Source: Daedaleopsis sinensis (Eukaryota; Basidiomycota; Agaricomycetes; Polyporales; Polyporaceae). From it: DNA of 64,000 nt. Under the pieces are notes generated by a model. That model saw nothing but the letters and a program-made list of their open reading frames with translations. It searched no databases and was not told the origin of the DNA. The position numbers and the translations under genes were made by a program. The number at the start of each line of letters is the position of its first letter. Position 1 is the stretch's first letter. The stretch spans positions 3,596,001 through 3,660,000 of the forward strand of contig CM066305.1 of the NCBI GenBank assembly GCA_033807695.1, in the 5' to 3' direction. Shown in pieces: positions 1 through 64,000 of this stretch.

Positions 1-557
1 GCACGGTGTCACAGTGCATGAACTCGGGTTGGAGGGGCAGGTCTGATGTGATCCTTGTATGTGTAGATTGGCACTTGCTAGGCCTGCATCTGCCTCGAAT
101 CAGTGTAACCGGTCATAGAATTGCAGCAGCATATCGTCTACATTTTTGCCGGTTGACGGACCCCGGCTGCGAGCAGTTGGAGCTTGATCGTGCTCATCTC
201 AGCACAGTCAACCATCGAGCAGGAGTGTCTGCACCGCCATGTGCGTTCGTCGACACTGATGTCTCTGAGTCTTCGGCATACAACCCCTTCCCGCTCCCTC
301 TAATTGTGCTCTTGCTCCGCTGCTAGAGTTGTGCTTCTTCTCGTCATGTGTAGTGTACGGCCAATCAATCTCCTGGGATTGATCTCCGGTCCGAGGGTTT
401 GATTCCATCAATGCCTCGCCAGCACTTGTGTGCCGCATTTGCACCTCATGCTTGCCACGTGTTTGCAAGGTAGGTAGTGGTTGCCTGTCTCGTCATTCTC
501 AAGGCTTCTTCTCTCGTCCCCCATCTCTCTCCTTTCCCTGTCTGCTTGCCCCACGTC

Positions 558-1560
558 ATGTCCAGCTCCTCCAGTCTTCCCGCTCCCCCTGCACTGAATC
601 TCATTGTCTCAGAAGTGGAGCTGCTTTCTATCTTCGGCTGGAAGTTTGTGGCTGCTATTGATAAGATCGTGTGGCTGAGCACTACCTCCGATGGCTCGTT
701 CAATGTTCTGGTGCTTCCTGTCCATCTGCAGCTGATCGCCCTGTCCAGAGTGGATATATCAGCTGTTCCTCAGTGCCAGAGGCAGTCATACTTGAAGCTG
801 TCTTCCAGTTTACGCGTGCTTGTGCTCATTGTGAGGCAGCGCTGTCTCCGACACTCCAGCGGTCCATCTTCACCAGCCTGGAGTTCTACTGGCGTTGGAT
901 GGCGGAGCTGGTTTGGCATTGGGCCTTCCTACGCACAACTGATCTCTATGGGGTTATCAAGGTGGAGGAGAGTGCAGATCTCGGGTTGTCGGATGTCATG
1001 TTCGAAGCCATGTCACATTGTGACGAGATGGAGAAAGCTGTGCGGCTTTGTGCCGATATGGTTAAGACCAGGCGGTACGACCTCGATTTTCTTAACACCT
1101 TCGAGCTCTTGCCACTGCCCACTTTCGAGTCCTCCACCACGCTCCTCTCTGCCTCCGCCACTGGCGGAAGCTCAACACCCTCGCCCTCCACCGCTCTCAC
1201 CTCCTTGTCCGTCCATGATATTTCTATGTCGATTGAGGTGCCGGGTTCTGCTTCATCTGCTCCTGGCACCGGTTCTGACACTGCCCTCGTCGTCGCTCCC
1301 TCTGCCCCACGCCCAACTTGCAAGAGGAGCTGATTGATCGTCCCTGTGGACATCATGCGTACACCCTCCTCCTCCTCGACGGACAGTCTTGTCATGTCAA
1401 CCCCGGTTGCCCCTCCTCGTCCGAAGCCCGTCGGAAAGGGCAAGGCCAAGATCGATTCTCTGTCGAAGAGTGTGGGCGTGACCTTCGAGGGGCCGGTGCA
1501 TTCTACCAACTGCCGAGGCTCCTTGTTTCGTTGCTGACCGCTCCTATCCAGTGCTATGTC
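558..1560 (+). pseudogene. Decayed hypothetical ORF, left part (split by LTR element)
   Basis: An open stretch starts with an ATG near 558 (MSSSSSLPAPPALNL...), and coding-like sequence continues in another frame from about 671 (segment with FTRACAHCEAAL and FYWRWMAEL), so there is a frameshift near 670-710. A TGA at 1331 separates a Ser/Thr/Pro-rich C-terminal part (to 1537) that remains in the second frame. The sequence then runs into the 5' LTR at 1561, and its apparent continuation lies right of 2945. I do not recognise a family with certainty. The Ser/Pro-rich linker followed by Cys-containing sequence resembles multi-copy gag-like ORFs common in mushroom genomes. No catalytic motif is visible. 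Sure that it is degraded; unsure of identity. Confidence 0.4.
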
Positions 1561-1725
1561 TGTTGAATGCAGATGCTCGATGAGCAAGCCGGTGCGTGAG
1601 TGCCCGGATAGTTATCTAATTGATTACTAGTTTTGTACATATAGCTAGCACTGCTGTACAAAAATTTCCCGCACGTTTGCGACGGGGGCTCCCTGCTCAC
1701 CCCGGAACGATGCTTTGTTCCAACA
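1561..1725 (+). repeat. 5' LTR of gag-only element
   Basis: 165-bp copy with TGTT...AACA ends, preceded by the target duplicate ATGTC. It matches 2780-2945 along its full length with about a dozen differences, mostly transitions, and a 1-bp indel. Confidence 0.85.
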
Positions 1726-1856
1726 CAAACATGCTGTATAGCCCCTCCGTCTACTCTCTGCTTCGTGCCATTCCCATCTGGGTCCTAGTCGCTTGAAGAA
1801 ACTTGAAGAACACCTGAAGAAACCCCCCCCCCCCTTTCCTCATCCTATCCCACGCT

Positions 1857-2741
1857 ATGTCCGACTCTACTGCAGCCGAATCAGAACACCGCTTTCCCAA
1901 GCTCAATGACGTTAACTACATTGAATGGGCAATGTGGATGGAAGCTGACCTTATCTGCCGCAAGCTGTGGGACGGTATCGTCGAGATCTCGATTGACGAG
2001 AGCATCCAGGACCCTGTCAAGTGGTAAGAGGAGTACGAGAAGAAGAAGAAGAAGCGGTTGACGCAGAAGATGAACAAGGTGAGGGTGGAGATGATCATGG
2101 TGGTGGATAGTGGTCAGTTGTCCCACATGAGATCACGCGACCCGATGGAGATCTGGGAGATGTTGGCGAAGGTGCACAAGGCACGCGGATTCGCAACACA
2201 GCTGGCGATGAAGAGGGCATTCCTGATGTCGAAGAAGAAGTCGAGCCAGTCTTTGCAAGCTTGGATTGGGGAGGTGCGGAGCACGGCATTTCACGTGGAG
2301 GAGACATGCATCACGGTCGGGGATCTGGACAAGATTCTCACGCTCACGATGGGCCTTCTGGCATTATACGAGGCTGTCATCATCACGCTCGATGCTGTCC
2401 CAACCAAGGAGCTCACACTCGAAGAAGTCATTCGACACCTCCTGAACGAGGAGGTTTGCCAAACCAGAATGTCCCCATCTTCCCGCTCGACCTCTGCCTG
2501 AGACCATGGAGTTGCCGTGGCTGTCGTCTCAACCGAGAAGCCGAGGGTCGACCACACAAAAGTCCAGTGCTACTTCTGTGATCAGATCGGGCATTTCAAG
2601 CAGGACTGCCCGGAAAAGGCGGTGTGGGAAACCTTGAAGAACAAGACAACAGCAGTGGCTGGTGCGAATACGGTCATGCCGGTGGCAATGTTCAGCGAGT
2701 TGGACAACACTAACGACGAGGGAATCGACAGAGCTTGGTGA
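1857..2741 (+). pseudogene. gag: Copia-type Gag with CCHC zinc knuckle, two in-frame stops
   Basis: One frame from ATG 1857 carries MSDSTAAESEHRFPKLNDVN, typical of the start of Copia/UBN2-like Gag (a 'LND.NY..W...M...L' pattern), followed by a helical capsid-like region with QAWIGEVR and LTLTMGLL. It ends with the nucleic-acid-binding knuckle CYFCDQIGHFKQDC (C-x2-C-x4-H-x4-C). Two in-frame stops interrupt it: TAA at 2025-2027 and TGA at 2499-2501. No frameshift is needed. Length without stops is about 294 residues, normal for Gag alone. A run of 13-14 cytosines lies about 20-30 bp upstream of the start. Gag assembles particles that package element RNA; here it is probably non-functional. Confidence 0.75.
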
Positions 2742-2779
2742 TTGTGGGGGTGTGCACTTGTGCTTGGCTTGAGGGGGTG

Positions 2780-2945
2780 TGTTAAATGCAGACGCTCGAT
2801 GAGCAAGCCGGTGCGTGAGTGCCTGGATTGTTATCTAATTGATTACTAGTTTTGTACATATAGCTAGCGCTGCTGTATGAAAATTCCCCGTGCATTTGCG
2901 ACGCGGGCTCCCTGCTCACCCCGGAATGACACTTTGTTCCAACAA
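2780..2945 (+). repeat. 3' LTR of gag-only element
   Basis: 166-bp partner of the 5' LTR, ending in AACA and followed directly by the target duplicate ATGTC at 2946-2950. Confidence 0.85.
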
Positions 2946-3536
2946 TGTCTGCTCCAGAGTCAAAGAGCAACCTGCTTGCGAGTTCGACACTTCTAATCCC
3001 AGTGTCTGCACTGTCGGTGTCGTCCGGTCGCAGTAGTGCATCTGGGGCCTCGTACAGAAACCCGACATCGGTGTGAACCACTTCGGGGAGGTGAAGCACA
3101 GCTCGACGATCTTGGTGCTGTACAACAGTGTTTGGCTTGTGACTTCAAAGCAGTCTCTGCGCGACCATGAAGCTGCGCTAGGCGTGTTTGCCTCGAACTT
3201 TCCCTCCCCTTCGTATGTCAATCCTGCTACCTTGGGGGCCAATGTCGCCATATCCTCCTCATGAGGGCAGGATTGGGGTGTCCGCTTTTCTGTCTCCTTT
3301 CGCCCACCTCTCACTTCCTAAGTCCCTTCCGCCTCCTCGGTGCCTGCTACCTCGTCTTCCCAGTCTGTTGCTGCTCCCGTCAATGACTCCTCTCCCTCTG
3401 GTCCCCCATCTCTTGTCCTCGATTCCGCTGCTACCGTCACCATTGATGGCCTTCGTGCGGAGTATGCCCGTGCTGCTCCTCAGCTCCGCGAGGCCACCCC
3501 CACGATGATCCGCTGCTCTTGCCTCGAGAACTTATT
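2946..3536 (+). pseudogene. Decayed hypothetical ORF, right part
   Basis: Continuation of the ORF broken at 1560. Coding-like sequence carries a Cys-containing stretch (QPACEFDTSNPSVCTVGVV), a segment with FGEVKHSSTILVLYNSVW (near 3079-3130), and a Ser/Pro/Ala-rich tail with a short helix (LRAEYARAAPQL near 3450). Several stops separate the pieces (near 3036, 3264 and 3324). No known family assigned. Removing the LTR element and one ATGTC copy joins this to the left part, which supports one original gene, but both halves are also damaged independently. Confidence 0.35.
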
Positions 3537-3704
3537 CCTGCCCATTAGTACTGGGCGAGGTTCTCTACTTGTACTAGATGTGGCCACAGGAGTAGTACAA
3601 GAGCGAGTACTTGTAATATTCCTGCCCACTAGTACTGGGCGAGATTCTCTACTTGTACTACATGTGTGTTCACTAGTACAGTGACTGAGGTATAGTCCTT
3701 GTAC
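3537..3704. repeat. 84-bp tandem duplication rich in ACTAGTAC motifs
   Basis: The segment beginning CCTGCCCATTAGTACTGGGC at 3537 recurs at 3621 as CCTGCCCACTAGTACTGGGC, each followed by a similar TTCTCTACTTGTACTA stretch. It lies just beyond the 3' end of KDZ gene 1 and could be part of that element's terminal region; no matching inverted partner was found. Confidence 0.6.
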
Positions 3705-3817
3705 AGCGGCAGCCCACTAGTGTGCTCACAGATTGTGTACTAAGCCCTATACTTCAGAGGCAGTCAGGGCACGAGACTGGTCGCATTGACCCATAACCAC
3801 TGTCTAGCATAACATTA

Positions 3818-6800
3818 CTACAACATATCGACGGGTGACCGATCCAAGTCCTCCTCAGATGACTCGTCATTGGACCCGGATGAGTCTGGAAGCACTACAC
3901 AAAGAGTACCTAGCTGGTGAAGACAATCAGACATGACACGCGAGCGACCACCAGTTCCAGCTTCATTAGCGTACGGGATGGCCCATTCGGGTAAAGACTT
4001 GAATGACTTGAGATACGGAACCCACACATGCAGGCATTGACACTTGAGCTTGTCAAAAATGAGAGCTTGCTTCTTGGCGTACACCTTGAGCGTGCACCGC
4101 AATTCGGGTGTGACACCAGTGCACCTTGTTTGCCCCCACCACCATGCTGCCTTGAAGTCGAAGTACGCAACGGAGCGGCACATCTCCTCATCTAGGAGAG
4201 CTACCTCCTCCTCCCATCGCAGTACACGTGAAGTGCGCCCATTTGATGCGCATGCAGTCCGCAAACTCGGACACATTTGCGGGATGGGTCAGATCACGGA
4301 CGGACGTCGACTCGGCAGAAGAAGGGGATGGCGATGGATGTGCAAGCCAAATCCAACTCACTTTGTGCCGCCCTTCACTCGCGCTATCATTCTCCCGACC
4401 CGGTCCACGAACATCTTCATTGTGTAGCACCAGAAACTGCATCCGCTAATCTCCTTCCGGGTTGAGAACGGTCATCGTGGCACCGGTCAATGCAGCGATG
4501 GACCTTGCTATTGAACCAGGCGTAGAGTGCTCGAATACGAGTGTTCTCCCGCTGGCCCGATCCGGAGATGTTGAAATGCTTGAATTTGGTAATGCTGGTA
4601 AGAACCCGGCAAAGACGGCGGATATCATCAAGAGTGCCAGAGAGCTGAGCAAGACGCAGGCAGTGTTCTTTGTCACGTAATGACATGACAGATGCATGGT
4701 GCAGGTGCAAGTCGGGCAGAGATGAGGGAAGCCAAAGGCGAATGTCGTCGGGTCTCGGGCTTGCGGATGAGGGATCCAATGACGAAGATGGCGACACGGA
4801 ACGGGGATGGGTGCGGGGTGCCGTGTTGGAGCCGGTGGAACTGGCGGACGTACCAGTGGTGCGCAGGACAGCCACCATGGGCATGTGGATATCTTGAATA
4901 GCTTGCCAGAGCTATATATGACGGCAAAGGAGGTTCTGCTTCTTCTGAAACTCAGCAGCAGACTTGTCTGAGCTCAGGGACACTCGAACGAGCCATAAGA
5001 CGTGCCTGAAGCAAATTAGCTCAGTAAGTACTGTTCGTAGGATTCTGAGTTGGCTAATACATACTGCTGTTCCTCCAGCTCTAGTCCTACCTGAAGATAG
5101 ACACTGGGTGTTGTCTCATGCACAGGTAAGGCTCCAGCGGTCGTGTTGGTGGCCTCCTCGTCTGCAAGCTGGCAGCGGACGGTGCTCTGGGACAGGTCTG
5201 GTGCTATGTATCAGGGAATGGATCTCACGGTTGTCAGACTGGGATCCCACGTACTCGTCGTCATCTCCTCGTACGGATCTGGGGCCATAGACATGTTCTT
5301 CTCCCAGTTCTCAATCTGTGTCGTCCACTGCGCGATGACAGCCTCGTCGAAGGTTGCGCTGTAGCTGCGAAAGGCAGCTGCCTGCTTTGCGTGCATCGTC
5401 TTGGTGTCGTGCAGCGCCTTCAAAAATGTTTCGGCTGATCCGAGAGAAGGTGTTAGTGTGTGAAGAATTCGTACTCAACATTGACGTACTCATTAAACAC
5501 GATTATTTTTTGCCAGTTCCAGGCCCCCAAATGGTCATTGAGGAGCTCATGTCGTACTCCCAGGCTCATTTCGCGAGCACTCAGTGTGATGGGGTTCATA
5601 TGTGACCAGTGGGACTCAATACCTTCGCCATACGTGCGACTAACTCGGGGGAGGAAGTTGAAGGAGTAGCGGGAGTGATTCGGCCCATGGACATGGAAAT
5701 GTTTTTTCGGAATTGCGAAGTGGAGAATCTTGGTGGCGGCATCAAAATGCATGTCGTCTGGGAATTCTGCCATATGCTTGAGCAGGTTTCGTTCCCACTG
5801 ACACACAATATCGTACGATATCAGGAAAATGATGAAGATCAGACCTAGCAGTGTTGCGAAGAAGATGTAGTCCATATTTGCGTACCTACACAAATCAGTC
5901 AGCTATGGTCAGCAGTGGAGGAGGAGTGAGAGATGTACTTCTCACCCTTCTGAGTTTCAGCAGTGCTGTTGCGCCGGACAAGCGCGTGACGGGTGCAAAG
6001 CACAGCTCTGACTCCGGATGCTATATATCCGCCGAGCCGGAGATTGGCATTGACAATAGTGCTGTGTTCGGCCAAGCACCTGTTCTCCTGCAATGTCGGC
6101 GTACATAGTGAGCACTTGTCCTATAGGAGCCATATCATTACATACCTCTGTCTGTTGACCATACTTTGCCACATGCGCTTGATATACCGTTTCCTCTACT
6201 AAGTAGCTCCATCCCGATCCCATTTCGAGATCATCGAGACCACACGCCTTGCATTTGGCGCAAAAATTCACGTCCAGCATAAGGAAAAGTGTATGCAGCC
6301 ATCTGCATGTTGTAGTCAGCATTATATGTCGGGACAGAACCCTGCGTATGGTTGTATGAGAGACTCACATGGCTTCGGGCGGAGCTGCTGTCCAATTCTT
6401 GGGGAGGTTCTTGCCAGGTTGCGGGCAAGCGGGGCACTTGACGGTGAGCTCGCTGTAGCCCATGGCTGCAGCTCCGGCTGGGTCATGGGCTCTACCTGCC
6501 CTCTTGAGCATCACAAGATGGCGCCACAGCCGAACTACATGACACATCTGCTTGTAACGGTTCTGGATAATATGTCAGTACAGATACACATTCTCAAGAT
6601 TAGCCCAACCGCACCAGTGTAAGAGCCGAGCCCAAGTTGTCGGTGATACATTCCAGAGACCACCAGTAGTCATAGAGGCTGGTCTTCCCTTGGAAGTTCA
6701 GCTCATGAAACATTTTGAGCACTCAGAATGTGAATGTGGTGGCTGGACGATTGTTCGTGGCAGGGAACCAACTGTGCCGGAACAGCTGAACCCATTCTGG

Positions 6801-7774
6801 CTTGATGGTACGCGTTATTGGTGCCAGGCACTTGCAGAACGAGACGGCGACCTCGTGAATGCCAGAAATGTTGCCTATAATGATTTGCCACGGCGTCGCA
6901 GATGGATTAGGACATGTGGAGCTGTTGTGCCCTAGCTGAATCACAAGGCCAAGAGAGTACAGGCACTGGCAAATGAACATCTTGCCGTTCCATGCCTGGA
7001 AATAGTATATGCTTGTGAGACACTGTAGTGTGCATTTGGCTCTGCGTGAAGATAGAGACTATACCTGCAGACGATGTAGCGGAAGATGTTCGTGCTGTGC
7101 GACAGCACAGGCCGGACAGTGAAGAGTACGGCCCACACATTCCGTGCAGCAGATGGTCGCCACAGTGTTGAGGCCCCTTAGTTCGCAGGTCAGGCACAAG
7201 GCAGAGTACTCTTATGAGCCCAGCTCCTCGTTGTACCCCTCATATAGGAGAAGTTCATCGAGGGTCTGTTGTCGTACGGGCAACCATTCACGGACCTTAT
7301 TCTGTAGTACATCGAGCCGTCAGTGACACTATTAATCCGGACGGGAGAGGTCGCACGTACACATGCACGAAGATCTGCATGTTCACACTTTTTGATCTGA
7401 ATTGGACTCATGGCAGGTTCTAGATCCTCGGCATCAGCTACTGGTAGCACATCCATGATGTCCTCAGCATCATCCTCTCTGGGAAGGGCAATGTTTGCAG
7501 TCGAGAGGAGATCCTCTGGCCTCAGGTAGACTCCGCGAGTGCCCGTACGGTAGACCGCATGTCCTTTCCGCATTGTCGATAGTGATATATGGCTCATGTC
7601 GCGACTGATCAGCTGCAGCGAGGAAGTGGATTCGGACGGGGTAGAGGATGAAGCGGTGGCAGCGGAGACTTGGAGTCTCGGAGCCGTGTCGATTATCTTG
7701 AATTTGGCTTTCTTCTTCGAGCCAGTCGGAGCCGGGTGGTCTGAACTATCTGCAGGTCTCTTCTGTCGAGACAT
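3818..7774 (-). pseudogene. KDZ family transposase 1 with CxC2 cysteine cluster
   Basis: Multi-exon minus-strand gene starting MSRQKRPADSS at 7774. After an acidic low-complexity N-terminus and an intron (about 7360-7306) comes VREWLPVRQQTLDELLLYEG, then a cysteine cluster (CLTCELRG...CCTECVGRTLHCPAC), the CxC2 domain that accompanies KDZ transposases. The RNase-H-like core follows: FLMLDVNF (first Asp), LISYDIVCQWERN (second Asp) and YGEGIESHWSHMN (Glu). The C-terminal part has EEEVALLDEEM and helical sequence to DRSPVDML. A TGA near 6735 replaces a residue that is Ser in KDZ gene 3 (TFS-LLK context), and introns appear between most blocks. KDZ transposases cut and paste large DNA elements. 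Probably inactive because of the stop. An RNase H1-N-like gene follows upstream on the same strand. Confidence 0.85.
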
Positions 7775-8453
7775 CGAGACAAATTTAGCGGCAGAGAGGA
7801 AAGAATGACAGATGAGCCTGAGCACTGCGAGTGTGTAGTATGGATGCAACTTGAAGCTGCAGCAGTGCCAGTAAGACACTCAAACTTGAACTCATGCCAC
7901 TGAACGCTCACTGCTCGAACTGCATTCCGAGTTGATCACACATGTCTTATGCAGGTTACACCGTGACGACTGGCTATTCGGTACTGCTAATGTACTGCCT
8001 GTGTCTGTACTACTGGTCTATAACTTAATATACCGCTTCGAGAGCGTGACTGCCACTCGCACACTGGGAGCTAGCCTGTTATACTAAAGTGCCAGTCTGA
8101 ATGCCATGGCACGAGACCACTTGTTTCGACTCAAAATGTTCAACACTCAATTGCATCGGCAACATACTATTTTCTGGTGTTGGTATTGATCCTCACATAC
8201 TCAAGTTCATAGTCTACTAGTAGAAATCCTGACCCTCATCCTGTGCCGTTTAGATGAGGTTGACTTGGTCTTGAACTGCAAGCCCTGAGTCGAGTCTAAT
8301 ACAGCGTGTTGCATGCTTCGTATCAAGCCTTCGGATTGATCCTCAAGTATCACAGAAAGCAGGTCTATTTAAAGTACGGTGACAGCTAACATTCGAGGGA
8401 CATGTACATAGTAGAGCTCCTGCCAATTTCTATGTACTAGTTAAGACAGACTT
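7775..8453. other. Intergenic region, nothing recognised
   Basis: About 680 bp between KDZ gene 1 and the RNase H1-N-like gene. Both genes are on the minus strand, so the KDZ 1 promoter should be at the left side of this stretch. I see no conserved ORF and no clear repeat. Confidence 0.5.
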
Positions 8454-9452
8454 CTAACTAGGCAAGACATGGACCTCACTGCGCGCCTTGCATCCAAAAT
8501 ACAACTCCTCAGCTTCCTGGCGGCTGTTAACTGACTGGTGAAGAGCGTACGGCACACCTATCGTGTGCTGGGATGACTGCACGTAGCTTCTCCATATACC
8601 AACCTTTGTGCCCGCAAGAACTACATACCAGCATCGCCAGCACACTTCCGGGGGGTCAATGTTCTCATTGACATTCGCCTCAGGCTCCGGCTCATGGGCA
8701 GTGTTATACAGAGGTGGAGCAGGGACAGGCGGAGGGGCCTGCACAGGCGGGGGCCGCTCGAGTGCGACTTGCTCGAGGGCCAGTTGAATCTCTCGCAATC
8801 GACGAGCAGTATGCCGCCGCATCTCGAGGAGCACCCCGCGGATGTGCAACAGGCTGCGGAATGCCAGATCCTGACGCTGTAGCAGGAGCAGGGCGGTGAG
8901 ATCTGTGTGCGGGGGTTGACGACACCAATGGCGAAGGAGGAGAAGGTGACGACACGGAAGGGAGAGTAGAAGTACGACAAATCGAACCAGGTGTGGAGTG
9001 TACAGGTGAGCGGTGCGACTCAGAGGTGGTGGACTGTGATGCTCTGATAGCAGGGGACTGGACAGCCAGTGCCCGTTGCACGCGGTGACGGCGAGGTGTC
9101 GCCCTAGACGGAAAGGGAGCCTGCTCACCTGTATGTATGGTGATGGGAGCTGAATTGGCGTGAACAGTGATGTTCACGACCGTGCGAGGGGCGGGCGGGG
9201 CAGTAGGGCTACCGGACTGGACGGGGACACGAGGCGGCGACAGAGGCAAGGACGGCGGTGTTACAAAGCCAGATTCGTCCAATCCCTTGTCTGTGATGTG
9301 ATCCAATAAGTTGTTGTCCCTGGGAGCACGACTGTCGTTGTTAAGACCTGATGGAGTGTTAGCACTACCATCAGCAACGGGAAGGGATATCAGAAGAACA
9401 TACCGGACCACAGAGGAGCACCTCTGTTGGCGGCAGAGTTGCCAATAGGCAT
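8454..9452 (-). pseudogene. RNase H1 N-terminal (hybrid-binding)-like protein 1
   Basis: Starts MPIGNSAANRGAPLW at 9452; a short intron with GTATGT donor joins it to SGLNNDSRAPRDNN. A long Ser/Pro/Thr-rich region follows. Near 8920, next to a CCCCC run, the frame shifts, and the second frame carries a charged helix (LLEMRRHTARRLREIQLALE), a proline hinge, then CWRCWYVVLAGTKVGIWRSY...GVPYALHQSVNSRQEAEEL. That last block fits the small RNase H1 N-terminal/viroplasmin fold: a 'YVV..G...GI' strand, a 'GV..A....' strand and an 'EAE' helix. This fold binds RNA:DNA hybrids. No RNase H catalytic domain is present. The frameshift makes it a pseudogene unless it is an assembly error. It is divergent from the family A gene 275 bp away. 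Confidence 0.6.
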
Positions 9453-9726
9453 GCTAGCATAGGGTGAGGATACCATGGGAAACGAGGGGGCAAACGAGAG
9501 GGAGCCTGGGGTAGAGAACAATCAGGAGATCGCATAAAAGAGAGACTAGTACAGGACTAGTAAGCGAGGGGATCACGGAGCATGAAATATTGCAGCTCAC
9601 CAGCGGGGCTGCTGATTGGGGCTGAGCGCAGGGTTCACCAACACAGTCTGTATACGTCTTTGCATTTCCCCACCTCTACGCAGTCCAACCACCTCTCCTC
9701 TCCTCTGCTCCTCCCAACCCTCAGCT

Positions 9727-10651
9727 ATGTTGCACAAATACTGGACGTCGAAAGAGCAGTTTGACTGGCTGTCTGCACGGCTCATCGAGTTCCGGACCAA
9801 GTGCTCCGAGGGACAGTCGACCCTGTGGCTGAAGGCCATGTACCAGGAGTTCTTTGATGCCTTCCCGGTCGCTGAGCTGTCTTGGAAGGAGCTAGACAAA
9901 AACGGTGGGGACGTCCAGAAGGCGAAGAACCGCCTGAAAGAGAAGCACAAGAAGGTCAGTAGCTTCTCCTCCTCGTGATGCGTCATCATACTAAACTTAC
10001 AATCTTCCCAGCAACTGTACTGGTGGTTCTGGAACCGCCGGATTTTTGACAGCACCAGTGCGCGTAAGTCAAGAAAGAAATTGAAGAAGCCGGTCATTGC
10101 ACTGTTAGCCAAGAAGACGCGGGTGGTACGCCTTAGACTATACAGCAAGAAGATCATCCCGGTCGTTTGTCAGCTTCACAACCAGCACAAACAGTAGCCG
10201 CTTGCGGAAGGGGAGATGCACAAGGAGTGGTTTGCCTTCCTCATCGCCAAGTCGAAGCGCATGCTGAGCAAGGAGACCGACGAGATCAAGCGAGAGATTG
10301 AGGGGAACTGCAAGCAGGGTACCGAGGAGGCAGAGTCCGTCGAGGACCTTCTGGCGAAGATGTACAACTCCCTGGATGCTGTCGCTGAAGGTGTCGAGAG
10401 TGCTAAGGTCATTCAAAAGTATGTTCATTGATTGCGCACCTCCGTCTCTCGCCGCAACTCACCAAACATTTGCGTGTTTGCTTCTCAGGCGCATAGAGCA
10501 GCTACCTTCGACTGCCCAGTCAATCCTCAAGCAGGTAAAGACCCTGACTGGTTGGAACGGATCGATGTTCCTTGGTGGTCCGAACCCGGCCACTGGCAAG
10601 ATGATGTCCTTGATGTGCGCTTTCGAACACCGTCAGTTTCGGGACAGCTGA
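9727..10651 (+). pseudogene. Family A conserved multi-copy protein, copy 1
   Basis: Starts MLHKYWTSKEQFDWLSARL at 9727. Exon 1 ends at 9954 (GTCAGT donor), exon 2 runs 10012-10418, exon 3 starts at 10489. Order of parts: N-terminal helix and LWLKAMYQEFFDAFPV, a WWFWNRR motif after the first intron, a basic stretch, a long acidic/charged helix (KSKRMLSKETDEIKREIE), and a C-terminal LPSTAQSILKQVKTLTGW...GGPNP. The 'TGW....GGP.P' ending and the 'F..FP' motif are typical of a family very common in mushroom genomes, function unknown. An in-frame TAG follows HNQHKQ near 10195, so it is probably dead. The same architecture occurs in the gene at 43.4-48.1 kb, also divergent from an RNase H1-N-like gene. 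Confidence 0.6.
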
Positions 10652-11538
10652 CATATACATAACCTTCTTCGTCCAGTGTGCACAACGGCGAGACATTGAA
10701 CCTCCACCATATGTTCCCAAACACTTCACCCAGTCTCCAGCGGCTCCCATGTCCAATGCCGCAACCCCCGGAATTACCACCTCTGCAATCTGTTTGTACA
10801 CGGTCACCTTGCTGTCACCGGAAGAATTCTGCCACATACAGCAGTAAGAAGCCCTGTCGAAGTACATAGCAAGATCACCAGCTTACCTCAGTACGGTTCT
10901 CCTTCTCGCATTCTCGTTCGCATTCTACTGTGCCTTGGGGATATCCGGAGAACCCTCTGCAGCAGTTTTTTTCTTGCTTCTGGGTGGCATAGATGTAGAC
11001 AAGATTGTGTAAAGGTCCAAAAGGAAGAGCTAGGAGATATAGGACACAAGCGACACGACCAAGCGACTCGGACGCTGTAGTCACACACCCATAACACTGC
11101 AACAGCTCGTGTCTCATTTCCCCCCAGCACTACTGTGCTACGACTCCTACTCCTACGCGCGGCTACTCTCGTAGTTCAATTCTGAGCCGGGGTAGTGGAG
11201 GCAACAGCTTATTCTATTCACCTAAGGGATGCAGTACTACATACACATGTCAGTAAGCGTAACAGTGAGTAGATAGGTGAGTTCTTATCTCAGTCTGGTG
11301 CACATAATTGGTGGCAACAGCTGAGGGAAGACGTAGCAAAAACGAGAAGGAAAAGATAGTCCGTTACATAACCATAAGCTAAAGAGTGTCTAATAGAACG
11401 AGTAAGTAAGTAAGTACTAGTACAATGAACTACTGGAAGCAACAGAAGACAACACGCCCACTCAGCATAGCTAAGTACATCTACTGTAAACGAGTGAATA
11501 CGAAATAGATATAGTAAGGAAGGGAAAATAAGGTCCAT
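10652..11538. other. Non-coding stretch, no gene recognised
   Basis: About 890 bp between family A copy 1 and the Copia fragment. The part nearest 11538 should be the 3' untranslated/LTR side of the Copia remnant, but I could not define an LTR pair. Confidence 0.4.
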
Positions 11539-12024
11539 TCAAGCCAGGCCCATACCAGCGCAGAATCGCTCGTGCTTCTCCCTTGCGAGAGCCTTGGTGA
11601 GAACGTCTGCGACTTGGTCGCCGGTAGGAACGTACTCGGCCCGAATCTGACCTTGCTCGATCTCATCTCGGATGAAATGGTGACGCACAGCGATGTGCTT
11701 CGTGCGATCGTGGAAGGTCGAGTTCTTGGCGAGTGCCATAGCCGACTGGTTGTCGACGAGCAGCAGAGTCCCAGAGCCGCCGGGTGCATCGAACGTCGTG
11801 CCGTAGATTTGGGACAGGAACGTCCGAATCCAGAGGGCCTCCTTCGTCGCGGATGCGAGCGCGACGTACTCCGCTTCAGTACTGGACTGAGAGACGGACG
11901 TCTGCTTCTTCGACTGCCAGCTGACTGCGGCGTTCGAGAGGAGGAAGACATGGCCAGAGACTGAGCGGCGGTCGTTGACGTCGCCGGCCCAGTCCGCGTC
12001 GGTGTAGCCTACAAGCGATGGTAT
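11539..12024 (-). pseudogene. pol: Ty1/Copia reverse transcriptase C-terminus (RNase H) fragment
   Basis: Minus-strand frame reads LVGYTDADWAGDVNDRRSVS, then QSSTEAEYVALASATKEALW, then LLVDNQSAMALAKN and HHFIRDEIEQGQ, ending TKALAREKHERFCAGMGLA. This is the textbook Copia RNase H: first Asp in DADWAG, Glu in STEAEY, Asp in VDNQS. Rest of Pol (integrase, reverse transcriptase) is absent: homology stops near 12024, close to a short perfect-looking palindrome at 12032-12050. The fragment itself has no stop, so truncation looks younger than the decay seen elsewhere. It does not belong to the gag-only element at 1.5 kb, which has its own ends. Confidence 0.9.
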
Positions 12025-12031
12025 GCTTTGA

Positions 12032-12050
12032 CATCGACCTAAGGTCGATG
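12032..12050. repeat. 19-bp palindrome at Copia truncation point
   Basis: CATCGACCT followed by AAGGTCGATG gives a near-perfect palindrome exactly where Copia homology is lost. It could mark a recombination or insertion scar. Confidence 0.5.
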
Positions 12051-12344
12051 AGCTTCTTGTTGGTGGCCATCGGGGTCAAGATGGGGCAACGGTCACCGAG
12101 AACATTATCCGATGTTGCCTCAGATAATATCTGGATAACATTCGGATAAAAGACTGAATGTTATCTATGTATTTTGCAGTATAGTACAGAGATAACAATT
12201 TAAATAGTGCCTTGAATACTGGCAGGATGTTATAGGGAGCAGCATGGGAGCAACATGTAAGATGTTGTCCGGATATTGTGCGCGTGGAATATGTGAGCGA
12301 GATTGTGCATGGAATCGTCACCCCACCTCTCTGTCCCCTTTCTC

Positions 12345-12741
12345 TCACACACCGTCATCTAGGGGCTACAGTCGCATCGACTGCAGCCCCCGGATGATGT
12401 CGCAGGTGGGAGCAGGTAGGCACCCCCTGCCAGCTGCACCCGCCTCCCTCGTCATGTTTATTCTTCGACCGCGGGGCAGGGCGACAACAAGCACATTGCC
12501 CTGCCTCTCCGAACCCCTCTCCATCCACCACTGTCATCCAGGGGCCGCAGACAATGTGTCTGCAGCCCCCGGACAACTTGGCAGCTGGGGACGGGGCTGC
12601 TACCTACAGCCTGCCCCCGGTCTTCCCCTCCTTCTTTAAGAACAAGGCGGGGCAACACACAAGCATGTCAGCCTGTCCCTTCCAACTCTCCTCCACCTAC
12701 TCCCGTCATCTGGGGCCTGCGGTTGCACCTGTGGTCACCAG
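12345..12741. repeat. Palindrome-bearing tandem repeat (left array)
   Basis: Imperfect units of about 178 bp each contain a stem-loop: GGGGCTACAG...CTGCAGCCCC near 12361-12390 and GGGGCCGCAG...CTGCAGCCCC near 12541-12570, and a weaker form near 12712-12738. Short reading frames in this array are by-products of its composition. Confidence 0.7.
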
Positions 12742-14400
12742 TTATTTATATATATACAGACAAGTGACTCATAGATTAATGTTACCTTGGCCCAGACTAT
12801 GTAGCAACCCCAGAGGCCCAGGACCCAATTACAAGGTACAATTTATAAAGGCATTATGTTGCGAATGAGCCAACAGGGAGCAATATAAAATGCAAAAGCT
12901 ATTGTAATAAGTTCCCCATGGCACATTTTTAAATGAACAAAGTGATGTAAAATGTCCCTAAGGCCATGTTTACAACACACCCCTAGTGTTGTAAACGGTC
13001 CCCCATGGCGCATTTGTAAACAGATAGAAGGTTGTAATACATCCCTGAGACCCTGTTAATAACCCACCCCTAGTGTTGTGAATGGTCCCCTGTGGCACAA
13101 TTTTAAACTGTTGGAGGGTTGTAATACATCTCTAAGACATTGTTAACAACTCACCCCCCATGTTGTAAATAAGCCTCATGGTGCATTTTTAAACAGATAG
13201 AGGGTTGTAATACATCACTGGGACCCTGTTAACAGCTACTGGAGTGTTGTAATTGGTATCTAGGGCTTGTTATCAAATCTTCGGACCTTTGATAATGATA
13301 TGATCACCTTGTTATCTCTTCAGATAACAGTTTCTTCTCTATACTGATAGCTTGGCCATCTAATCTATACTACCCCAGGATCAATACCGCACCACTGGGC
13401 GGTTATTTGACACCTTTTCCCACACCTTATTACCTCATTTAGGCAGGTAGGTGGCTGGGCTCCCCTAGTGGGGCCCACTTCCTCACCCTATACCTCCCTC
13501 ACTTCTTGATGGATTCCCTCCATTCAAGTTGTGGTATACTTGTATAATGAATGGCTACTACCCTGTACGATATGTAGATACAACCCCCTCCAATTGGTGC
13601 ACTGCACTAGGTAGAAAGGGTCGCTTTATCTGCGTATTGAATGCTAAATAGATCAGTCACCGGTGGGTGCACCATCATGTATAAGTTACCGGTGGAATAG
13701 GCTATATTGAGGCTTTCCAACGATCCCTCATACATGCAGATCTATCCATGGGAACCGTAGATATGTACCAGTACTCCTCCTACCCTACCCCCAAATTGTC
13801 TGGGGTATACCTCCACCAATTCCGGATCAATTAATGTGATCCCTTTTGCATTCAGAGGGTCTACCATACTACTCCTCATACCCATAGTGTGCCTGGCCAT
13901 GCACCCCATTGATCTGGATACAATGGGTAATCAGTGTGCAGGTTACCCTTCTGATAGTGCACCCAATACTCTACCAATTGGGGTGTGTAAGGTACCATTG
14001 GAAAGCCACAGAATACAGCTCTCTAACAATATCGTACCCATCCTCATACACTCAACAGTCATACAACACAGGGGGTGAGTTGTTAACAAGGTCCTAGAGA
14101 TGTATTACAACCTTCCATCGGTTTAAAAATGTGCCATAGGGGACCATTCACAACACAAGGGGTATGTTGTAAACACACCCTTAGGGACATTTTATATCAC
14201 TTTATTCATTTAAAAATGCGCCATGGGGGACTTATTACAATAGCTTTCGCATTTTATATTGCTCCCTGTTGGCTCATCCACAACATAATGCTTTTATAAA
14301 TTGTACCTTGTAATTAGGTCCTGGGCCTCTGAGGTTGCTACATAGGCTGGGCCAAGGTAACAATAACCTATGGACCACTGGTCCGTATATATATAAATAA
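12742..14400. mobile_element. Foldback-like TIR element, copy 1 (1659 bp)
   Basis: Ends TTATTTATATATATAC and GTATATATATAAATAA are inverted repeats, and the inverted homology runs inward for about 330 bp (GTTACCTTGGCCCAG near the left end is found inverted near the right end). The arms are built from subrepeats of about 130 bp with a TTGTAATACATC motif. A unique core of about 0.8 kb lies between. No transposase ORF was found; open frames at 13836-14097 lack recognisable domains. Same length as the copy at 27376-29034. No clear target duplication. Confidence 0.75.
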
Positions 14401-14401
14401 G

Positions 14402-14785
14402 TTGCTCAAGGACCATCTTCTCGTGGTTGATCACGTAAACCAGTTTGAGCGCAACCCGCACAAGTTCCTTTTCGTCAACAAGGCGGCCCTCAACAAGCAT
14501 CTTTATCCGAAGGTCATGCGGAAGGACACCCCCATCTACCCACACCTGTCGGGACCGACTAGGTACCCAAATTATGATGGCACGCACCAACTTCTTGAGG
14601 ATTACAGTTACTCGAAAGCCGAGATCAATGTTCCGCCACACTCGTCTTGCACGTCCGGTAGCGTCAAGTCTGAACCGATGCCCTCAAAGTCTTCGACTAA
14701 GAAACTGCCACCTCTTTGCATTTCACTCCCCAAGCCGTCGTCTTCCAAATGTGTGTCGCTGGAGCCGGGGCCCGTCATTTTCTGA
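14402..14785 (+). pseudogene. Unrecognised gene fragment interrupted by foldback element (left copy)
   Basis: Open frame directly after the element: LKDHLLVVDHVNQFERN, then FLFVNKAALNKHLYPKV, TRYPNYDGTHQLLEDYSYSK, a Ser/Lys-rich linker and SLEPGPVIF, ending at a TGA at 14785. The homologous frame in the right arm (27320 to 26922, minus) continues beyond this point, so this copy lacks its C-terminus. I do not recognise the family. The frame opens at the foldback element with no start codon of its own that fits, which suggests the element sits in the gene. Confidence 0.45.
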
Positions 14786-14799
14786 GAGTGCCCGTTGAT

Positions 14800-16038
14800 G
14801 TTCAAGATGCTGGCTGCCAAAAAGAATTGATCCTTCGCCGTATTATAATGAGCCTGAGACGATTTTAGCATGAGATCCCGAGGGAAAGAAGTTAACACGC
14901 ACCGCTACTGCTACGGCTTCTGACTGCTTGGGCACCAGAAGCCTATATAAAATGTGCACCACCGCAGCTTGAGGCTGGTCATCGTCGCGAGTGGCGTTAA
15001 CATCCTTCACGTCCCAGAGTGTAAGCTGGCCGGCCATGCTTCCTCCGAGGATAGCTAGGCCTCCGTGGATCCAGATCGCGGGGGTGGGGACCTGGCGGCG
15101 GATATCGTGATCCACAGTGCACAGTGGGGCACCGGAAACGAGGGAGTAAACATCAAAGCCGCGAACTCCGTTGGACACAACAATGCGCTCTCCATTGTCA
15201 GAGACACTCGCACACGCACTGCAGATCGGCTCAGCACTTTGATTGCAGTCTGGACTAACCGTCAAATAGAGTACACACATGAGACCGTTGAGAGGGAATG
15301 TGTGAGCTCGTGCCCAAGTAGCAGTGTCCAGAATGCTGCCGGATGTCAGTCGACCTGAGCAGGCGAGGTAGATGAGATACGGATACATACACAATGCCAT
15401 GGTTCAGGTATGTCACGACGAGCGCAGAGGGATACCTATGGGACGAGATCCAGTGAACGCTGGTCACGAGGACCTCCTTCGCCTTGTTATAGGAGTTCTT
15501 GGGAGGCCCATTGCCATCCAACGCGCGATTGTATCTCAAACCTATACAGACATTACCGCTAGATGTGTGAGAAGAACTGAAAGAACTCACTAGTGGTGTT
15601 CCATCGCCAAATCGACAGCTCCGACCCAGCCCCGCATGCAAGATGCTCGGTTACAGGGTCAAGGGCAAGACACTCCACAGGTGTGTGTGCAAAAAAGCCA
15701 CGTATCTCAATGATATCCTGCATAGAGGAGTGTCAGTATCAGTCCAAAAGTATAGACAGTCTTGTGCCACATACGCCACTAAGGTCTAGGCAACCGATGT
15801 AACCATCCGCTAGACCACAAATAACCCGGTCTTCGCCTGCGGGGGTCCAAAGCAGTTCCAAAACAGCACTCATACCAGTGAAGCAGTAGATCAGATTTCC
15901 CTTCTCTACACTCCATATGCACACCCGAGCGTCGAGGCCTGCGGTGGCTAGATAGGTGCCGTTTGGACTGAAGGAAACTTTGGTGATGCCCTTTGTGTGC
16001 CCATTAGTCAGTCGATACACTTCCTCGTACTGCAGCAT
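14800..16038 (-). pseudogene. WD40-repeat protein fragment, C-terminus replaced
   Basis: Starts MLQYEEVYRLTNGHTKGITK at 16038. WD40 blades are clear: VSFSPNGTYLATAGLDARVCIW, DRVICGLADGYIGCLDLSG, then after an intron ECLALDPVTEHLACGAGSEL followed by SIWRWN, and further on RIVVSNGVRGFDVYSLVSG and GGSMAGQLTLWDV. Introns use GTATGT and GTGAGT donors. The last exon (HYNTAKDQFFLAASILN) runs in frame into the inverted-duplication arm, so the true end is lost. WD40 proteins of this kind form beta-propeller scaffolds; related copies are frequent in mushroom genomes and may be captured by transposons. One exon join could not be resolved in frame, so decay is likely. Confidence 0.7.
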
Positions 16039-16201
16039 TGAGATTCCGGAAAGTATGCGGATCGTAGGGAGTGGGGTTCGGTCAGGGTAATACTAGTAGT
16101 AAGAGACCTTGAAGAAGCCACGCCACTCGCTATGCGTGCATGTGCGCGTCCCACAAGCGCCGCCACACGATCATGTGGGCGCGAGAAGGCGCAGTCAAGC
16201 T

Positions 16202-16241
16202 TCCCCTCCTCCTCCTCATCCTCCTCCTCCTCCTATCCCCT
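16202..16241. repeat. CTC/TCC microsatellite
   Basis: A run of CTCCTCCTCCTC-type trinucleotides interrupted by CATC, upstream of F-box-like debris. Confidence 0.8.
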
Positions 16242-16484
16242 CTCATCCATTTTAGCGCTCAGCGCCCAACCTCTGATTTAACTTATTACGACTAAACACG
16301 AATTGTCTGACTGTTATCGGATTTCTGGATTTCCCTCGAAATGAAAGTGCTGAAAGCCCCTTTGTCCGTTGTCCGTATGGAGGCTCACTTGTGCTCGTGG
16401 CTACAGTAAGTCATCTTGTCTCTCTTTCCCCAACCTGTGAGCCTCTCCCCACTTCTCTCTACGCTCTCTTTGACCTCAGCCCGT

Positions 16485-16965
16485 GAGGCTGCACACGCTC
16501 ATTGTCGACTTCTTTGCCGATGAACATGATGTCTTGCATCAAATCTCTCAAAGCTGTTTGAGCGTTGTCAAGCTACAGCTGCTCAAGAAACCATATTCTA
16601 ACAATGCTGACATTGCGCTACCAGGGGCGACATAGCTCTAATCGCCATGCTTGGAACGACAGCAAGACGTGGGCACAGACTCTGTTACGTCTACCACGTC
16701 TGGAGGAGCTCATGCTGCACACCTCTGCGCCCTTCGTTCGTAACTCACACGCAGTGGAAGAAGAGTGTCGAGTCATCAAAAGTTGGGCCAGTGGGTTACA
16801 CCCCAAAAGTCGTGGGAGGACCTACCATCACCCTATGTTGTACCACATTGGCGTGTGGTATCATGCTGATGATCCCGCTCGAGGGGTAGTGACCCACTGG
16901 TCTAAGGGATGTGGCTTGTGGGAACGTACAATATCTTTTATCAGCCCGCCTCCGTTCTACTGAGG
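16485..16965 (+). pseudogene. F-box/LRR-like protein debris
   Basis: One frame carries VRLHTLIVDFFADEHDVLHQ then ISQSCLSVVKLQLLKK up to a TAG near 16632. A second frame from about 16636 carries WAQTLLRLPRLEELMLHTSA then VEEECRVIKSWASGL. Leucine spacing is that of LRR units, and the pattern resembles the C-terminal half of agaricomycete F-box proteins, which choose targets for SCF ubiquitin ligases. No F-box itself was found. The frame change and stop show decay. Low to moderate confidence in the family. Confidence 0.4.
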
Positions 16966-17206
16966 ACCAGGTGGAAGGAGGATGGTTGTCTCCTCTGCGC
17001 GTAATAGCGACGCGCAGGCGCACTTACGCTCACTTTGTATCCTATCAATGTATCAACATTGTTTCGTTTCTCTTCCACTGGACTATGGGTACCAACGGCT
17101 GAATTATGACATGTGCTTTGCATCAAACCCCCTTTGTCTGCAAGCAGATGGGCCTTCAAGTTCGACAACCCGAGATTCTGGCATAAGGCCACCACCTGCT
17201 AGCACT

Positions 17207-17533
17207 ATGTCCTCCTCCTCCTCCTCAGGCTCGGACTCACCTCCGCTCACATTCTCGCTCTCCAACCTTGAAATTGACCACCCACAACTCTACTCCCCTC
17301 TCTCGTCAATCACCTTCAGCAGCATAGGTCGGGAGGCAAGCGACGAGTCCGAAGACTCGGACGCGTCCGAGCCACTCCATCCACCATCTCACGTTTCTGA
17401 CCGCCCAATTTCTGTCCCCTTGCCCGCAACAACTGCTGTGGAGGGGGAAGGCGAGAGGGAAGGCGAGGAAGAAGTGGGTACAAACGTGTCAGGTGAACAG
17501 GTATTGGGTGGAAATGCAGAGGAATGGTGAGTT
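17207..17533 (+). CDS. Hypothetical Ser/Glu-rich exon
   Basis: ATG at 17207 opens MSSSSSSGSDSPPLTFSLSN and continues as Ser/Asp/Glu-rich low-complexity sequence to NAEEW, ending at a GTGAGT that looks like a splice donor (TGA in frame if unspliced). Downstream to about 18130 there are short helical stretches (VVDELDTLSRTSAAFLRDIM near 17615; RRLLKKLSDVDDRLHVAHS near 17790) broken by stops. This resembles N-terminal Ser-rich plus coiled-coil hypothetical proteins of mushrooms. No function can be given, and the gene model beyond this exon is uncertain. Confidence 0.3.
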
Positions 17534-18144
17534 ACGCTTCCTCCCTGTCACCTGGGGCAAATGCGAGAGCTTTTCTCCTAGGATTAGCTCACGCACTACT
17601 CCCCCCGCTTACGCGACCGTAGTCGATGAGTTGGATACGTTAAGTCGCACCAGTGCCGCATTTCTGCGTGATATCATGAGGCTCATACAAGTCATCGTAA
17701 GTCTGACTTGTCTGACTCGCAATGTCCTCGCTCATCTCAAGTTATGAGCAGGAGGCAGATGGGACTACATGTTCGGTATCTATGGACAGAAGACTCCTGA
17801 AGAAACTCTCAGATGTGGACGATCGCCTGCACGTTGCACACAGCGCCCTCTCTTGCGTACAGTGAATGATTATCTGTGCTCTACCAACACACGGGAACAC
17901 ACACCCATTCGCTTGAAGAACGCACAGGTGCTGCAATCAGGAACGCGTGGATACAGCCCATGCGTGACAAAATGGCCTCCGACAGGATGAAGACCAAGCT
18001 CACCCCCATGCGAACAATGTCTGAGAAGAACTTAGACGTAGAGCATGTCTTACTTCCAAAGACGCCTTCCCCTTGGCTTTGTAGCCCGACCAAGCCAATC
18101 AACGATCGCGTCAGAACGAACTTGCCGGGAGCCAGGACCCCTCC

Positions 18145-18383
18145 TGTTGAACTCGGTGCGATAACTCTCGTTCTATTGCCCCGTTCAAGCCGCAATTTCT
18201 ACTATAGGTTACTTACCATGCATTCCACTGACATTCGCATTGCGGTGTCGGCGCCATTGCGTCGTCCGGAGTTATCGGACTTTTGTGTTGCCTTGTTTAT
18301 CTTTTCAGCACCGCATTTTCTCCCAGCGCTTCTTTTGTGAACTGTACAGGTCTTTCCCACGGGCTAGCGCACACGTAGATAGA
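18145..18383 (+). repeat. LTR-like repeat, truncated copy
   Basis: Begins TGTTGAACTCGGTGCGATAA and is about 90% identical over 240 bp to the reverse complement of 23811-24071. The TGTTG start and isolated position suggest an LTR fragment; the right end is not defined. Confidence 0.5.
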
Positions 18384-19047
18384 CCATTATGACATGATCG
18401 TCAAAGCCGAGAACGACACACTCGCGGCTGATGAGGAAGTCCATGTCGACGACATGCCGGAAGTCAATGAAGTTGTTTGGGTAGTCCGACCTCTCAATGA
18501 GCCTCCACCCCATAGCCATGTCAGTATTCAATTCTAGTTTTTCACTGCTCACTGTGCGTAACCAGCTCACAGCAATGACTCGGATCTCTCGCGCGATATT
18601 GAACACCATTGACTGTTGGCTCCAAGCTTTCTCAGTACGTACCTCAGCCATTGTCTGAATGACGACAAGTGTTTGACTACATATCTGGCTAGATCACGAC
18701 ATTGCGCGCTGTGATCACACTCATCTCACTCTTCTTCATGATGTTGATCATGTTTTGTCTCCGCGGATCTGCTGCAACCCCTTCCACGCATGCTCTTCAT
18801 CCCATATGGGAGAGAGCAAGATCACGGAAATTGGCTACGATCTGATGAGTCCCTCCCTGATTATTAGGTTCTGTTTCATGTGTTCTGTATTTAATTTGTG
18901 CTCTGCTATGATCAGACTAAGTATTGCTGAAATTGTTTCCTGAATACTCGCACGGTGCGAGTACTTAAGCATAACGAGGTGACCACTATCTGTGCCCATC
19001 CCACACACCATCCTCGCGGCTACGCCCATCATCATCAGTTCCAGTTC
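18384..19047. other. Gap with one unassigned open frame
   Basis: Between the LTR-like repeat and the CACTA transposase. A minus-strand open frame (18364-18651, MAEVRTEKAWSQQSMVFNIA) has hydrophobic and charged stretches but no recognised domain. The rest is moderately AT-rich. Confidence 0.3.
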
Positions 19048-22000
19048 ATGCCAATCTGCAAGTGCAGCAAGTGTATTCTCTTGACTTATCTCGACACCCA
19101 CCTTGTTCCTCAGCAAGGTCAACCTCAACCGTCGAGGGAGTACAAGCTCCATGTCGCACATGACAAGATCAAGCAAGCGGCGGCGAATCGCGAGCGCGAT
19201 GCAGTCCAGAATACTATAATACTACAGACGCTTTCGCTCAATCCCTCCAATCCTTCATCGTCATTGCCTGTGCGCCCCAGTGACGAACCCATGCGCTCGG
19301 AGCCCAATGTGCCGCCTGAGCCACCCAAACCTGTGAGTTTTGAGGCCTTGACGCGAGCACTTGTTAACAGTACTTGCCTTAATAGGGCCCTCATGCTGTT
19401 TGTCTTCTAGTCTCCCGCCTCGGCTGCGACTTGAGGTCTGTGTCAGTGCGCAGAGAGCCAGAACTGATTTTCGGAGCAGCTCCCACATCCCCTGACGATC
19501 CTCCGAGTGAGCTAGACGCGGGAGTGGGCGACAACACGGCTTTCGTTGCGTATCGCGATGAGCTCGCTCGAGAACTGTGGATGAACGGAGACCTGCCTCC
19601 TGTCGGCGACAAGCCAGCGGACGCTCGCTACACGGGGGAAATCAGGCAACTGCACACTGAGCTCGCACATCTCGGGACTCTCAAGATGAGAGCTTGGAAC
19701 CGATTGATCAACGAACATTTCTACAACTTTGATGCAGACCCAAACGAGACCGAACCCGCTGTCCTTGGTACGCACGATCAGGACCCACTCCCACCACTAA
19801 CTGTCGATGTATCGATAGGTTCCGACACGAGACAGGTCCGGGTCGTGCTACCCTTCATTCTCGCCGCACTGGTTATGGCGACTGTTTTCCACTCGCTTGC
19901 TACCGTGTCCTTTCTGCAGGTGGAGTTCATGCTGGCCACACTACGAGTTGTGCTTTTCAGGACGCTCACAGTGTCTTTCGTTACTCCATCTACGACCACA
20001 CCTTCTCTCACAGTCGCGCAGAGAGAACTTCTCCGAAACATTCCTCTCGACATTCGTACAGTCATGAAGCTCCTTGACCTTGAGCCCGGAATAACCAAGC
20101 TTGCTGTCCCACTTGCTTCACCATCTACCCACCTGACCAGTCGAATCGTGACGACCCCTATCCACACCATTGCACTCGCGTGGAGACGGATCAGCCACAA
20201 TGCAACACTCTGCTAGTCCGAAAGGTATCGCTCGCTCCTAAAGGGCGTGACACTTCGTAGACAACAGCATTCCGCGCCATCCGCACGTACCCTTATCGCT
20301 CCTTGAAGGCTTGGATTGGGGAACTCTTAGGGCACCCCGGGATCGAGGAAGCATTGAGGATGTTTGCAAGGAGGCAGCCCAGAGAACGATGGCGATGGGA
20401 AGACCTACTTCACTCTACCGACAGAACAAGGTTTAATCAATCTCGTCTTCAGCATAAATGTTGACTGGTTCAATCCCTACGGTAACAAGAGATCAGGACG
20501 TTCATATTCCATGGGCGTAATCTACCTCGCCTGCCTCAGCCTCCCTCCACACCTGCGCTACCATCCGGGAAACATATATTTGGTCGGCGTCATTGCTGGT
20601 CCGAAGGAGCCTGTAACTGATGACCTTAATCCTCTCATCGAACCTGTAGTCAAGGAACTCCTCGAACTCTGGCATGCCGGTGTCTACGTTGCCAAAACCG
20701 CCACAAGAAAGGCTAACTTTGTCCGTGCTGCCCTCATCCCTTTGGTCTCTGATCTTCCCGCTCTTCGCAAGACCTCTGGCTACGCATCCTACTCATCCAA
20801 ACACTTCTGCTCATGCTGTCCCCTCCAATTGTCGGACGACTCAAACGTGGATCGCTCTACCTGGCCGCAGCCACACTCGTGGGCAAAGCATCTGAACCTA
20901 GCCTGCCGCGCTAGGGACGCACCCACGCAGGCAGCGCGCGAGGCTATCTTCGAAACCCACGGCATCCGGTGGTCTGAGCTTCTCCGACTGCCTTACTGGG
21001 ACCCGACGTGTTACGCTGTGATTGACATCATGCACAACGTGTTTCTGGGTGAGGTTCAGCACCACTGTCGAGTCGTTTGGAACACCAATAAAGTGGGAGG
21101 GTCGTCTGGAGGGCAGAAAGACAATGCTCATAGTCCTGAAGAACTCAATCGCATTGTAGGGGCGAAGGCCGAGGATATGTTAGCCACCATGCGCAAGGAT
21201 TATCTATCTGCCGTGGTCCGTTTCAACGTCATTGTCGGCAAGACGAAGAAGGAGCCGACACGACACCAATATGCACAAGCCATTCTCAAATGGGTACAGT
21301 GGAACACCATCACTGAACAGTGATGATGATTTATTGACCCTGCAATGACACAGAGACCCACGACGTTAGCGAGTTCAATCCACCAGTTCTTGAGGAGGCG
21401 ACCTATCCCTTTTGTCTTCCGGTAGACGAGCTCCCTCCGGATCCTGTTGTTCCACGATTCACAAAGTCCGACCTCCTGCAAGTGCTGCAAGACATCGAGA
21501 TGACCGTGCTTCCGTCTTGGATGGACAAGGTGCCCTCGAACTTCAGGGACGCGAGTCACGGGAAGTTAAAGGCCGACCATTGGCGCACGGTGTCTACAGT
21601 CAACCTTGTCATCTCGCTCGTTCGTATGTGAGGTTCCTCGACGTCGTCGCCGGAGCGGCTCGAGACTTTGAAGAATTACATTCACCTCATCATCGCCGTG
21701 GACCTCGCGTCACGCAAGTCAATGGACTACACTCATGCTTTGGCGTGCGACTACCACATCGAGCGGTATCTTCAAGGCCTCCGCTCTTGGTATAACCACG
21801 TCTTGGTCCCAAACCATCACTTCTCCCTTCATCTCAAACACTTCCTCCTACTATTTGGTGCGGTCCATGGCTGGTGGGCCTTCCCCTTCGAACGATACAA
21901 TGGCCTTCTGCAACACTTGAAGACCAACTTTAAGCCTGGTAAGTCTGTATCTACTGCCGGAGAATCCCTAGAGCTGACCGCTACAACACCAGGTGAGATG

Positions 22001-22400
22001 CCCGGGACTTTCATGCGCTACTTTTACATGGGAGTGTCACTGCGGTGGATCATGTGGAATACCCCCTGGCCGGACAATCTTCGAACAAGTGTTCAGCGAT
22101 ACTATTCAGGGTACGCGAGTCACCAACATTCTCGCATTCGGCAAAGACATCCGTGATACATTGTTCGTGTACGATGGGCGTAGCGAAGCTTTCCTCACTC
22201 CCCGAATCTACGCAGCCGTCTTGCATCTGATCAATGGCCTCAGCTCTGTCACCTTTCGTTCTGTGAACGATCCTTCATCAAGCAATGCACCTCGCCTCAG
22301 CCCTCGTGCTCAACACGTACCGTCAGTCAATTGTGATGGCCTCCGCTACGCTACGCGAGACAAGGGCGAGCGGGACTCGTTTGTGACCTTCCAAATAGAT
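19048..22400 (+). pseudogene. tnp2: CACTA-type transposase (Tnp2 family), decayed
   Basis: ATG at 19048 opens MPICKCSKCILLTYLDTHLV, a short Cys pattern followed by REYKLHVAHDKIKQ, typical of the N-terminus of agaricomycete Tnp2 proteins. Later blocks: LRNIPLDIRTVMKLLDLEPG, a zinc-type ACCPTCFTIYPPD (needs a frameshift near 20100), KAWIGELLGHPGIEEALRMF, the core GLINLVFSINVDWFNPYGNK with a likely catalytic Asp, KHFCSCC, AVIDIMHNVFLGEVQHH, then HWWAFPFERYNG-like and GEMPGTFMRYFYMGVSLRW, ending near SVQYQG-like GLRYATRDKGERDSFV. There are at least three frameshifts, and a TGA near 21630 where related proteins have Trp (LVRM-stop-GSS). Tnp2 catalyses cut-and-paste of CACTA elements. Dead copy; CACTA ends were not found. 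Confidence 0.85.
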
Positions 22401-23012
22401 GGGACGAATCGCGCCGGTCAAATTGCGTGCTTGGCAGCAAACCGGTGGTACCCTTGATATCCAGAAACTCCGCAACATGGATGTCAACATATCTTTCGCG
22501 TTCGAGTACAGCGCAATTCCCCAGGTCATGTCCAAAGAGAACTTGAAGTGGGTTCTCGCGCAAGTAGCCATGATCCAACTCCACGATGGACTCCGTAAGT
22601 TCTCTACACACTCCAAGTCTTTCAAGACTTAGCCTCTAACCTTGTCCGTGTCCTTGTAGTGGGCATCCTCGTCACCCAAGGCATCGAAGATCGTAACATA
22701 CACGTCCATGGCGTTGAGAACACAGTTCCGTTGCTGACGCTGGTACTCAACTCGGAGATTGTTACGCTCGAGATGTATCAGGTATGTTCTTGTGCGGCAA
22801 CAATGCATTGCCGCTGACGTGCAGGCCGACTCCATCGCCTCCATCGTCCACACCCACCGCAACGGTGTCGACTCCTTGGGCAAGTACCACTTGCTCTTCC
22901 AGGGCACCGATGAGTGGAAGCTCTTCATTGATGCCTGGGTAGCTGCCGCCAATGAATGCAAGAAGTACCATCGTGACATTCAAGCTGCTTTCAACGAAGG
23001 TCTCGGGTGTTT
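22401..23012 (+). pseudogene. Unrecognised gene fragment joined to the CACTA end
   Basis: Directly after the Tnp2 homology, reading frames change to TGGTLDIQKLRNMDVNISFA, VMSKENLKWVLAQVAMIQLH, GILVTQGIEDRNIHVHGVEN and, after a probable intron ending near 22824, DSIASIVHTHRNGVDSLGKY and DEWKLFIDAWVAAANECKKY. The blocks are well-behaved protein sequence separated by likely introns, so this looks like a real gene piece, not noise. I do not recognise the family. It may have been captured by the CACTA element or may be a site of insertion. Confidence 0.4.
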
Positions 23013-23045
23013 CCGGTTATGTAGAGTCACGGTGGTGACTTGAGA

Positions 23046-23719
23046 AGATCAAGATGTTGCCCGCTGCGTTGAGCGTAGCGATCAAAGGATGGCGGATCAG
23101 CAGGACTGGTGTTATGGAACTTGTGCGGCTTCTATCCTATCCAGGTGAGTGTGTCGATTCGGCTCGGGCGTGCACGTAGTGGGAGGCTGCATTGGGCGCA
23201 GGGGAACCTTGTCACACACCCGCGAGCGCATGGCACATACGCTAGACCTCTGGCACGCGTTGAGGAGCTCAGCATCGCGAGTGTTTGGCAAGAGTTTCTT
23301 CATCCGTATGCGCTACCCCTGCACGCACGAACATGCTCTGGTGTGCTTCGAGGAGCTCGGGCGTGCGCAGTAGGTGGGCGCGGGTGAGCCTTTTTACGCC
23401 CCAGTGAGGGTATGAAGCTTGGCCACAATTTGGTGGACCTGGACAGGCGTGGACTCGGATGGGCGTGTCGGTGAGCGGTGGCGTGCGCGGAGGAGCCTCT
23501 CCCACGCTCCGACGAGGTTGCGAAAGCGCGGATGCACCTTGAGTGGCGTTCTGGCGGGCACCATCGGGTGTGTAGGGCCCGCAGCGTGAGCCTGCTGATT
23601 CGCACACAGGCTCTCGTAGCGCTCCCAGCGCATGTGCGTCTCCATGCGCCTTTGGAAAGGCATCCTTGTGTTGACTGCAGCGGGCCTCAGAGCGATCACA
23701 ATGGCCTAAGTCGAGCTCT
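23046..23719. other. GC-rich stretch with no supported gene
   Basis: Long open frames on both strands here (for example minus 23269-23979) come from GC-rich, CpG-rich composition; none shows a domain or codon pattern I trust. Confidence 0.4.
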
Positions 23720-24071
23720 GTGAAGTTTGTATTGAAGATATAACAAAGATACACACCTAAGTCGAGCTCTGTGAAGTCTAAGGACTCCAGAGCTCGACAC
23801 AACGGTCTATCTACGTATGCGCTAGCCCATGGGAGAGACCTGTACAGTTCTACACCCACCCAGCACTGAAAATCAACAAAAGAATCGCTGGGAGAAAATG
23901 CGGTGCTGAAAAGATAAACAAGGCAACACAAAAGTCCGATAACTCCGGACGACGCAATGGCGCCGACACCGCAATGCAAATGTCATTGAAATGCATGGTC
24001 AGTAACCTATAGTAAAAATTGCGGCTTGAACGGGGCAATAGAACGAGAGTTATCGCACCGAGTTCAACACC
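23720..24071 (-). repeat. LTR-like repeat, longer copy
   Basis: On the minus strand it begins TGTTGAACTCGGTGCGATAA at 24071 and reaches about 23720. The first 260 bp match 18145-18383. Its 3' part contains a direct repeat, ACTTCACAGAGCTCGACTTA (23713-23735 and 23759-23781 regions). Probably a solo LTR, but no target duplication was found. Confidence 0.45.
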
Positions 24072-24074
24072 TTG

Positions 24075-24313
24075 TGTGCTCAGGCGCGGCCATGCACCTC
24101 GCCAGGCTCGCACGGGCCTGTCGGTGAATCGCGATAGTCTCGCGTGAGCCCACCGAGGCGCACAAACGCTCTTACACTCGCTTCCGGGAGTGCATGTAGG
24201 TGCGCATGCACCTCCGGCGAAGAGTCTTTGTGCGCTCAGGCGCGACCACGCGCCTCGCCAGGCTCGCACGGGCCTATCAGTGAATCGTGATAGTCTCACG
24301 TGAGCCTACTGAG
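24075..24313. repeat. Tandem repeat, about 154-bp spacing
   Basis: A segment with CTCGCCAGGCTCGCACGGGC occurs at about 24096 and again near 24250, within roughly 100 bp of close similarity. Differences are largely C/T or G/A at CpG sites. Confidence 0.6.
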
Positions 24314-25587
24314 GCACACAAACACTCTTATGAACGCTGACGCGAGCGGATTTAGGCGCACTGAAGCGTTGTTGCACTCTCGGGGCCATTCAGGTGCTCG
24401 ATGGGCGTTGGCAGGCCCGCCTGTGCCCGCCGATGAGCGTAGTTGTTCTCGAAGTCCCTCGCCGTCACTCTTAGAGGTCACACATGCGCCTCCAGGCGGT
24501 TGTCTGGCGGATCGAGGGTCTTCGCTGGACATACCGGCGAGCACACAACAGGTCTCATCGTGCTCGCTGTGCACAGGACTCGGACTCGCTCGAAAGGTGC
24601 TCGCGCGACTGGCTTCGGATGCAGCTTAGTGAGCACAGATGCAACCTCAATTCTGGCGCACCTGTGCGTGCATGGCGTGTCTAAGACCTCACGAGACGAG
24701 GTCATTCTCGCACAGACATAGGAGCCACGCCCAACGTGTGTCGAGTCCGTGCGCCCTATGTCAGAGCATACCCTTCGTGCGCACATACACAGTCGAGCGC
24801 ATAGGTCTCATTGCGCACAATAAGCCCCATATTCGCCCTCTAGTGAGTGTCGGGCACAAACAGTCTCAGTTGCGCACACTTTGGCTCACTCGCACACAAC
24901 GAGGAGCATCTGCGCGTGTTTGCGCTCTGAAATTCGTGACTGTTAACAAGTCACTCTCGCTGACGTTCTACGCATCTCACAAAAGTTGTGCTCAAGTCCT
25001 GCGATATGACATCACATTCAGTCGTTCGCGATGACTTGCAAATGACCGCTTAGATATACCATGCGTGTCGCGAAGCTTGACTTTGTGACAATGTCTCAAA
25101 GATGTCATGCCACACGACCTTTGATATGTCCTTTGCATGTCGTGCACTTGGAAATGATAAACATAATTTGCATATCATTCATCGCGACCGTTAGCGTGCA
25201 CAAGCAGTATCATACAGCGTGACTTTGTCAATTTCGGCGTAAACGACTTACAGGATGTTCTTTGGCAAGATTGTCTTGATACTTTTTTCTTGTCACACTG
25301 TCTGTCGTAAACATGTCGTTTGTGTGTCTACATAGATGATTGGTAACTAATGTCAATATAATCAAAGTCGACGACTCTGTAAGAAGTCGTGTGCAACAAC
25401 ATTAACAGCATCTTATTGGGACTGTTAGTAAGTCAATTGACCTGACATTAATGAGCCGTACAAACGACAGGTAAATAAGGAGGAAACAAGTCACTGGACT
25501 ATCAGGGGTCCCGGATTTTGGCTATGCACGCAGTGACATTATAGCTATCCGTGCACAGCAGAAAATAATAGTGGAGATATTGACCAG
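24314..25587. other. Non-coding stretch
   Basis: CpG-rich to about 24950, then more AT-rich with recurring ATGTC / TTTGACAATGTC-like words. No gene was recognised on either strand. Confidence 0.4.
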
Positions 25588-25794
25588 ATGTACTGGCTGT
25601 GTGGTATAATCTACTTTACTCCTTCTCACTTTGTCTGCAGATTTATTGAGAAGTCAGGAGATGTGTGGTACCACAATGGTGCAGAAAATGATGGGAAGGT
25701 TCTATACTATGGTAATATTGTCAACTGGTCAGGGAAAACATTGCAAGAGACCAGTAAGTATGAGATGAGCATTCTACTGTACACTAAGCTTTAG
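25588..25794 (+). pseudogene. Short hypothetical fragment
   Basis: Small open frame with FIEKSGDVWYHNGAENDGKV and LYYGNIVNWSGKTLQETS. The 'GDVWYHNG...GK.L' pattern recalls the C-terminal piece of short repeated hypothetical proteins in mushroom genomes. Too short to assign; no supported start or upstream exon was found. Confidence 0.25.
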
Positions 25795-26149
25795 GTTATA
25801 TTAGATTGTATAATCTATTATTATCATCTATCATCTAATATATCAGCTCCTCGGTCCCCCCATCCTCATCAATCGTCCTTGCAGAAATGGCCCACTCCAA
25901 ACCAAGTACAGTAGTCAACCCCCGGGCACACCCCAATCTCATGCAGAAGTTGATATTCATACTACCCATACATCGACAAACTACCATACACCGCCCTCTG
26001 ATCGATACTATTACTAATATAAAGGTCCTTGATCATCCATACATGCATTGCATTTGATTTGGAAGCACCCGAGAACAGTGGAAGCAGGATGAGGAGGGTT
26101 CGTACTCTATGAGTGTCCACTATGGACAAAAATACTTGTTTTACCTTGT

Positions 26150-26592
26150 TTCTTCAATGATCACTATTGATCACCAATGATTACTCAGGATCACTGATGA
26201 TCACTTGTAATCATCAGTGAAAACTAATGATTTGCAGTGATTTCCAATGAATTTCGATGAATTTCCTTTTATGGACTCAGGTTGTTTCTCCTAGTCATTG
26301 TGAATCATAGTGAATCCTAATGATTCACTATATAAAACAATAACAAGCTGTTCTCGCATTTACATGATTCCTGATGAATTATTTGCACTGTTTAGAGGGG
26401 TACTTTGTCTTGCTACTACTGTTTATTACTTGCAGTCAAGCAAGCTTACATAATTCATAATGATTCAACGTGAATCATCATGAATCTATATCCATTACAT
26501 AACACCATACACTGCTTATTGGTATTACATATTTGGCCTCTTTGTTCAGTAAATCACAATGAATCATTAATTATGTAAGCTTGCTTGACTGC
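26150..26592. repeat. Region dense in TGATCAC/TGAATCAT words, with a small TIR element at its end
   Basis: From 26150 to about 26340 and again 26450-26570 the sequence is built of degenerate ATGATCAC, AATGATT and GTGAATCAT words on both strands. At 26432-26592 a 161-bp unit has 24-bp perfect inverted ends (GCAGTCAAGCAAGCTTACAT...), with an internal TGATTCA pair extending the stem. No target duplication is visible. Confidence 0.6.
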
Positions 26593-26767
26593 CCACTCTC
26601 CAAGTTGCCAGTGCTTCTGGCTAGAAGCCAACAAGAGATGAGCAGTGAGATATGCGAAAAGAACAAACAAGCCACGTGACAAGAAGACGAGACGAAGGCG
26701 AGAGGGGATACAGCAAGAAAATGTCCTAAAAAGAAGTCCATGAACGTGTGGGTGTTGACAAAGCCCC

Positions 26768-27376
26768 TACTCGATGTCATGAAGTAGCTCGAGCACCTCC
26801 TGGTTGTACTTGATGTCAGCCGCCAAGTCATGGAACGAGCGCAAGTTGTCGCACCCTTCAATCTTCGCACCAAAGTCAAGCCCGGTCCGTCTGGTTTTGC
26901 GACGCGCAAGCTGCCAAATTGTTACCAACTCCTCAAGAATGCGAGGTTAACCTGGGACCGAAGATACTGGACCTGGCCGGTGTCCTCCTCTGAGAAAATG
27001 ACGGGCCCCGGCTCCAGCGACACACATTTGGAAGACAACAGCTTGGGGAGTGAAATGCAAAGAGGTGGCAGTTTCTTAGTCAAAGACTTCAAGGGCATCA
27101 GTTCGGACTTGACGCTACCGGACGCACGAGACACGTGTGGCGGAACATTGACCTCGGCTTTCGAGTTACTGTAATCCTCGAGAAGTTGGCCCGTGCCATC
27201 ATACTTCAGATACCTAGTCGGTCCCAACAGGTATGGGTAGATGGGGGTGTCCTTCCAGATGACCTTCGGACGAAGACACTCATTGAGGGCCACCTTGTCG
27301 ACAAAAAGGAACTTGTGCAAGTTGTGCTCAAACTGGCGTACACGATCAACCGCGAGAAGACGGTCCTTGAGCGACT
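26768..27376 (-). pseudogene. Unrecognised gene fragment interrupted by foldback element (right, longer copy)
   Basis: The minus-strand frame leaves the foldback element at 27376 as SLKDRLLAVDRVRQFEHN and FLFVDKVALNECLRPKV, continues through SLEPGPVIFSEEDTGQVQYL, then needs a small frame change near 26945 to go on as ILEELVTIWQLARRKTRRTG, LDFGAKIEGCDNLRSFHDLA and ADIKYNQEVLELLHDIE, stopping at 26768. The last part has normal protein character and is missing from the left arm. Family unknown. Its N-terminus should lie on the far side of the element, but there only satellite repeat is seen. Confidence 0.45.
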
Positions 27377-29458
27377 TATTTATATATATACAGACCAGTG
27401 GTCCATAGGTTATTGTTACCTTGGCCCAGCCTATGTAGCAACCCCAGAGGCCTAGGACCTAATTACAAGGTACAATTTATAAAAGCATTATGTTGTGGAT
27501 GAGCCCACAGGTAGCAATATGAAATGCAAAAGCTATTGTAATAAGTCCCCCATGGCGCATTTTTAAATGAATAAAGTGATATAAAATGTCCCTAAGGGTG
27601 TGTTTACAACATACCCCTTGTGTTGTGAATGGTCCCCTATGGCACATTTTTAAACCGATGGAAGGTTGTAATACATCTCTAGGACCTTGTTAACAACTCA
27701 CCCCCTGTGTTGTATGACTGTTGAGTGTATGAGGATGGGTACGATATTGTTAGAGAGCTGTATTCTGTGGCTTTCCAATGGTACCTTACACACCCCAATT
27801 GGTAGAGTATTGGGTGCACTATCAGAAGGGTAACCTGCACACTGATTACCCGTTGTATCCAGATCAATGGGGTGCATGGCCAGGCACACCATGGGTCTGA
27901 GGAGTAGTATAGTAGACACACTGAATGCAAATAGGATCACATTGATTGATCAGGAATTGACAGAGCTATATCCCAGACAATTTGGGGGTAGGGTAGGAGG
28001 AGCACCAGTGCATATCTACGGTTCCCATGGACAGATTTGCATGTATGAAGGCTCATTGGAAAGCCACAGTATAGCCTATTCCACCGGTAACTTATACATG
28101 ATGGTGCACCCACCGGTGACTGATCTATTTAGCATTCAATACGCAGATAAAGCGACCATTTCTACCTAGTGCAGTGCACCAATTGGAGGGGGTTGTATCT
28201 ACATATCGTACAGGGTAGTAGCCATTCATTATACAAGTATACCACAACTTGAATGGAGGGAATCCATCAAGAAGTGAGGGAGGTATAGGGTGAGGAAGTG
28301 GGCCCCACTAGGGGAGCCCAGCCACCTACCTGCCTAAATGAGGTAATAAGGTGTGGGAAAAGGTGTCAAATAACCGCCCAGTGGTGCGGTATTGATCCTG
28401 GGGTAGTATAGATTAGATGGCCAAGCTATCAGTATAGAGAAGAAACTGTTATCTGAAGAGATAACAAGGTGATCATATCATTATCAAAGGTCCGAAGATT
28501 TGATAACAAGCCCTAGATACCAATTACAACACTCCAGTAGCTGTTAACAGGGTCCCAGTGATGTATTACAACCCTCTATCTGTTTAAAAATGCACCATGA
28601 GGCTTATTTACAACATGGGGGGTGAGTTGTTAACAATGTCTTAGAGATGTATTACAACCCTCCAACAGTTTAAAATTGTGCCACAGGGGACCATTCACAA
28701 CACTAGGGGTGGGTTATTAACAGGGTCTCAGGGATGTATTACAACCTTCTATCTGTTTACAAATGCGCCATGGGGGACCGTTTACAACACTAGGGGTGTG
28801 TTGTAAACACGGCCTTAGGGACATTTTACATCACTTTGTTCATTTAAAAATGTGCCATGGGGAACTTATTACAATAGCTTTTGCATTTTATATTGCTCCC
28901 TGTTGGCTCATTCGCAACATAATGCCTTTATAAATTGTACCTTGTAATTGGGTCCTGGGCCTCTGGGGTTGCTACATAGTCTGGGCCAAGGTAACATTAA
29001 TCTATGAGTCACTTGTCTGTATATATATAAATAACTGGTGACCACAGGTGCAACCGCAGGCCCCAGATGACGGGAGTAGGTGGAGGAGAGTTGGAAGGGA
29101 CAGGCTGACATGCTTGTGTGTTGCCCCGCCTTGTTCTTAAAGAAGGAGGGGAAGACCGGGGGCAGGCTGTAGGTAGCAGCCCCGTCCCCAGCTGCCAAGT
29201 TGTCCGGGGGCTGCAGACACATTGTCTGTGGCCCCTGGATGACAGTGGTGGATGGAGAGGGGTTCGGAGAGGCAGGGCAATGTGCTTGTTGTCGCCCTGC
29301 CCCGCGGTCGAAGAATAAACATGACGAGGGAGGCGGGTGCAGCTGGCAGGGGGTGCCTACCTGCTCCCACCTGCGACATCATCCGGGGGCTGCAGTCGAT
29401 GCGACTGTAGCCCCTAGATGACGGTGTGTGGGAGAAAGGGGACAGAGAGGTGGGGTGA
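26990..29458 (-). repeat. Right arm of 2.47-kb inverted duplication
   Basis: Reverse complement of 12318-14787. On its inner side the gene fragment continues beyond the breakpoint, and on the outer side the satellite array continues to about 29830, so this arm is the more complete and probably ancestral one. Arms are 12.2 kb apart. Confidence 0.85.
27376..29034. mobile_element. Foldback-like TIR element, copy 2 (1659 bp)
   Basis: Same ends (TTATTTATATATATAC / GTATATATATAAATAA), same length and same arm and core order as copy 1, in opposite orientation. Flanks are also shared with copy 1 (GGTGACCACAGGTGCAACC on one side, TTGAGCGAC/TTGAGCAAC on the other), so the two copies arose by duplicating the whole arm, not by two insertions. 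Confidence 0.75.
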
Positions 29459-29830
29459 TGCACTTCTGCGTCGCCATGCCCTGTTCATGAAGAAGGTGGG
29501 CAGACACGGGGGCAGGCGGAAGCTGGTGGTGGGTGCCTACACCCAGACATAGGCACTGGGTCATCTTCCGCAGCAGCACTTGGCCCTCCTGCACATCCCA
29601 AATGCGCTGCGAGGGAGCCACAGGCATTTGTGCCTGCAGCTGCTTAGCTGCGCGTGTAAGTGGCTAACAGAGCGAGGACTGCCAGCCCCACGCAGAGGGT
29701 CACAAGAGAGTGGGGGCAAGGTAGGGGTTCGCAACCCTCTGCTGCACTACTACCAAATCACGATGGAGCCACAGACATCACACCTGTGGCTGCTCAGCAA
29801 CTGCAAGAGGCAGCATGGGTCCTGTAGCCA
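29037..29830. repeat. Palindrome-bearing tandem repeat (right array)
   Basis: Continues the satellite seen at 12345-12741. Stem-loops sit near 29208 (GGGGGCTGCAG...), 29386 (GGGGGCTGCAGTCG...), 29612 (GGAGCCACAGGC...) and 29763 (GGAGCCACAGAC...), spaced about 178, 226 and 151 bp. The loop sides keep their base pairing while the sequence varies. Confidence 0.65.
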
Positions 29831-30844
29831 CACACAGCGGGCCAAAGGAAGGTTTGGGGGGAAAGGAGGGGGCAGTCTATGCTGACACACCTAGAGTGAA
29901 CTTACCTGCTTTGTGACCCATGCCACCCTGCACAGTTGCTGCCCATGCCAGTGGGCAACACTGCCCTGCGATAATTCATCAGGTAGCCCAGTGAGTGAGG
30001 AGAGAGAGCAGAACTCAGGGAGGGGGAGGGGGGAGAGGGAGGAGAGGGGGGAGGTGGGTTGTGGCAGAGGAGAAAGAATGTTTTGGGAGGCTCTCATGCC
30101 AATTATTAAGCACTGCCCATGATCTGTGCTGTAACCCTAGCTGTGCAGCTTCTCTGCTCCTTTTTGATCTCCCACCCTCAAATCTGCTTCTGTGGCTACC
30201 ACAGTATTCCCCTGCACTGGTAAGCTGCCTGTCTATGCCATCAGTGCCAATGTTCATTATAGGAGAATAGTACACATCATGGGTCGAGGCAGGCCACGCC
30301 GGATTCAGAAGCTTGAGCGACGGGCCTATATTGCCCTCTCCAGCCTCCTGATCCAGTCCCCTGCTGCTCTAAACCTTCTCTCGGAGAGTGGCATACCTAC
30401 TCAGCTGGCCAGGTTAGAAGGTGTGCTCATGACTCTGGTGAAGGACAATCTTTGATGGTATGCTGGACCACTGGTCATCCCCAAAATTTGCCCCTTCGCC
30501 CCTCGAGCTCCACATTGCCATGGAGGGCTACCACAAGAGTGTTGCTGATCACAAGCACCTTTGCCGGTTCCTCCTGGAGCACTTGGGCCTCCTTCCTGGA
30601 GCTGCATAATCCTTGGTCGACTTCCTTCCCACCTACGAGGTCCATCCGCTTTCTGACAAGGAGGGTGCATATCCTCCCTACCAGTGCCAGAGACCACAAT
30701 ATTGCTGCCATCCTTCAGCCTTGGCTGGAACTCGCATGGAACAGACCACTCCCTCAGAGTTACACACATCCTGCAAGACAGTTTGTGATTCAGATCATGG
30801 AGAAGAATGTGCATGGGGCCTATTCTGGTGCAGGGGATAGATAT
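29831..30844. other. Mixed stretch with short unassigned frames
   Basis: Contains a purine-rich GGGAGGGGG tract (about 30010-30060) and a short plus frame (30279-30455, MGRGRPRRIQKLERRAYIAL, then ALSSLLIQSPAALNLLSE) with helical character. A second one (30465-30606, ending LLEHLGLLPGA) follows. Both could be exons of a broken hypothetical gene, but no known family was seen. Confidence 0.3.
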
Positions 30845-33335
30845 CTAACTTCTCTCTTCGCAGCTGACAGAAGTTGTGAGCTTGCACACAGGTGCTACCT
30901 TGTGTGCAGTGCATGATATGTGGTCTTTGAAAGCTTTGTTCAAAGCTGCTTTCAAACAACCCCCCAGTATGCGAGCGAGCGAGAGGTTTATAGCCTTCCA
31001 TACTGGCCTCAACATCCCAGTGCCATGTCCGAGATTGCCGTACTTGTCCTCGTCCCACTGGTGGAAGTAGCCGTCGATGTTCATGTGGCGGTGGTATTTG
31101 CTAGCATAGCGGGTGACCGGTGCAAGCTCGTTGGACCCGCTCCATAGTCTCCAGGTCGTTCGAACCCGCACCTTCCACTACGGACGGATGATTTACTGTT
31201 TGGCAGCTGTGGCTGTGTGAATACCCATGAAATGCGTTGATGATACATCAACAGGAGCGTTGCGCGAACTCCGGGCCGAGTGTGCTGTTCAGGATGGTCT
31301 CGTTGAATGTGCAGCCAATGTCGTACCCCAGTAGCAGGGCGTCCTCGAAGACTTCCAACGCTTTCGCGACAACTGCGAGCGCGTACTTCACCCTGTGACG
31401 TATACCCATCAGCTGTGAGTCGACATCAAATTCAGAAGTGCCGTGGGACTCACAGCTTGCCGCTTTGCACCATGTCAATGATCCAGAGAATGAATCCATG
31501 GCGGCACGCGGCAGCAAATATACCTGTCTCATCAAACACTCCCCACATCTTTTTCTTCTCGTCGCGTGACGCAGCCTTCCAATTCTTCGTGCACTGGCGT
31601 AGCATGTCTGGAGCGCCCGCAAAATCGGCCGGGCCGTCATTGTCGTCATCGGTGTCGTCTTCGTCTGTCCAGGCGGCCTCATCTTCGTCCTCGACCACGT
31701 TCCCAGAGTTGACGATGGTCGTGCGTGCGCGTTCGCGACTGTTCTTGACCTCGTCCTTGTACTTATCTACGTAGTCCGCGAAAAGATAGTAGTCGGTCTC
31801 GGTAAACTCTCGGAGATCGCCAACCTGGCGATCCCCGATCTTCGCGATTCGCTTCAAGGAGTTGTTACCGTCCATCGCGAACACTCGTTTATATTGCAGC
31901 GGGCCTTCATCTTCAAGCTGCGGTTGATAGCCTGAGCATTAGCACAATAATATATCCCTGAGTCGCCCTTTACTTGCCTCAAAAGTACATGCTGGACAAG
32001 CATGCTTGACACACCAGTCAGGAGTATTGCGTCCAAGGTATGCGTTGATGCGCGCGTCGACGATCCTGAGAATTTTGAGGTAGATGTCATACACATCGCT
32101 AAGGGCATTGCGGAAGTGCCGGCGGTACGGGAACTAAAACATTGGTTTTAATCGCCGATGAAAGCCGGTGTAAGCAGGCACACATACTCCGTAAATATCA
32201 CATACGACCTTCGCAAATGCCTCTACGCTGTACGAGGCCTTGCGCAGCCTGATGCGATAGAAAAGCTCAAGCGTGCAGAACGAGATGGCGAGAGTGGGTG
32301 AGATGGGAGATGTCGGTAGAAAGCCGGCATTCGCCAATGCGATGGGAGTGAGTTCGGTGGCATCGCGCTCGAAGTGATGAGAGGTGGCGAGGGATATCAG
32401 GTCTATAACTTCCATACTGATGTCGAAGCGAGTGTCTCGCCCTATGGGACGTTGCTCTGAGGTGGCTGAGGGAGTGCCGGTGGATGAACCAGCTACGTAC
32501 AGCGCAAATTGAAGGTGAGCAGGCAATCCAGGACAATATGTCATACGTAGGAGTGATGTATGAAACTCACCTTCGGGCCCTGCCGAGGGAGTAAGCGACG
32601 ATGATGCCGGGGAGACGTCTGAGGTCTCGGGAGTGTTACTGCGCTCGTCCATGTTTTGATCGCCAGCGTGGGGTTCGTCCTCGCGGGGGAGTGCCTCCCC
32701 GAGGTTCTTGGGATACCGCCACTTCAGATATGCATCTGTGAGCGGCTTGTATAGGTCCATCCAGTTGTGCGCGGCCCGTTCTATGCGCTGTCTCCATGTG
32801 CGAGTATCGCGATAGCGATAGGTACTAGCAGTAACTTGTAAGTGACATGATGCCGCCGGGCCAGGCACTCGGGTACTCACGGATGATGCATGATCTCGTG
32901 CAGAGCATGAACAAAGTCCTCCGAGTCCTCTGGCCCAGCGTCCACGTCCATCGCGTCCTTCGCTGACTGCAGATCTTGGTGGCTGATGTCGTTATCGGTG
33001 AACTCGTAACCAGGGGCCGCGGGACTGGAGGCGCGTTCGTCGCCGGCGTCATTGGCCATATCCCGGTACCGCTGTTGGGTGTGAGAGCCATAACCTAAGA
33101 ATAACGTACTTAATGTCCGTTTCCCATGAAAGCCCAGCTCTCAATGCTAATACAGACCTGTTAGTTGAGCTTGCAACCGTTGCTCGGCCTTAGCTTTCTT
33201 GCGCATGATGTCCTTGTGGCGAACGACATTGTTCTCCAGACTTGAGGTTGCCGCACGGTCGCCCTTGCGCTGGATGGTCGTGTTATTAACATAGTTCGAG
33301 ACTCCTCGAGTCTTCCTGGGAGCGCTGCGCCGCAT
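30845..33335 (-). pseudogene. KDZ family transposase 2 (CxC1-like type), truncated
   Basis: Starts MRRSAPRKTRGVSNYVNN near 33335. Exons in order: basic N-terminus; acidic MANDAGDERASSPAAPGYEF (33059); RDTRTWRQRIERAAHNWMDL and TDAYLKWRY; ISPTLAISFCTLELFYRIRL; YRRHFRNALSDVYDIYLKIL with KHACPACTFE; the core EGPLQYKRVFAMDGNNSLKR (first Asp); KMWGVFDETGIFAAACRHGF; VFEDALLLGYDIGCTFNETI (second Asp); VNHPSVVEGAGSNDLETMER (Glu). Introns: GTGAGT...CGTAG near 32570-32490, GTATGT...TTTTAG near 32187-32134, and one with a GCAAGT donor near 31977. A frame change near 31120 precedes LAPVTRYASKYHRHMNIDGY and the C-terminus after YGNLG is lost. It belongs to a KDZ subgroup different from genes 1 and 3. Not functional. 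Confidence 0.85.
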
Positions 33336-33399
33336 GGGTGTGTGAGGTAGAAGCTGCGAAGTCGAGAAGTCCGGCTTGTTATGAAGGGCACAGATCCTG

Positions 33400-34400
33400 A
33401 GATAAGATGAACAATTAGCGCTTAGCAGTGATATGGAGGAGATTAGATTAAAGTCGGTGCCACATGGATTAGACAGACTACGTATCCTCTCAAGCAGAGT
33501 GCAGTGTGTATTAACCTTGTATATATTACCGTGTACTGTAGGTGTCTATGTGCGCAGGTGCGACGAAAATCGGAGTACGGGAGGGGGAGATATCGCGGAC
33601 GACGTGTCGGGCGTTGGGCGGGGTGGGCGGGAGGCCTTGGCGCTGGCGGACAGGGCGGGGAGATGGGCAGGGGATGGGCAGGTGCGGAGACAAGGCGGGA
33701 CAGCCCGGGAACTGTGCCCCGAGGGATCCGGAGCCTGGACCGTGATGACGGAACACGCACGTGCCTTGCGCGCGCACGGACCATTCCCCCTCCTTTTCCC
33801 CTCCTTGCCCTCCCGTATGTTCCGTACGCCTAGATGCTTCAATGTATACGGGGCTGTATTCTACGACCTCAACTATGTAGGATTACAAAAAGAACCAGCC
33901 CAAACAGGCAAGAACTGGGCGAGATAGCGTGCTCACCGTCGGGGACGGTGAGCACGCAGGCGCGGGACACGGCGGGACGTCCGCGCCGAGCGGCAGGCGT
34001 TCGGCATGGCGGGATGCGCGCCATCACTCGGCGGGACGGGACTTCTCCGGGCGCGGGAGTCCTAGAGATTGCCGAGGGGCATTTAGCCCGCTTTATTGGA
34101 TGATGGTGATGGGAGCGGGTTCGGGGCTAGTTAGCCTCCTGGTCCCATCAGTCCAGGAGGCTAATAAGCCAGGATATCTGTGATGTTGAGGTGGAGCAGG
34201 CAGTATGGAGTGTGACATATGACCGGCACAATGAGTGACAGACTCAGTGGTGATGTCGGAAATATCGGGAAATGAACCAGACCTACCAGAAGAGTCACTG
34301 CCAGTTGGGCTGTTGAATAGATCATAAGGTCAGGCATTGACGAATAGCATACCAAATATACATTTGATAGAAGAATGCAATTCTGCAAGGCTAGAGTATT
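33400..34400. other. GC-rich block, no supported gene
   Basis: From about 33540 to 34150 the plus strand is strongly G-rich (GCGGGACGG-type words), giving long open frames on both strands without domain content. The segment 34120-34170 repeats GGAGGCTA/TAGCCTCC as a short hairpin. Confidence 0.4.
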
Positions 34401-36027
34401 GAGGGCAGGTGTCAGCGAGTTTAAGCTCTGTCCAAGCTGGGGAGAAGTCGAGGGCCCTGCAAGCAGTGATGCTTAAACAAGTGGATCAATGCGAGGTTGT
34501 TTGCGAGCTCCAGGATTGGCAATCTGTTGACTCTCAGGTGATCGGAAATGAATTCGCATTTGAGGTAGGGCAGATGTACGAGGAGGGGTGATGAGAGTAC
34601 TGCGAGACTCGGAGGCAGACACAGTTGCAAAACTCTGTAGATCGAGTTGATTGCATGTTGTGCAAGGTGGGCAGCTTCAATCTTGGCACTCGAACCAAGC
34701 ATTCATCGGTAATTCCCAGGATGTCTGATGCGTCTGAGCGTCTGACATCCCCAGCACTTGGAGGACCCCCAACTGTGACTTGCTTGGGCAGATGAAGTAC
34801 TGCAAAAGCGAAGGTCAGTAATAGTATAGAGGCCCGTAGAGAATACAACAGGGATGACACTGGACAAACCACGGAGGAGATATCTTCGGTAGGCTCACAG
34901 TGGTGGGCGGCATTGATCCCAGTGATATTTGAATTGTTCTGAGCATTCTTGGGCAGTCACAAAGATGAAAATTGGTGTGCACATTCACATTGATGGTCCA
35001 CAGGATTCTGTAAAGTTTGGTAGCTTCAGCCTGAGTGAGTGAGGAGGAATCACAAATCAGCCAAAATGTCTGACAGCACCCAAATTGATGTCTGAAAAAG
35101 GGCAATCTGATCAGTCTGATGGCATCTGAAATGCATCTGAAAGCGTCTGAAACGTCTGAATCAGACCTTTCAGAACTCTTGAGAATTACTGATGTTATTG
35201 GTGATTTTGACTTTGTCAAAGTAGATATATGATCGGAGAAGGCGAAATGGTGTGCAGATATGTGGACTTTCATGACAGGTACAAGGTGATGCCACCCCCA
35301 TCACATTGAGTAGCAGCAGCATATATGATATCACCATAACGTGGACCTGTCTACGTTAAGATGTGCCAATTCTCTTACCGAGCTTGAGACTTACTGAGAA
35401 CAGCAATAGTGTATTCTTGTCTTGAGGGTGCTGGATTGCACTTACTGACCTTTTTTCAGCACAATCCATGAAAGGTCATGAAAGTCAATTGATGTGGTGG
35501 ACCATGGTAGAGGATGAAGCTGGAGTGGGAACTGGTGCAGTCAGTGCTGTCGCCGAAGGAGGAAGGGCAAGTGTGTGCTGCGATAAATGGGCAAGCACCG
35601 CAACATTGACAAGCTCATAAATTGATGAGAAGATGCTGCAATGACAAAGCATGCACTGGAATAGGTAAAACATCTTTCTGGAAGAGTCGAACATGGAGAG
35701 CAGGAACAAGACCGTGAGAGACACCAGGACCATTCTCGCGATGTGTGTAAGCGACACTGGATAGCAGGATATGCAGTAATTGACTTACTGAGATAGGAAT
35801 AACTGCGATCTGAACCTTGGTAATAACTTGAACCACTGCAGGAGTAGTAGTTGTCCTCGTTGTCGAACTAGCCTGGCACGAAGTTGCACCTCTGGTGCCA
35901 GTTGCAGTATTTGCCTGGGCATGCTGAGGGAGATTTCAAATAGCACTTGCCCACCTTTGAGCAGAGACATTGCATGTGTTTACAAAGGAAGGGGCGAATG
36001 GAGTAATGTGAGGGACCTGGCTAAGTG
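34401..36027. other. Unassigned stretch with a hydrophobic open frame
   Basis: A minus frame at 35757-35485 (IARMVLVSLTVLFLLSMFDS, then LFQCMLCHCSIFSSIYELVN) is hydrophobic, like a membrane segment, and has a possible upstream exon (TTTTPAVVQVITKVQIAVIP) ending at a GTAAGT near 35790. Around 35090-35170 there is a run of TCTGA-type pentamers. No family recognised. Confidence 0.25.
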
Positions 36028-36035
36028 GAATAGAC

Positions 36036-36884
36036 TAAGGCTGAACACGGATCGATCCGTAGGTTATCCGGACCCGGACCTACAGGTCAGAGGGGTCCCT
36101 CGGGGTCCTACCTAGACCCGGAAAGATCCGATCCGGTGCTTGATCTGGATCCGGACGATCCGGATCCGGTACCTACAGGTCGACCTGCGGAGGGATATGC
36201 GAAATGATATACCAGGGGTGTTTCGTAAGATGATCCTCTCGTCTTTTGCACGTAGGTACCCGCACTCCGTAAGCACACAATGAACCCAGTATCGTGAGAA
36301 TCGATTCATAATTGACCGAGATATGGGGCAATCATTTAACGCTTCCCAAGCGGTTATGCGGTTTTACTATATTGGTCAGTAAATTGCAGATCCTGTACGC
36401 GATTCAGGGAACGAACCTCTCGCTTTTGGACGGTTGATTTGCAGTCCTAAGACGAGCACTGGATAATATTTTGAACATTTATTTGTGCATGAACAATAAT
36501 GCTAGAGGCATAACTTCGATCGGTTTGTCCCGTACAAGGGTGCAGAACGGAGATACACCGTAACATTTATAGAATATCGTTAATCCTACAGATTCAAACG
36601 AACCTTGGCAGACTCGCAGGACGCCTAGTAAGGTAGCATTGGGCAAAATTGCAGGCGGTTCGCACCCGAAATATGTCCTCTGCATATGCCGGATTGCTAT
36701 GTGCGGATCCGCAAAGTTGCGAACATGCGACCTGGATCTGGGACAAAATTGCGAAGGTCTGACCTAGATCCGGGATGATCCGACCCGGCGCTTGATCTGG
36801 ATCCAGAAGACCCGGACCTACAGGTCAAACACCGGGTCAGATCCGGATCTACCTGCGCGTGACCTGATCTATTGTTCAGCCTTA
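36036..36884. mobile_element. Non-autonomous hAT-like element (849 bp)
   Basis: Perfect 12-bp inverted ends TAAGGCTGAACA (36036-36047) and TGTTCAGCCTTA (36873-36884). Flanks GAATAGAC (36028-36035) and TAATAGAC (36885-36892) agree at 7 of 8 bases, as expected of the 8-bp target duplication made by hAT transposases. The inner sides carry related subterminal blocks rich in GATCCGGATC and GGACCTACAGGTC, in opposite orientation (36055-36190 and 36740-36865). No transposase ORF. Confidence 0.7.
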
Positions 36885-36892
36885 TAATAGAC

Positions 36893-37946
36893 TGATCACT
36901 AATGATCATGAATGATCATTAATAATTCCTCGTGAGAGGCAAAATTCTAGTATTTCTGTCCAATACGGACCTTCATACGACCGACTGGGTTCGAGTCTAA
37001 GACCGCCTATATATTGCGCGGTGCAGCATTTGTTGATGCCCGGAGTGTTACGTGTACACTACTAGATATCATCCTTATCCCTCCGTCGTGGATTAAGCCC
37101 CTCGACTCGAAGTGACGGTGTATTGGAGCCTGGGTCCTATGTTGGACAAGTGCGGGTTCCTGTACGGGATAACCCGGAAGTACTTGATGCTGTTGAGGCA
37201 AGATCCAGTATCCAGTAGATATCTTGACAATGTATAAGATGGTGCAGATCCACATCACTTCGCCTTGATGAGATCCAGATGCTCAGTCAGATCTCAGGAC
37301 ACCAACACAGTCTATCCGGAGTGTGTCACAGCTCAGAGTAAATGACAAGAAAATGCGATGATAGATTCAATGCTTCTCGACTCGACTCCTACACTCACAG
37401 AGCAAACCTACAATACACAACTGATTGAGAAGCAGAACAAATAGTACACAGGACATTCAACAAGCATGATCAGCGCTGGTGCCGCGACCGCGAGCACGCT
37501 GAGCACGCGTAACACAAGGACATGGTATGGCAACCTGGACCTGATCATTGTCGGTTCCATCCGTGGCTGCAGCAACATCGACAGCAACAACGACGTCCTC
37601 GCGGGCCTTGGACAAGCTTGCCCTTTCCCTTGCCTTTGGCCGCGGCCCGGCTCGGTGGATGACCTCCGGTTCTCGCTGCAATTTCATTAGTAGTGGCCAC
37701 AATCAAGGGACTGCTACCCTTGTCGAGGGCCCTGGGCACCAGTACAACGGTAGGCTGCGATCCTGAAGGCTCCTGTACATAGTGAGTAAATGACGATACA
37801 ACATTAGTTCAAGACATACCTGCGACTCCAGGGGTTCGATCCTAAATAGTCATATGCAGCAGGGTCTTGTGCAGGAGGGAGAGATTTGTCGAAGACAATA
37901 CCCCGGACATTCTTCTCCTCCAGTGAAGTCACAGCAAACATGGCAG
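36893..37946. other. Non-coding stretch
   Basis: Begins with TGATCA-rich sequence (36893-36930) similar in style to 26150. No gene was recognised; the right part probably contains 3' remains of the minus-strand gene ending near 37947. Confidence 0.35.
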
Positions 37947-39668
37947 CTACGCCATCGACAGCTGCACCTGCGATATCCATGTTGTCTTTCCCATGGCCGC
38001 CCGCGGTACCAAAACCTCATTGCCGCTGTGCCCGTGATCCTTGTGGTTGTTGTTGCCGCCATCTCCCAGATTGTCAGTGTTCGAAGCAGCCTGAGATGGA
38101 CAGTTGAGAACGGCAAAGTTCGCACAACGCATCCGTTCGAGAGGGGAGAGCTGCTCCCTGGGAGCCTTGACGGGATCTGCCTCCTTTGGTGCGTGGGGAG
38201 TGCCCTGAAAGACGAACCTGTTGAATGACTTGACGAGATCTTTCATGGCTGGTCTCTTGTGGTTGTTGAGGAAGAAGGTGTAGTAAGCATCGAAGATGGG
38301 CATCCAGCTGACCTCAAACTTGGCCTCCTCTGATATGAGGTGCCAAAACTAGTACAGGGGTCAAGGGGGTCAGTCAAACAACAGGTAAAGTTCACATTTG
38401 ACTTACCGTGCAAGCCGCAAAACAAATCATGCTGAATGTTACTGCCGTGATGTTCCAGGTTCCAGATAACACCGTTCGACTTTGGACTGGGCTTATGCTT
38501 TGGCTCGAGTGGATGCGGCCCATAGCAGAACACTCGTACAATCTGCAACATACTGGAAGTCAGCGAAGTGTGAACCAGGTGCGTGTGAAGGAACAATACC
38601 ATTGGAAGAGCCGGCTGATAAAAAATCTTCTCGAGGTTGTTTGGATCATCTTCGTCCCGGATCCAGCCAGAAGGGAATATAGCCGGTACAAACGGTTCAT
38701 CCTTGTTGCCCGCCAGCTTGTTGAGGACATTCCGATCGGTGTTGTTCGGGATATGAGAGAGAATGTACTTGCGTGCCGTCCTGACCTTGTCCAGCAGGTG
38801 GCTCTTTTGTTGATTGGCTGTTTTGATGGACTGAAAATTGATAAGTGTTAGTAGATTGATCAGTAGAAACAATGTGACAGCCTACCTCCTTGAGGTTCCT
38901 CTTCACGGCAAGTTTGGGGGCAAGACATTCTGGCAAGAAAAGAAGCATGTCCTTGGCCATGGCATCCTTCTCGCTGTTGTCGTTCTCGTAGTGCATTTCA
39001 GCATTGTCGGCATTAACATGGAGGATGTGGGGCGCGTTCAACCAGCCTAGCATGTCGCGCAACACCCACAGTCGCAATTGAAGAACATAGTTGCAAGCAA
39101 TGTCTCTGATCTTCAACAAGAGCTGACACTCTTCAATGGACAAGCCTGTGTCCTCCATCTTATTGATCTTGCCACCACAGCTTTGGCAGAGGGGAGGAGC
39201 GCCTTCCACGTTGTCGTGCAAGGCTTGAACCTCCTGCTGAAGATTGGAGATCAGCACTTGCGCTTCCCTAACGAACTAAATAACAGTTAGTTTTGAAGGA
39301 AGACACTGCAGTCATACTTACTCACACTAATTAAGTCCTCCGCCGTTACACGTCTAGGTGAAGTCCTCCGCCGTTACATGTCTAGGTGCGATCATCATGA
39401 ACGAGTTGATTCATTCAGGGTTAACACTTGGGGTAATCTTGGCCTTGCCCTTGCCCTTGCCACTGTCTGCAGCCTGCACCTCAGAACGGCCAGATTGGCC
39501 TGCCACTTTTGAATTAGATGTGGCCTTCTTTTTGGGCATGGGGATCTAGACACCATTGTTGTCATCGTCATCTCCTGAGATGTTTAGATCAAACTGTTCC
39601 TCGTCTGAATCTGTGACATTGAAGATATTGTTGTTTCTAACTGGCATGCCGAACACCGGTGGAGCCAT
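37947..39668 (-). pseudogene. Conserved agaricomycete hypothetical protein, decayed
   Basis: Starts MAPPVFGMPVRNNNIFNVTD at 39668 with an acidic stretch, then a TAG near 39549, a basic/Lys-rich segment (MPKKKATSNSK) and a TGA near 39420. A 28-bp tandem duplication follows. After an intron come FVREAQVLISNLQQEVQALH (coiled-coil), LQLRLWVLRDMLGWLNAPHI, an intron, KVRTARKYILSHIPN, IFYQPALPMVLF with LQIVRVFCYGPHPLEPKHKP and GVIWNLE, an intron, and FEVSWMPIFDAYYTFFLNNH. This layout is shared by multi-copy hypothetical proteins of mushrooms, possibly the DUF6698-type group; I am not certain of that name. Function unknown. Two stops and the duplication make it inactive. Confidence 0.5.
39333..39388. 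repeat. 28-bp tandem duplication in coding sequence
   Basis: AAGTCCTCCGCCGTTACACG... at 39333-39360 is repeated at 39361-39388 with one C/T difference. A single copy would leave the frame ...VTAEDLIS before a GTGAGT donor; the extra copy shifts it. Confidence 0.85.
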
Positions 39669-39879
39669 GAGAACCTAGAATAATGTGAAGGTACCTATGT
39701 TAGCAGAGTCACACGACAACTAACACTATCTACTCACCAGCGACTACTGTGTGATGTGGAGCTCACAGCAAAGCAAAACAAGAAAGCGGAAAAGCGGAGC
39801 AACGTGAGTGCCGGGAATCAAGATGCGAGCAAGCAAGTGCGAGGGACGGATAAAGGCGTGAAGCGCAGGGTGTGGGGCA

Positions 39880-40060
39880 ACATGAGTGTGGGGGTAAAGG
39901 CAATGCGAGCACGGGGAGTCGAAAGGTGACGCGAGCGCGGGGAGTTGAAAGGGGGCGCGAGGGCGAGGAGTTGAACCGTGATGCGAGCACGGGAGTGGAA
40001 AAGCGACACGAGCGTGGGAGTGGAAAAGCGACACGAGTGCGGGGGAATGCGCAGACGCAA
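39880..40060. repeat. Minisatellite, GCGAGCACGGGAGTGGAAA-type units
   Basis: Imperfect units of roughly 25-30 bp containing (A/G)CACGAGCG.GGGAGT.GAAA. The long Ser/Pro-rich minus frames over 39744-40357 are by-products of this array. Confidence 0.6.
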
Positions 40061-40777
40061 AGCGCAGGTCGTAGAAGGTGACACAGACACGGCAGATGAG
40101 AACCACACGAGTGCGGGATGATGTAGGATGCAAGTCCAAAGGCGAGCAAAGGCATCAAAGGTGAGCGAAGGTGTTGAAGGCGAGCAAACACAAGTGCGCG
40201 AAGACAACACAGGGAGTTGAGGGAACGTAACTGAGGTGAGCAGAGTAGAGATGCAAGCAAGGGAGGAAGGGACAAACCTCTGGTCACTGCAGACCTTTAT
40301 ACGTGTTCTCCAGCTCCGGAACAGCTGAGTCACAGCCTCGCGGCCAGATGAATTCAACTCATGGACCCTGCAGAAGCAACAAGCAATGATGAGCTTGACA
40401 TCGTTTGCACAGGATCGAGCACGATGTGGTCAATGACGTACGTAGTGAAGTTGAGTGCCCGGACTGTGCCGTGCAACCTCCAAAGCAAGTTCCTGTAGGA
40501 TTCTAGATTATGGACAATGTGAGAAGGATATTCAACACACCAGAGTGTTCCAAGGAGAGTGCGTATGTTAGGAGTCTTGTCGTCCTGGACTGCGTGCGGT
40601 GCAGCTGTCCTCTGATGTTCATGACCGCCTCAATGTCAGAAGCGCAGCTTCGATGGCTGTGGGAAATCCGGGTTCTTCAACAGGTTCGGGTGATGTTGAG
40701 ATGTCCGAGGGAGAGGTCGAAGAGGTCGGAAAACACGAGGGTCGTCAGACACGAGCAATGAGTAGGGAAGGTCGTAT
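40061..40777. other. Non-coding stretch and target of a Gypsy insertion
   Basis: A short plus frame (40599-40774, with GDVEMSEGEVEEVGKHEGRQ) runs up to the LTR at 40778. It could be an exon of a gene hit by the Gypsy element, but no family is recognised. Confidence 0.3.
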
Positions 40778-41022
40778 TGTTAGACTGGGGGCTCGTTGCC
40801 GGTAGGTACACAGTTCAAGTACAGAATACGAGCCGGATCAGATACATGGGAAAGTAAAAAGAGCTGAGAAGATAGACGTGAAACGAGACGAGGGAAGAGT
40901 GAAACGTAACAAAGCAGGAGGAGCGGGTGGTAGTCGCGAGTGGGCAGAGCGCACGAGCGGCAAAGAACCCGCGCTTGCGTAGTCTGTCTGAGAGGTGTCA
41001 GACGCGTGTCTAACTCCTTACA
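40778..41022 (-). repeat. 3' LTR of Ty3/Gypsy element
   Basis: On the minus strand the sequence TGTAAGGAGTTAGACACGCG starts right after a purine-containing CTGGAGGGCGAA downstream of the Pol frame, and ends ...CCCCCAGTCTAACA. TG...CA ends and the position are those of an LTR. The 5' LTR is outside the preserved part. Confidence 0.7.
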
Positions 41023-41087
41023 TTCGCCCTCCAGGGCTCATGGAATGAGTCCTACTCACTAGCGTGTGGCATCCTCTTTTGCAGAGA

Positions 41088-42734
41088 CTAGAAACGAGTC
41101 TGAGACTGGAAATCGTCGTCCTGGTCATCAAGATCGCTGAGATCGAAGAGATTGTTGTCGTTGTCGACCTCCATGACTGCTGGGGCCGGCACCGCAGTGG
41201 GGTTGACATTGCCGCTGGGTGCAGCTCCTGAGCCAGATGGTCCAGCGACTGGGGCGTTTTGGACGTCGGGCTCGACACCGTTTTGAGCTATACAGCAGTC
41301 CTCGAGTTGGCTGACCAAGTCCCGAATGAACGTGACTGGTGAGCACTCACCGGGTGCTGCCTGAATCTCATTCTGACCACCCATACCAGCCTTCTTGTGC
41401 TGCTGGTCTTGTGGGTGCCGTCCTTGTCCCCCACGCCTACCTCTGCGGCGGGGTCCGTCGTCTCCCGACCCCGAAGCAGGATGTGCATGCTCCCTGAGGT
41501 GGTCGGCGAGGGGCGGCATCCGGCCGTCGCAACCACGGTTATGACCTGTTCTGCGGTAGGGACGGGGGCCACGGCCGCGTGCGTGCGAGTCCTTCGATCG
41601 ATGATGCCATCCACGAGGAGCCGGGCCCATCGGCCTGGCGGAAGCCGCATTTTGGATGAGGGTAGTGATCTGAGAGTTGATCGCTGAGTTATGGGAAAGC
41701 AGGGAGTTGAACGTGTCTGCCGTCATCGTCACTCCGGGGATGTTGCCACCCGACGGAAGTGACGGACGTGTTGCAGCCGCGACAAGCTCTGGATATTTGT
41801 AAGGGCATGGGGCATACTTTTGCGACACCTTGAAGATCTCGATATATCCGGCCGGAGGATCGCCCGGGTACCCTGCACGCTTGTCGAGCCACACTCGAAA
41901 GTGGTTAGCGTAGGCCTCCCACCGGACGCAGTCGTCCACGTTGTAGTGGCCTGGAACTGCCAACATGCTGAGTGACGGCAGATGCAGCTGAGCGAGTGAG
42001 AGGTGGAGGGAACGAGCGATAAGGTCGATGTCCTGCTCGTACGTGAGCCTTATAGTCTCTTTACAAAGGTCCTGAAGTTTATTTTTGCAGGAACCAGACT
42101 GACTCATGCTGTCCTGGTGGCTCAAACTAGTGTGCTGCCCGGGTATGGTCACCGCCGCCACCGATAACACTGGTGTCCCAGCTCTGGGTGTGAGTTCTAC
42201 CTCGGGATCGCCGGTGGTCCAGCCAACTTCAAACAACGTGTCTTTCCCCTGTCCGGCATGCGAGACAATCCTATCAACGGCCCATTCTCGTGGACGTTCT
42301 CTGAAACCGGGCAGTTGATGGAACTGTCGGCCTGGAAATCGACAATTGTCGTTAGGGTAATGTGGCCGCAAAAGCAATGCATGGAACGTGTTCGCAATGC
42401 CCCGAGCGCGAAGCTCTTCAGGTAAGTCTAGCCTGTATGTGGCGCCTCTACTAACTTCTCTGGTAATAGCAAACGGCCCAAGGAACTTCGGAGCCAGCTT
42501 ACGGGCACGGCCCTTCGGCAACGAAAGATTCTTTGTAGACAAGTAGACAAGATCTCCGATCACGAACGACGCAGGACGGCAATGCTTATTGGCCTGCACT
42601 ACCTGAGAGGTATGTGCTGCTATGATTGCGTCATGCGCCGCCATAATCACAGCCTTCATTTGCGCAGCGAATCGCTCAACACCCACTAGCTGTGGTAGGA
42701 ATAATGTATCATATACAGGTAGATTGTGTAGCAC
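41088..42734 (-). pseudogene. pol: Ty3/Gypsy Pol C-terminus: integrase end plus long extension
   Basis: Open for 548 codons. The N-terminal part (LVGVERFAAQMKAVIMAAHD, FVIGDLVYLSTKNLSLPKGR, ARKLAPKFLGPFAI, HALLLRPHYPNDNCRFPGRQ, PREWAVDRIVSHAGQGKDTL, FEVGWTTGD) is the C-terminal integrase/GPY-F region and a chromo-like end of agaricomycete Gypsy Pol. The catalytic integrase core, RNase H and reverse transcriptase are missing, truncated near 42734. After the chromo-like part the same frame continues about 320 residues: DSMSQSGSCKNKLQDLCKET, HYNVDDCVRWEAYANHFRVW, an Arg/Gly-rich stretch and an Asp-rich tail (NNLFDLSDLDDQDDDF). Known elements usually stop shortly after the chromo region. The tail may be a fused Gag-like or host-derived piece. 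Confidence 0.8.
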
Positions 42735-43396
42735 CTATTACAACAAATACAGGCAGTGCTCCTGATGTATTACACTCTTATGCCTATATGGGGCGGGGTC
42801 CGGGAGGGGGCTCTGGCGACCGCTCGGCACAGCGGCTGCCTTCCTAACTAGGTCAGTGTGCACGCGTGCACCTGGGCTTTGGGCGGCTACCGTTGGAAAA
42901 GGGTAGAGCGGGTGTCTGGCCTGCCAAATGCGGACGATGCAGAGCGGCCGGGTGCTACTGTGCCTAAATTGGGCCAGTACGCCTGCGCCCTGGGCAGCTA
43001 CCCTTAGGAAAGAGTAGAGCGGGCGTCTGGCCTGCCAAATGCGGTCGATGCAGAGTGGTAGAGGTTGGGTGGGTGTCTGGGCTGCTAAAGGTGTCGCACA
43101 TGAGCACCAGGTTCACCAAAGGCGTCTAAACTACCAAATTGGAGTGCAGCTTGACACACACTAGCTCGTAGCAACTGATTGTCCATTATGCATAGCAGAA
43201 TAGTAGCATACATCAAGCACATGTAGTCTATCCTGCGCGCAGTGCAACAGTAGTGAAGCAAAGAGAGCTGAAAGAGGGACTGCCGGCGCAGGGGGGAGCA
43301 TAGGACGAAAGGACAGAAGGAAAGACCATGGTGACAAACGAGTTGACGAGCCTGACAACGTCGTATACACCCGATGAACATTCTGGCTGAGGTACC
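42735..43396. repeat. Tandem repeat block (about 111-bp unit) and flanking non-coding DNA
   Basis: GTCTGGCCTGCCAAATGCGG occurs at 42914 and 43025 within units of about 111 bp (GGGCGGCTACC...GGGTAGAGCGGG). A third weaker copy begins near 43070. No gene was recognised. Confidence 0.55.
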
Positions 43397-45824
43397 TTAC
43401 CGACGGCGAGGCTTCTTTGCAGCACGCGATGCAGTCTTCCCAACAGTGATGTTGTCACTGTCCTCGTCGTCGATTGATCGTTTACTAAATATGCACATTA
43501 GACACAAATCTAACATATGCGCTTGGTGACTCACCGAGACTCCTCGCTCATTGACGGCAATTGAGTAGCCATCGCCGAGATAACCCACGCTACGTCTGCT
43601 ATAGCAGCTACCCACTGCGCCTCGGTCTGCGTCGTCACAACACCCTTCCACCAACCGAGCGAGAGCAGGACAATCAGCAGACCGTTCTGGCCCGGCTTCC
43701 TCAGCTGCTCCCAATCTCCTTGTCCACCGATCACCAGCGTACCATTGCTATCCAGCTCACGCCAGGGAGGCTGTAAGCCTGTCCACCATTTCCACCACGA
43801 CGTCGCATACTTCACCTCGTCCGCGATTTTTGGCACCTTCGCTAGGTCGCGCCGAAGGCTACGGATCCAGAAGAAGATCTCTTCAGGTCGGTCCTGTGAA
43901 GATAGGCCCTGGGTCTGAAGACATCATCAAGTCAGCATGTGCTCACGTCTAATTATAGGAACATCAACGTACTGAGGTTTTCCACCTGTACGAATGTTCA
44001 AGCACAGTCCACCACTCTAGCGCATGGTTGAACATGGCACCTAAGTTCTTGCCCTCGAGAAAATTGAACGGCCTGCGCAGCCAGGCTGGCCATCCCTCGT
44101 CGTTGACGATGATCGAAGGAAGTCCCCATTCTGGTGGTGGCGCGGTAAAAGTACACCACGCACGAGCAGGGGCAGCGAGCGGAGTGAACGCAGCAGGGGC
44201 AGCAGGGGCAGCAGGAGTACCGAGCGCAGCGGGGCAGGCGGGCGTGGTGGGCGCAGCGGGTGAAGCAGGCGCGGCGGGTGCGGTGGGCGCGGTGGGCATG
44301 GCGGGCATGGCGGGTGAAGCAGGTGTGGCGGACGTGGCAGGCACCACGGGTGAAGCGGACGTGGCGGACGCAGCGGATGTGGCGGGGGCAGCGAGCGGAG
44401 CAGGGGCAGCGGACGTGGCGGGGGCGGTCGAGGGGGGAGTTTGTGACACTTGGACAGTGAGGGCTGGAGACTCGGACGACGTACCACCGGCCTGTGACTC
44501 CTGTCCCTCTTGATGCTGTCTCCCCTCCCTCTCCCTCTCGGCCTTCTCCTTGAGAAGGATTTCCGTGAGCATCATGCCGCGCGCAAATGATAACATGCGC
44601 CCTATCCAGTACAGGCGGACATCACACTCTTCCTGCGTCAGACTGTTCAGATACTCAGTTGACACGACACTCAGGCCGAGATCATTGATGGCTGGGATCG
44701 TAGAGCCTTCCGGGACCTTTTCCCAGACCTTCGGGGCTGTCGACAGCGTTGTGGAGGGCGTGATGGAGGGCTCGGACCGCGCAGTCGACAGCTTGGACCG
44801 CGCAGATGATTGCTCGGGTGATTGTTGGCGGGAGTTGTCGGAAGAGTTGTCGGAAGAGTCGTCAGAAGAGTCTGACAACCATTCGTCGTCGTCAGTCTCC
44901 TCGTTGTCTCGGGCGACTGCCTTGCCCTTGCGTCTGGACTTTCGGGTGGCGGGAGTGGCTTTGGCCTTACCCTTGTTCTTGGACGGCATGACAGTCTTGT
45001 TTTTCGACTTGCGAGTCATAGCAGACTCTTTGTTGCTGCGGCCACTGTCCTTGCGCGCCACGGACTGTGCGGCGGCACGCGGCGTGTCATCCTCTTGAGC
45101 GGATGGAGTGCTGGTGCCCCGGATCGTGGCTTGACGCTCTTCGTACTCTATCGAGTCAACACAGAGCTGTTAGTAAATGTAGGCAAGCAAGTGATAGGAG
45201 CAAGACTGACCTGCAGTCATCGTGAGGTACCAAGTGAAAGAGGCCATGACATCCGTCCGGAATGGTTCCTTCTCGACGAGATGCCAGGGAAGAGGTGTTG
45301 GACCGACACTTCTTCCAGCGGTGATCCTGTAATATGTCCATGGATGTTAGATAGTGCTCGCCTGTCAAAACTAGAGATAGTAGTAATGACTCACACTTTG
45401 AGCTGGAACTCCCGTTGTCCGTCCTTCAATGGAACCCCAGCGAACAACGTCAAGTGAAACCCGGTCTGCTTCCTGAGTCCCTCAAGCAGAGGCTGCACGA
45501 TCTCGGCCATATTGTCACGGCATCTAAGCTCACTTAGCTCTGACAAGTGCGACTCAGACAACAAGAGACTACATACCTCTGTTGAATGTCGGGCGGGTCC
45601 GTGGTGTTCGTTCGCTCAGCTTCCTCCTCCGCGGCTGCGAGGTCCGCGAGATGAAGCTCCTCCGCCTCCGCCTCCAGCACCGCACGGTACTCTTCAGTCT
45701 CGTTCTTGAGCATCTCGCACGCGATTTTGGACCGGAAGGAGAGGCGATACTTGCTGTCCATGCCGGCTTCGGCCCAGCGCATGGCAAACTCCGCATCGAT
45801 TTCAGGGCCCTTCTTGGTCATGTA

Positions 45825-47477
45825 CAGTGACGCTCAAAAAGATTACACGTGCCATTGGCACGCGCAACTTTTTGTCAAAACGCGTCTCGTTCTCATGAAC
45901 GGCTGAACATTCTACCATGAAATATTTTGTATGTGTAGTATAGTACGTTTTCTACAATCACTCTAAATTATAAGACAAACGGACGTGTCGATGCAGAGGC
46001 ATCATCCAATGATGTCACCGTCTATCTGTTTGGCCTTGTTTGGCACCCATCATGTGTGATACTGTGGTGGCTCTTGACGTCTGTCGTTTTCTCTACGCAC
46101 ACTTCTATCCTGCAAAAACACAACTATTCATTTTGCCTATCTCTCTTACATCCTTTCCAAACAATGGTTTGGCTTACTCCCACTAAAAAAGCTCGCATCT
46201 ATGAGCTTTACAATCTCGGCTTCAAAGCCCCGACCATTGCCCAACAGATCGGGTGTGACCCTGCCACAGTGCGCCGTAACTATGCCAAACTGCGCAAAAA
46301 CCCCAACTTCTATCACAAACCCACCATTCCCGGCCGCCCACGCCTTCTCGACGAACGGGACCTCCGCCATGCTGCACATCTGATCACGACCGGTGAGGCC
46401 CGTGATGGTGCTCATGTCAGGAAGCTTTTGTTTCCTGACGTCAGCCCAGCCACTGTGCGCCGAAACCTCTGCGAGATTGGCTTCCATGGACACATACGAC
46501 GGAAGAAACCGTTTCTCAAGAGGCAGCATATCCTGGAGCGGAAGAAGTGGGTGGACGCACATGCAGATTGGACGGTCGAGGATTGGAAGCAGGTGGTCTT
46601 CTCAGATGAGTCTAAATTTAATCTATTTGGCTCAGATGGGAGATCATGGTGTCGGAGGAGGGTGGGGGAGGCACTGGAGCCGAGGAACGTGGACAAGCGG
46701 GTCAAGCATGGGGGTGGTAGTGTGATGGTCTGGGGTTGTCTCACATGGGATGGGCCTGGGCGGCTTTATCGCGTTGAAGGACACTTGACGGCTATCCAAT
46801 ATTGCAAAATATTGGAAGAAGCCTTCCTAGGGTCCCTTTCCGACAGGAACTATGATGTTTCCAACATCATTTTCCAACAGGATAATGACCCGAAGCATAA
46901 AGCCGCCCGTTCCCAGGCTTGGTTCGCCGAGCACAACATCCATCAACTCAATTGGGCGCCATCCTCTCCCGACATGAACATTATTGAACATGCGTGGGAT
47001 CATCTTGATCGCAAAATACGCGCTCGCAACCCTTTGCCGACGAACCGTGAGCAGCTTTGGGCCGCATTAGTCGAGGAGTGGGAGAACATTGACATGGATT
47101 TTGTACACACTTTGTATGACTCAATGCCTCGTCGTGTAGCTGCCCTCCAGAAAGCTAAGGGCATGTACACTAAGTATTAAATGTAATACGACTGGATCTC
47201 TTCATAATCCCCCCTCAACATGCACTGAGACAAGCCAGACATGTTGTGCGCTCTGGGCGCTAAATAAGGTGGACAATGTGTTTTGGTATAGATTCAATTA
47301 TATTCTCACACTCAGAGCTTCATTCACGCTGTAATCTAACACAAGAGTATACTGTATACTATGCTACCTATACAGAAAGTTTCATGGCGGAATGTTCAGC
47401 CATTCATGAGAACAAGACGTGTTTTGACAAAAAGTTGCACGCGCCAATGGCACGTGCAATCTTTTTGAGCGTCACTG
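45825..47477 (+). mobile_element. Complete Tc1/mariner element (1653 bp)
   Basis: Inverted ends start CAGTGACGCTCAAAAAGATT and stay similar for about 130 bp. TA dinucleotides flank both ends (45823-45824, 47478-47479), the standard Tc1/mariner target duplication. One intact transposase ORF lies inside. The ends differ mainly at C/T or G/A positions. This is the only autonomous-looking element in the window. Confidence 0.92.
46164..47180 (+). CDS. Tc1/mariner transposase (DD34E), apparently intact
   Basis: Start at 46164 (MVWLTPTKKARIYELYNLGF) gives 338 residues, the usual Tc1 size; the upstream in-frame extension to 46056 lies in the non-coding leader. Residues about 5-60 form the first helix-turn-helix (APTIAQQIGCDPATVRRN), followed by a GRPRLL hook and a second DNA-binding region (VSPATVRRNLCEIGF). 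The catalytic triad is complete: Asp in FSDESKFNLFGSDG, Asp in FQQDNDPKHKA, and Glu in SPDMNIIEHAWDHL, with 34 residues between the second Asp and the Glu. GGGSVMVWGCL is present. The enzyme cuts the element out and inserts it at TA. No stop or frameshift. No intron. It could be active. Confidence 0.92.
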   Translation: MVWLTPTKKARIYELYNLGFKAPTIAQQIGCDPATVRRNYAKLRKNPNFYHKPTIPGRPRLLDERDLRHAAHLITTGEARDGAHVRKLLFPDVSPATVRRNLCEIGFHGHIRRKKPFLKRQHILERKKWVDAHADWTVEDWKQVVFSDESKFNLFGSDGRSWCRRRVGEALEPRNVDKRVKHGGGSVMVWGCLTWDGPGRLYRVEGHLTAIQYCKILEEAFLGSLSDRNYDVSNIIFQQDNDPKHKAARSQAWFAEHNIHQLNWAPSSPDMNIIEHAWDHLDRKIRARNPLPTNREQLWAALVEEWENIDMDFVHTLYDSMPRRVAALQKAKGMYTKY

Positions 47478-48414
47478 TACATTTGCCAGTCAGCCAGCTG
47501 TCGAGGAGACGAAGACGGATTCGCTGCTTCAGCGAGCGGTTCGAGGTGTGCTGCGTACGGATTGCTTGTCTTCTTCAGGTTGATCTGGCGTAGACATTGC
47601 ATGTGCGACATAATACACTGGGAGAAGATGGTTAGTAAGACAATGGTGTAATAGTATGTGCACATACCTTCTGAGTAAGCTCGATGATATCTCCCTTCTG
47701 CTCGAGGACCTCTTCGAGATCTTTGTCCGGTGGGTCCTCGATGTAGTCGGATGGTTCCTTGTCGAGCGGGACGTACCACGGGAACAACTTCCAGAAGCTG
47801 GCGAAGAGCGCGATCTTGAAGTTCTTCTTAGTGATGCTGAGCGTACTGCGCCGATGCAGGGCAATGAAGGCAGGGAGTTGGCTGAGGAGGAACGCTTCCC
47901 GCTGGCCATGGAAGTGTCCGGGACTCCCCGGCTTCGTGCCCGAGGTGTCCTCTCCCTTCTTCCTGGAGCGACACTTCTTCGCGGCTTTAGATGGTCCATT
48001 GCGAGCTATGGGCTCGACTTGGATAAATTCTATGTTGTGGCTGGGAGCGGTAGTGGACATGGAGGGCACAGAGTGGACTTAGGGAGGGAGCTGAGGTAGG
48101 CGTGACGGTGATGTGAGTTGAGTTGGTGTGCAAGCCAAGACAAGCACATTAAGAGAGTCGGAACTCACCAGAAATCATAACAGATCCGTTGCCCAGGTAC
48201 TGGCTCTAGTGTGGATTGAGGGTGAATGCGTACAAGACGTGTCATGTACGCGTTCGTGACAACCCGGCGGTGTGACACATGTGACGCAACGCGTGATTTA
48301 CCGACGTAGATCGCATGATTATGGCCACATCTCTCTTCTCCCCTGCATCCTCCCTTCCACTGTCAACCTCTCTCATCTCAGCTCTCTTTCAACGTTCAAG
48401 CCAGTCCACTCACA

Positions 48415-49178
48415 ATGCCCGCTACTCCGGCCGAGATCCTGCGAGACTGGGACGCCACTGCGGCCTCCCTAGGCGAAATGCCGAAGTACGACGCGTATGG
48501 CACGATCATACCCGTCGGCAAAAAGGAGGGCCGCAAAATTTATGTTGTCTGGAGCGGAAGACAACTTGGGCTTTTCTATAACTGATATGTCAAATTTACC
48601 ACATCACTGCAATATCTTGCAGTCTGATCGCCCCGATCAATTCATACAGGGGCCTTGCCAACACCATGGTCTGCGGGTTCAGCTGCTCGAGCTACAAAGG
48701 TTACCGCACTCTTGCTGAAGCACGCATGGGCTAGGAGGACGGCCTGCCAGGCAGAGAGGGATGATGGAGGCCGCCGGGTCCATGCCAGGCCATACCGACC
48801 CCTCAGGCTGACCTCGACACTTCAGAGGCGGAGTCGGTGGCGTCCAGCAACCACGAATCAGGTGGATACGTCCCCCTGGTTCCTGCTGACCCCGCTCGCA
48901 TCTCGATCCCAGCCGGCCTGGTGCCCCCGGCGCTGGATGACAGTGGCAGCGACAACAAGACAGAGCTTGACAGCCCACCTCCTCCCCCCTCTCGTACTCT
49001 TTCGCCCGCAATGTCTGCGTTCTCGGTCGGATATCTACATGCCTTCCCTCCTCTCACCGATGGGACAATTACACCTCGGACCGCCTTCACACCGCATCTT
49101 CTCAACTCCGAGCTTGCGCCCGCTGATGCCTACACCGCCCAGCTGCGCTCGGCCACCACACAAGTTGCGGGCGCCTGA
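48415..49178 (+). pseudogene. RNase H1 N-terminal-like protein 2
   Basis: Starts MPATPAEILRDWDATAASLG at 48415. The fold signature follows: KIYVVWSGRQLGLFYN, an intron of about 40-80 bp, then NTMVCGFSCSSYKGYRTLAE. After EARMG an in-frame TAG (48734 region) stands where related proteins have Trp. The sequence continues as a Ser/Pro/Asp-rich C-terminus (VASSNHESGGYVPLVPADPA, SAFSVGYLHAFPPL) to a TGA at 49178. The small RNase H1 N-terminal domain binds RNA:DNA hybrids. Head-to-head with family A copy 2 (about 345 bp between starts), the same arrangement as at 8.4-10.7 kb. The stop makes it a probable pseudogene. Confidence 0.55.
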
Positions 49179-49394
49179 GCTATTGTCGGTATTTAGGGTA
49201 ACCCCATCTGGACATATCTGGGTGAATGTTGAAATCTGGGAGGCAAAGATGGAAATTTGAGGGCAAAAATGGCCTTTAAAAATGTATCAGATTGCGACAG
49301 ATGGGCCTAAAATTGCCATAGATGGATGTCAGATGGGCAAAAGACGGCAAATAGATACTTAGTCATCCAGATTGGGGTACAGCAATTTCTGACA

Positions 49395-50041
49395 ATGTCT
49401 CAGTCTCAGGTACTTATCTTGACGATCTGATCGTACTGGTGCCCGAGGATTGTATTTATCATTTTTAGATCCCTCCACGCGCCTCGGGATCCGGGACCTA
49501 CCGTCCTGTTCCAGAGCCTTCGGCTGAATCGGAATCTGACCGGGAGTTCTTTGTGGTCATTCGTGGTGACCATCCGGGCATCTACATGGACCGGTAACGC
49601 TCTGATTATTTAGTTACTGTACTATTACTCACGTGTATTATTGAACAGGGTAACTGCACTAATCCACCTTGGGTGGAATCCAGGGTTGAAGCTGGTCGTC
49701 TTTGACTCCCTCAGCCGTGCCGCGCTGTACTTCGCATATCAGTACATGGCTGGGAAGGTAGGCATCCCTCAATTGGTTGTAGCAGAGTAAACCAGGCGAT
49801 GTAGCCCGGAATTATGTTGCTGTTTGAATATCATGCTTTTTGTCTGCTCTCTCTCTCCTAGATCGCGAGCATACAACCTGTTGCCATCTCATATTGTGAG
49901 CTTGTACAGTGCAAGCCTAGCCTCGACCGCAGACATGAAGTACATCACTCGGTATATGACCCCGGACAGCTCATCCCACATCTCGCCTATACCCTCGTAC
50001 GACAGCTGGTTCAAATAGTCCTCGTCGCGGAAGAGCCGTGA
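49395..50041 (+). CDS. RNase H1 N-terminal-like protein 3
   Basis: Tiny first exon MSQSQ at 49395 (GTACTT donor), exon 2 IPPRASGSGTYRPVPEPSAE with REFFVVIRGDHPGIYMDR, intron 49594-49648 region, exon 3 VTALIHLGWNPGLKLVVFDS with LSRAALYFAYQYMAGK, then an intron (GTAGGC...CTCCTAG near 49759-49860) and exon 4 IASIQPVAISYCELVQCKPS to VQIVLVAEEP, stop at 50041. The 'FFVV.RG..PGIY..R.....' and '..LVVFDSL..A' blocks fit the RNase H1 N-terminal fold. No inactivating change is seen. Its 3' end overlaps antisense the coding end of the gene at 49889-50729; one of the two ends may be wrong. Confidence 0.5.
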
Positions 50042-50729
50042 GATATGCTCCAAGATCCTATCCCCATCCCGTAGCCAATGCTCCTTGTCCACAAACCATT
50101 TTGTGCGTTGCAGTGGATCTCCCTCGCGATGCAGGTCATGCCACTCACGATTGATTCGGTCCTCGATGCTCGGCCAATCCTCTGAATACCCCCACGCGCT
50201 CAACTTGTCGCTCAGACCTTCAATACATCCTGTGTATCCCCAGTATGGCACCGGTTCAACGGCAAGAAGGTGTTCTTGAGTCCTGTCCAGCAACGAGTTA
50301 TGTTAGTAGTAGTCAATGAGTCATAGAATGTGACGAACCTGCGCATTACTAGTGCGTGCGTGCGTGCTGAGGCCATAATCAACCCCAACGACGCTGGGGT
50401 GGGTACTTTCGGAGCAATTGGGGAGAGTGGTCAGCTGTGATAGTATGAATGTCTAGTACACTAATAGCTACCTGGCGGGGATGACCTCGAGTTGGTGCCG
50501 CTGTTACCCCTCAAATCCGAGTGGACAGAGGAGTCCCCATTGGGATGGGATACCCTAGTCTTGAGGGAAACAGGTCTGTGGATGAGTTAGCGCAAACATT
50601 CCGCAGGACCCAGCAGATCATCACTCACTTATGTTTCTTGCGCTGGTAGTAACGTGCGTTGCGGGCTTGCCGCAACAATTTCCCTCGTAGGACCTTGTCG
50701 TCTTCTATGACACTTGCTATGGAAGACAT
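49889..50729 (-). CDS. Small hypothetical protein
   Basis: Starts MSSIASVIEDDKVLRGKLLR at 50729, with a basic helix (QARNARYYQRKKH), an intron (GTGAGT near 50632), KPVSLKTRVSHPNGDSSVHS, another intron, a short exon, and a final exon TQEHLLAVEPVPYWGYTGCI, then GLSDKLSAWGYSEDWPSIED and SYEGIGEMWDELSGVIYRVM, ending ALYKLTI at 49889. No stop is inside the proposed exons. I do not recognise the family. It sits between RNase H1-N-like gene 3 and the TET/JBP gene, tail to tail with the former, and could be part of the same mobile block. Confidence 0.5.
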
Positions 50730-51302
50730 AGCACACCGTTCACCTGACAAGACGAGCGCCGTGAAGAAGCAGTAGACGAGTAGTAGCCGGTGTGAGTGGA
50801 CCTGGGAGAGAAGCAGGCACGGTGACCGCTCGAGGCAAAGGAGGACGTGCGAGGCGCTTGCGGGGCCTCGCAGGCGTCTCAGCGCTCAGCACCCAGGCGT
50901 CTTATGCCGTCTTACTGCGTCTTACTGTCTTAAAGTGAACAAGGACCGTTTTGGGTTCTATTCCACTCAATGTGGCCTGAAAAAGACCTCAAAGGTCATG
51001 GAATGACATAACGTACACACTGGGATTGTTGTGTACGGACATAGTCAAGAAGTAGTGTACTAGTACACATCCACTACTCGAAGCTCGGTGAGTCAGCGCT
51101 CAGACCCGTACGCAGACAACATGTAGTACGACCAGTAGTTGTAGTATCCTAGCTTCTCTTCCACCAGATCACACAGTAGAGAATGTCTCCATCACGCTTG
51201 ATAGCTCACGAGGTACTTATTCGATATCCAATGTTCTCCTATTTGAGTAGCACTCGTACTCGTACAATGCAAACAAGAAATACAACTGCATATCGCGCAT
51301 AA
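50730..51302. other. Intergenic region, nothing recognised
   Basis: About 570 bp holding the promoter of the small hypothetical gene and the 3' side of the TET/JBP gene. No repeat or ORF of note. Confidence 0.5.
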
Positions 51303-53415
51303 CTATCCGGACGTGGCCTTCTCGCGCAGACACTCCTTCAGGTCCTCCCAGCGGCTGAACATGGCCAAACCCTTCTCCCAGTGCTCCCTACCAGTGTATT
51401 TCATGCTGTTCCCTGCGGCGAGGAAGGACTTCTGCGACTGGAAGTCGCAGTCTGCCCATCGGAAGAGTCCACCGGCAGAGTACTGCAAGAAGGCGTAGTG
51501 GCGCTCTTCCAGGTGAGCGAGTGCAGTGTTGGAGTGTCATAGGATTGCTGAGGGAATGAGGATGGTGGAACCCGGGGGGAACTCGATAATCAAGCCAAGG
51601 TCCCAGAGTATGAGATGACCCCCAAGCCGAGGGTCATAATCACCGACCGCGGTGATGGCACAAAGGCCGTACACCAAGTTCAAATGGTCTGTATGTACAT
51701 ATGCGATGGCGTGCGGGCCGAGATTGATCGATATGGCGGCGAAACCATTGTCATCGAAGTTGTGCTTGAGAGTCTTGTCCCGGAAGCACAGGCTGGTGAG
51801 CGTCCCATGATAGTACGCGGACAGGTTGGGGAAGAAGATGCCCATGGATGCTGAACGACAGGAGAGGGATGTGGGACTGATCTCTATGGTAGACGAACAG
51901 TATGGACTCACTGTCAGCGTAGTTGGCCACACGACGAATGGCTTTGAGCGTGAGCACGATTCGCCATAACTCTTGGTTGTGGCGTGAGAGTGCGAAGTTA
52001 CCAACACGCTGCAGACTTGTGAGTAAGGGCGGTAGTCAAAGGATAGAAATGACTAACCTTCTGTCCACCTCCATACGAGATCCCACATGAGATCGTCTCG
52101 AAGTTGCCGCGACGGTTCGGCTTGCGGGCGCGAGCAAAGCAGTACGAGGACGCGAGGATCCGGAATATCATCCCCAGCTCCTCGTTGACGGCCTCGTATG
52201 AGGGGTTGTTTGGTTGTCCGCACAGGAGGGTAATCACCTTGTCATCGGTGTCCAGCACCGGGCGGCATACTCTGCAAGAGGAGTGAACATGTTAGACACA
52301 GAATCACGACGTGGATGAGGATTAATGCACTCACTTCCCGTCCCATTTGACGTACTGAAACCCCGGTAGACTGCATGCCTCATCACGGGTTATGGGCCTT
52401 CGGTCCTGCGCACTCTGCTGATAGAGGCGCGCGACGTAGGCACTCGCGGTGAGAGGTAGGTTGTCCCTGCTCAGGCTGAGGTCTGTCTGGATAGGAGCCG
52501 ACGAGCTCGCCTCGGACGCGAGCACCTGATTGTCGCGCGCAAGGACGTGATCGAGATTGGCATCAGCGATCAACGTGACCGCAAACTGGATCTGGCGCAA
52601 CACCGCGCCCTTCAGTGACCTGCCCTTCCCATCAGGGTACAGGAGGGCCTCCTTGGGCTGCTGAGCACTGCGGCGCTCGCGACGATGGGCTTTGGAGCGG
52701 TGATTGGCACGTTGTTTCTTCGTACGAGCGGTAGCGGCCGCGTCCAGGGAAGCCGAACGCGCGGATGGGTTATCAGCGGGGCGCTCGCAGGTGTCATTCG
52801 GAATGGGGGCTAAAGGAGAGAGGGAAGTTCGCAGGCTACGCGGCGCCACACCCGTGCCGGTATTCAGGTTGAGGTTAAGCCCGGAACGCGCGAAGCCGTT
52901 GAACAGAGACTGGATCCTGTTGGGATGCACAGGACCGTCATCGTCGGGAGGCAGTGTCGCGCTCGCTAGAACTGGTTCGTCTGAATCTTCGGGGTGAACG
53001 GGTGGATGGTCGGACACAGCGTCAGTGGTTGGGGGAGCTGATTGGTCGGCGAAGGAAGTGTCGGCGTGCGCGGCCTTCGCAGCGTCTAGCGCCGTCTTGA
53101 GTGCCTTCTCGAGGGAGAAATCGACAGGGACGTGAAGGGGGGTGCCAATGTTGTGGGTCCATGGGGAAAAGGCCTGACCCGAGCGGGTCTGGGAGATAAC
53201 AGGAGTTGGATGATGACTGCACCAAGAAGCCGATAACGTGCTTACCTTGCGGAAGGGGGAGAGGACTTGTGGCGCGTGGAGACCTGCAATATCGCGCGTG
53301 TTAGTCGATGTTGAGCGTTTATGCGTCGTGTCGCGCGTCGAGTGCCATCAGTGTCACATATGGCGCTGGCACACGACGGGACTGCGATATAGGGCTACGT
53401 ACCTCGGACAGGCAT
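51303..53415 (-). pseudogene. TET/JBP-family 2OG-Fe(II) dioxygenase with one nonsense codon
   Basis: Start at 53415: exon 1 MPVR (13 nt), exon 2 GLHAPQVLSPFRK (53283-53246), exon 3 from 53188 (TRSGQAFSPWTHNIGTPLHV ... YVKWDGK), exon 4 VCRPVLDTDDKVITLLCGQP to ISYGGGQK, exon 5 VGNFALSRHNQEL, exon 6 the oxygenase core. Core motifs: AYVHTDHLNLVYGLCAITAV (Fe-binding His-x-Asp), GDYDPRLGGHLILWDLGLII, EFPPGSTILIPSAIL, then TGA (51537-51539), then HSNTALAHLEERHYAFLQYS (distal Fe His and 2OG-binding Arg) and AGGLFRWADCDF. This order matches agaricomycete TET/JBP oxygenases, which oxidise methylated bases. Length about 590 residues, normal. The stop removes the distal His, so no active enzyme unless read through. 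Divergent from KDZ gene 3, 272 bp apart. Confidence 0.75.
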
Positions 53416-53687
53416 TGATAGCAAGCGGGAACTGTGTTGAGTAGAGAGACAAAGAGAGAAGAAAACAAGCGGAGGTGGCCAGAAGAATACGGTTTGGGCG
53501 TGATTTATATACGTGACTAACACGTGATGTCACTAAATGCGACCTGTCACACAGCACTGGTGCCCATGACCGCAGCGCCTCGTGTTTTCCTGCCTCTCAC
53601 ACACCCGTTACTAGCACCCTCCCAGCTCGCACACTCGCTCACCCTTCATCCTCCCAGAATCACTCACCCTCTATCTACCCCACCAAT
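53416..53687. promoter_or_regulatory. Shared divergent promoter of TET/JBP and KDZ gene 3
   Basis: 272 bp separate the two ATG codons. A TATA-like GATTTATATACGTG lies near 53501-53515 and CACGTGA follows it. Pyrimidine-rich tracts precede the KDZ start (CACACTCGCTCACCCTTCAT). One control region could drive both genes. Confidence 0.45.
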
Positions 53688-56416
53688 ATGTCTCAGCGCC
53701 CAGCAAAGCGAGCTCACAAAACTCGCCAAAACGATGACCTCTCTGCAGACTTCGAGGTGACTGCCGCTGCCGCCCACGCCGCAAGACGCAATACACGGGA
53801 CTTTACGGTCAACAATGTCTCGGAAGACAGACGGCGCATCCACCGCACAGAAATTTTACTCCCCACCCCCTCTGACACTCCTTCAACATCTCAACCTGCC
53901 GGTACCTCGGTGAATCCACCGGCAGCGTCCGGATCGGGGGCCTTCCAGCTCGAGGGGGAGGACTGGGACCCAGCCCTGATCGACTGGGGCTTGGATGATG
54001 CGGATGGTGCGCCCGTGCCCCCAGGAGAAGGAGCTACTGCTGGAGGCCCGGAGGCAGCTCGTCGGTACATGAGCTCGGTATGTGCACCCATCCTGATCAA
54101 GCTAGTACGTGCTAATCTGTCTTTGCTGCTCATAGGATGAGCCGATGAAGTTGTTCATACCGGAACGTGATATGTACTTGGACGAGATGATCCGTCGAGA
54201 CGGGTGGGGCCTCGCGATGCATGAACGGTGCATGTCATGCCCAGATCAGGCGACACCAATGAAGGCTACCATTCGGTGCACGACATGCGCCCCCGGACCG
54301 CTTCTCTGCGAACGATGTGCCGTCGCCGCGCACAAGGCGAATCCTTACCACAGGGTCAAGGTGAGACACATTATATCTCATATATTGGTATAATCTCTAA
54401 CTGAGCTCCAGAGGTGGACTGGACGTACATTCGAGGTCACGACACTTAAAGCCCTCGGCCTTCACATCCAACTAGGTCATCACCATGACACGAGCCGTTG
54501 CTCTAATCCCATCCCATCCCGCGACGACTTTTGCGCCATTCACATCGACGGTCGCCATCTCATCGCGCTCGACTTCTGTGGTTGCGATCACACCGCGCGC
54601 TCTGGGACCGTCATGCAGCAGCTGTTCAGGTACGACCTATGGCCGGCGACCAACTGCGATCCGAACACCGCGTTCACGTTCAGCCTGCTCAAACACTACC
54701 ATCTACAGAGTATCCAGGGCAAGGTCACGATGGGCGGCTACTATCAAGCTCTAGAATGCATGACAGACAACACGGGCACTCAGAAGATCGCAGACCGTTA
54801 CAAAGCATTCATGCGTGTTGTAGCGCAGTGGCGGCACCTCAAGCGACTGAAGCGCAACGGCTGAGGGCACGACCCGACCGGTGTTCTTGGGACCCAGCCC
54901 GGGGAGCTTGCAGTCGACTGTCCGGCATGTCCACACCCGGGGATCAACCTCCCAGACAATTGGGACACAGTCTCCGACAATCTCAAGTGCGTCTTTCTGT
55001 TCGTTCCTATATTTATTCTCCTGGCACTAACATAGTTTCGTACCATTTGTTAGATATATGTACATGGTCACCGTCGTAATCGACGCATGCTTCCGTCTAA
55101 AGCGACGAGCCGTCTCAGACGAACAGAAGTACCTAATCCTAGGAAGTGGATGGGGATACTTCGTTGAGGACACCGCCTACCATGAGGTCTTGCAAGCGTA
55201 TGGGGAGCAGAAGGAGGTATGTGTCGTCTTTTCTGGATGTATTAAAGGCTTGAATTGACATTGCGCACAGCTGTCCACTTGCACAGGTTTATCGGCCGTA
55301 GATCACGCAAATACCAAGTTTTCCCGAGGGTACGCCACGACCGGTGTGGGCGGAATGATGTGCACGCGCCACAAGTTCTGGCTAGCGCTCGGACTAGGCG
55401 ACATTCAGAAGGGCGAAAAGTGAGTCGTTCCCATCTATACCTCTGTAAAGTTCATTACTGAGGGGTCAAATAGATACATTAATATGGACTACATCTTTGT
55501 ATGTGCGATACGGCGATACCTCATTCTGAACAAGATCGTCAGTTACGACATTGCATGCCAGTGGTCCTTGGGCCTCCTCGAACGCATTGCGCAATTCCCT
55601 GAGCACCTACGCATCGAAATTCCCGAAGGATCAATAGCGTACGTCATCCCCAAGCTGCATTTCCATGCACACAAGCGTGAGGGACACTCGCCATATTCTC
55701 TCAACTATCGCGTCAGCGCGGCCTGCACGGATGGGGAGGGGATCGAGCGTGGATGGTGGTGGATCCAGCCCGTCGCCAATGCGACGAAGCAGATGGGACC
55801 CGGCCAACGACAAGGTGTTCTTGAGGACCAGTTCGGGTACTCGAACTGGAGGAAGACTGTTCATATGCGTAAGTTACGCACATTTGGTCTTTTCTAGATC
55901 GTGGCTGACGTGATGCCCCGGTTGTCAGCGTGGACCTTGCGCGACCGGTTGCGTAAGGCATGCGACGCCCACCGCGAGCAGCTGGAGGAGTTCGAAGACC
56001 TCACCAACTCACTGCGGAACACGCAGAACCTGATCTTATGGGAAACTCAGGTGGCTTTATGGGAAGCCGACCCGTTCAACCAAGATGACCCATATGTGAC
56101 CACGCTGCAGGGTGAGTCACATCTTGATGCTACCATGGCTGCTGACTTACATGGACTATCTCAGCACCTACACAGACCGAGACGATGCGTGACCTTGCAG
56201 ACGAGGAGCAACGAGCTAGCGCGGTGCCCGGCTTCGTTGCACTTCACGAAGTCAGCGTGGTCGGGTTCATCTCTATGGGACTAGAACTCGAGCAGATCAA
56301 GTAAGTGACACACTGATGAGCTACGTAATACGAACATACCACTAATATTACTACAAAGGACACGAATACAGCAGGACGCTAAGAAGGTGACCACAAGCAA
56401 GGTCGTCCACCTGTAG
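53688..56416 (+). pseudogene. KDZ family transposase 3 with CxC2 cluster, single nonsense codon
   Basis: Nine exons with clean GT/AG introns: 53688-54077, 54136-54360, 54412-54986, 55054-55216, 55271-55419, 55474-55868, 55929-56111, 56165-56300, 56359-56416. Basic N-terminus MSQRPAKRAHKTRQNDDLSA; CxC2 cluster CMSCPDQATPMKATIRCTTC and LCERCAVAAHK; a second cysteine part CDHTARSG; KCPACPxPG-like DCPACPHPGINLPDNW; core VTVVIDACFRLKRR (first Asp), IVSYDIACQWSLGL (second Asp), TDGEGIERGWWWI (Glu). C-terminal coiled region to VVHL, stop 56414-56416. About 757 residues. The only defect is TGA at 54862-54864 where KDZ gene 1 has Arg (GRAHDPAG), compatible with CGA to TGA. The stop codon lies within the first bases of the adjacent foldback element. 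Confidence 0.9.
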
Positions 56417-58068
56417 TCACCACTTCTCTATTAAATAACACAGACACAGGTCTGTGTGCTGCCAGCTGGTGTTGTGAAGGCTGTCTGGGGCATTTGAATA
56501 CAATTGGGGTCCTGGACCATTGGATATACTACAGAGTGCTGGACAGATATTATATATTCAAGAGTCTAGGACCATCATTAAAACCGATGTTTTAAGCTGT
56601 AATTGATGTCCTGCACAACATTTTCAAAGGTATAGACTGTGTAATAACTGCCCTGGACCATATTTTCAAAAGTGTAATCACTGCCCTGGACAACATTTTC
56701 GATAGTGTAGACTGCGTAATCACTGTCCAGGACCTTATTCTAAAAGGTGTGTACTGCGTAATCACTGTCCAGGACCTTATTCTAAAAGGTCTCTGCGCTG
56801 CGTAATCACTGCCCTGGACGACATTTTCAATAGTGCAGACTGCGTAATGACTGCCTAGGACGACATTTTCAAAGGTGTAGACTGCGTAATGACTGCCTAG
56901 GACACTTTAATAAATGTTCAAGCACTTGATCAGAACTGATATTGATTAGATTGCTTGCTATCTCTTTAGATAACAGCTTCTTATCTTTACTGATTGCTTG
57001 ACCATCTAATCTACTGCCCTAAGATCAATAACACGCCATCAGGCGCTTATTCAGCGCCTTTTCCCGTGCCTTATTACCTTAATTAGGCAGGTAGATGGCT
57101 AGGCTACCCTAGGGGGGCCACTTCCTCACCCTATACCTCCCTCATTTCTGCATGGATTTCCTTCATTCAAGTTGTGGTATACTTGTATAGTAAATGGCTA
57201 CTACTGTGTACAGTGTGTGGGTACAACCCCCTCTATTCAGTGCACTGCAATAGGTAGGAATGTTCGCTTTATTTGGGTATTGAATGCTGAATAGCTCAGT
57301 AACCGGTTGGTGCATCATCATGTACAAGGTACCGTTGGAAAGGGCTATAATGTGGCTTTCCAACGAGCCCTTGTACATGAGAATCTGTCTACGGGAACCC
57401 TGGATATGCATTGGTGCTCCTCCTCACTACCTCCAATATTGTGTGGGGTATACCTCCGTCAATTCCTGATCAATCAATGTGATCCTTTTTGCCTTCAGTG
57501 TGCCCAGTATACTACCCCTCAGCCCAGTAGTGTGCCTGGAAATGCACTCCATTGATCCGGATACAATGGGTAATTAGTGTGCAGGTTACCCCCCTGATAG
57601 TACACCCAATACTCCACCGATTAGGGTGTGTAAGACACCGTTGGAAGGCCATCATCGATAGCTTTCCAATGGCGCCCTACTCATTCCCATACACCCAGCG
57701 GTTATAGAGAGTGATTACGCAGTACACACCTTTTAGAATAAGGTCCTGGACAGTGATTACGCAGTCTACACTATCGAAAATATGGTCCAGGGCAGTGATT
57801 ACACTTTTGAAAATATGGTCCAGGGCAGTTATTACACAGTCTATACCTTTGAGACTGTTGTGCAGGACATCAATTACAGCTTAAAACATCGATTTTAATG
57901 ATGGTCCTAGACTCTTGAATATATAATATCTGTCCAGCACTCTGTAGTATATCCAATGGTCCAGGACCCCAATTGTATTCAAATGCCCCAGACAGCCTTC
58001 ACAACACCAGCTGGCAGCACACAGACCTGTGTCTGTGTTATTTAATAGAGAAGTGGTGACTACAGGTG
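56408..58068. mobile_element. Foldback-like TIR element, copy 3 (1661 bp, divergent)
   Basis: Ends CACCTGTAGTCACCACTTCT and its inverse at 58049-58068 start an inverted repeat of several hundred bp. The arms are made of about 60-bp subrepeats (TGCGTAATCACTGTCCAGGA and inverse), unlike copies 1 and 2, but the core (about 56960-57650) is clearly the same as 13290-13990, with words such as TTCAAGTTGTGGTATACTTG and TTAGGCAGGTAG in the same order. No transposase. No target duplication could be defined. It lies between the KDZ 3 stop and a Plavaka fragment. Confidence 0.75.
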
Positions 58069-58069
58069 C

Positions 58070-58571
58070 ATGCTTCCCGGATGTCTTTGTACGAGCGAAA
58101 GGTCAACTCCGTGCAGTTCGGAGCGGTCCCATAGATGAACCCGAGAAGATTGTTGATTTGTTTTTTCGTCAATCCCACATCGAAGGTGAAGTATGCGAAG
58201 TCAAAGTCGGAGCGCGTACGGAAGGGCACCCACAGATTGGAAGGGATGGGGATGGGCTCAGGATGAGGGAGTTTCCCAGTGTTGGAGGCAGAGAAGGAAG
58301 GCTCTGGATGATACATACTTTGCCCTTCGGGTTGCGGCGGTAGCCCGAGGCAGCTTCGCTGTTGAACAGTTCACTACTATGGGCAAAAGGACAATGTTGA
58401 CTAGGGGTGTCACAGAATGAGGTTAGATAAACACAAACCTGGGTGCTGTGCCCTTGGAGTCGCGACACGTGCAGTACAGACAAAGTCATGTTCGACTTGA
58501 CCTCCCGAGTTGAGCAGCTCTCCACAAGCTCCACAGGTGGGAGCCTTGTTGCAGGAATGTCTCGTCGCCAT
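58070..58571 (-). pseudogene. Plavaka-type transposase N-terminal fragment
   Basis: Starts MATRHSCNKAPTCGACGELL at 58571, a small Cys/His motif (C-x2-C, then EHDFVC), an intron near 58440-58403, and then MYHPEPSFSASNTGKLPHPE and NLWVPFRTRSDFDFAYFTFD with VGLTKKQINNLLGFIYG and LTFRSYKDIREA. The 'PF..R.DF..A.......L....IN.LL' pattern is the start of Plavaka (CACTA-related) transposases of mushrooms. The frame runs into the end of the foldback element at 58068, so the catalytic domain is missing. Dead fragment. Confidence 0.6.
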
Positions 58572-59227
58572 AATGTGCGCAGAGTGGTCGCTGATGGTTC
58601 AAATGATCCCAGTCAGATTCATCAGGAAAAAAGGAAATCGACGTAGCCGCCAGCGGTGGCTATGTAGCGGCCGTAGCTGGAGTAGCCGCGCGCACGACCT
58701 CTGTAGTTCCCCGTAGCTAGCTGTAGCATCAAGAAATCACGAACATTGAAATTGTGCTACAAGATACATCTATAAACCGTAAATACATGTTAGAACACCT
58801 CCTTGAACTTATAATCATATCAGACAGTAGTTAGAGGTGTTTTCGTGGGCTTAGAAAAGCGTGGGAACTGTACAGTCATCCACCGGAGTCAGCGCTGAGT
58901 GCCAGCTCACGTCGTTTCGCAAAGTCCGTTCCTCCTCTCCTCCTCCTTACGCTCATGTCTAGCTGCCCCTCTTTACTCTGTGTTCTTGTCACCCTCTCTG
59001 CATACTGTGAGGACTGCCAACTGGCTGCACTGGGACTCTATCTGCCACTGTGAACTTGAAGCTTGCCCCGGGCCCTCTTGCTTACTGCGACTAGTACTAC
59101 TCTGTGGCCTCCTCTCTGCTGGGCTCATTAAGGTATGTCCATGTCACTTGAATTTGTGTGCTGTCTGCTGGCCTAGCAAGTGGCGATGTAACTGCGAGCC
59201 CGGGTTATGGAGAGTTGAATGATTTTT

Positions 59228-59259
59228 GGGCCTACTCGACTCGATTGTCGACTAGGCCC
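59228..59259. repeat. Hairpin GGGCCTACTCGAC / GTCGACTAGGCCC
   Basis: 13-bp arms with one mismatch around a short loop. No element or terminator context was found. Confidence 0.55.
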
Positions 59260-60665
59260 GATTGTCATTCATGACCACCTATCCCTGGCTTGCATCTAGC
59301 ATCCCCCGAGTCCCGAGAACTGTTGCCTATTCAGTTCCCGGTGATGAGCTACATGTAATAGCAGTGTTGATGCTCATGTGTATCCTAAATGCGCCCGGGT
59401 TTTAATACTATCTGTAGACATTGTGTAGTATATGGTCATAGATGTTTTATCTCATACTTGTCTATTGCCCGTTGTTCAATATATTTGATTGTTTGCTATC
59501 CTTATGACTCCTTTGTGCTCCCGTGTATAGCTGCATGTAAGAAATCCCCGGCAGGAAGGCTGAGACCAGCTATCTACGGCCGCTACAGGCCAACTACACA
59601 GCGCTACATAGATGCAAGTGAGCGCTACGGCGACTACTAAAAAGGGGACTTGTCTAAAGAACTACCAGAACTATGTAGACTACTGAGCACTACTTAGTCA
59701 AGCCTTTTTTTCCTGATGTTTTGAGGCTCAGTGCACGTCGATGTAAGATGCACGACGCACTGAGACACACACCAGATACGATCAGGAGTGATAGAGCTTG
59801 GTTCAATAAGAGGGTAGGCACTGCATCAGGAAACCGATGTTTCTCCCAGCGGAGACAAAACTCCGATGGATCCGACAAGGCCTTGGAGGAGGAGGCGGAC
59901 TCATTTCTCACGCTGAAAGAGACGGTGTCTCCTTGAGGAGATCACATCTCCTACCGGGTGCTCTAGCTCATCGGACATGTTACTGTTAGTGTGCATGTGC
60001 ATCTCTAATCTCACCATCGCTCTTGTGCTCACCGCGGTATGTTGTGTTCATCTCTAGTATGTTCGGTACAAGTTTGAGTCGGTCTAACTCACCTGCCAAT
60101 GGTGGTTTGTCAGCGAGTATGCAGGAGCACAAGTAGACAAGCACAGGGAGATTCCTGAAGATATCACCTTCACGTGCGCGGAAATCGACGCTGATATGGA
60201 CAATCTACGCGGTGGTTTTGATGGGTTCCAGGATAGCTCGGATATAGAGCCAGAACCTGAGCCCGAGGCCGCTAGTATAGTAGCCTGGTGGGTACTAGTA
60301 AAAAGTCGATTTGTATCCTACAATGTTCGACAACTTATCTTGTTTCTCAGTGAATCATGCTGGTACTACATCGTGACGATGAACTTGAAATAACCTCTTG
60401 TTTGTGAGAAGATGGCTTGAACATGGCTCCCCTCATGAACACAAAGAGATTGCCGTCTCCTTGAGGAGATGTCGTTCTCTTTGCGGTATCACCGAGAGAA
60501 CGTCCGGTCACTACGGAGTGCGGAAATCCCCCGCTCCATCGGCTCTTTCAGGTACCCATGAGAGACCAAAGAGATACTTCACTTTCCTGATGTGGGCATT
60601 GGGACAGGGTCGAGAGAAGGGGAGGTGAAGGGCAATCAGAGCTACCATCCCCGTTCCGAACGTGT

Positions 60666-60799
60666 GCGCTGAGAGATTTCTAGCGCTGCCTCGTCCTATT
60701 TCCGTGTCCGTATCTCGCTACCCCTGCCTCGTTCCGCAGCGCTGAGAGTGTTCTAGCGCGATTTTCTTCTCTTGCGCGTGCTGAGAGTTTTCTAGCACG
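60666..60799. repeat. Three related stem-loops
   Basis: GCGCTGAGAGATTTCTAGCGC (60666-60686, counted in two halves GCGCTGAGAG and TTTCTAGCGC), its relative at 60739-60759 and CGTGCTGAGAG...TCTAGCACG at 60777-60799. The stems change by compensating substitutions (GCGCT/AGCGC versus CGTGCT/AGCACG). Confidence 0.6.
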
Positions 60800-61242
60800 C
60801 GTGTACGTGTACCACTTTCCTGTCCGACAATCCTTCCATCACTCTTCCTCTCTCCTCCTTTCATACATTTACATTTCAACACAATAACAACCACACACAT
60901 ACTTTTCCCCTTTCTTTCGTCCTTTACCGTTCGCATTGTCGGTTTGGTGAATATCACTCTTAGACGCCCCTTCGCGCGCCGCGTCGGGGCGTCTGTACTC
61001 AGCCAAAACACCGCGTGAACAGCCCGTGTCTCACAGGCTAGTTAGCGCAGGAGATTTGCGTCTTGCGAACGCTCTCGGCCCCGAACAAGATATAAGAGAA
61101 TTTGCTGATGGCCCATGCTTGGCCAATGAGCCGAAGGCGAAATCTCGACTGTCCCGAACAAAGAGTACTATGAGCTATCTATAATAACATAAGGGAAGAT
61201 AGCACGGGGGTAGTAATGACCAGCATAGACACGAATCCTTTG

Positions 61243-63975
61243 TCAGTGAACCCCAATCGCTTGCTGCAGCAGTTCGTCCAGAGTCTGTGCACACGGCCAT
61301 CAGCAACGAACGAAATAACAGAGGGACACGCCAGGAGCCACGCACCTCGTCCATCTCCTCCAGCTGCCTGAACGTGCTCGCGTATATGTTCCGGATCTCC
61401 GGATGGAGCGCCGCAGCGTCGATCGGCCGCCCGAACAGCATCTCCTCGACCGCGTCCAACGGTTCCCGCTCCGGCCTCTTCTGGCTCAACGACGCCCGCA
61501 TCTCGATCACCGCCATCATCTCGTTCAGCCCAAAGTCGTTCTTCGGGAGCACCAAGCGGGGCTTGTCCACCTTTGCGTACGGCGCCGGCATCTCGCCCAC
61601 CGCCGCGGGCGACGATGGCGTCGCCGTCCGGTAGTCGGACACAGCGGACGCGAACGATGCCTGCCGTTCGTGCGGAGGCGGGTACCCTCGCGCGCGACTG
61701 CTCGCCGTAGGCGTCACCGTGTGTGAGCGGCTGTACTCGGACTCCCCGGGGCTCGCCGTCCGGTAGCTCGAGAGCCGCGAGATGGAGGGCGAGCCTCGCG
61801 CGACGTCGCGCGCGGTGGGCGTCGCGGTGCGGGACGTCGATGTCCCGTGCGTAATGGTCCCGTTGGCCGAGTATGCCGAGTCTGTGCTTGACCGCTCCGA
61901 GCCGCTCCCCACGCTTTGTCCGGAGGACGATTGGGATATCGGCGTCCTGCCCGTTTCCTTCTCTTGCTTGATCTTGTTCAGCACTCGGTCAATCTTAGGG
62001 CCCAGACCATCCTTGCCATGGGCAAGGACGCCATGCAACAAGTCATCGCCCGACGGGTCAGTCTTGACGCCTCCGTGATAGACTTCGCTGCTCCACTCCT
62101 TTTCGACAATGTCGCTGATATCGTATGTCTCGCCGTCAGTATCCACGTACGAGTAGCGCATCTTGTCGTCGACCTCGTAACGAGAGCTGCGCAGCATTGC
62201 GTTCCCTGGGAGCAACACGTCCAAGCCCCTCGCCGAGTTCGTTTGCGCGGAGAGAATGGCCCGCTGGTTGGCACGCGTAGCGGCGCGCTGTGCGGCTATA
62301 ATCTCCTGTTTGGACAGTTGACGCTTACTAGTATCCTCGTTGGCCCCCGAGTCGGACGCAGTGCTCGAACTCGCGACAGATTCCCGCAATTGCTGCAAGG
62401 CGAGTTCGTCGAGAGGTGCGGACGAGCGATGACGAGCAGCCGAGATACGGTACGCGACCGCGCGACGCAAGATGAAGACCGGGTCGTCTGCCCGAACGTC
62501 GTCTGGCGAGCCGAGCAGCAGCTGCGCGGAGTCGATTGACCGGCGCTTGCTGTCGCTGAACCTCCGTTCGACTTGCCGGTACGTCGGGGGACGGGGGTAC
62601 GCGTCGATGACCTTGCTGGAAGGAGCCAGCTCGCGCTCTGATAATGCAATATGAGAAACGGGAAGGAGGCGGAGCATGAGAGATTCTCACCTCTGCCATT
62701 GACTTCGACAGCAAGACCATACCGCACGCGCGACGAGCTTCTCCGCTTCGTCTGCTTGTCCTCGATCTCGTCTCCCCCATCCACGACTCCCTCTGGGATA
62801 CCAAACCTGTCCAAGCCCTGTTCGATCACCTCCGCAACGGTGATGTTCTTCGGGAACACGAAGATTTTCTTGCGCATCGCTTGCGAGATCCCAGGAGACG
62901 GGACCTGGCTCGCTTGTGGTCGGTTCCGCAGCGTATTCTTGAACACGATCGCCTCCGTCTGAGGGTCGAACACCATGTCGTCTGGCAGATCGTCGGGGTA
63001 TATGATGAGTTGGAGACCGAACCGGAAGGATGGTGAGCTGAATCGTTCAGGCGGCACGGAGTTGCCACCTGTAGTAGACACACTCAGGAACCCACGACCG
63101 CGCGCCGAGTCGTCCCCATCGACGCTCTCCGCGAGCAGAGTCTCGTCTCCGTCCTCATTGAAGCTGTCGTCCGCGTGGCCTCTGCGGTTGAGGTAGAACT
63201 TCACCTGCGAGTCGTCCGTGAAGTCGTTCATGGAGAGCTTCTTGATGGCCGGATGCATGGAGAGGTTGCTCACAAGAGAGCTGATGCTGCCCACACTGCT
63301 ACGCTTCACCTTCGGGAGCTCAAGCGCAGCCTCGACGAGCGACTCGAATACACCGAGCGGTCTCTCGTCCGGACGCAGCACGGCCGAGGAGCCCTCGACC
63401 TGTTTGATCGTGAGGTAGTAGTCCTTGTCGTCCTCGCCTGCAGGAAGGCGGAAGCGCTGGATGGCCTGGCGCACGAGGTCGCCTGAGGTGGTAGAAGAGT
63501 TGAGGAGGACGGTCTTGAACGTCGCCTCTGTCTGAAGCTGGTCTCCAGCGAAGACTCGCACGACACTGAGGTCGGGTAGCCCGACACCCTGTCCGTCCAT
63601 CGCGGTGGGCGACAGAACTAGGGAGCCGGGACGCGGCCGGGGACCGCCAGCGGAGAGACCGGAGGCAGAACTCGTCGAGGAGCTGAACGACATGGAGCCT
63701 TGCATGACGGCCGAGGCGGACTGGAGCCCATACGAGGGCTGCGCCTCGGGCGGCGAGGAGGGAGAACGGTTGAGGTATTGCTGGTACAGAGCCTGCTGTT
63801 GCTGGTCGCGCTGGCGAAGCTGCGAGGCGTGTTGCGAAATCTGAACTTGCGTTTGGTTTTGAGGCTCTTGCTGGAAATGCCCTTCCGTGTCCTGTGGCGA
63901 AACGTTCTGAGCGGCTCTGCGCGGGTCTGTCGAGTTCTTCTGCATCGCTTGCTGCTGTTGCTGCCGTGCGTTCAT
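61243..63975 (-). CDS. Ras-association (RA) domain protein
   Basis: Three exons: 63975-62691, 62638-61346, 61284-61243, with introns GTGAGA...TTATCAG and GTGCGT...GCACAG. Start MNARQQQQQAMQKNSTDPRR, only 25 bp from the window edge, so an upstream exon cannot be excluded. A Gln-rich N-terminus is followed by a first RA/ubiquitin-like domain, LPDLSVVRVFAGDQLQTEAT and FKTVLLNSSTTSGDLVRQAI with DYYLTIKQ, a middle part with MVFDPQTEAIVF, and a second RA-like part, FVFPKNITVAEVIEQGLDRF to VIDAYPRPPTYRQVERRF. A Ser/Thr-rich C-terminus and a helix ending TLDELLQQAIGVH close it. About 870 residues. RA domains bind GTP-loaded Ras-type GTPases, so it probably acts as a signalling effector or scaffold. 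No defect; codon use is strongly GC-rich, unlike the transposon remains. Confidence 0.75.
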
Positions 63976-64000
63976 GGTGACCGGGGAGCTACCATCCGGG

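Follow-up and report, generated by a model that had tools for sequence, protein, structure and literature searches.

A probable dead copy of a long-TIR KDZ transposon in Daedaleopsis sinensis, with a predicted TET/JBP-fold dioxygenase gene head to head with its transposase

DNA transposons carrying a TET gene have been described by Kojima 2025 (PMC12730594), who reported TET-positive Kyakuja (KDZ) elements in Agaricomycotina, presumed to escape methylation silencing; this was the sole title on TET-bearing transposons among the matches listed in a literature search that covered mostly open-access journals. In the parts of that paper drawn on here, the Kyakuja TET is of the AG type (Gly or Ser, and Asp), and very divergent PE-type TET/JBP-like proteins with an HxE motif are placed in transposons of Agaricales and Pezizomycetes. 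Going by the same parts, the D. sinensis elements presented below resemble Kyakuja in combining a KDZ transposase and a TET/JBP-type gene in one element, in their 7-bp target duplications and in their 5'-CA..TG-3' termini. Two Laccaria families of Kyakuja reportedly lack terminal inverted repeats (TIRs), whereas the TIRs here measure 365-536 bp (95-99% identity), and the dioxygenase gene, here called T, has Asn and Cys in place of the AG residues. The genes of our elements are arranged as a head-to-head pair plus two others (A and B).

The window is the whole 64,000-nucleotide stretch of D. sinensis DNA that was analyzed. Its T and KDZ genes are the core of one dead, right-truncated copy of a KDZ DNA transposon of about 13.6 kb. 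This copy occupies positions 42684 to 56414, as judged by identity to a 13,458-bp sister element (C4a; 97.2, 96.3 and 92.6% in three blocks), and begins with the left end CACTAGCTGTGGTAG. The initial annotation had placed the mobile unit at 51303-56416 and proposed a large KDZ element with a demethylase; a single element with both genes, ends, target duplications and sister copies was borne out, while the limits had to be moved and demethylation stays a prediction. The left TIR (42684..43089, plus strand) is inverted relative to the KDZ-side TIR of C4a, which it matches at 95.3% across 402 bp, and is preceded by CAACACC (42677..42683), possibly the left half of a 7-bp target duplication whose right half was lost with the right end. 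Two insertions are missing from C4a, one with short inverted ends nested within gene A (45827..47470, edges read in the sequence) and one of about 0.2 kb (49184..49394). At the right, both the transposon and its KDZ gene end abruptly at a palindromic TIR element with 369-nt arms of 98% identity (56408..58068).

Gene T (51303..53415, minus strand) comprises six exons (53415-53403, 53283-53246, 53188-52335, 52271-52058, 52008-51912 and 51850-51303), and the spliced gene contains the expected TET/JBP core motifs HTD, GGHLILWD and HSN with a downstream Arg, interrupted by the one predicted nonsense codon, an in-frame TGA immediately preceding HSN and thus the distal His. The KDZ gene (53688..56414, plus strand) was resolved by spliced alignment into the nine segments proposed for it, starting at 53688, again with one in-frame TGA, and its spliced protein matched the Pfam profiles KDZ (PF18758, 2e-51) and CxC2 (PF18803, 1.5e-34); the window gene therefore has the transposase domain with CxC cluster that marks a KDZ transposon. 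It is not nearly complete, as had been thought: homology to its sister stops at 56414, at about codon 755 of about 1,075, so that the last third is lost, and the terminal stop of the earlier reading lies inside the foreign palindromic element, whose arm begins at 56408. The start codons of T and KDZ are separated by the 272 bp already noted (53416..53687), which possibly serve both genes as a shared divergent promoter.

Gene A (43534..48174, minus strand, approximate limits) is a conserved multi-exon gene delimited by open reading frame conservation across elements and tblastn mapping on the window, where the insertion splits it and one stop falls within the matched stretches. Four relatives matched no Pfam family at 0.01. 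An HMG-box identity, an idea reportedly going back to work by Iyer in 2014 and prompted also by a three-helix block at model residues ~139-211, is at most a candidate, given a mean pLDDT of 41 and a best PDB match of E 0.55. Gene B (49892..50731, minus strand) is small, conserved and adjoins T, with a conserved exon at 49892-50302 and an upstream exon placed by eye near 50731; it resembles the C-terminal part of two Trametes T gene models, P0008 (E 3e-15) and P0006 (E 5e-13). An NCBIfam search gave no useful match.

The search for sister elements suggested by the initial annotation yielded copies with ends, target duplications and T between them, including unbroken ones. Their shared cargo is the KDZ transposase, the head-to-head T and genes A and B. 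The sister copies have CA..TG termini, and exact 7-bp target duplications flank four of the six with both ends located; the other two (C4a and C2) lack a matching duplication, and the window copy retains a single end. Neither the far ends of C4b and C5a nor one of the ends of C5b could be found, and these copies are therefore not counted as two-ended. T is open, without stop or frameshift, in five of nine copies (C4a, C4c, C11, C2 and C5b, the N-terminal part of the last being aligned with implausible introns), while C12 and C1 show one frameshift each and C5a one stop and four frameshifts; these faults all fall in terminal stretches that aligned poorly. The short first exon and start codon of T were resolved in the window copy and C4a only. 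For the transposase, pN/pS was taken over residues 210-640; a single apparent KDZ frameshift near residue 950, shown by six (C4a, C4c, C12, C2, C5a and C5b) of the eight full-length rows but by neither C11 nor C1, coincides with a junction between exons in the hand-joined reference and was dismissed as an artefact.

With respect to the rest of the genome, the anticipated pairing recurred: at least 21 of 28 T loci have a KDZ match within 8 kb, compared with about 3.5% of positions genome-wide, and the closeness thus exceeds chance. In at least 16 of the 28 that match lies 5' of T and on the opposite strand. The 28 loci were condensed by hand from 92 matched stretches, with four short or N-terminal-only fragments dropped (C4:3355450, C5:2384095, C8:4143337 and C12:2535938), and the KDZ table of 113 places was likewise condensed from the listed rows among 175 genome matches. 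Among the 21 near loci, C5:2364924 adjoins the KDZ gene of C5a, the neighboring element, and among the 16 with an opposite-strand match, the KDZ of C5:261618 falls outside the clade. T also co-diverges with the transposase in a 13-locus test, which omits two near-twins (C4b and C5a) as well as six loci at which the closest KDZ either shares the strand of T or belongs to another lineage. A rival view, in which T belongs to the host as an ordinary dioxygenase gene and neighbors KDZ transposons by chance, might be argued from the seven of 28 loci, some of them fragments, with no KDZ within 8 kb among the matches listed; this is very improbable given the strand arrangement and co-divergence, and is contradicted by the exact target duplications that enclose complete copies, with T between them in four mobile elements.

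Profile-profile comparison and structure both predict that T belongs to the TET/JBP fold. In a model of its relative P0002, used in place of the window protein, TET enzymes were the top structural neighbors by a wide margin, at just 10-15% sequence identity to CMD1 and to TETs of solved structure. The proposed profile check on the spliced window protein failed, with no match to Pfam Tet_JBP at E 1e-3; an unbroken sister exon gave E 0.097 and 12.3 bits (gathering score 34.9 bits), and 19 of 59 T relatives reached E<=1, the best at 9.5e-7. A precomputed Tet_JBP domain was present in two of 120 relatives listed of 341 found. A search of the genome with PF20515 gave no match there nor in controls, and the T sequence searched against the PDB returned no TET, only weak, low-complexity or chance matches. 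We attribute the Tet_JBP miss to limited sensitivity of the profile, not to a family trait, which suggests that a large TET-fold family in mushrooms has been overlooked by it. The HxD motif is found in 58 of 59 relatives (HxN in the other) and in 19 of the 20 T loci of this genome that have the motif, and the HxD...H iron triad plus Arg, set in a predicted double-stranded beta-helix, in 58-59 of 59. T is like the PE type in being a very divergent TET-like protein of a fungal transposon and unlike it in having HxD in place of HxE, as far as that type is described in the passages used.

The pocket residues, located by their offset from the HxD His, set T apart. All 59 relatives have Asn at the position of Gly331 in CcTET of Coprinopsis cinerea and Cys at that of Asp337, the Cys aligning with the Asp337/Thr1393/Ser238/Thr354 positions; the AG pair (Asp at Asp337, Gly or Ser at Gly331) occurred in none. 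CcTET (PDB 7vpn, 7w5p and 8jkk; NAR 2024, PMC11040006, in part) is 11% identical to T, and its bifunctional 5mC/6mA pocket is not predicted for T because of these two replacements. Human TET2 and Naegleria NgTET1 are 12-15% identical, and the Cys of T, a fungal transposon gene, replaces their Thr1393 and Ser238. T shares its Asn+5 residue and stacking aromatic with TET2, and because Asn occupies the TET2 Asn1387 site, T is predicted to be 5mC-selective like the human enzyme. The position that we take to be that of TET2 His1904 is Ala, Ser, Pro or Thr in T relatives. This substitution, the low identity to solved enzymes and the invariant Cys, which no TET named in the passages drawn on from PMC11040006 carries, would suit a T that acts on another substrate (6mA, thymine, RNA or protein) or yields a CMD1-like product, with a role in transposition or target choice in place of anti-silencing. 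We consider this rather unlikely in view of the structural neighbors and TET2-like residues, and since the same passages report that the pocket Asn blocks 6mA.

On our preferred reading of these elements, to which we assign a probability of roughly 0.7, T would oxidise 5-methylcytosine in the DNA of the live copies that carry it and thereby counter their silencing by CpG methylation, the KDZ transposase would move the element, and broken copies would become methylated and then undergo CpG decay. CpG decay was found in both broken copies open to comparison, at a moderate rate of about 9% of CpG cytosines, spread along the element. Basidiomycete RIP-like signatures favor TpCpG. A RIP-like repeat mutator in place of CpG methylation could also have left decay in both these copies, which would make it silent on counter-methylation; the rate, the spread and the lack of TpCpG preference (TCG 37/483, ACG 36/420, CCG 34/442, GCG 71/612) speak against such a mutator, which we hold to be unlikely. 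The CpG versus non-CpG contrast for C12 and C5a was not significant (p 0.36), and CpG observed/expected ratios of 1.00-1.10 in the other eight elements could reflect youth instead of protection. The comparison covered T-bearing elements, and CpG decay is the pattern expected of any methylated transposon; together with host DNA methylase exons, which are present in the genome, the footprint fits the self-demethylation idea.

The Pfam Tet_JBP profile finds a different set of 22 TET genes in the same genome. At least 21 of these have a KDZ transposase no more than 8 kb away, and for all 22 the nearest listed KDZ is downstream on the same strand, in one case 25 kb off. Twelve of their KDZ partners were sampled and group as a clade apart (97/99), and the one TET of this set that was read (L031) matched CcTET at 2e-20 and has a pocket of the Gly/Asp type. 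Both sets are thus KDZ-linked, but T is on the opposite strand in most cases, has the Asn/Cys pocket and accompanies another KDZ clade. By its predicted pocket, T is an enzyme type different from that already described in such elements in the parts of PMC12730594 considered. Our fuller reading is tentative, and we would give it somewhat less than even odds: T forms a TET2-like Asn plus Cys class outside AG and PE, carried as a head-to-head unit on its own long-TIR KDZ lineage, probably in many mushrooms; a second, CcTET-like lineage (5mC plus 6mA) rides on the other KDZ clade in the same genome; and T was acquired on at least one further occasion beside KDZ genes of neither clade. These data provide complete, still-open copies of a transposon that apparently brings along a DNA demethylase of its own. 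The prediction of 5mC-selective versus 5mC/6mA activity distinguishes two TET cargo types within one genome, and the two may answer two different silencing marks.

The predicted TET/JBP-fold 2OG-Fe(II) dioxygenase gene T (minus strand, 51303-53415, six exons) and the KDZ transposase gene (plus strand, 53688-56414) lie head to head as initially annotated; translation would start at 53415 and 53688, respectively, and each gene has a single in-frame stop. In the window copy the T stop falls directly 5' of the HSN codons, so that a translated product would end before it reached the distal iron ligand or the Arg. The KDZ protein matched the Pfam families KDZ (2e-51) and CxC2 (1.5e-34). The assignment of T to TET/JBP was not borne out by Pfam profile, the spliced protein matching no Pfam family at 1e-3; its nearest named relatives, among the matches listed, were Polyporus and Trametes proteins.

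Ten genome loci of 20 kb each, some of them extended, were compared. The initial annotation had proposed the block 51303-56416 as a candidate large KDZ element carrying both genes. A conserved element with ends was indeed present, but the unit is larger than that block and the T/KDZ pair sits in its middle. Sister copies have CA..TG termini and terminal inverted repeats (TIRs) of 365-536 bp which are 95-99% alike. Four of the six two-ended copies are bounded by exact 7-bp target duplications: C4c (13,633 bp, CTCGGCC), C11 (14,131 bp, TGCACAT), C12 (13,649 bp, ACTCCCG) and C1 (13,716 bp, GTGCCGT); no matching duplication accompanies C4a (13,458 bp) or C2 (13,812 bp). TIR pairs are near-identical within an element, and between elements they are about 66-82% identical or do not match, with the exception of the close sisters, the window copy and C4a/b. 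In the C11 TIR (L021, 3465-3899) a 40-bp unit is repeated about 11 times, possibly as a transposase-binding array; no such repeat array was found in the window TIR.

The left end of the window copy is at 42684, and its three blocks of homology to C4a show 97.2%, 96.3% and 92.6% identity. Two insertions in it are absent from C4a, one of about 0.2 kb (49184-49394) and one of 1.6 kb (45827-47470) inside gene A, a further conserved gene of the element (approximately 43534-48174, minus strand). The 1.6-kb insertion has ends like CAGTGACGCTCAAAAAGATTAC in inverted orientation and, by eye, is possibly a Tc1/mariner-type element. Homology to C4a stops at 56414, inside the start of a palindromic TIR element (56408-58068; 369-nt arms, 98%), so that the window KDZ breaks off close to residue 755 (of about 1,075), contrary to the earlier description of both genes as nearly complete. 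The remaining 1.5 kb of C4a, comprising the KDZ end and right TIR, had no match elsewhere in the window except that of the TIR to the left end. The window copy cannot be autonomous. The end sequence of the palindromic element occurs at five other genome places (C4:2223998/2234871, C1:845712/849141 and C8:2725960), and its centre recurs in the window at 13290-14008 and 27768-28486 (82-84%). Further minus-strand KDZ fragments, among the matches listed, lie at 5516-5887 and 31134-31893, and a minus-strand ORF at 58038-58370 presumably resembles the N-terminus of Plavaka-type transposases.

T is free of stops and frameshifts in five of nine elements aligned (C4a, C4c, C11, C2 and C5b, the N-terminus of the C5b alignment being unreliable), its short first exon with start codon being resolved only in the window copy and C4a. 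KDZ has no stop in seven of nine (C4a, C4c, C11, C12, C1, C2 and C5b); a frameshift near residue 950 in six of eight full-length rows lies at an exon junction of the hand-joined reference and was read as an artefact. Copies with both genes open therefore exist. In eight of nine pairs tried pN/pS ranged over 0.21-0.39 in T and 0.07-0.23 in KDZ, with synonymous sites near saturation; the ninth, the near-twins window copy and C4a, gave 0.43 and 0.34.

Linkage of TET and KDZ genes reportedly comes first from Iyer 2014. The same pairing recurred across this genome, a KDZ match lying within 8 kb of at least 21 of 28 T loci: on the opposite strand, 5' of T, at at least 16, and upstream on the same strand at at least five. 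Among the KDZ matches listed, none lay within 8 kb of the other seven. For the separate set of 22 Pfam-positive TET genes, KDZ was within 8 kb at at least 21, and the nearest KDZ among the matches listed was downstream on the same strand for all 22. In a KDZ tree of 42 pieces, 12 sampled neighbours of Pfam-type TETs formed one group (97/99) and 15 head-to-head KDZ plus one further row another (96/96); several branches are long and joins other than these two are unsure. T and KDZ distances at 13 head-to-head loci were correlated (r 0.92, a value that none of 9999 permutations reached); r was still 0.84 when the two most divergent loci were left out. The mobile unit comprises a transposase and a predicted TET-fold gene, both under constraint and diversified together.

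At three loci (C4:4264857, C2:670138 and C6:3055664) the KDZ gene upstream of T belongs to neither clade. The T copies of these loci cluster with one another (99/97), suggesting that T may have been captured a second time. At L032 (C4:4256500-4266499; 4437-4772 and 8364-8870), where T is downstream of a KDZ outside the head-to-head clade, the spacing is the same as at C2:670138/674236. In Trametes, the gene models P0006 and P0008 each encode T and then gene B (49892 to about 50731, minus strand, in the window element) within one protein, so that the T-B order is present in another genome, the T/KDZ pair having been seen in this one. The Trametes sanguinea model P0120 joins a T-like domain to a Plavaka transposase piece (PF18759, 6.8e-9); either two genes were merged in annotation or a Plavaka element carries a T gene.

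With respect to the active site, PMC11040006 gives TET2 Asn1387, NgTET1 Asp234 and CMD1 Asp350, residues that bind N4 of 5mC and clash with 6mA, as counterparts of Gly331 in the Coprinopsis cinerea TET (CcTET); Asp337 corresponds to Thr1393, Ser238 and Thr354, respectively, and the stacking Phe is replaced by Tyr1902 in TET2. By offset from the HxD His, from which we infer the correspondence of sites, all 59 T relatives have Asn at the Gly331/Asn1387 site and Cys at the Asp337/Thr1393 site, and all have Tyr or Phe six residues past the Arg. The same Asn and Cys occur in 20 of 20 own-genome T loci keeping the segment, near-twins counted (a 21st is without it). Among 16 relatives of the Pfam-type TET, 15 contain the motif; their first site is Gly in 13, Ser in one and Ala in one, and their second is Asp in 13 and Glu in two. 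From a single residue, the Asn at the first site, T would be predicted to be selective for 5mC over 6mA.

The window copy and C4a differ at 340 sites. C-to-T changes on the window side numbered 178 at CpG and 33 elsewhere, compared with 30 and 36 on the C4a side (Fisher p 2e-9), the window-side rate per site at CpG being about 13 times that elsewhere. In C5a, whose KDZ contains a stop, 30 CpG and 9 other changes were counted, versus 4 and 3 in C12, its near-twin; here the contrast of CpG with non-CpG is not significant (p 0.36). Two decayed copies carry a CpG footprint; the near-twins C4a and C4b had 4 versus 2 CpG changes, and no TpCpG preference of the decay was found. CpG observed/expected was 0.91 in the window copy, 1.00-1.10 in eight other elements and 0.78 in window bases 1-42000. 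Five matches to cytosine DNA methylase exons were found in the genome.

Kojima 2025 (PMC12730594) describes complete fungal transposons that are TET-positive, among them Kyakuja of Polyporales, and two Laccaria Kyakuja families with 7-bp duplications and CA..TG ends. The present element shares a predicted TET gene, the duplications and the termini with Kyakuja but differs in its long TIRs, and its T falls outside the definitions of AG and PE, the two types with which it was compared. The genome paper on Marasmius oreades states that TIR motifs of KDZ/Plavaka elements were characterised, so the mere presence of TIRs in a KDZ element is not novel. Escape from silencing has been proposed for TET-positive transposons (PMC12730594). 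In D. sinensis, CpG methylation may silence these elements, and T, as a predicted enzyme, would oxidise 5mC on element DNA.
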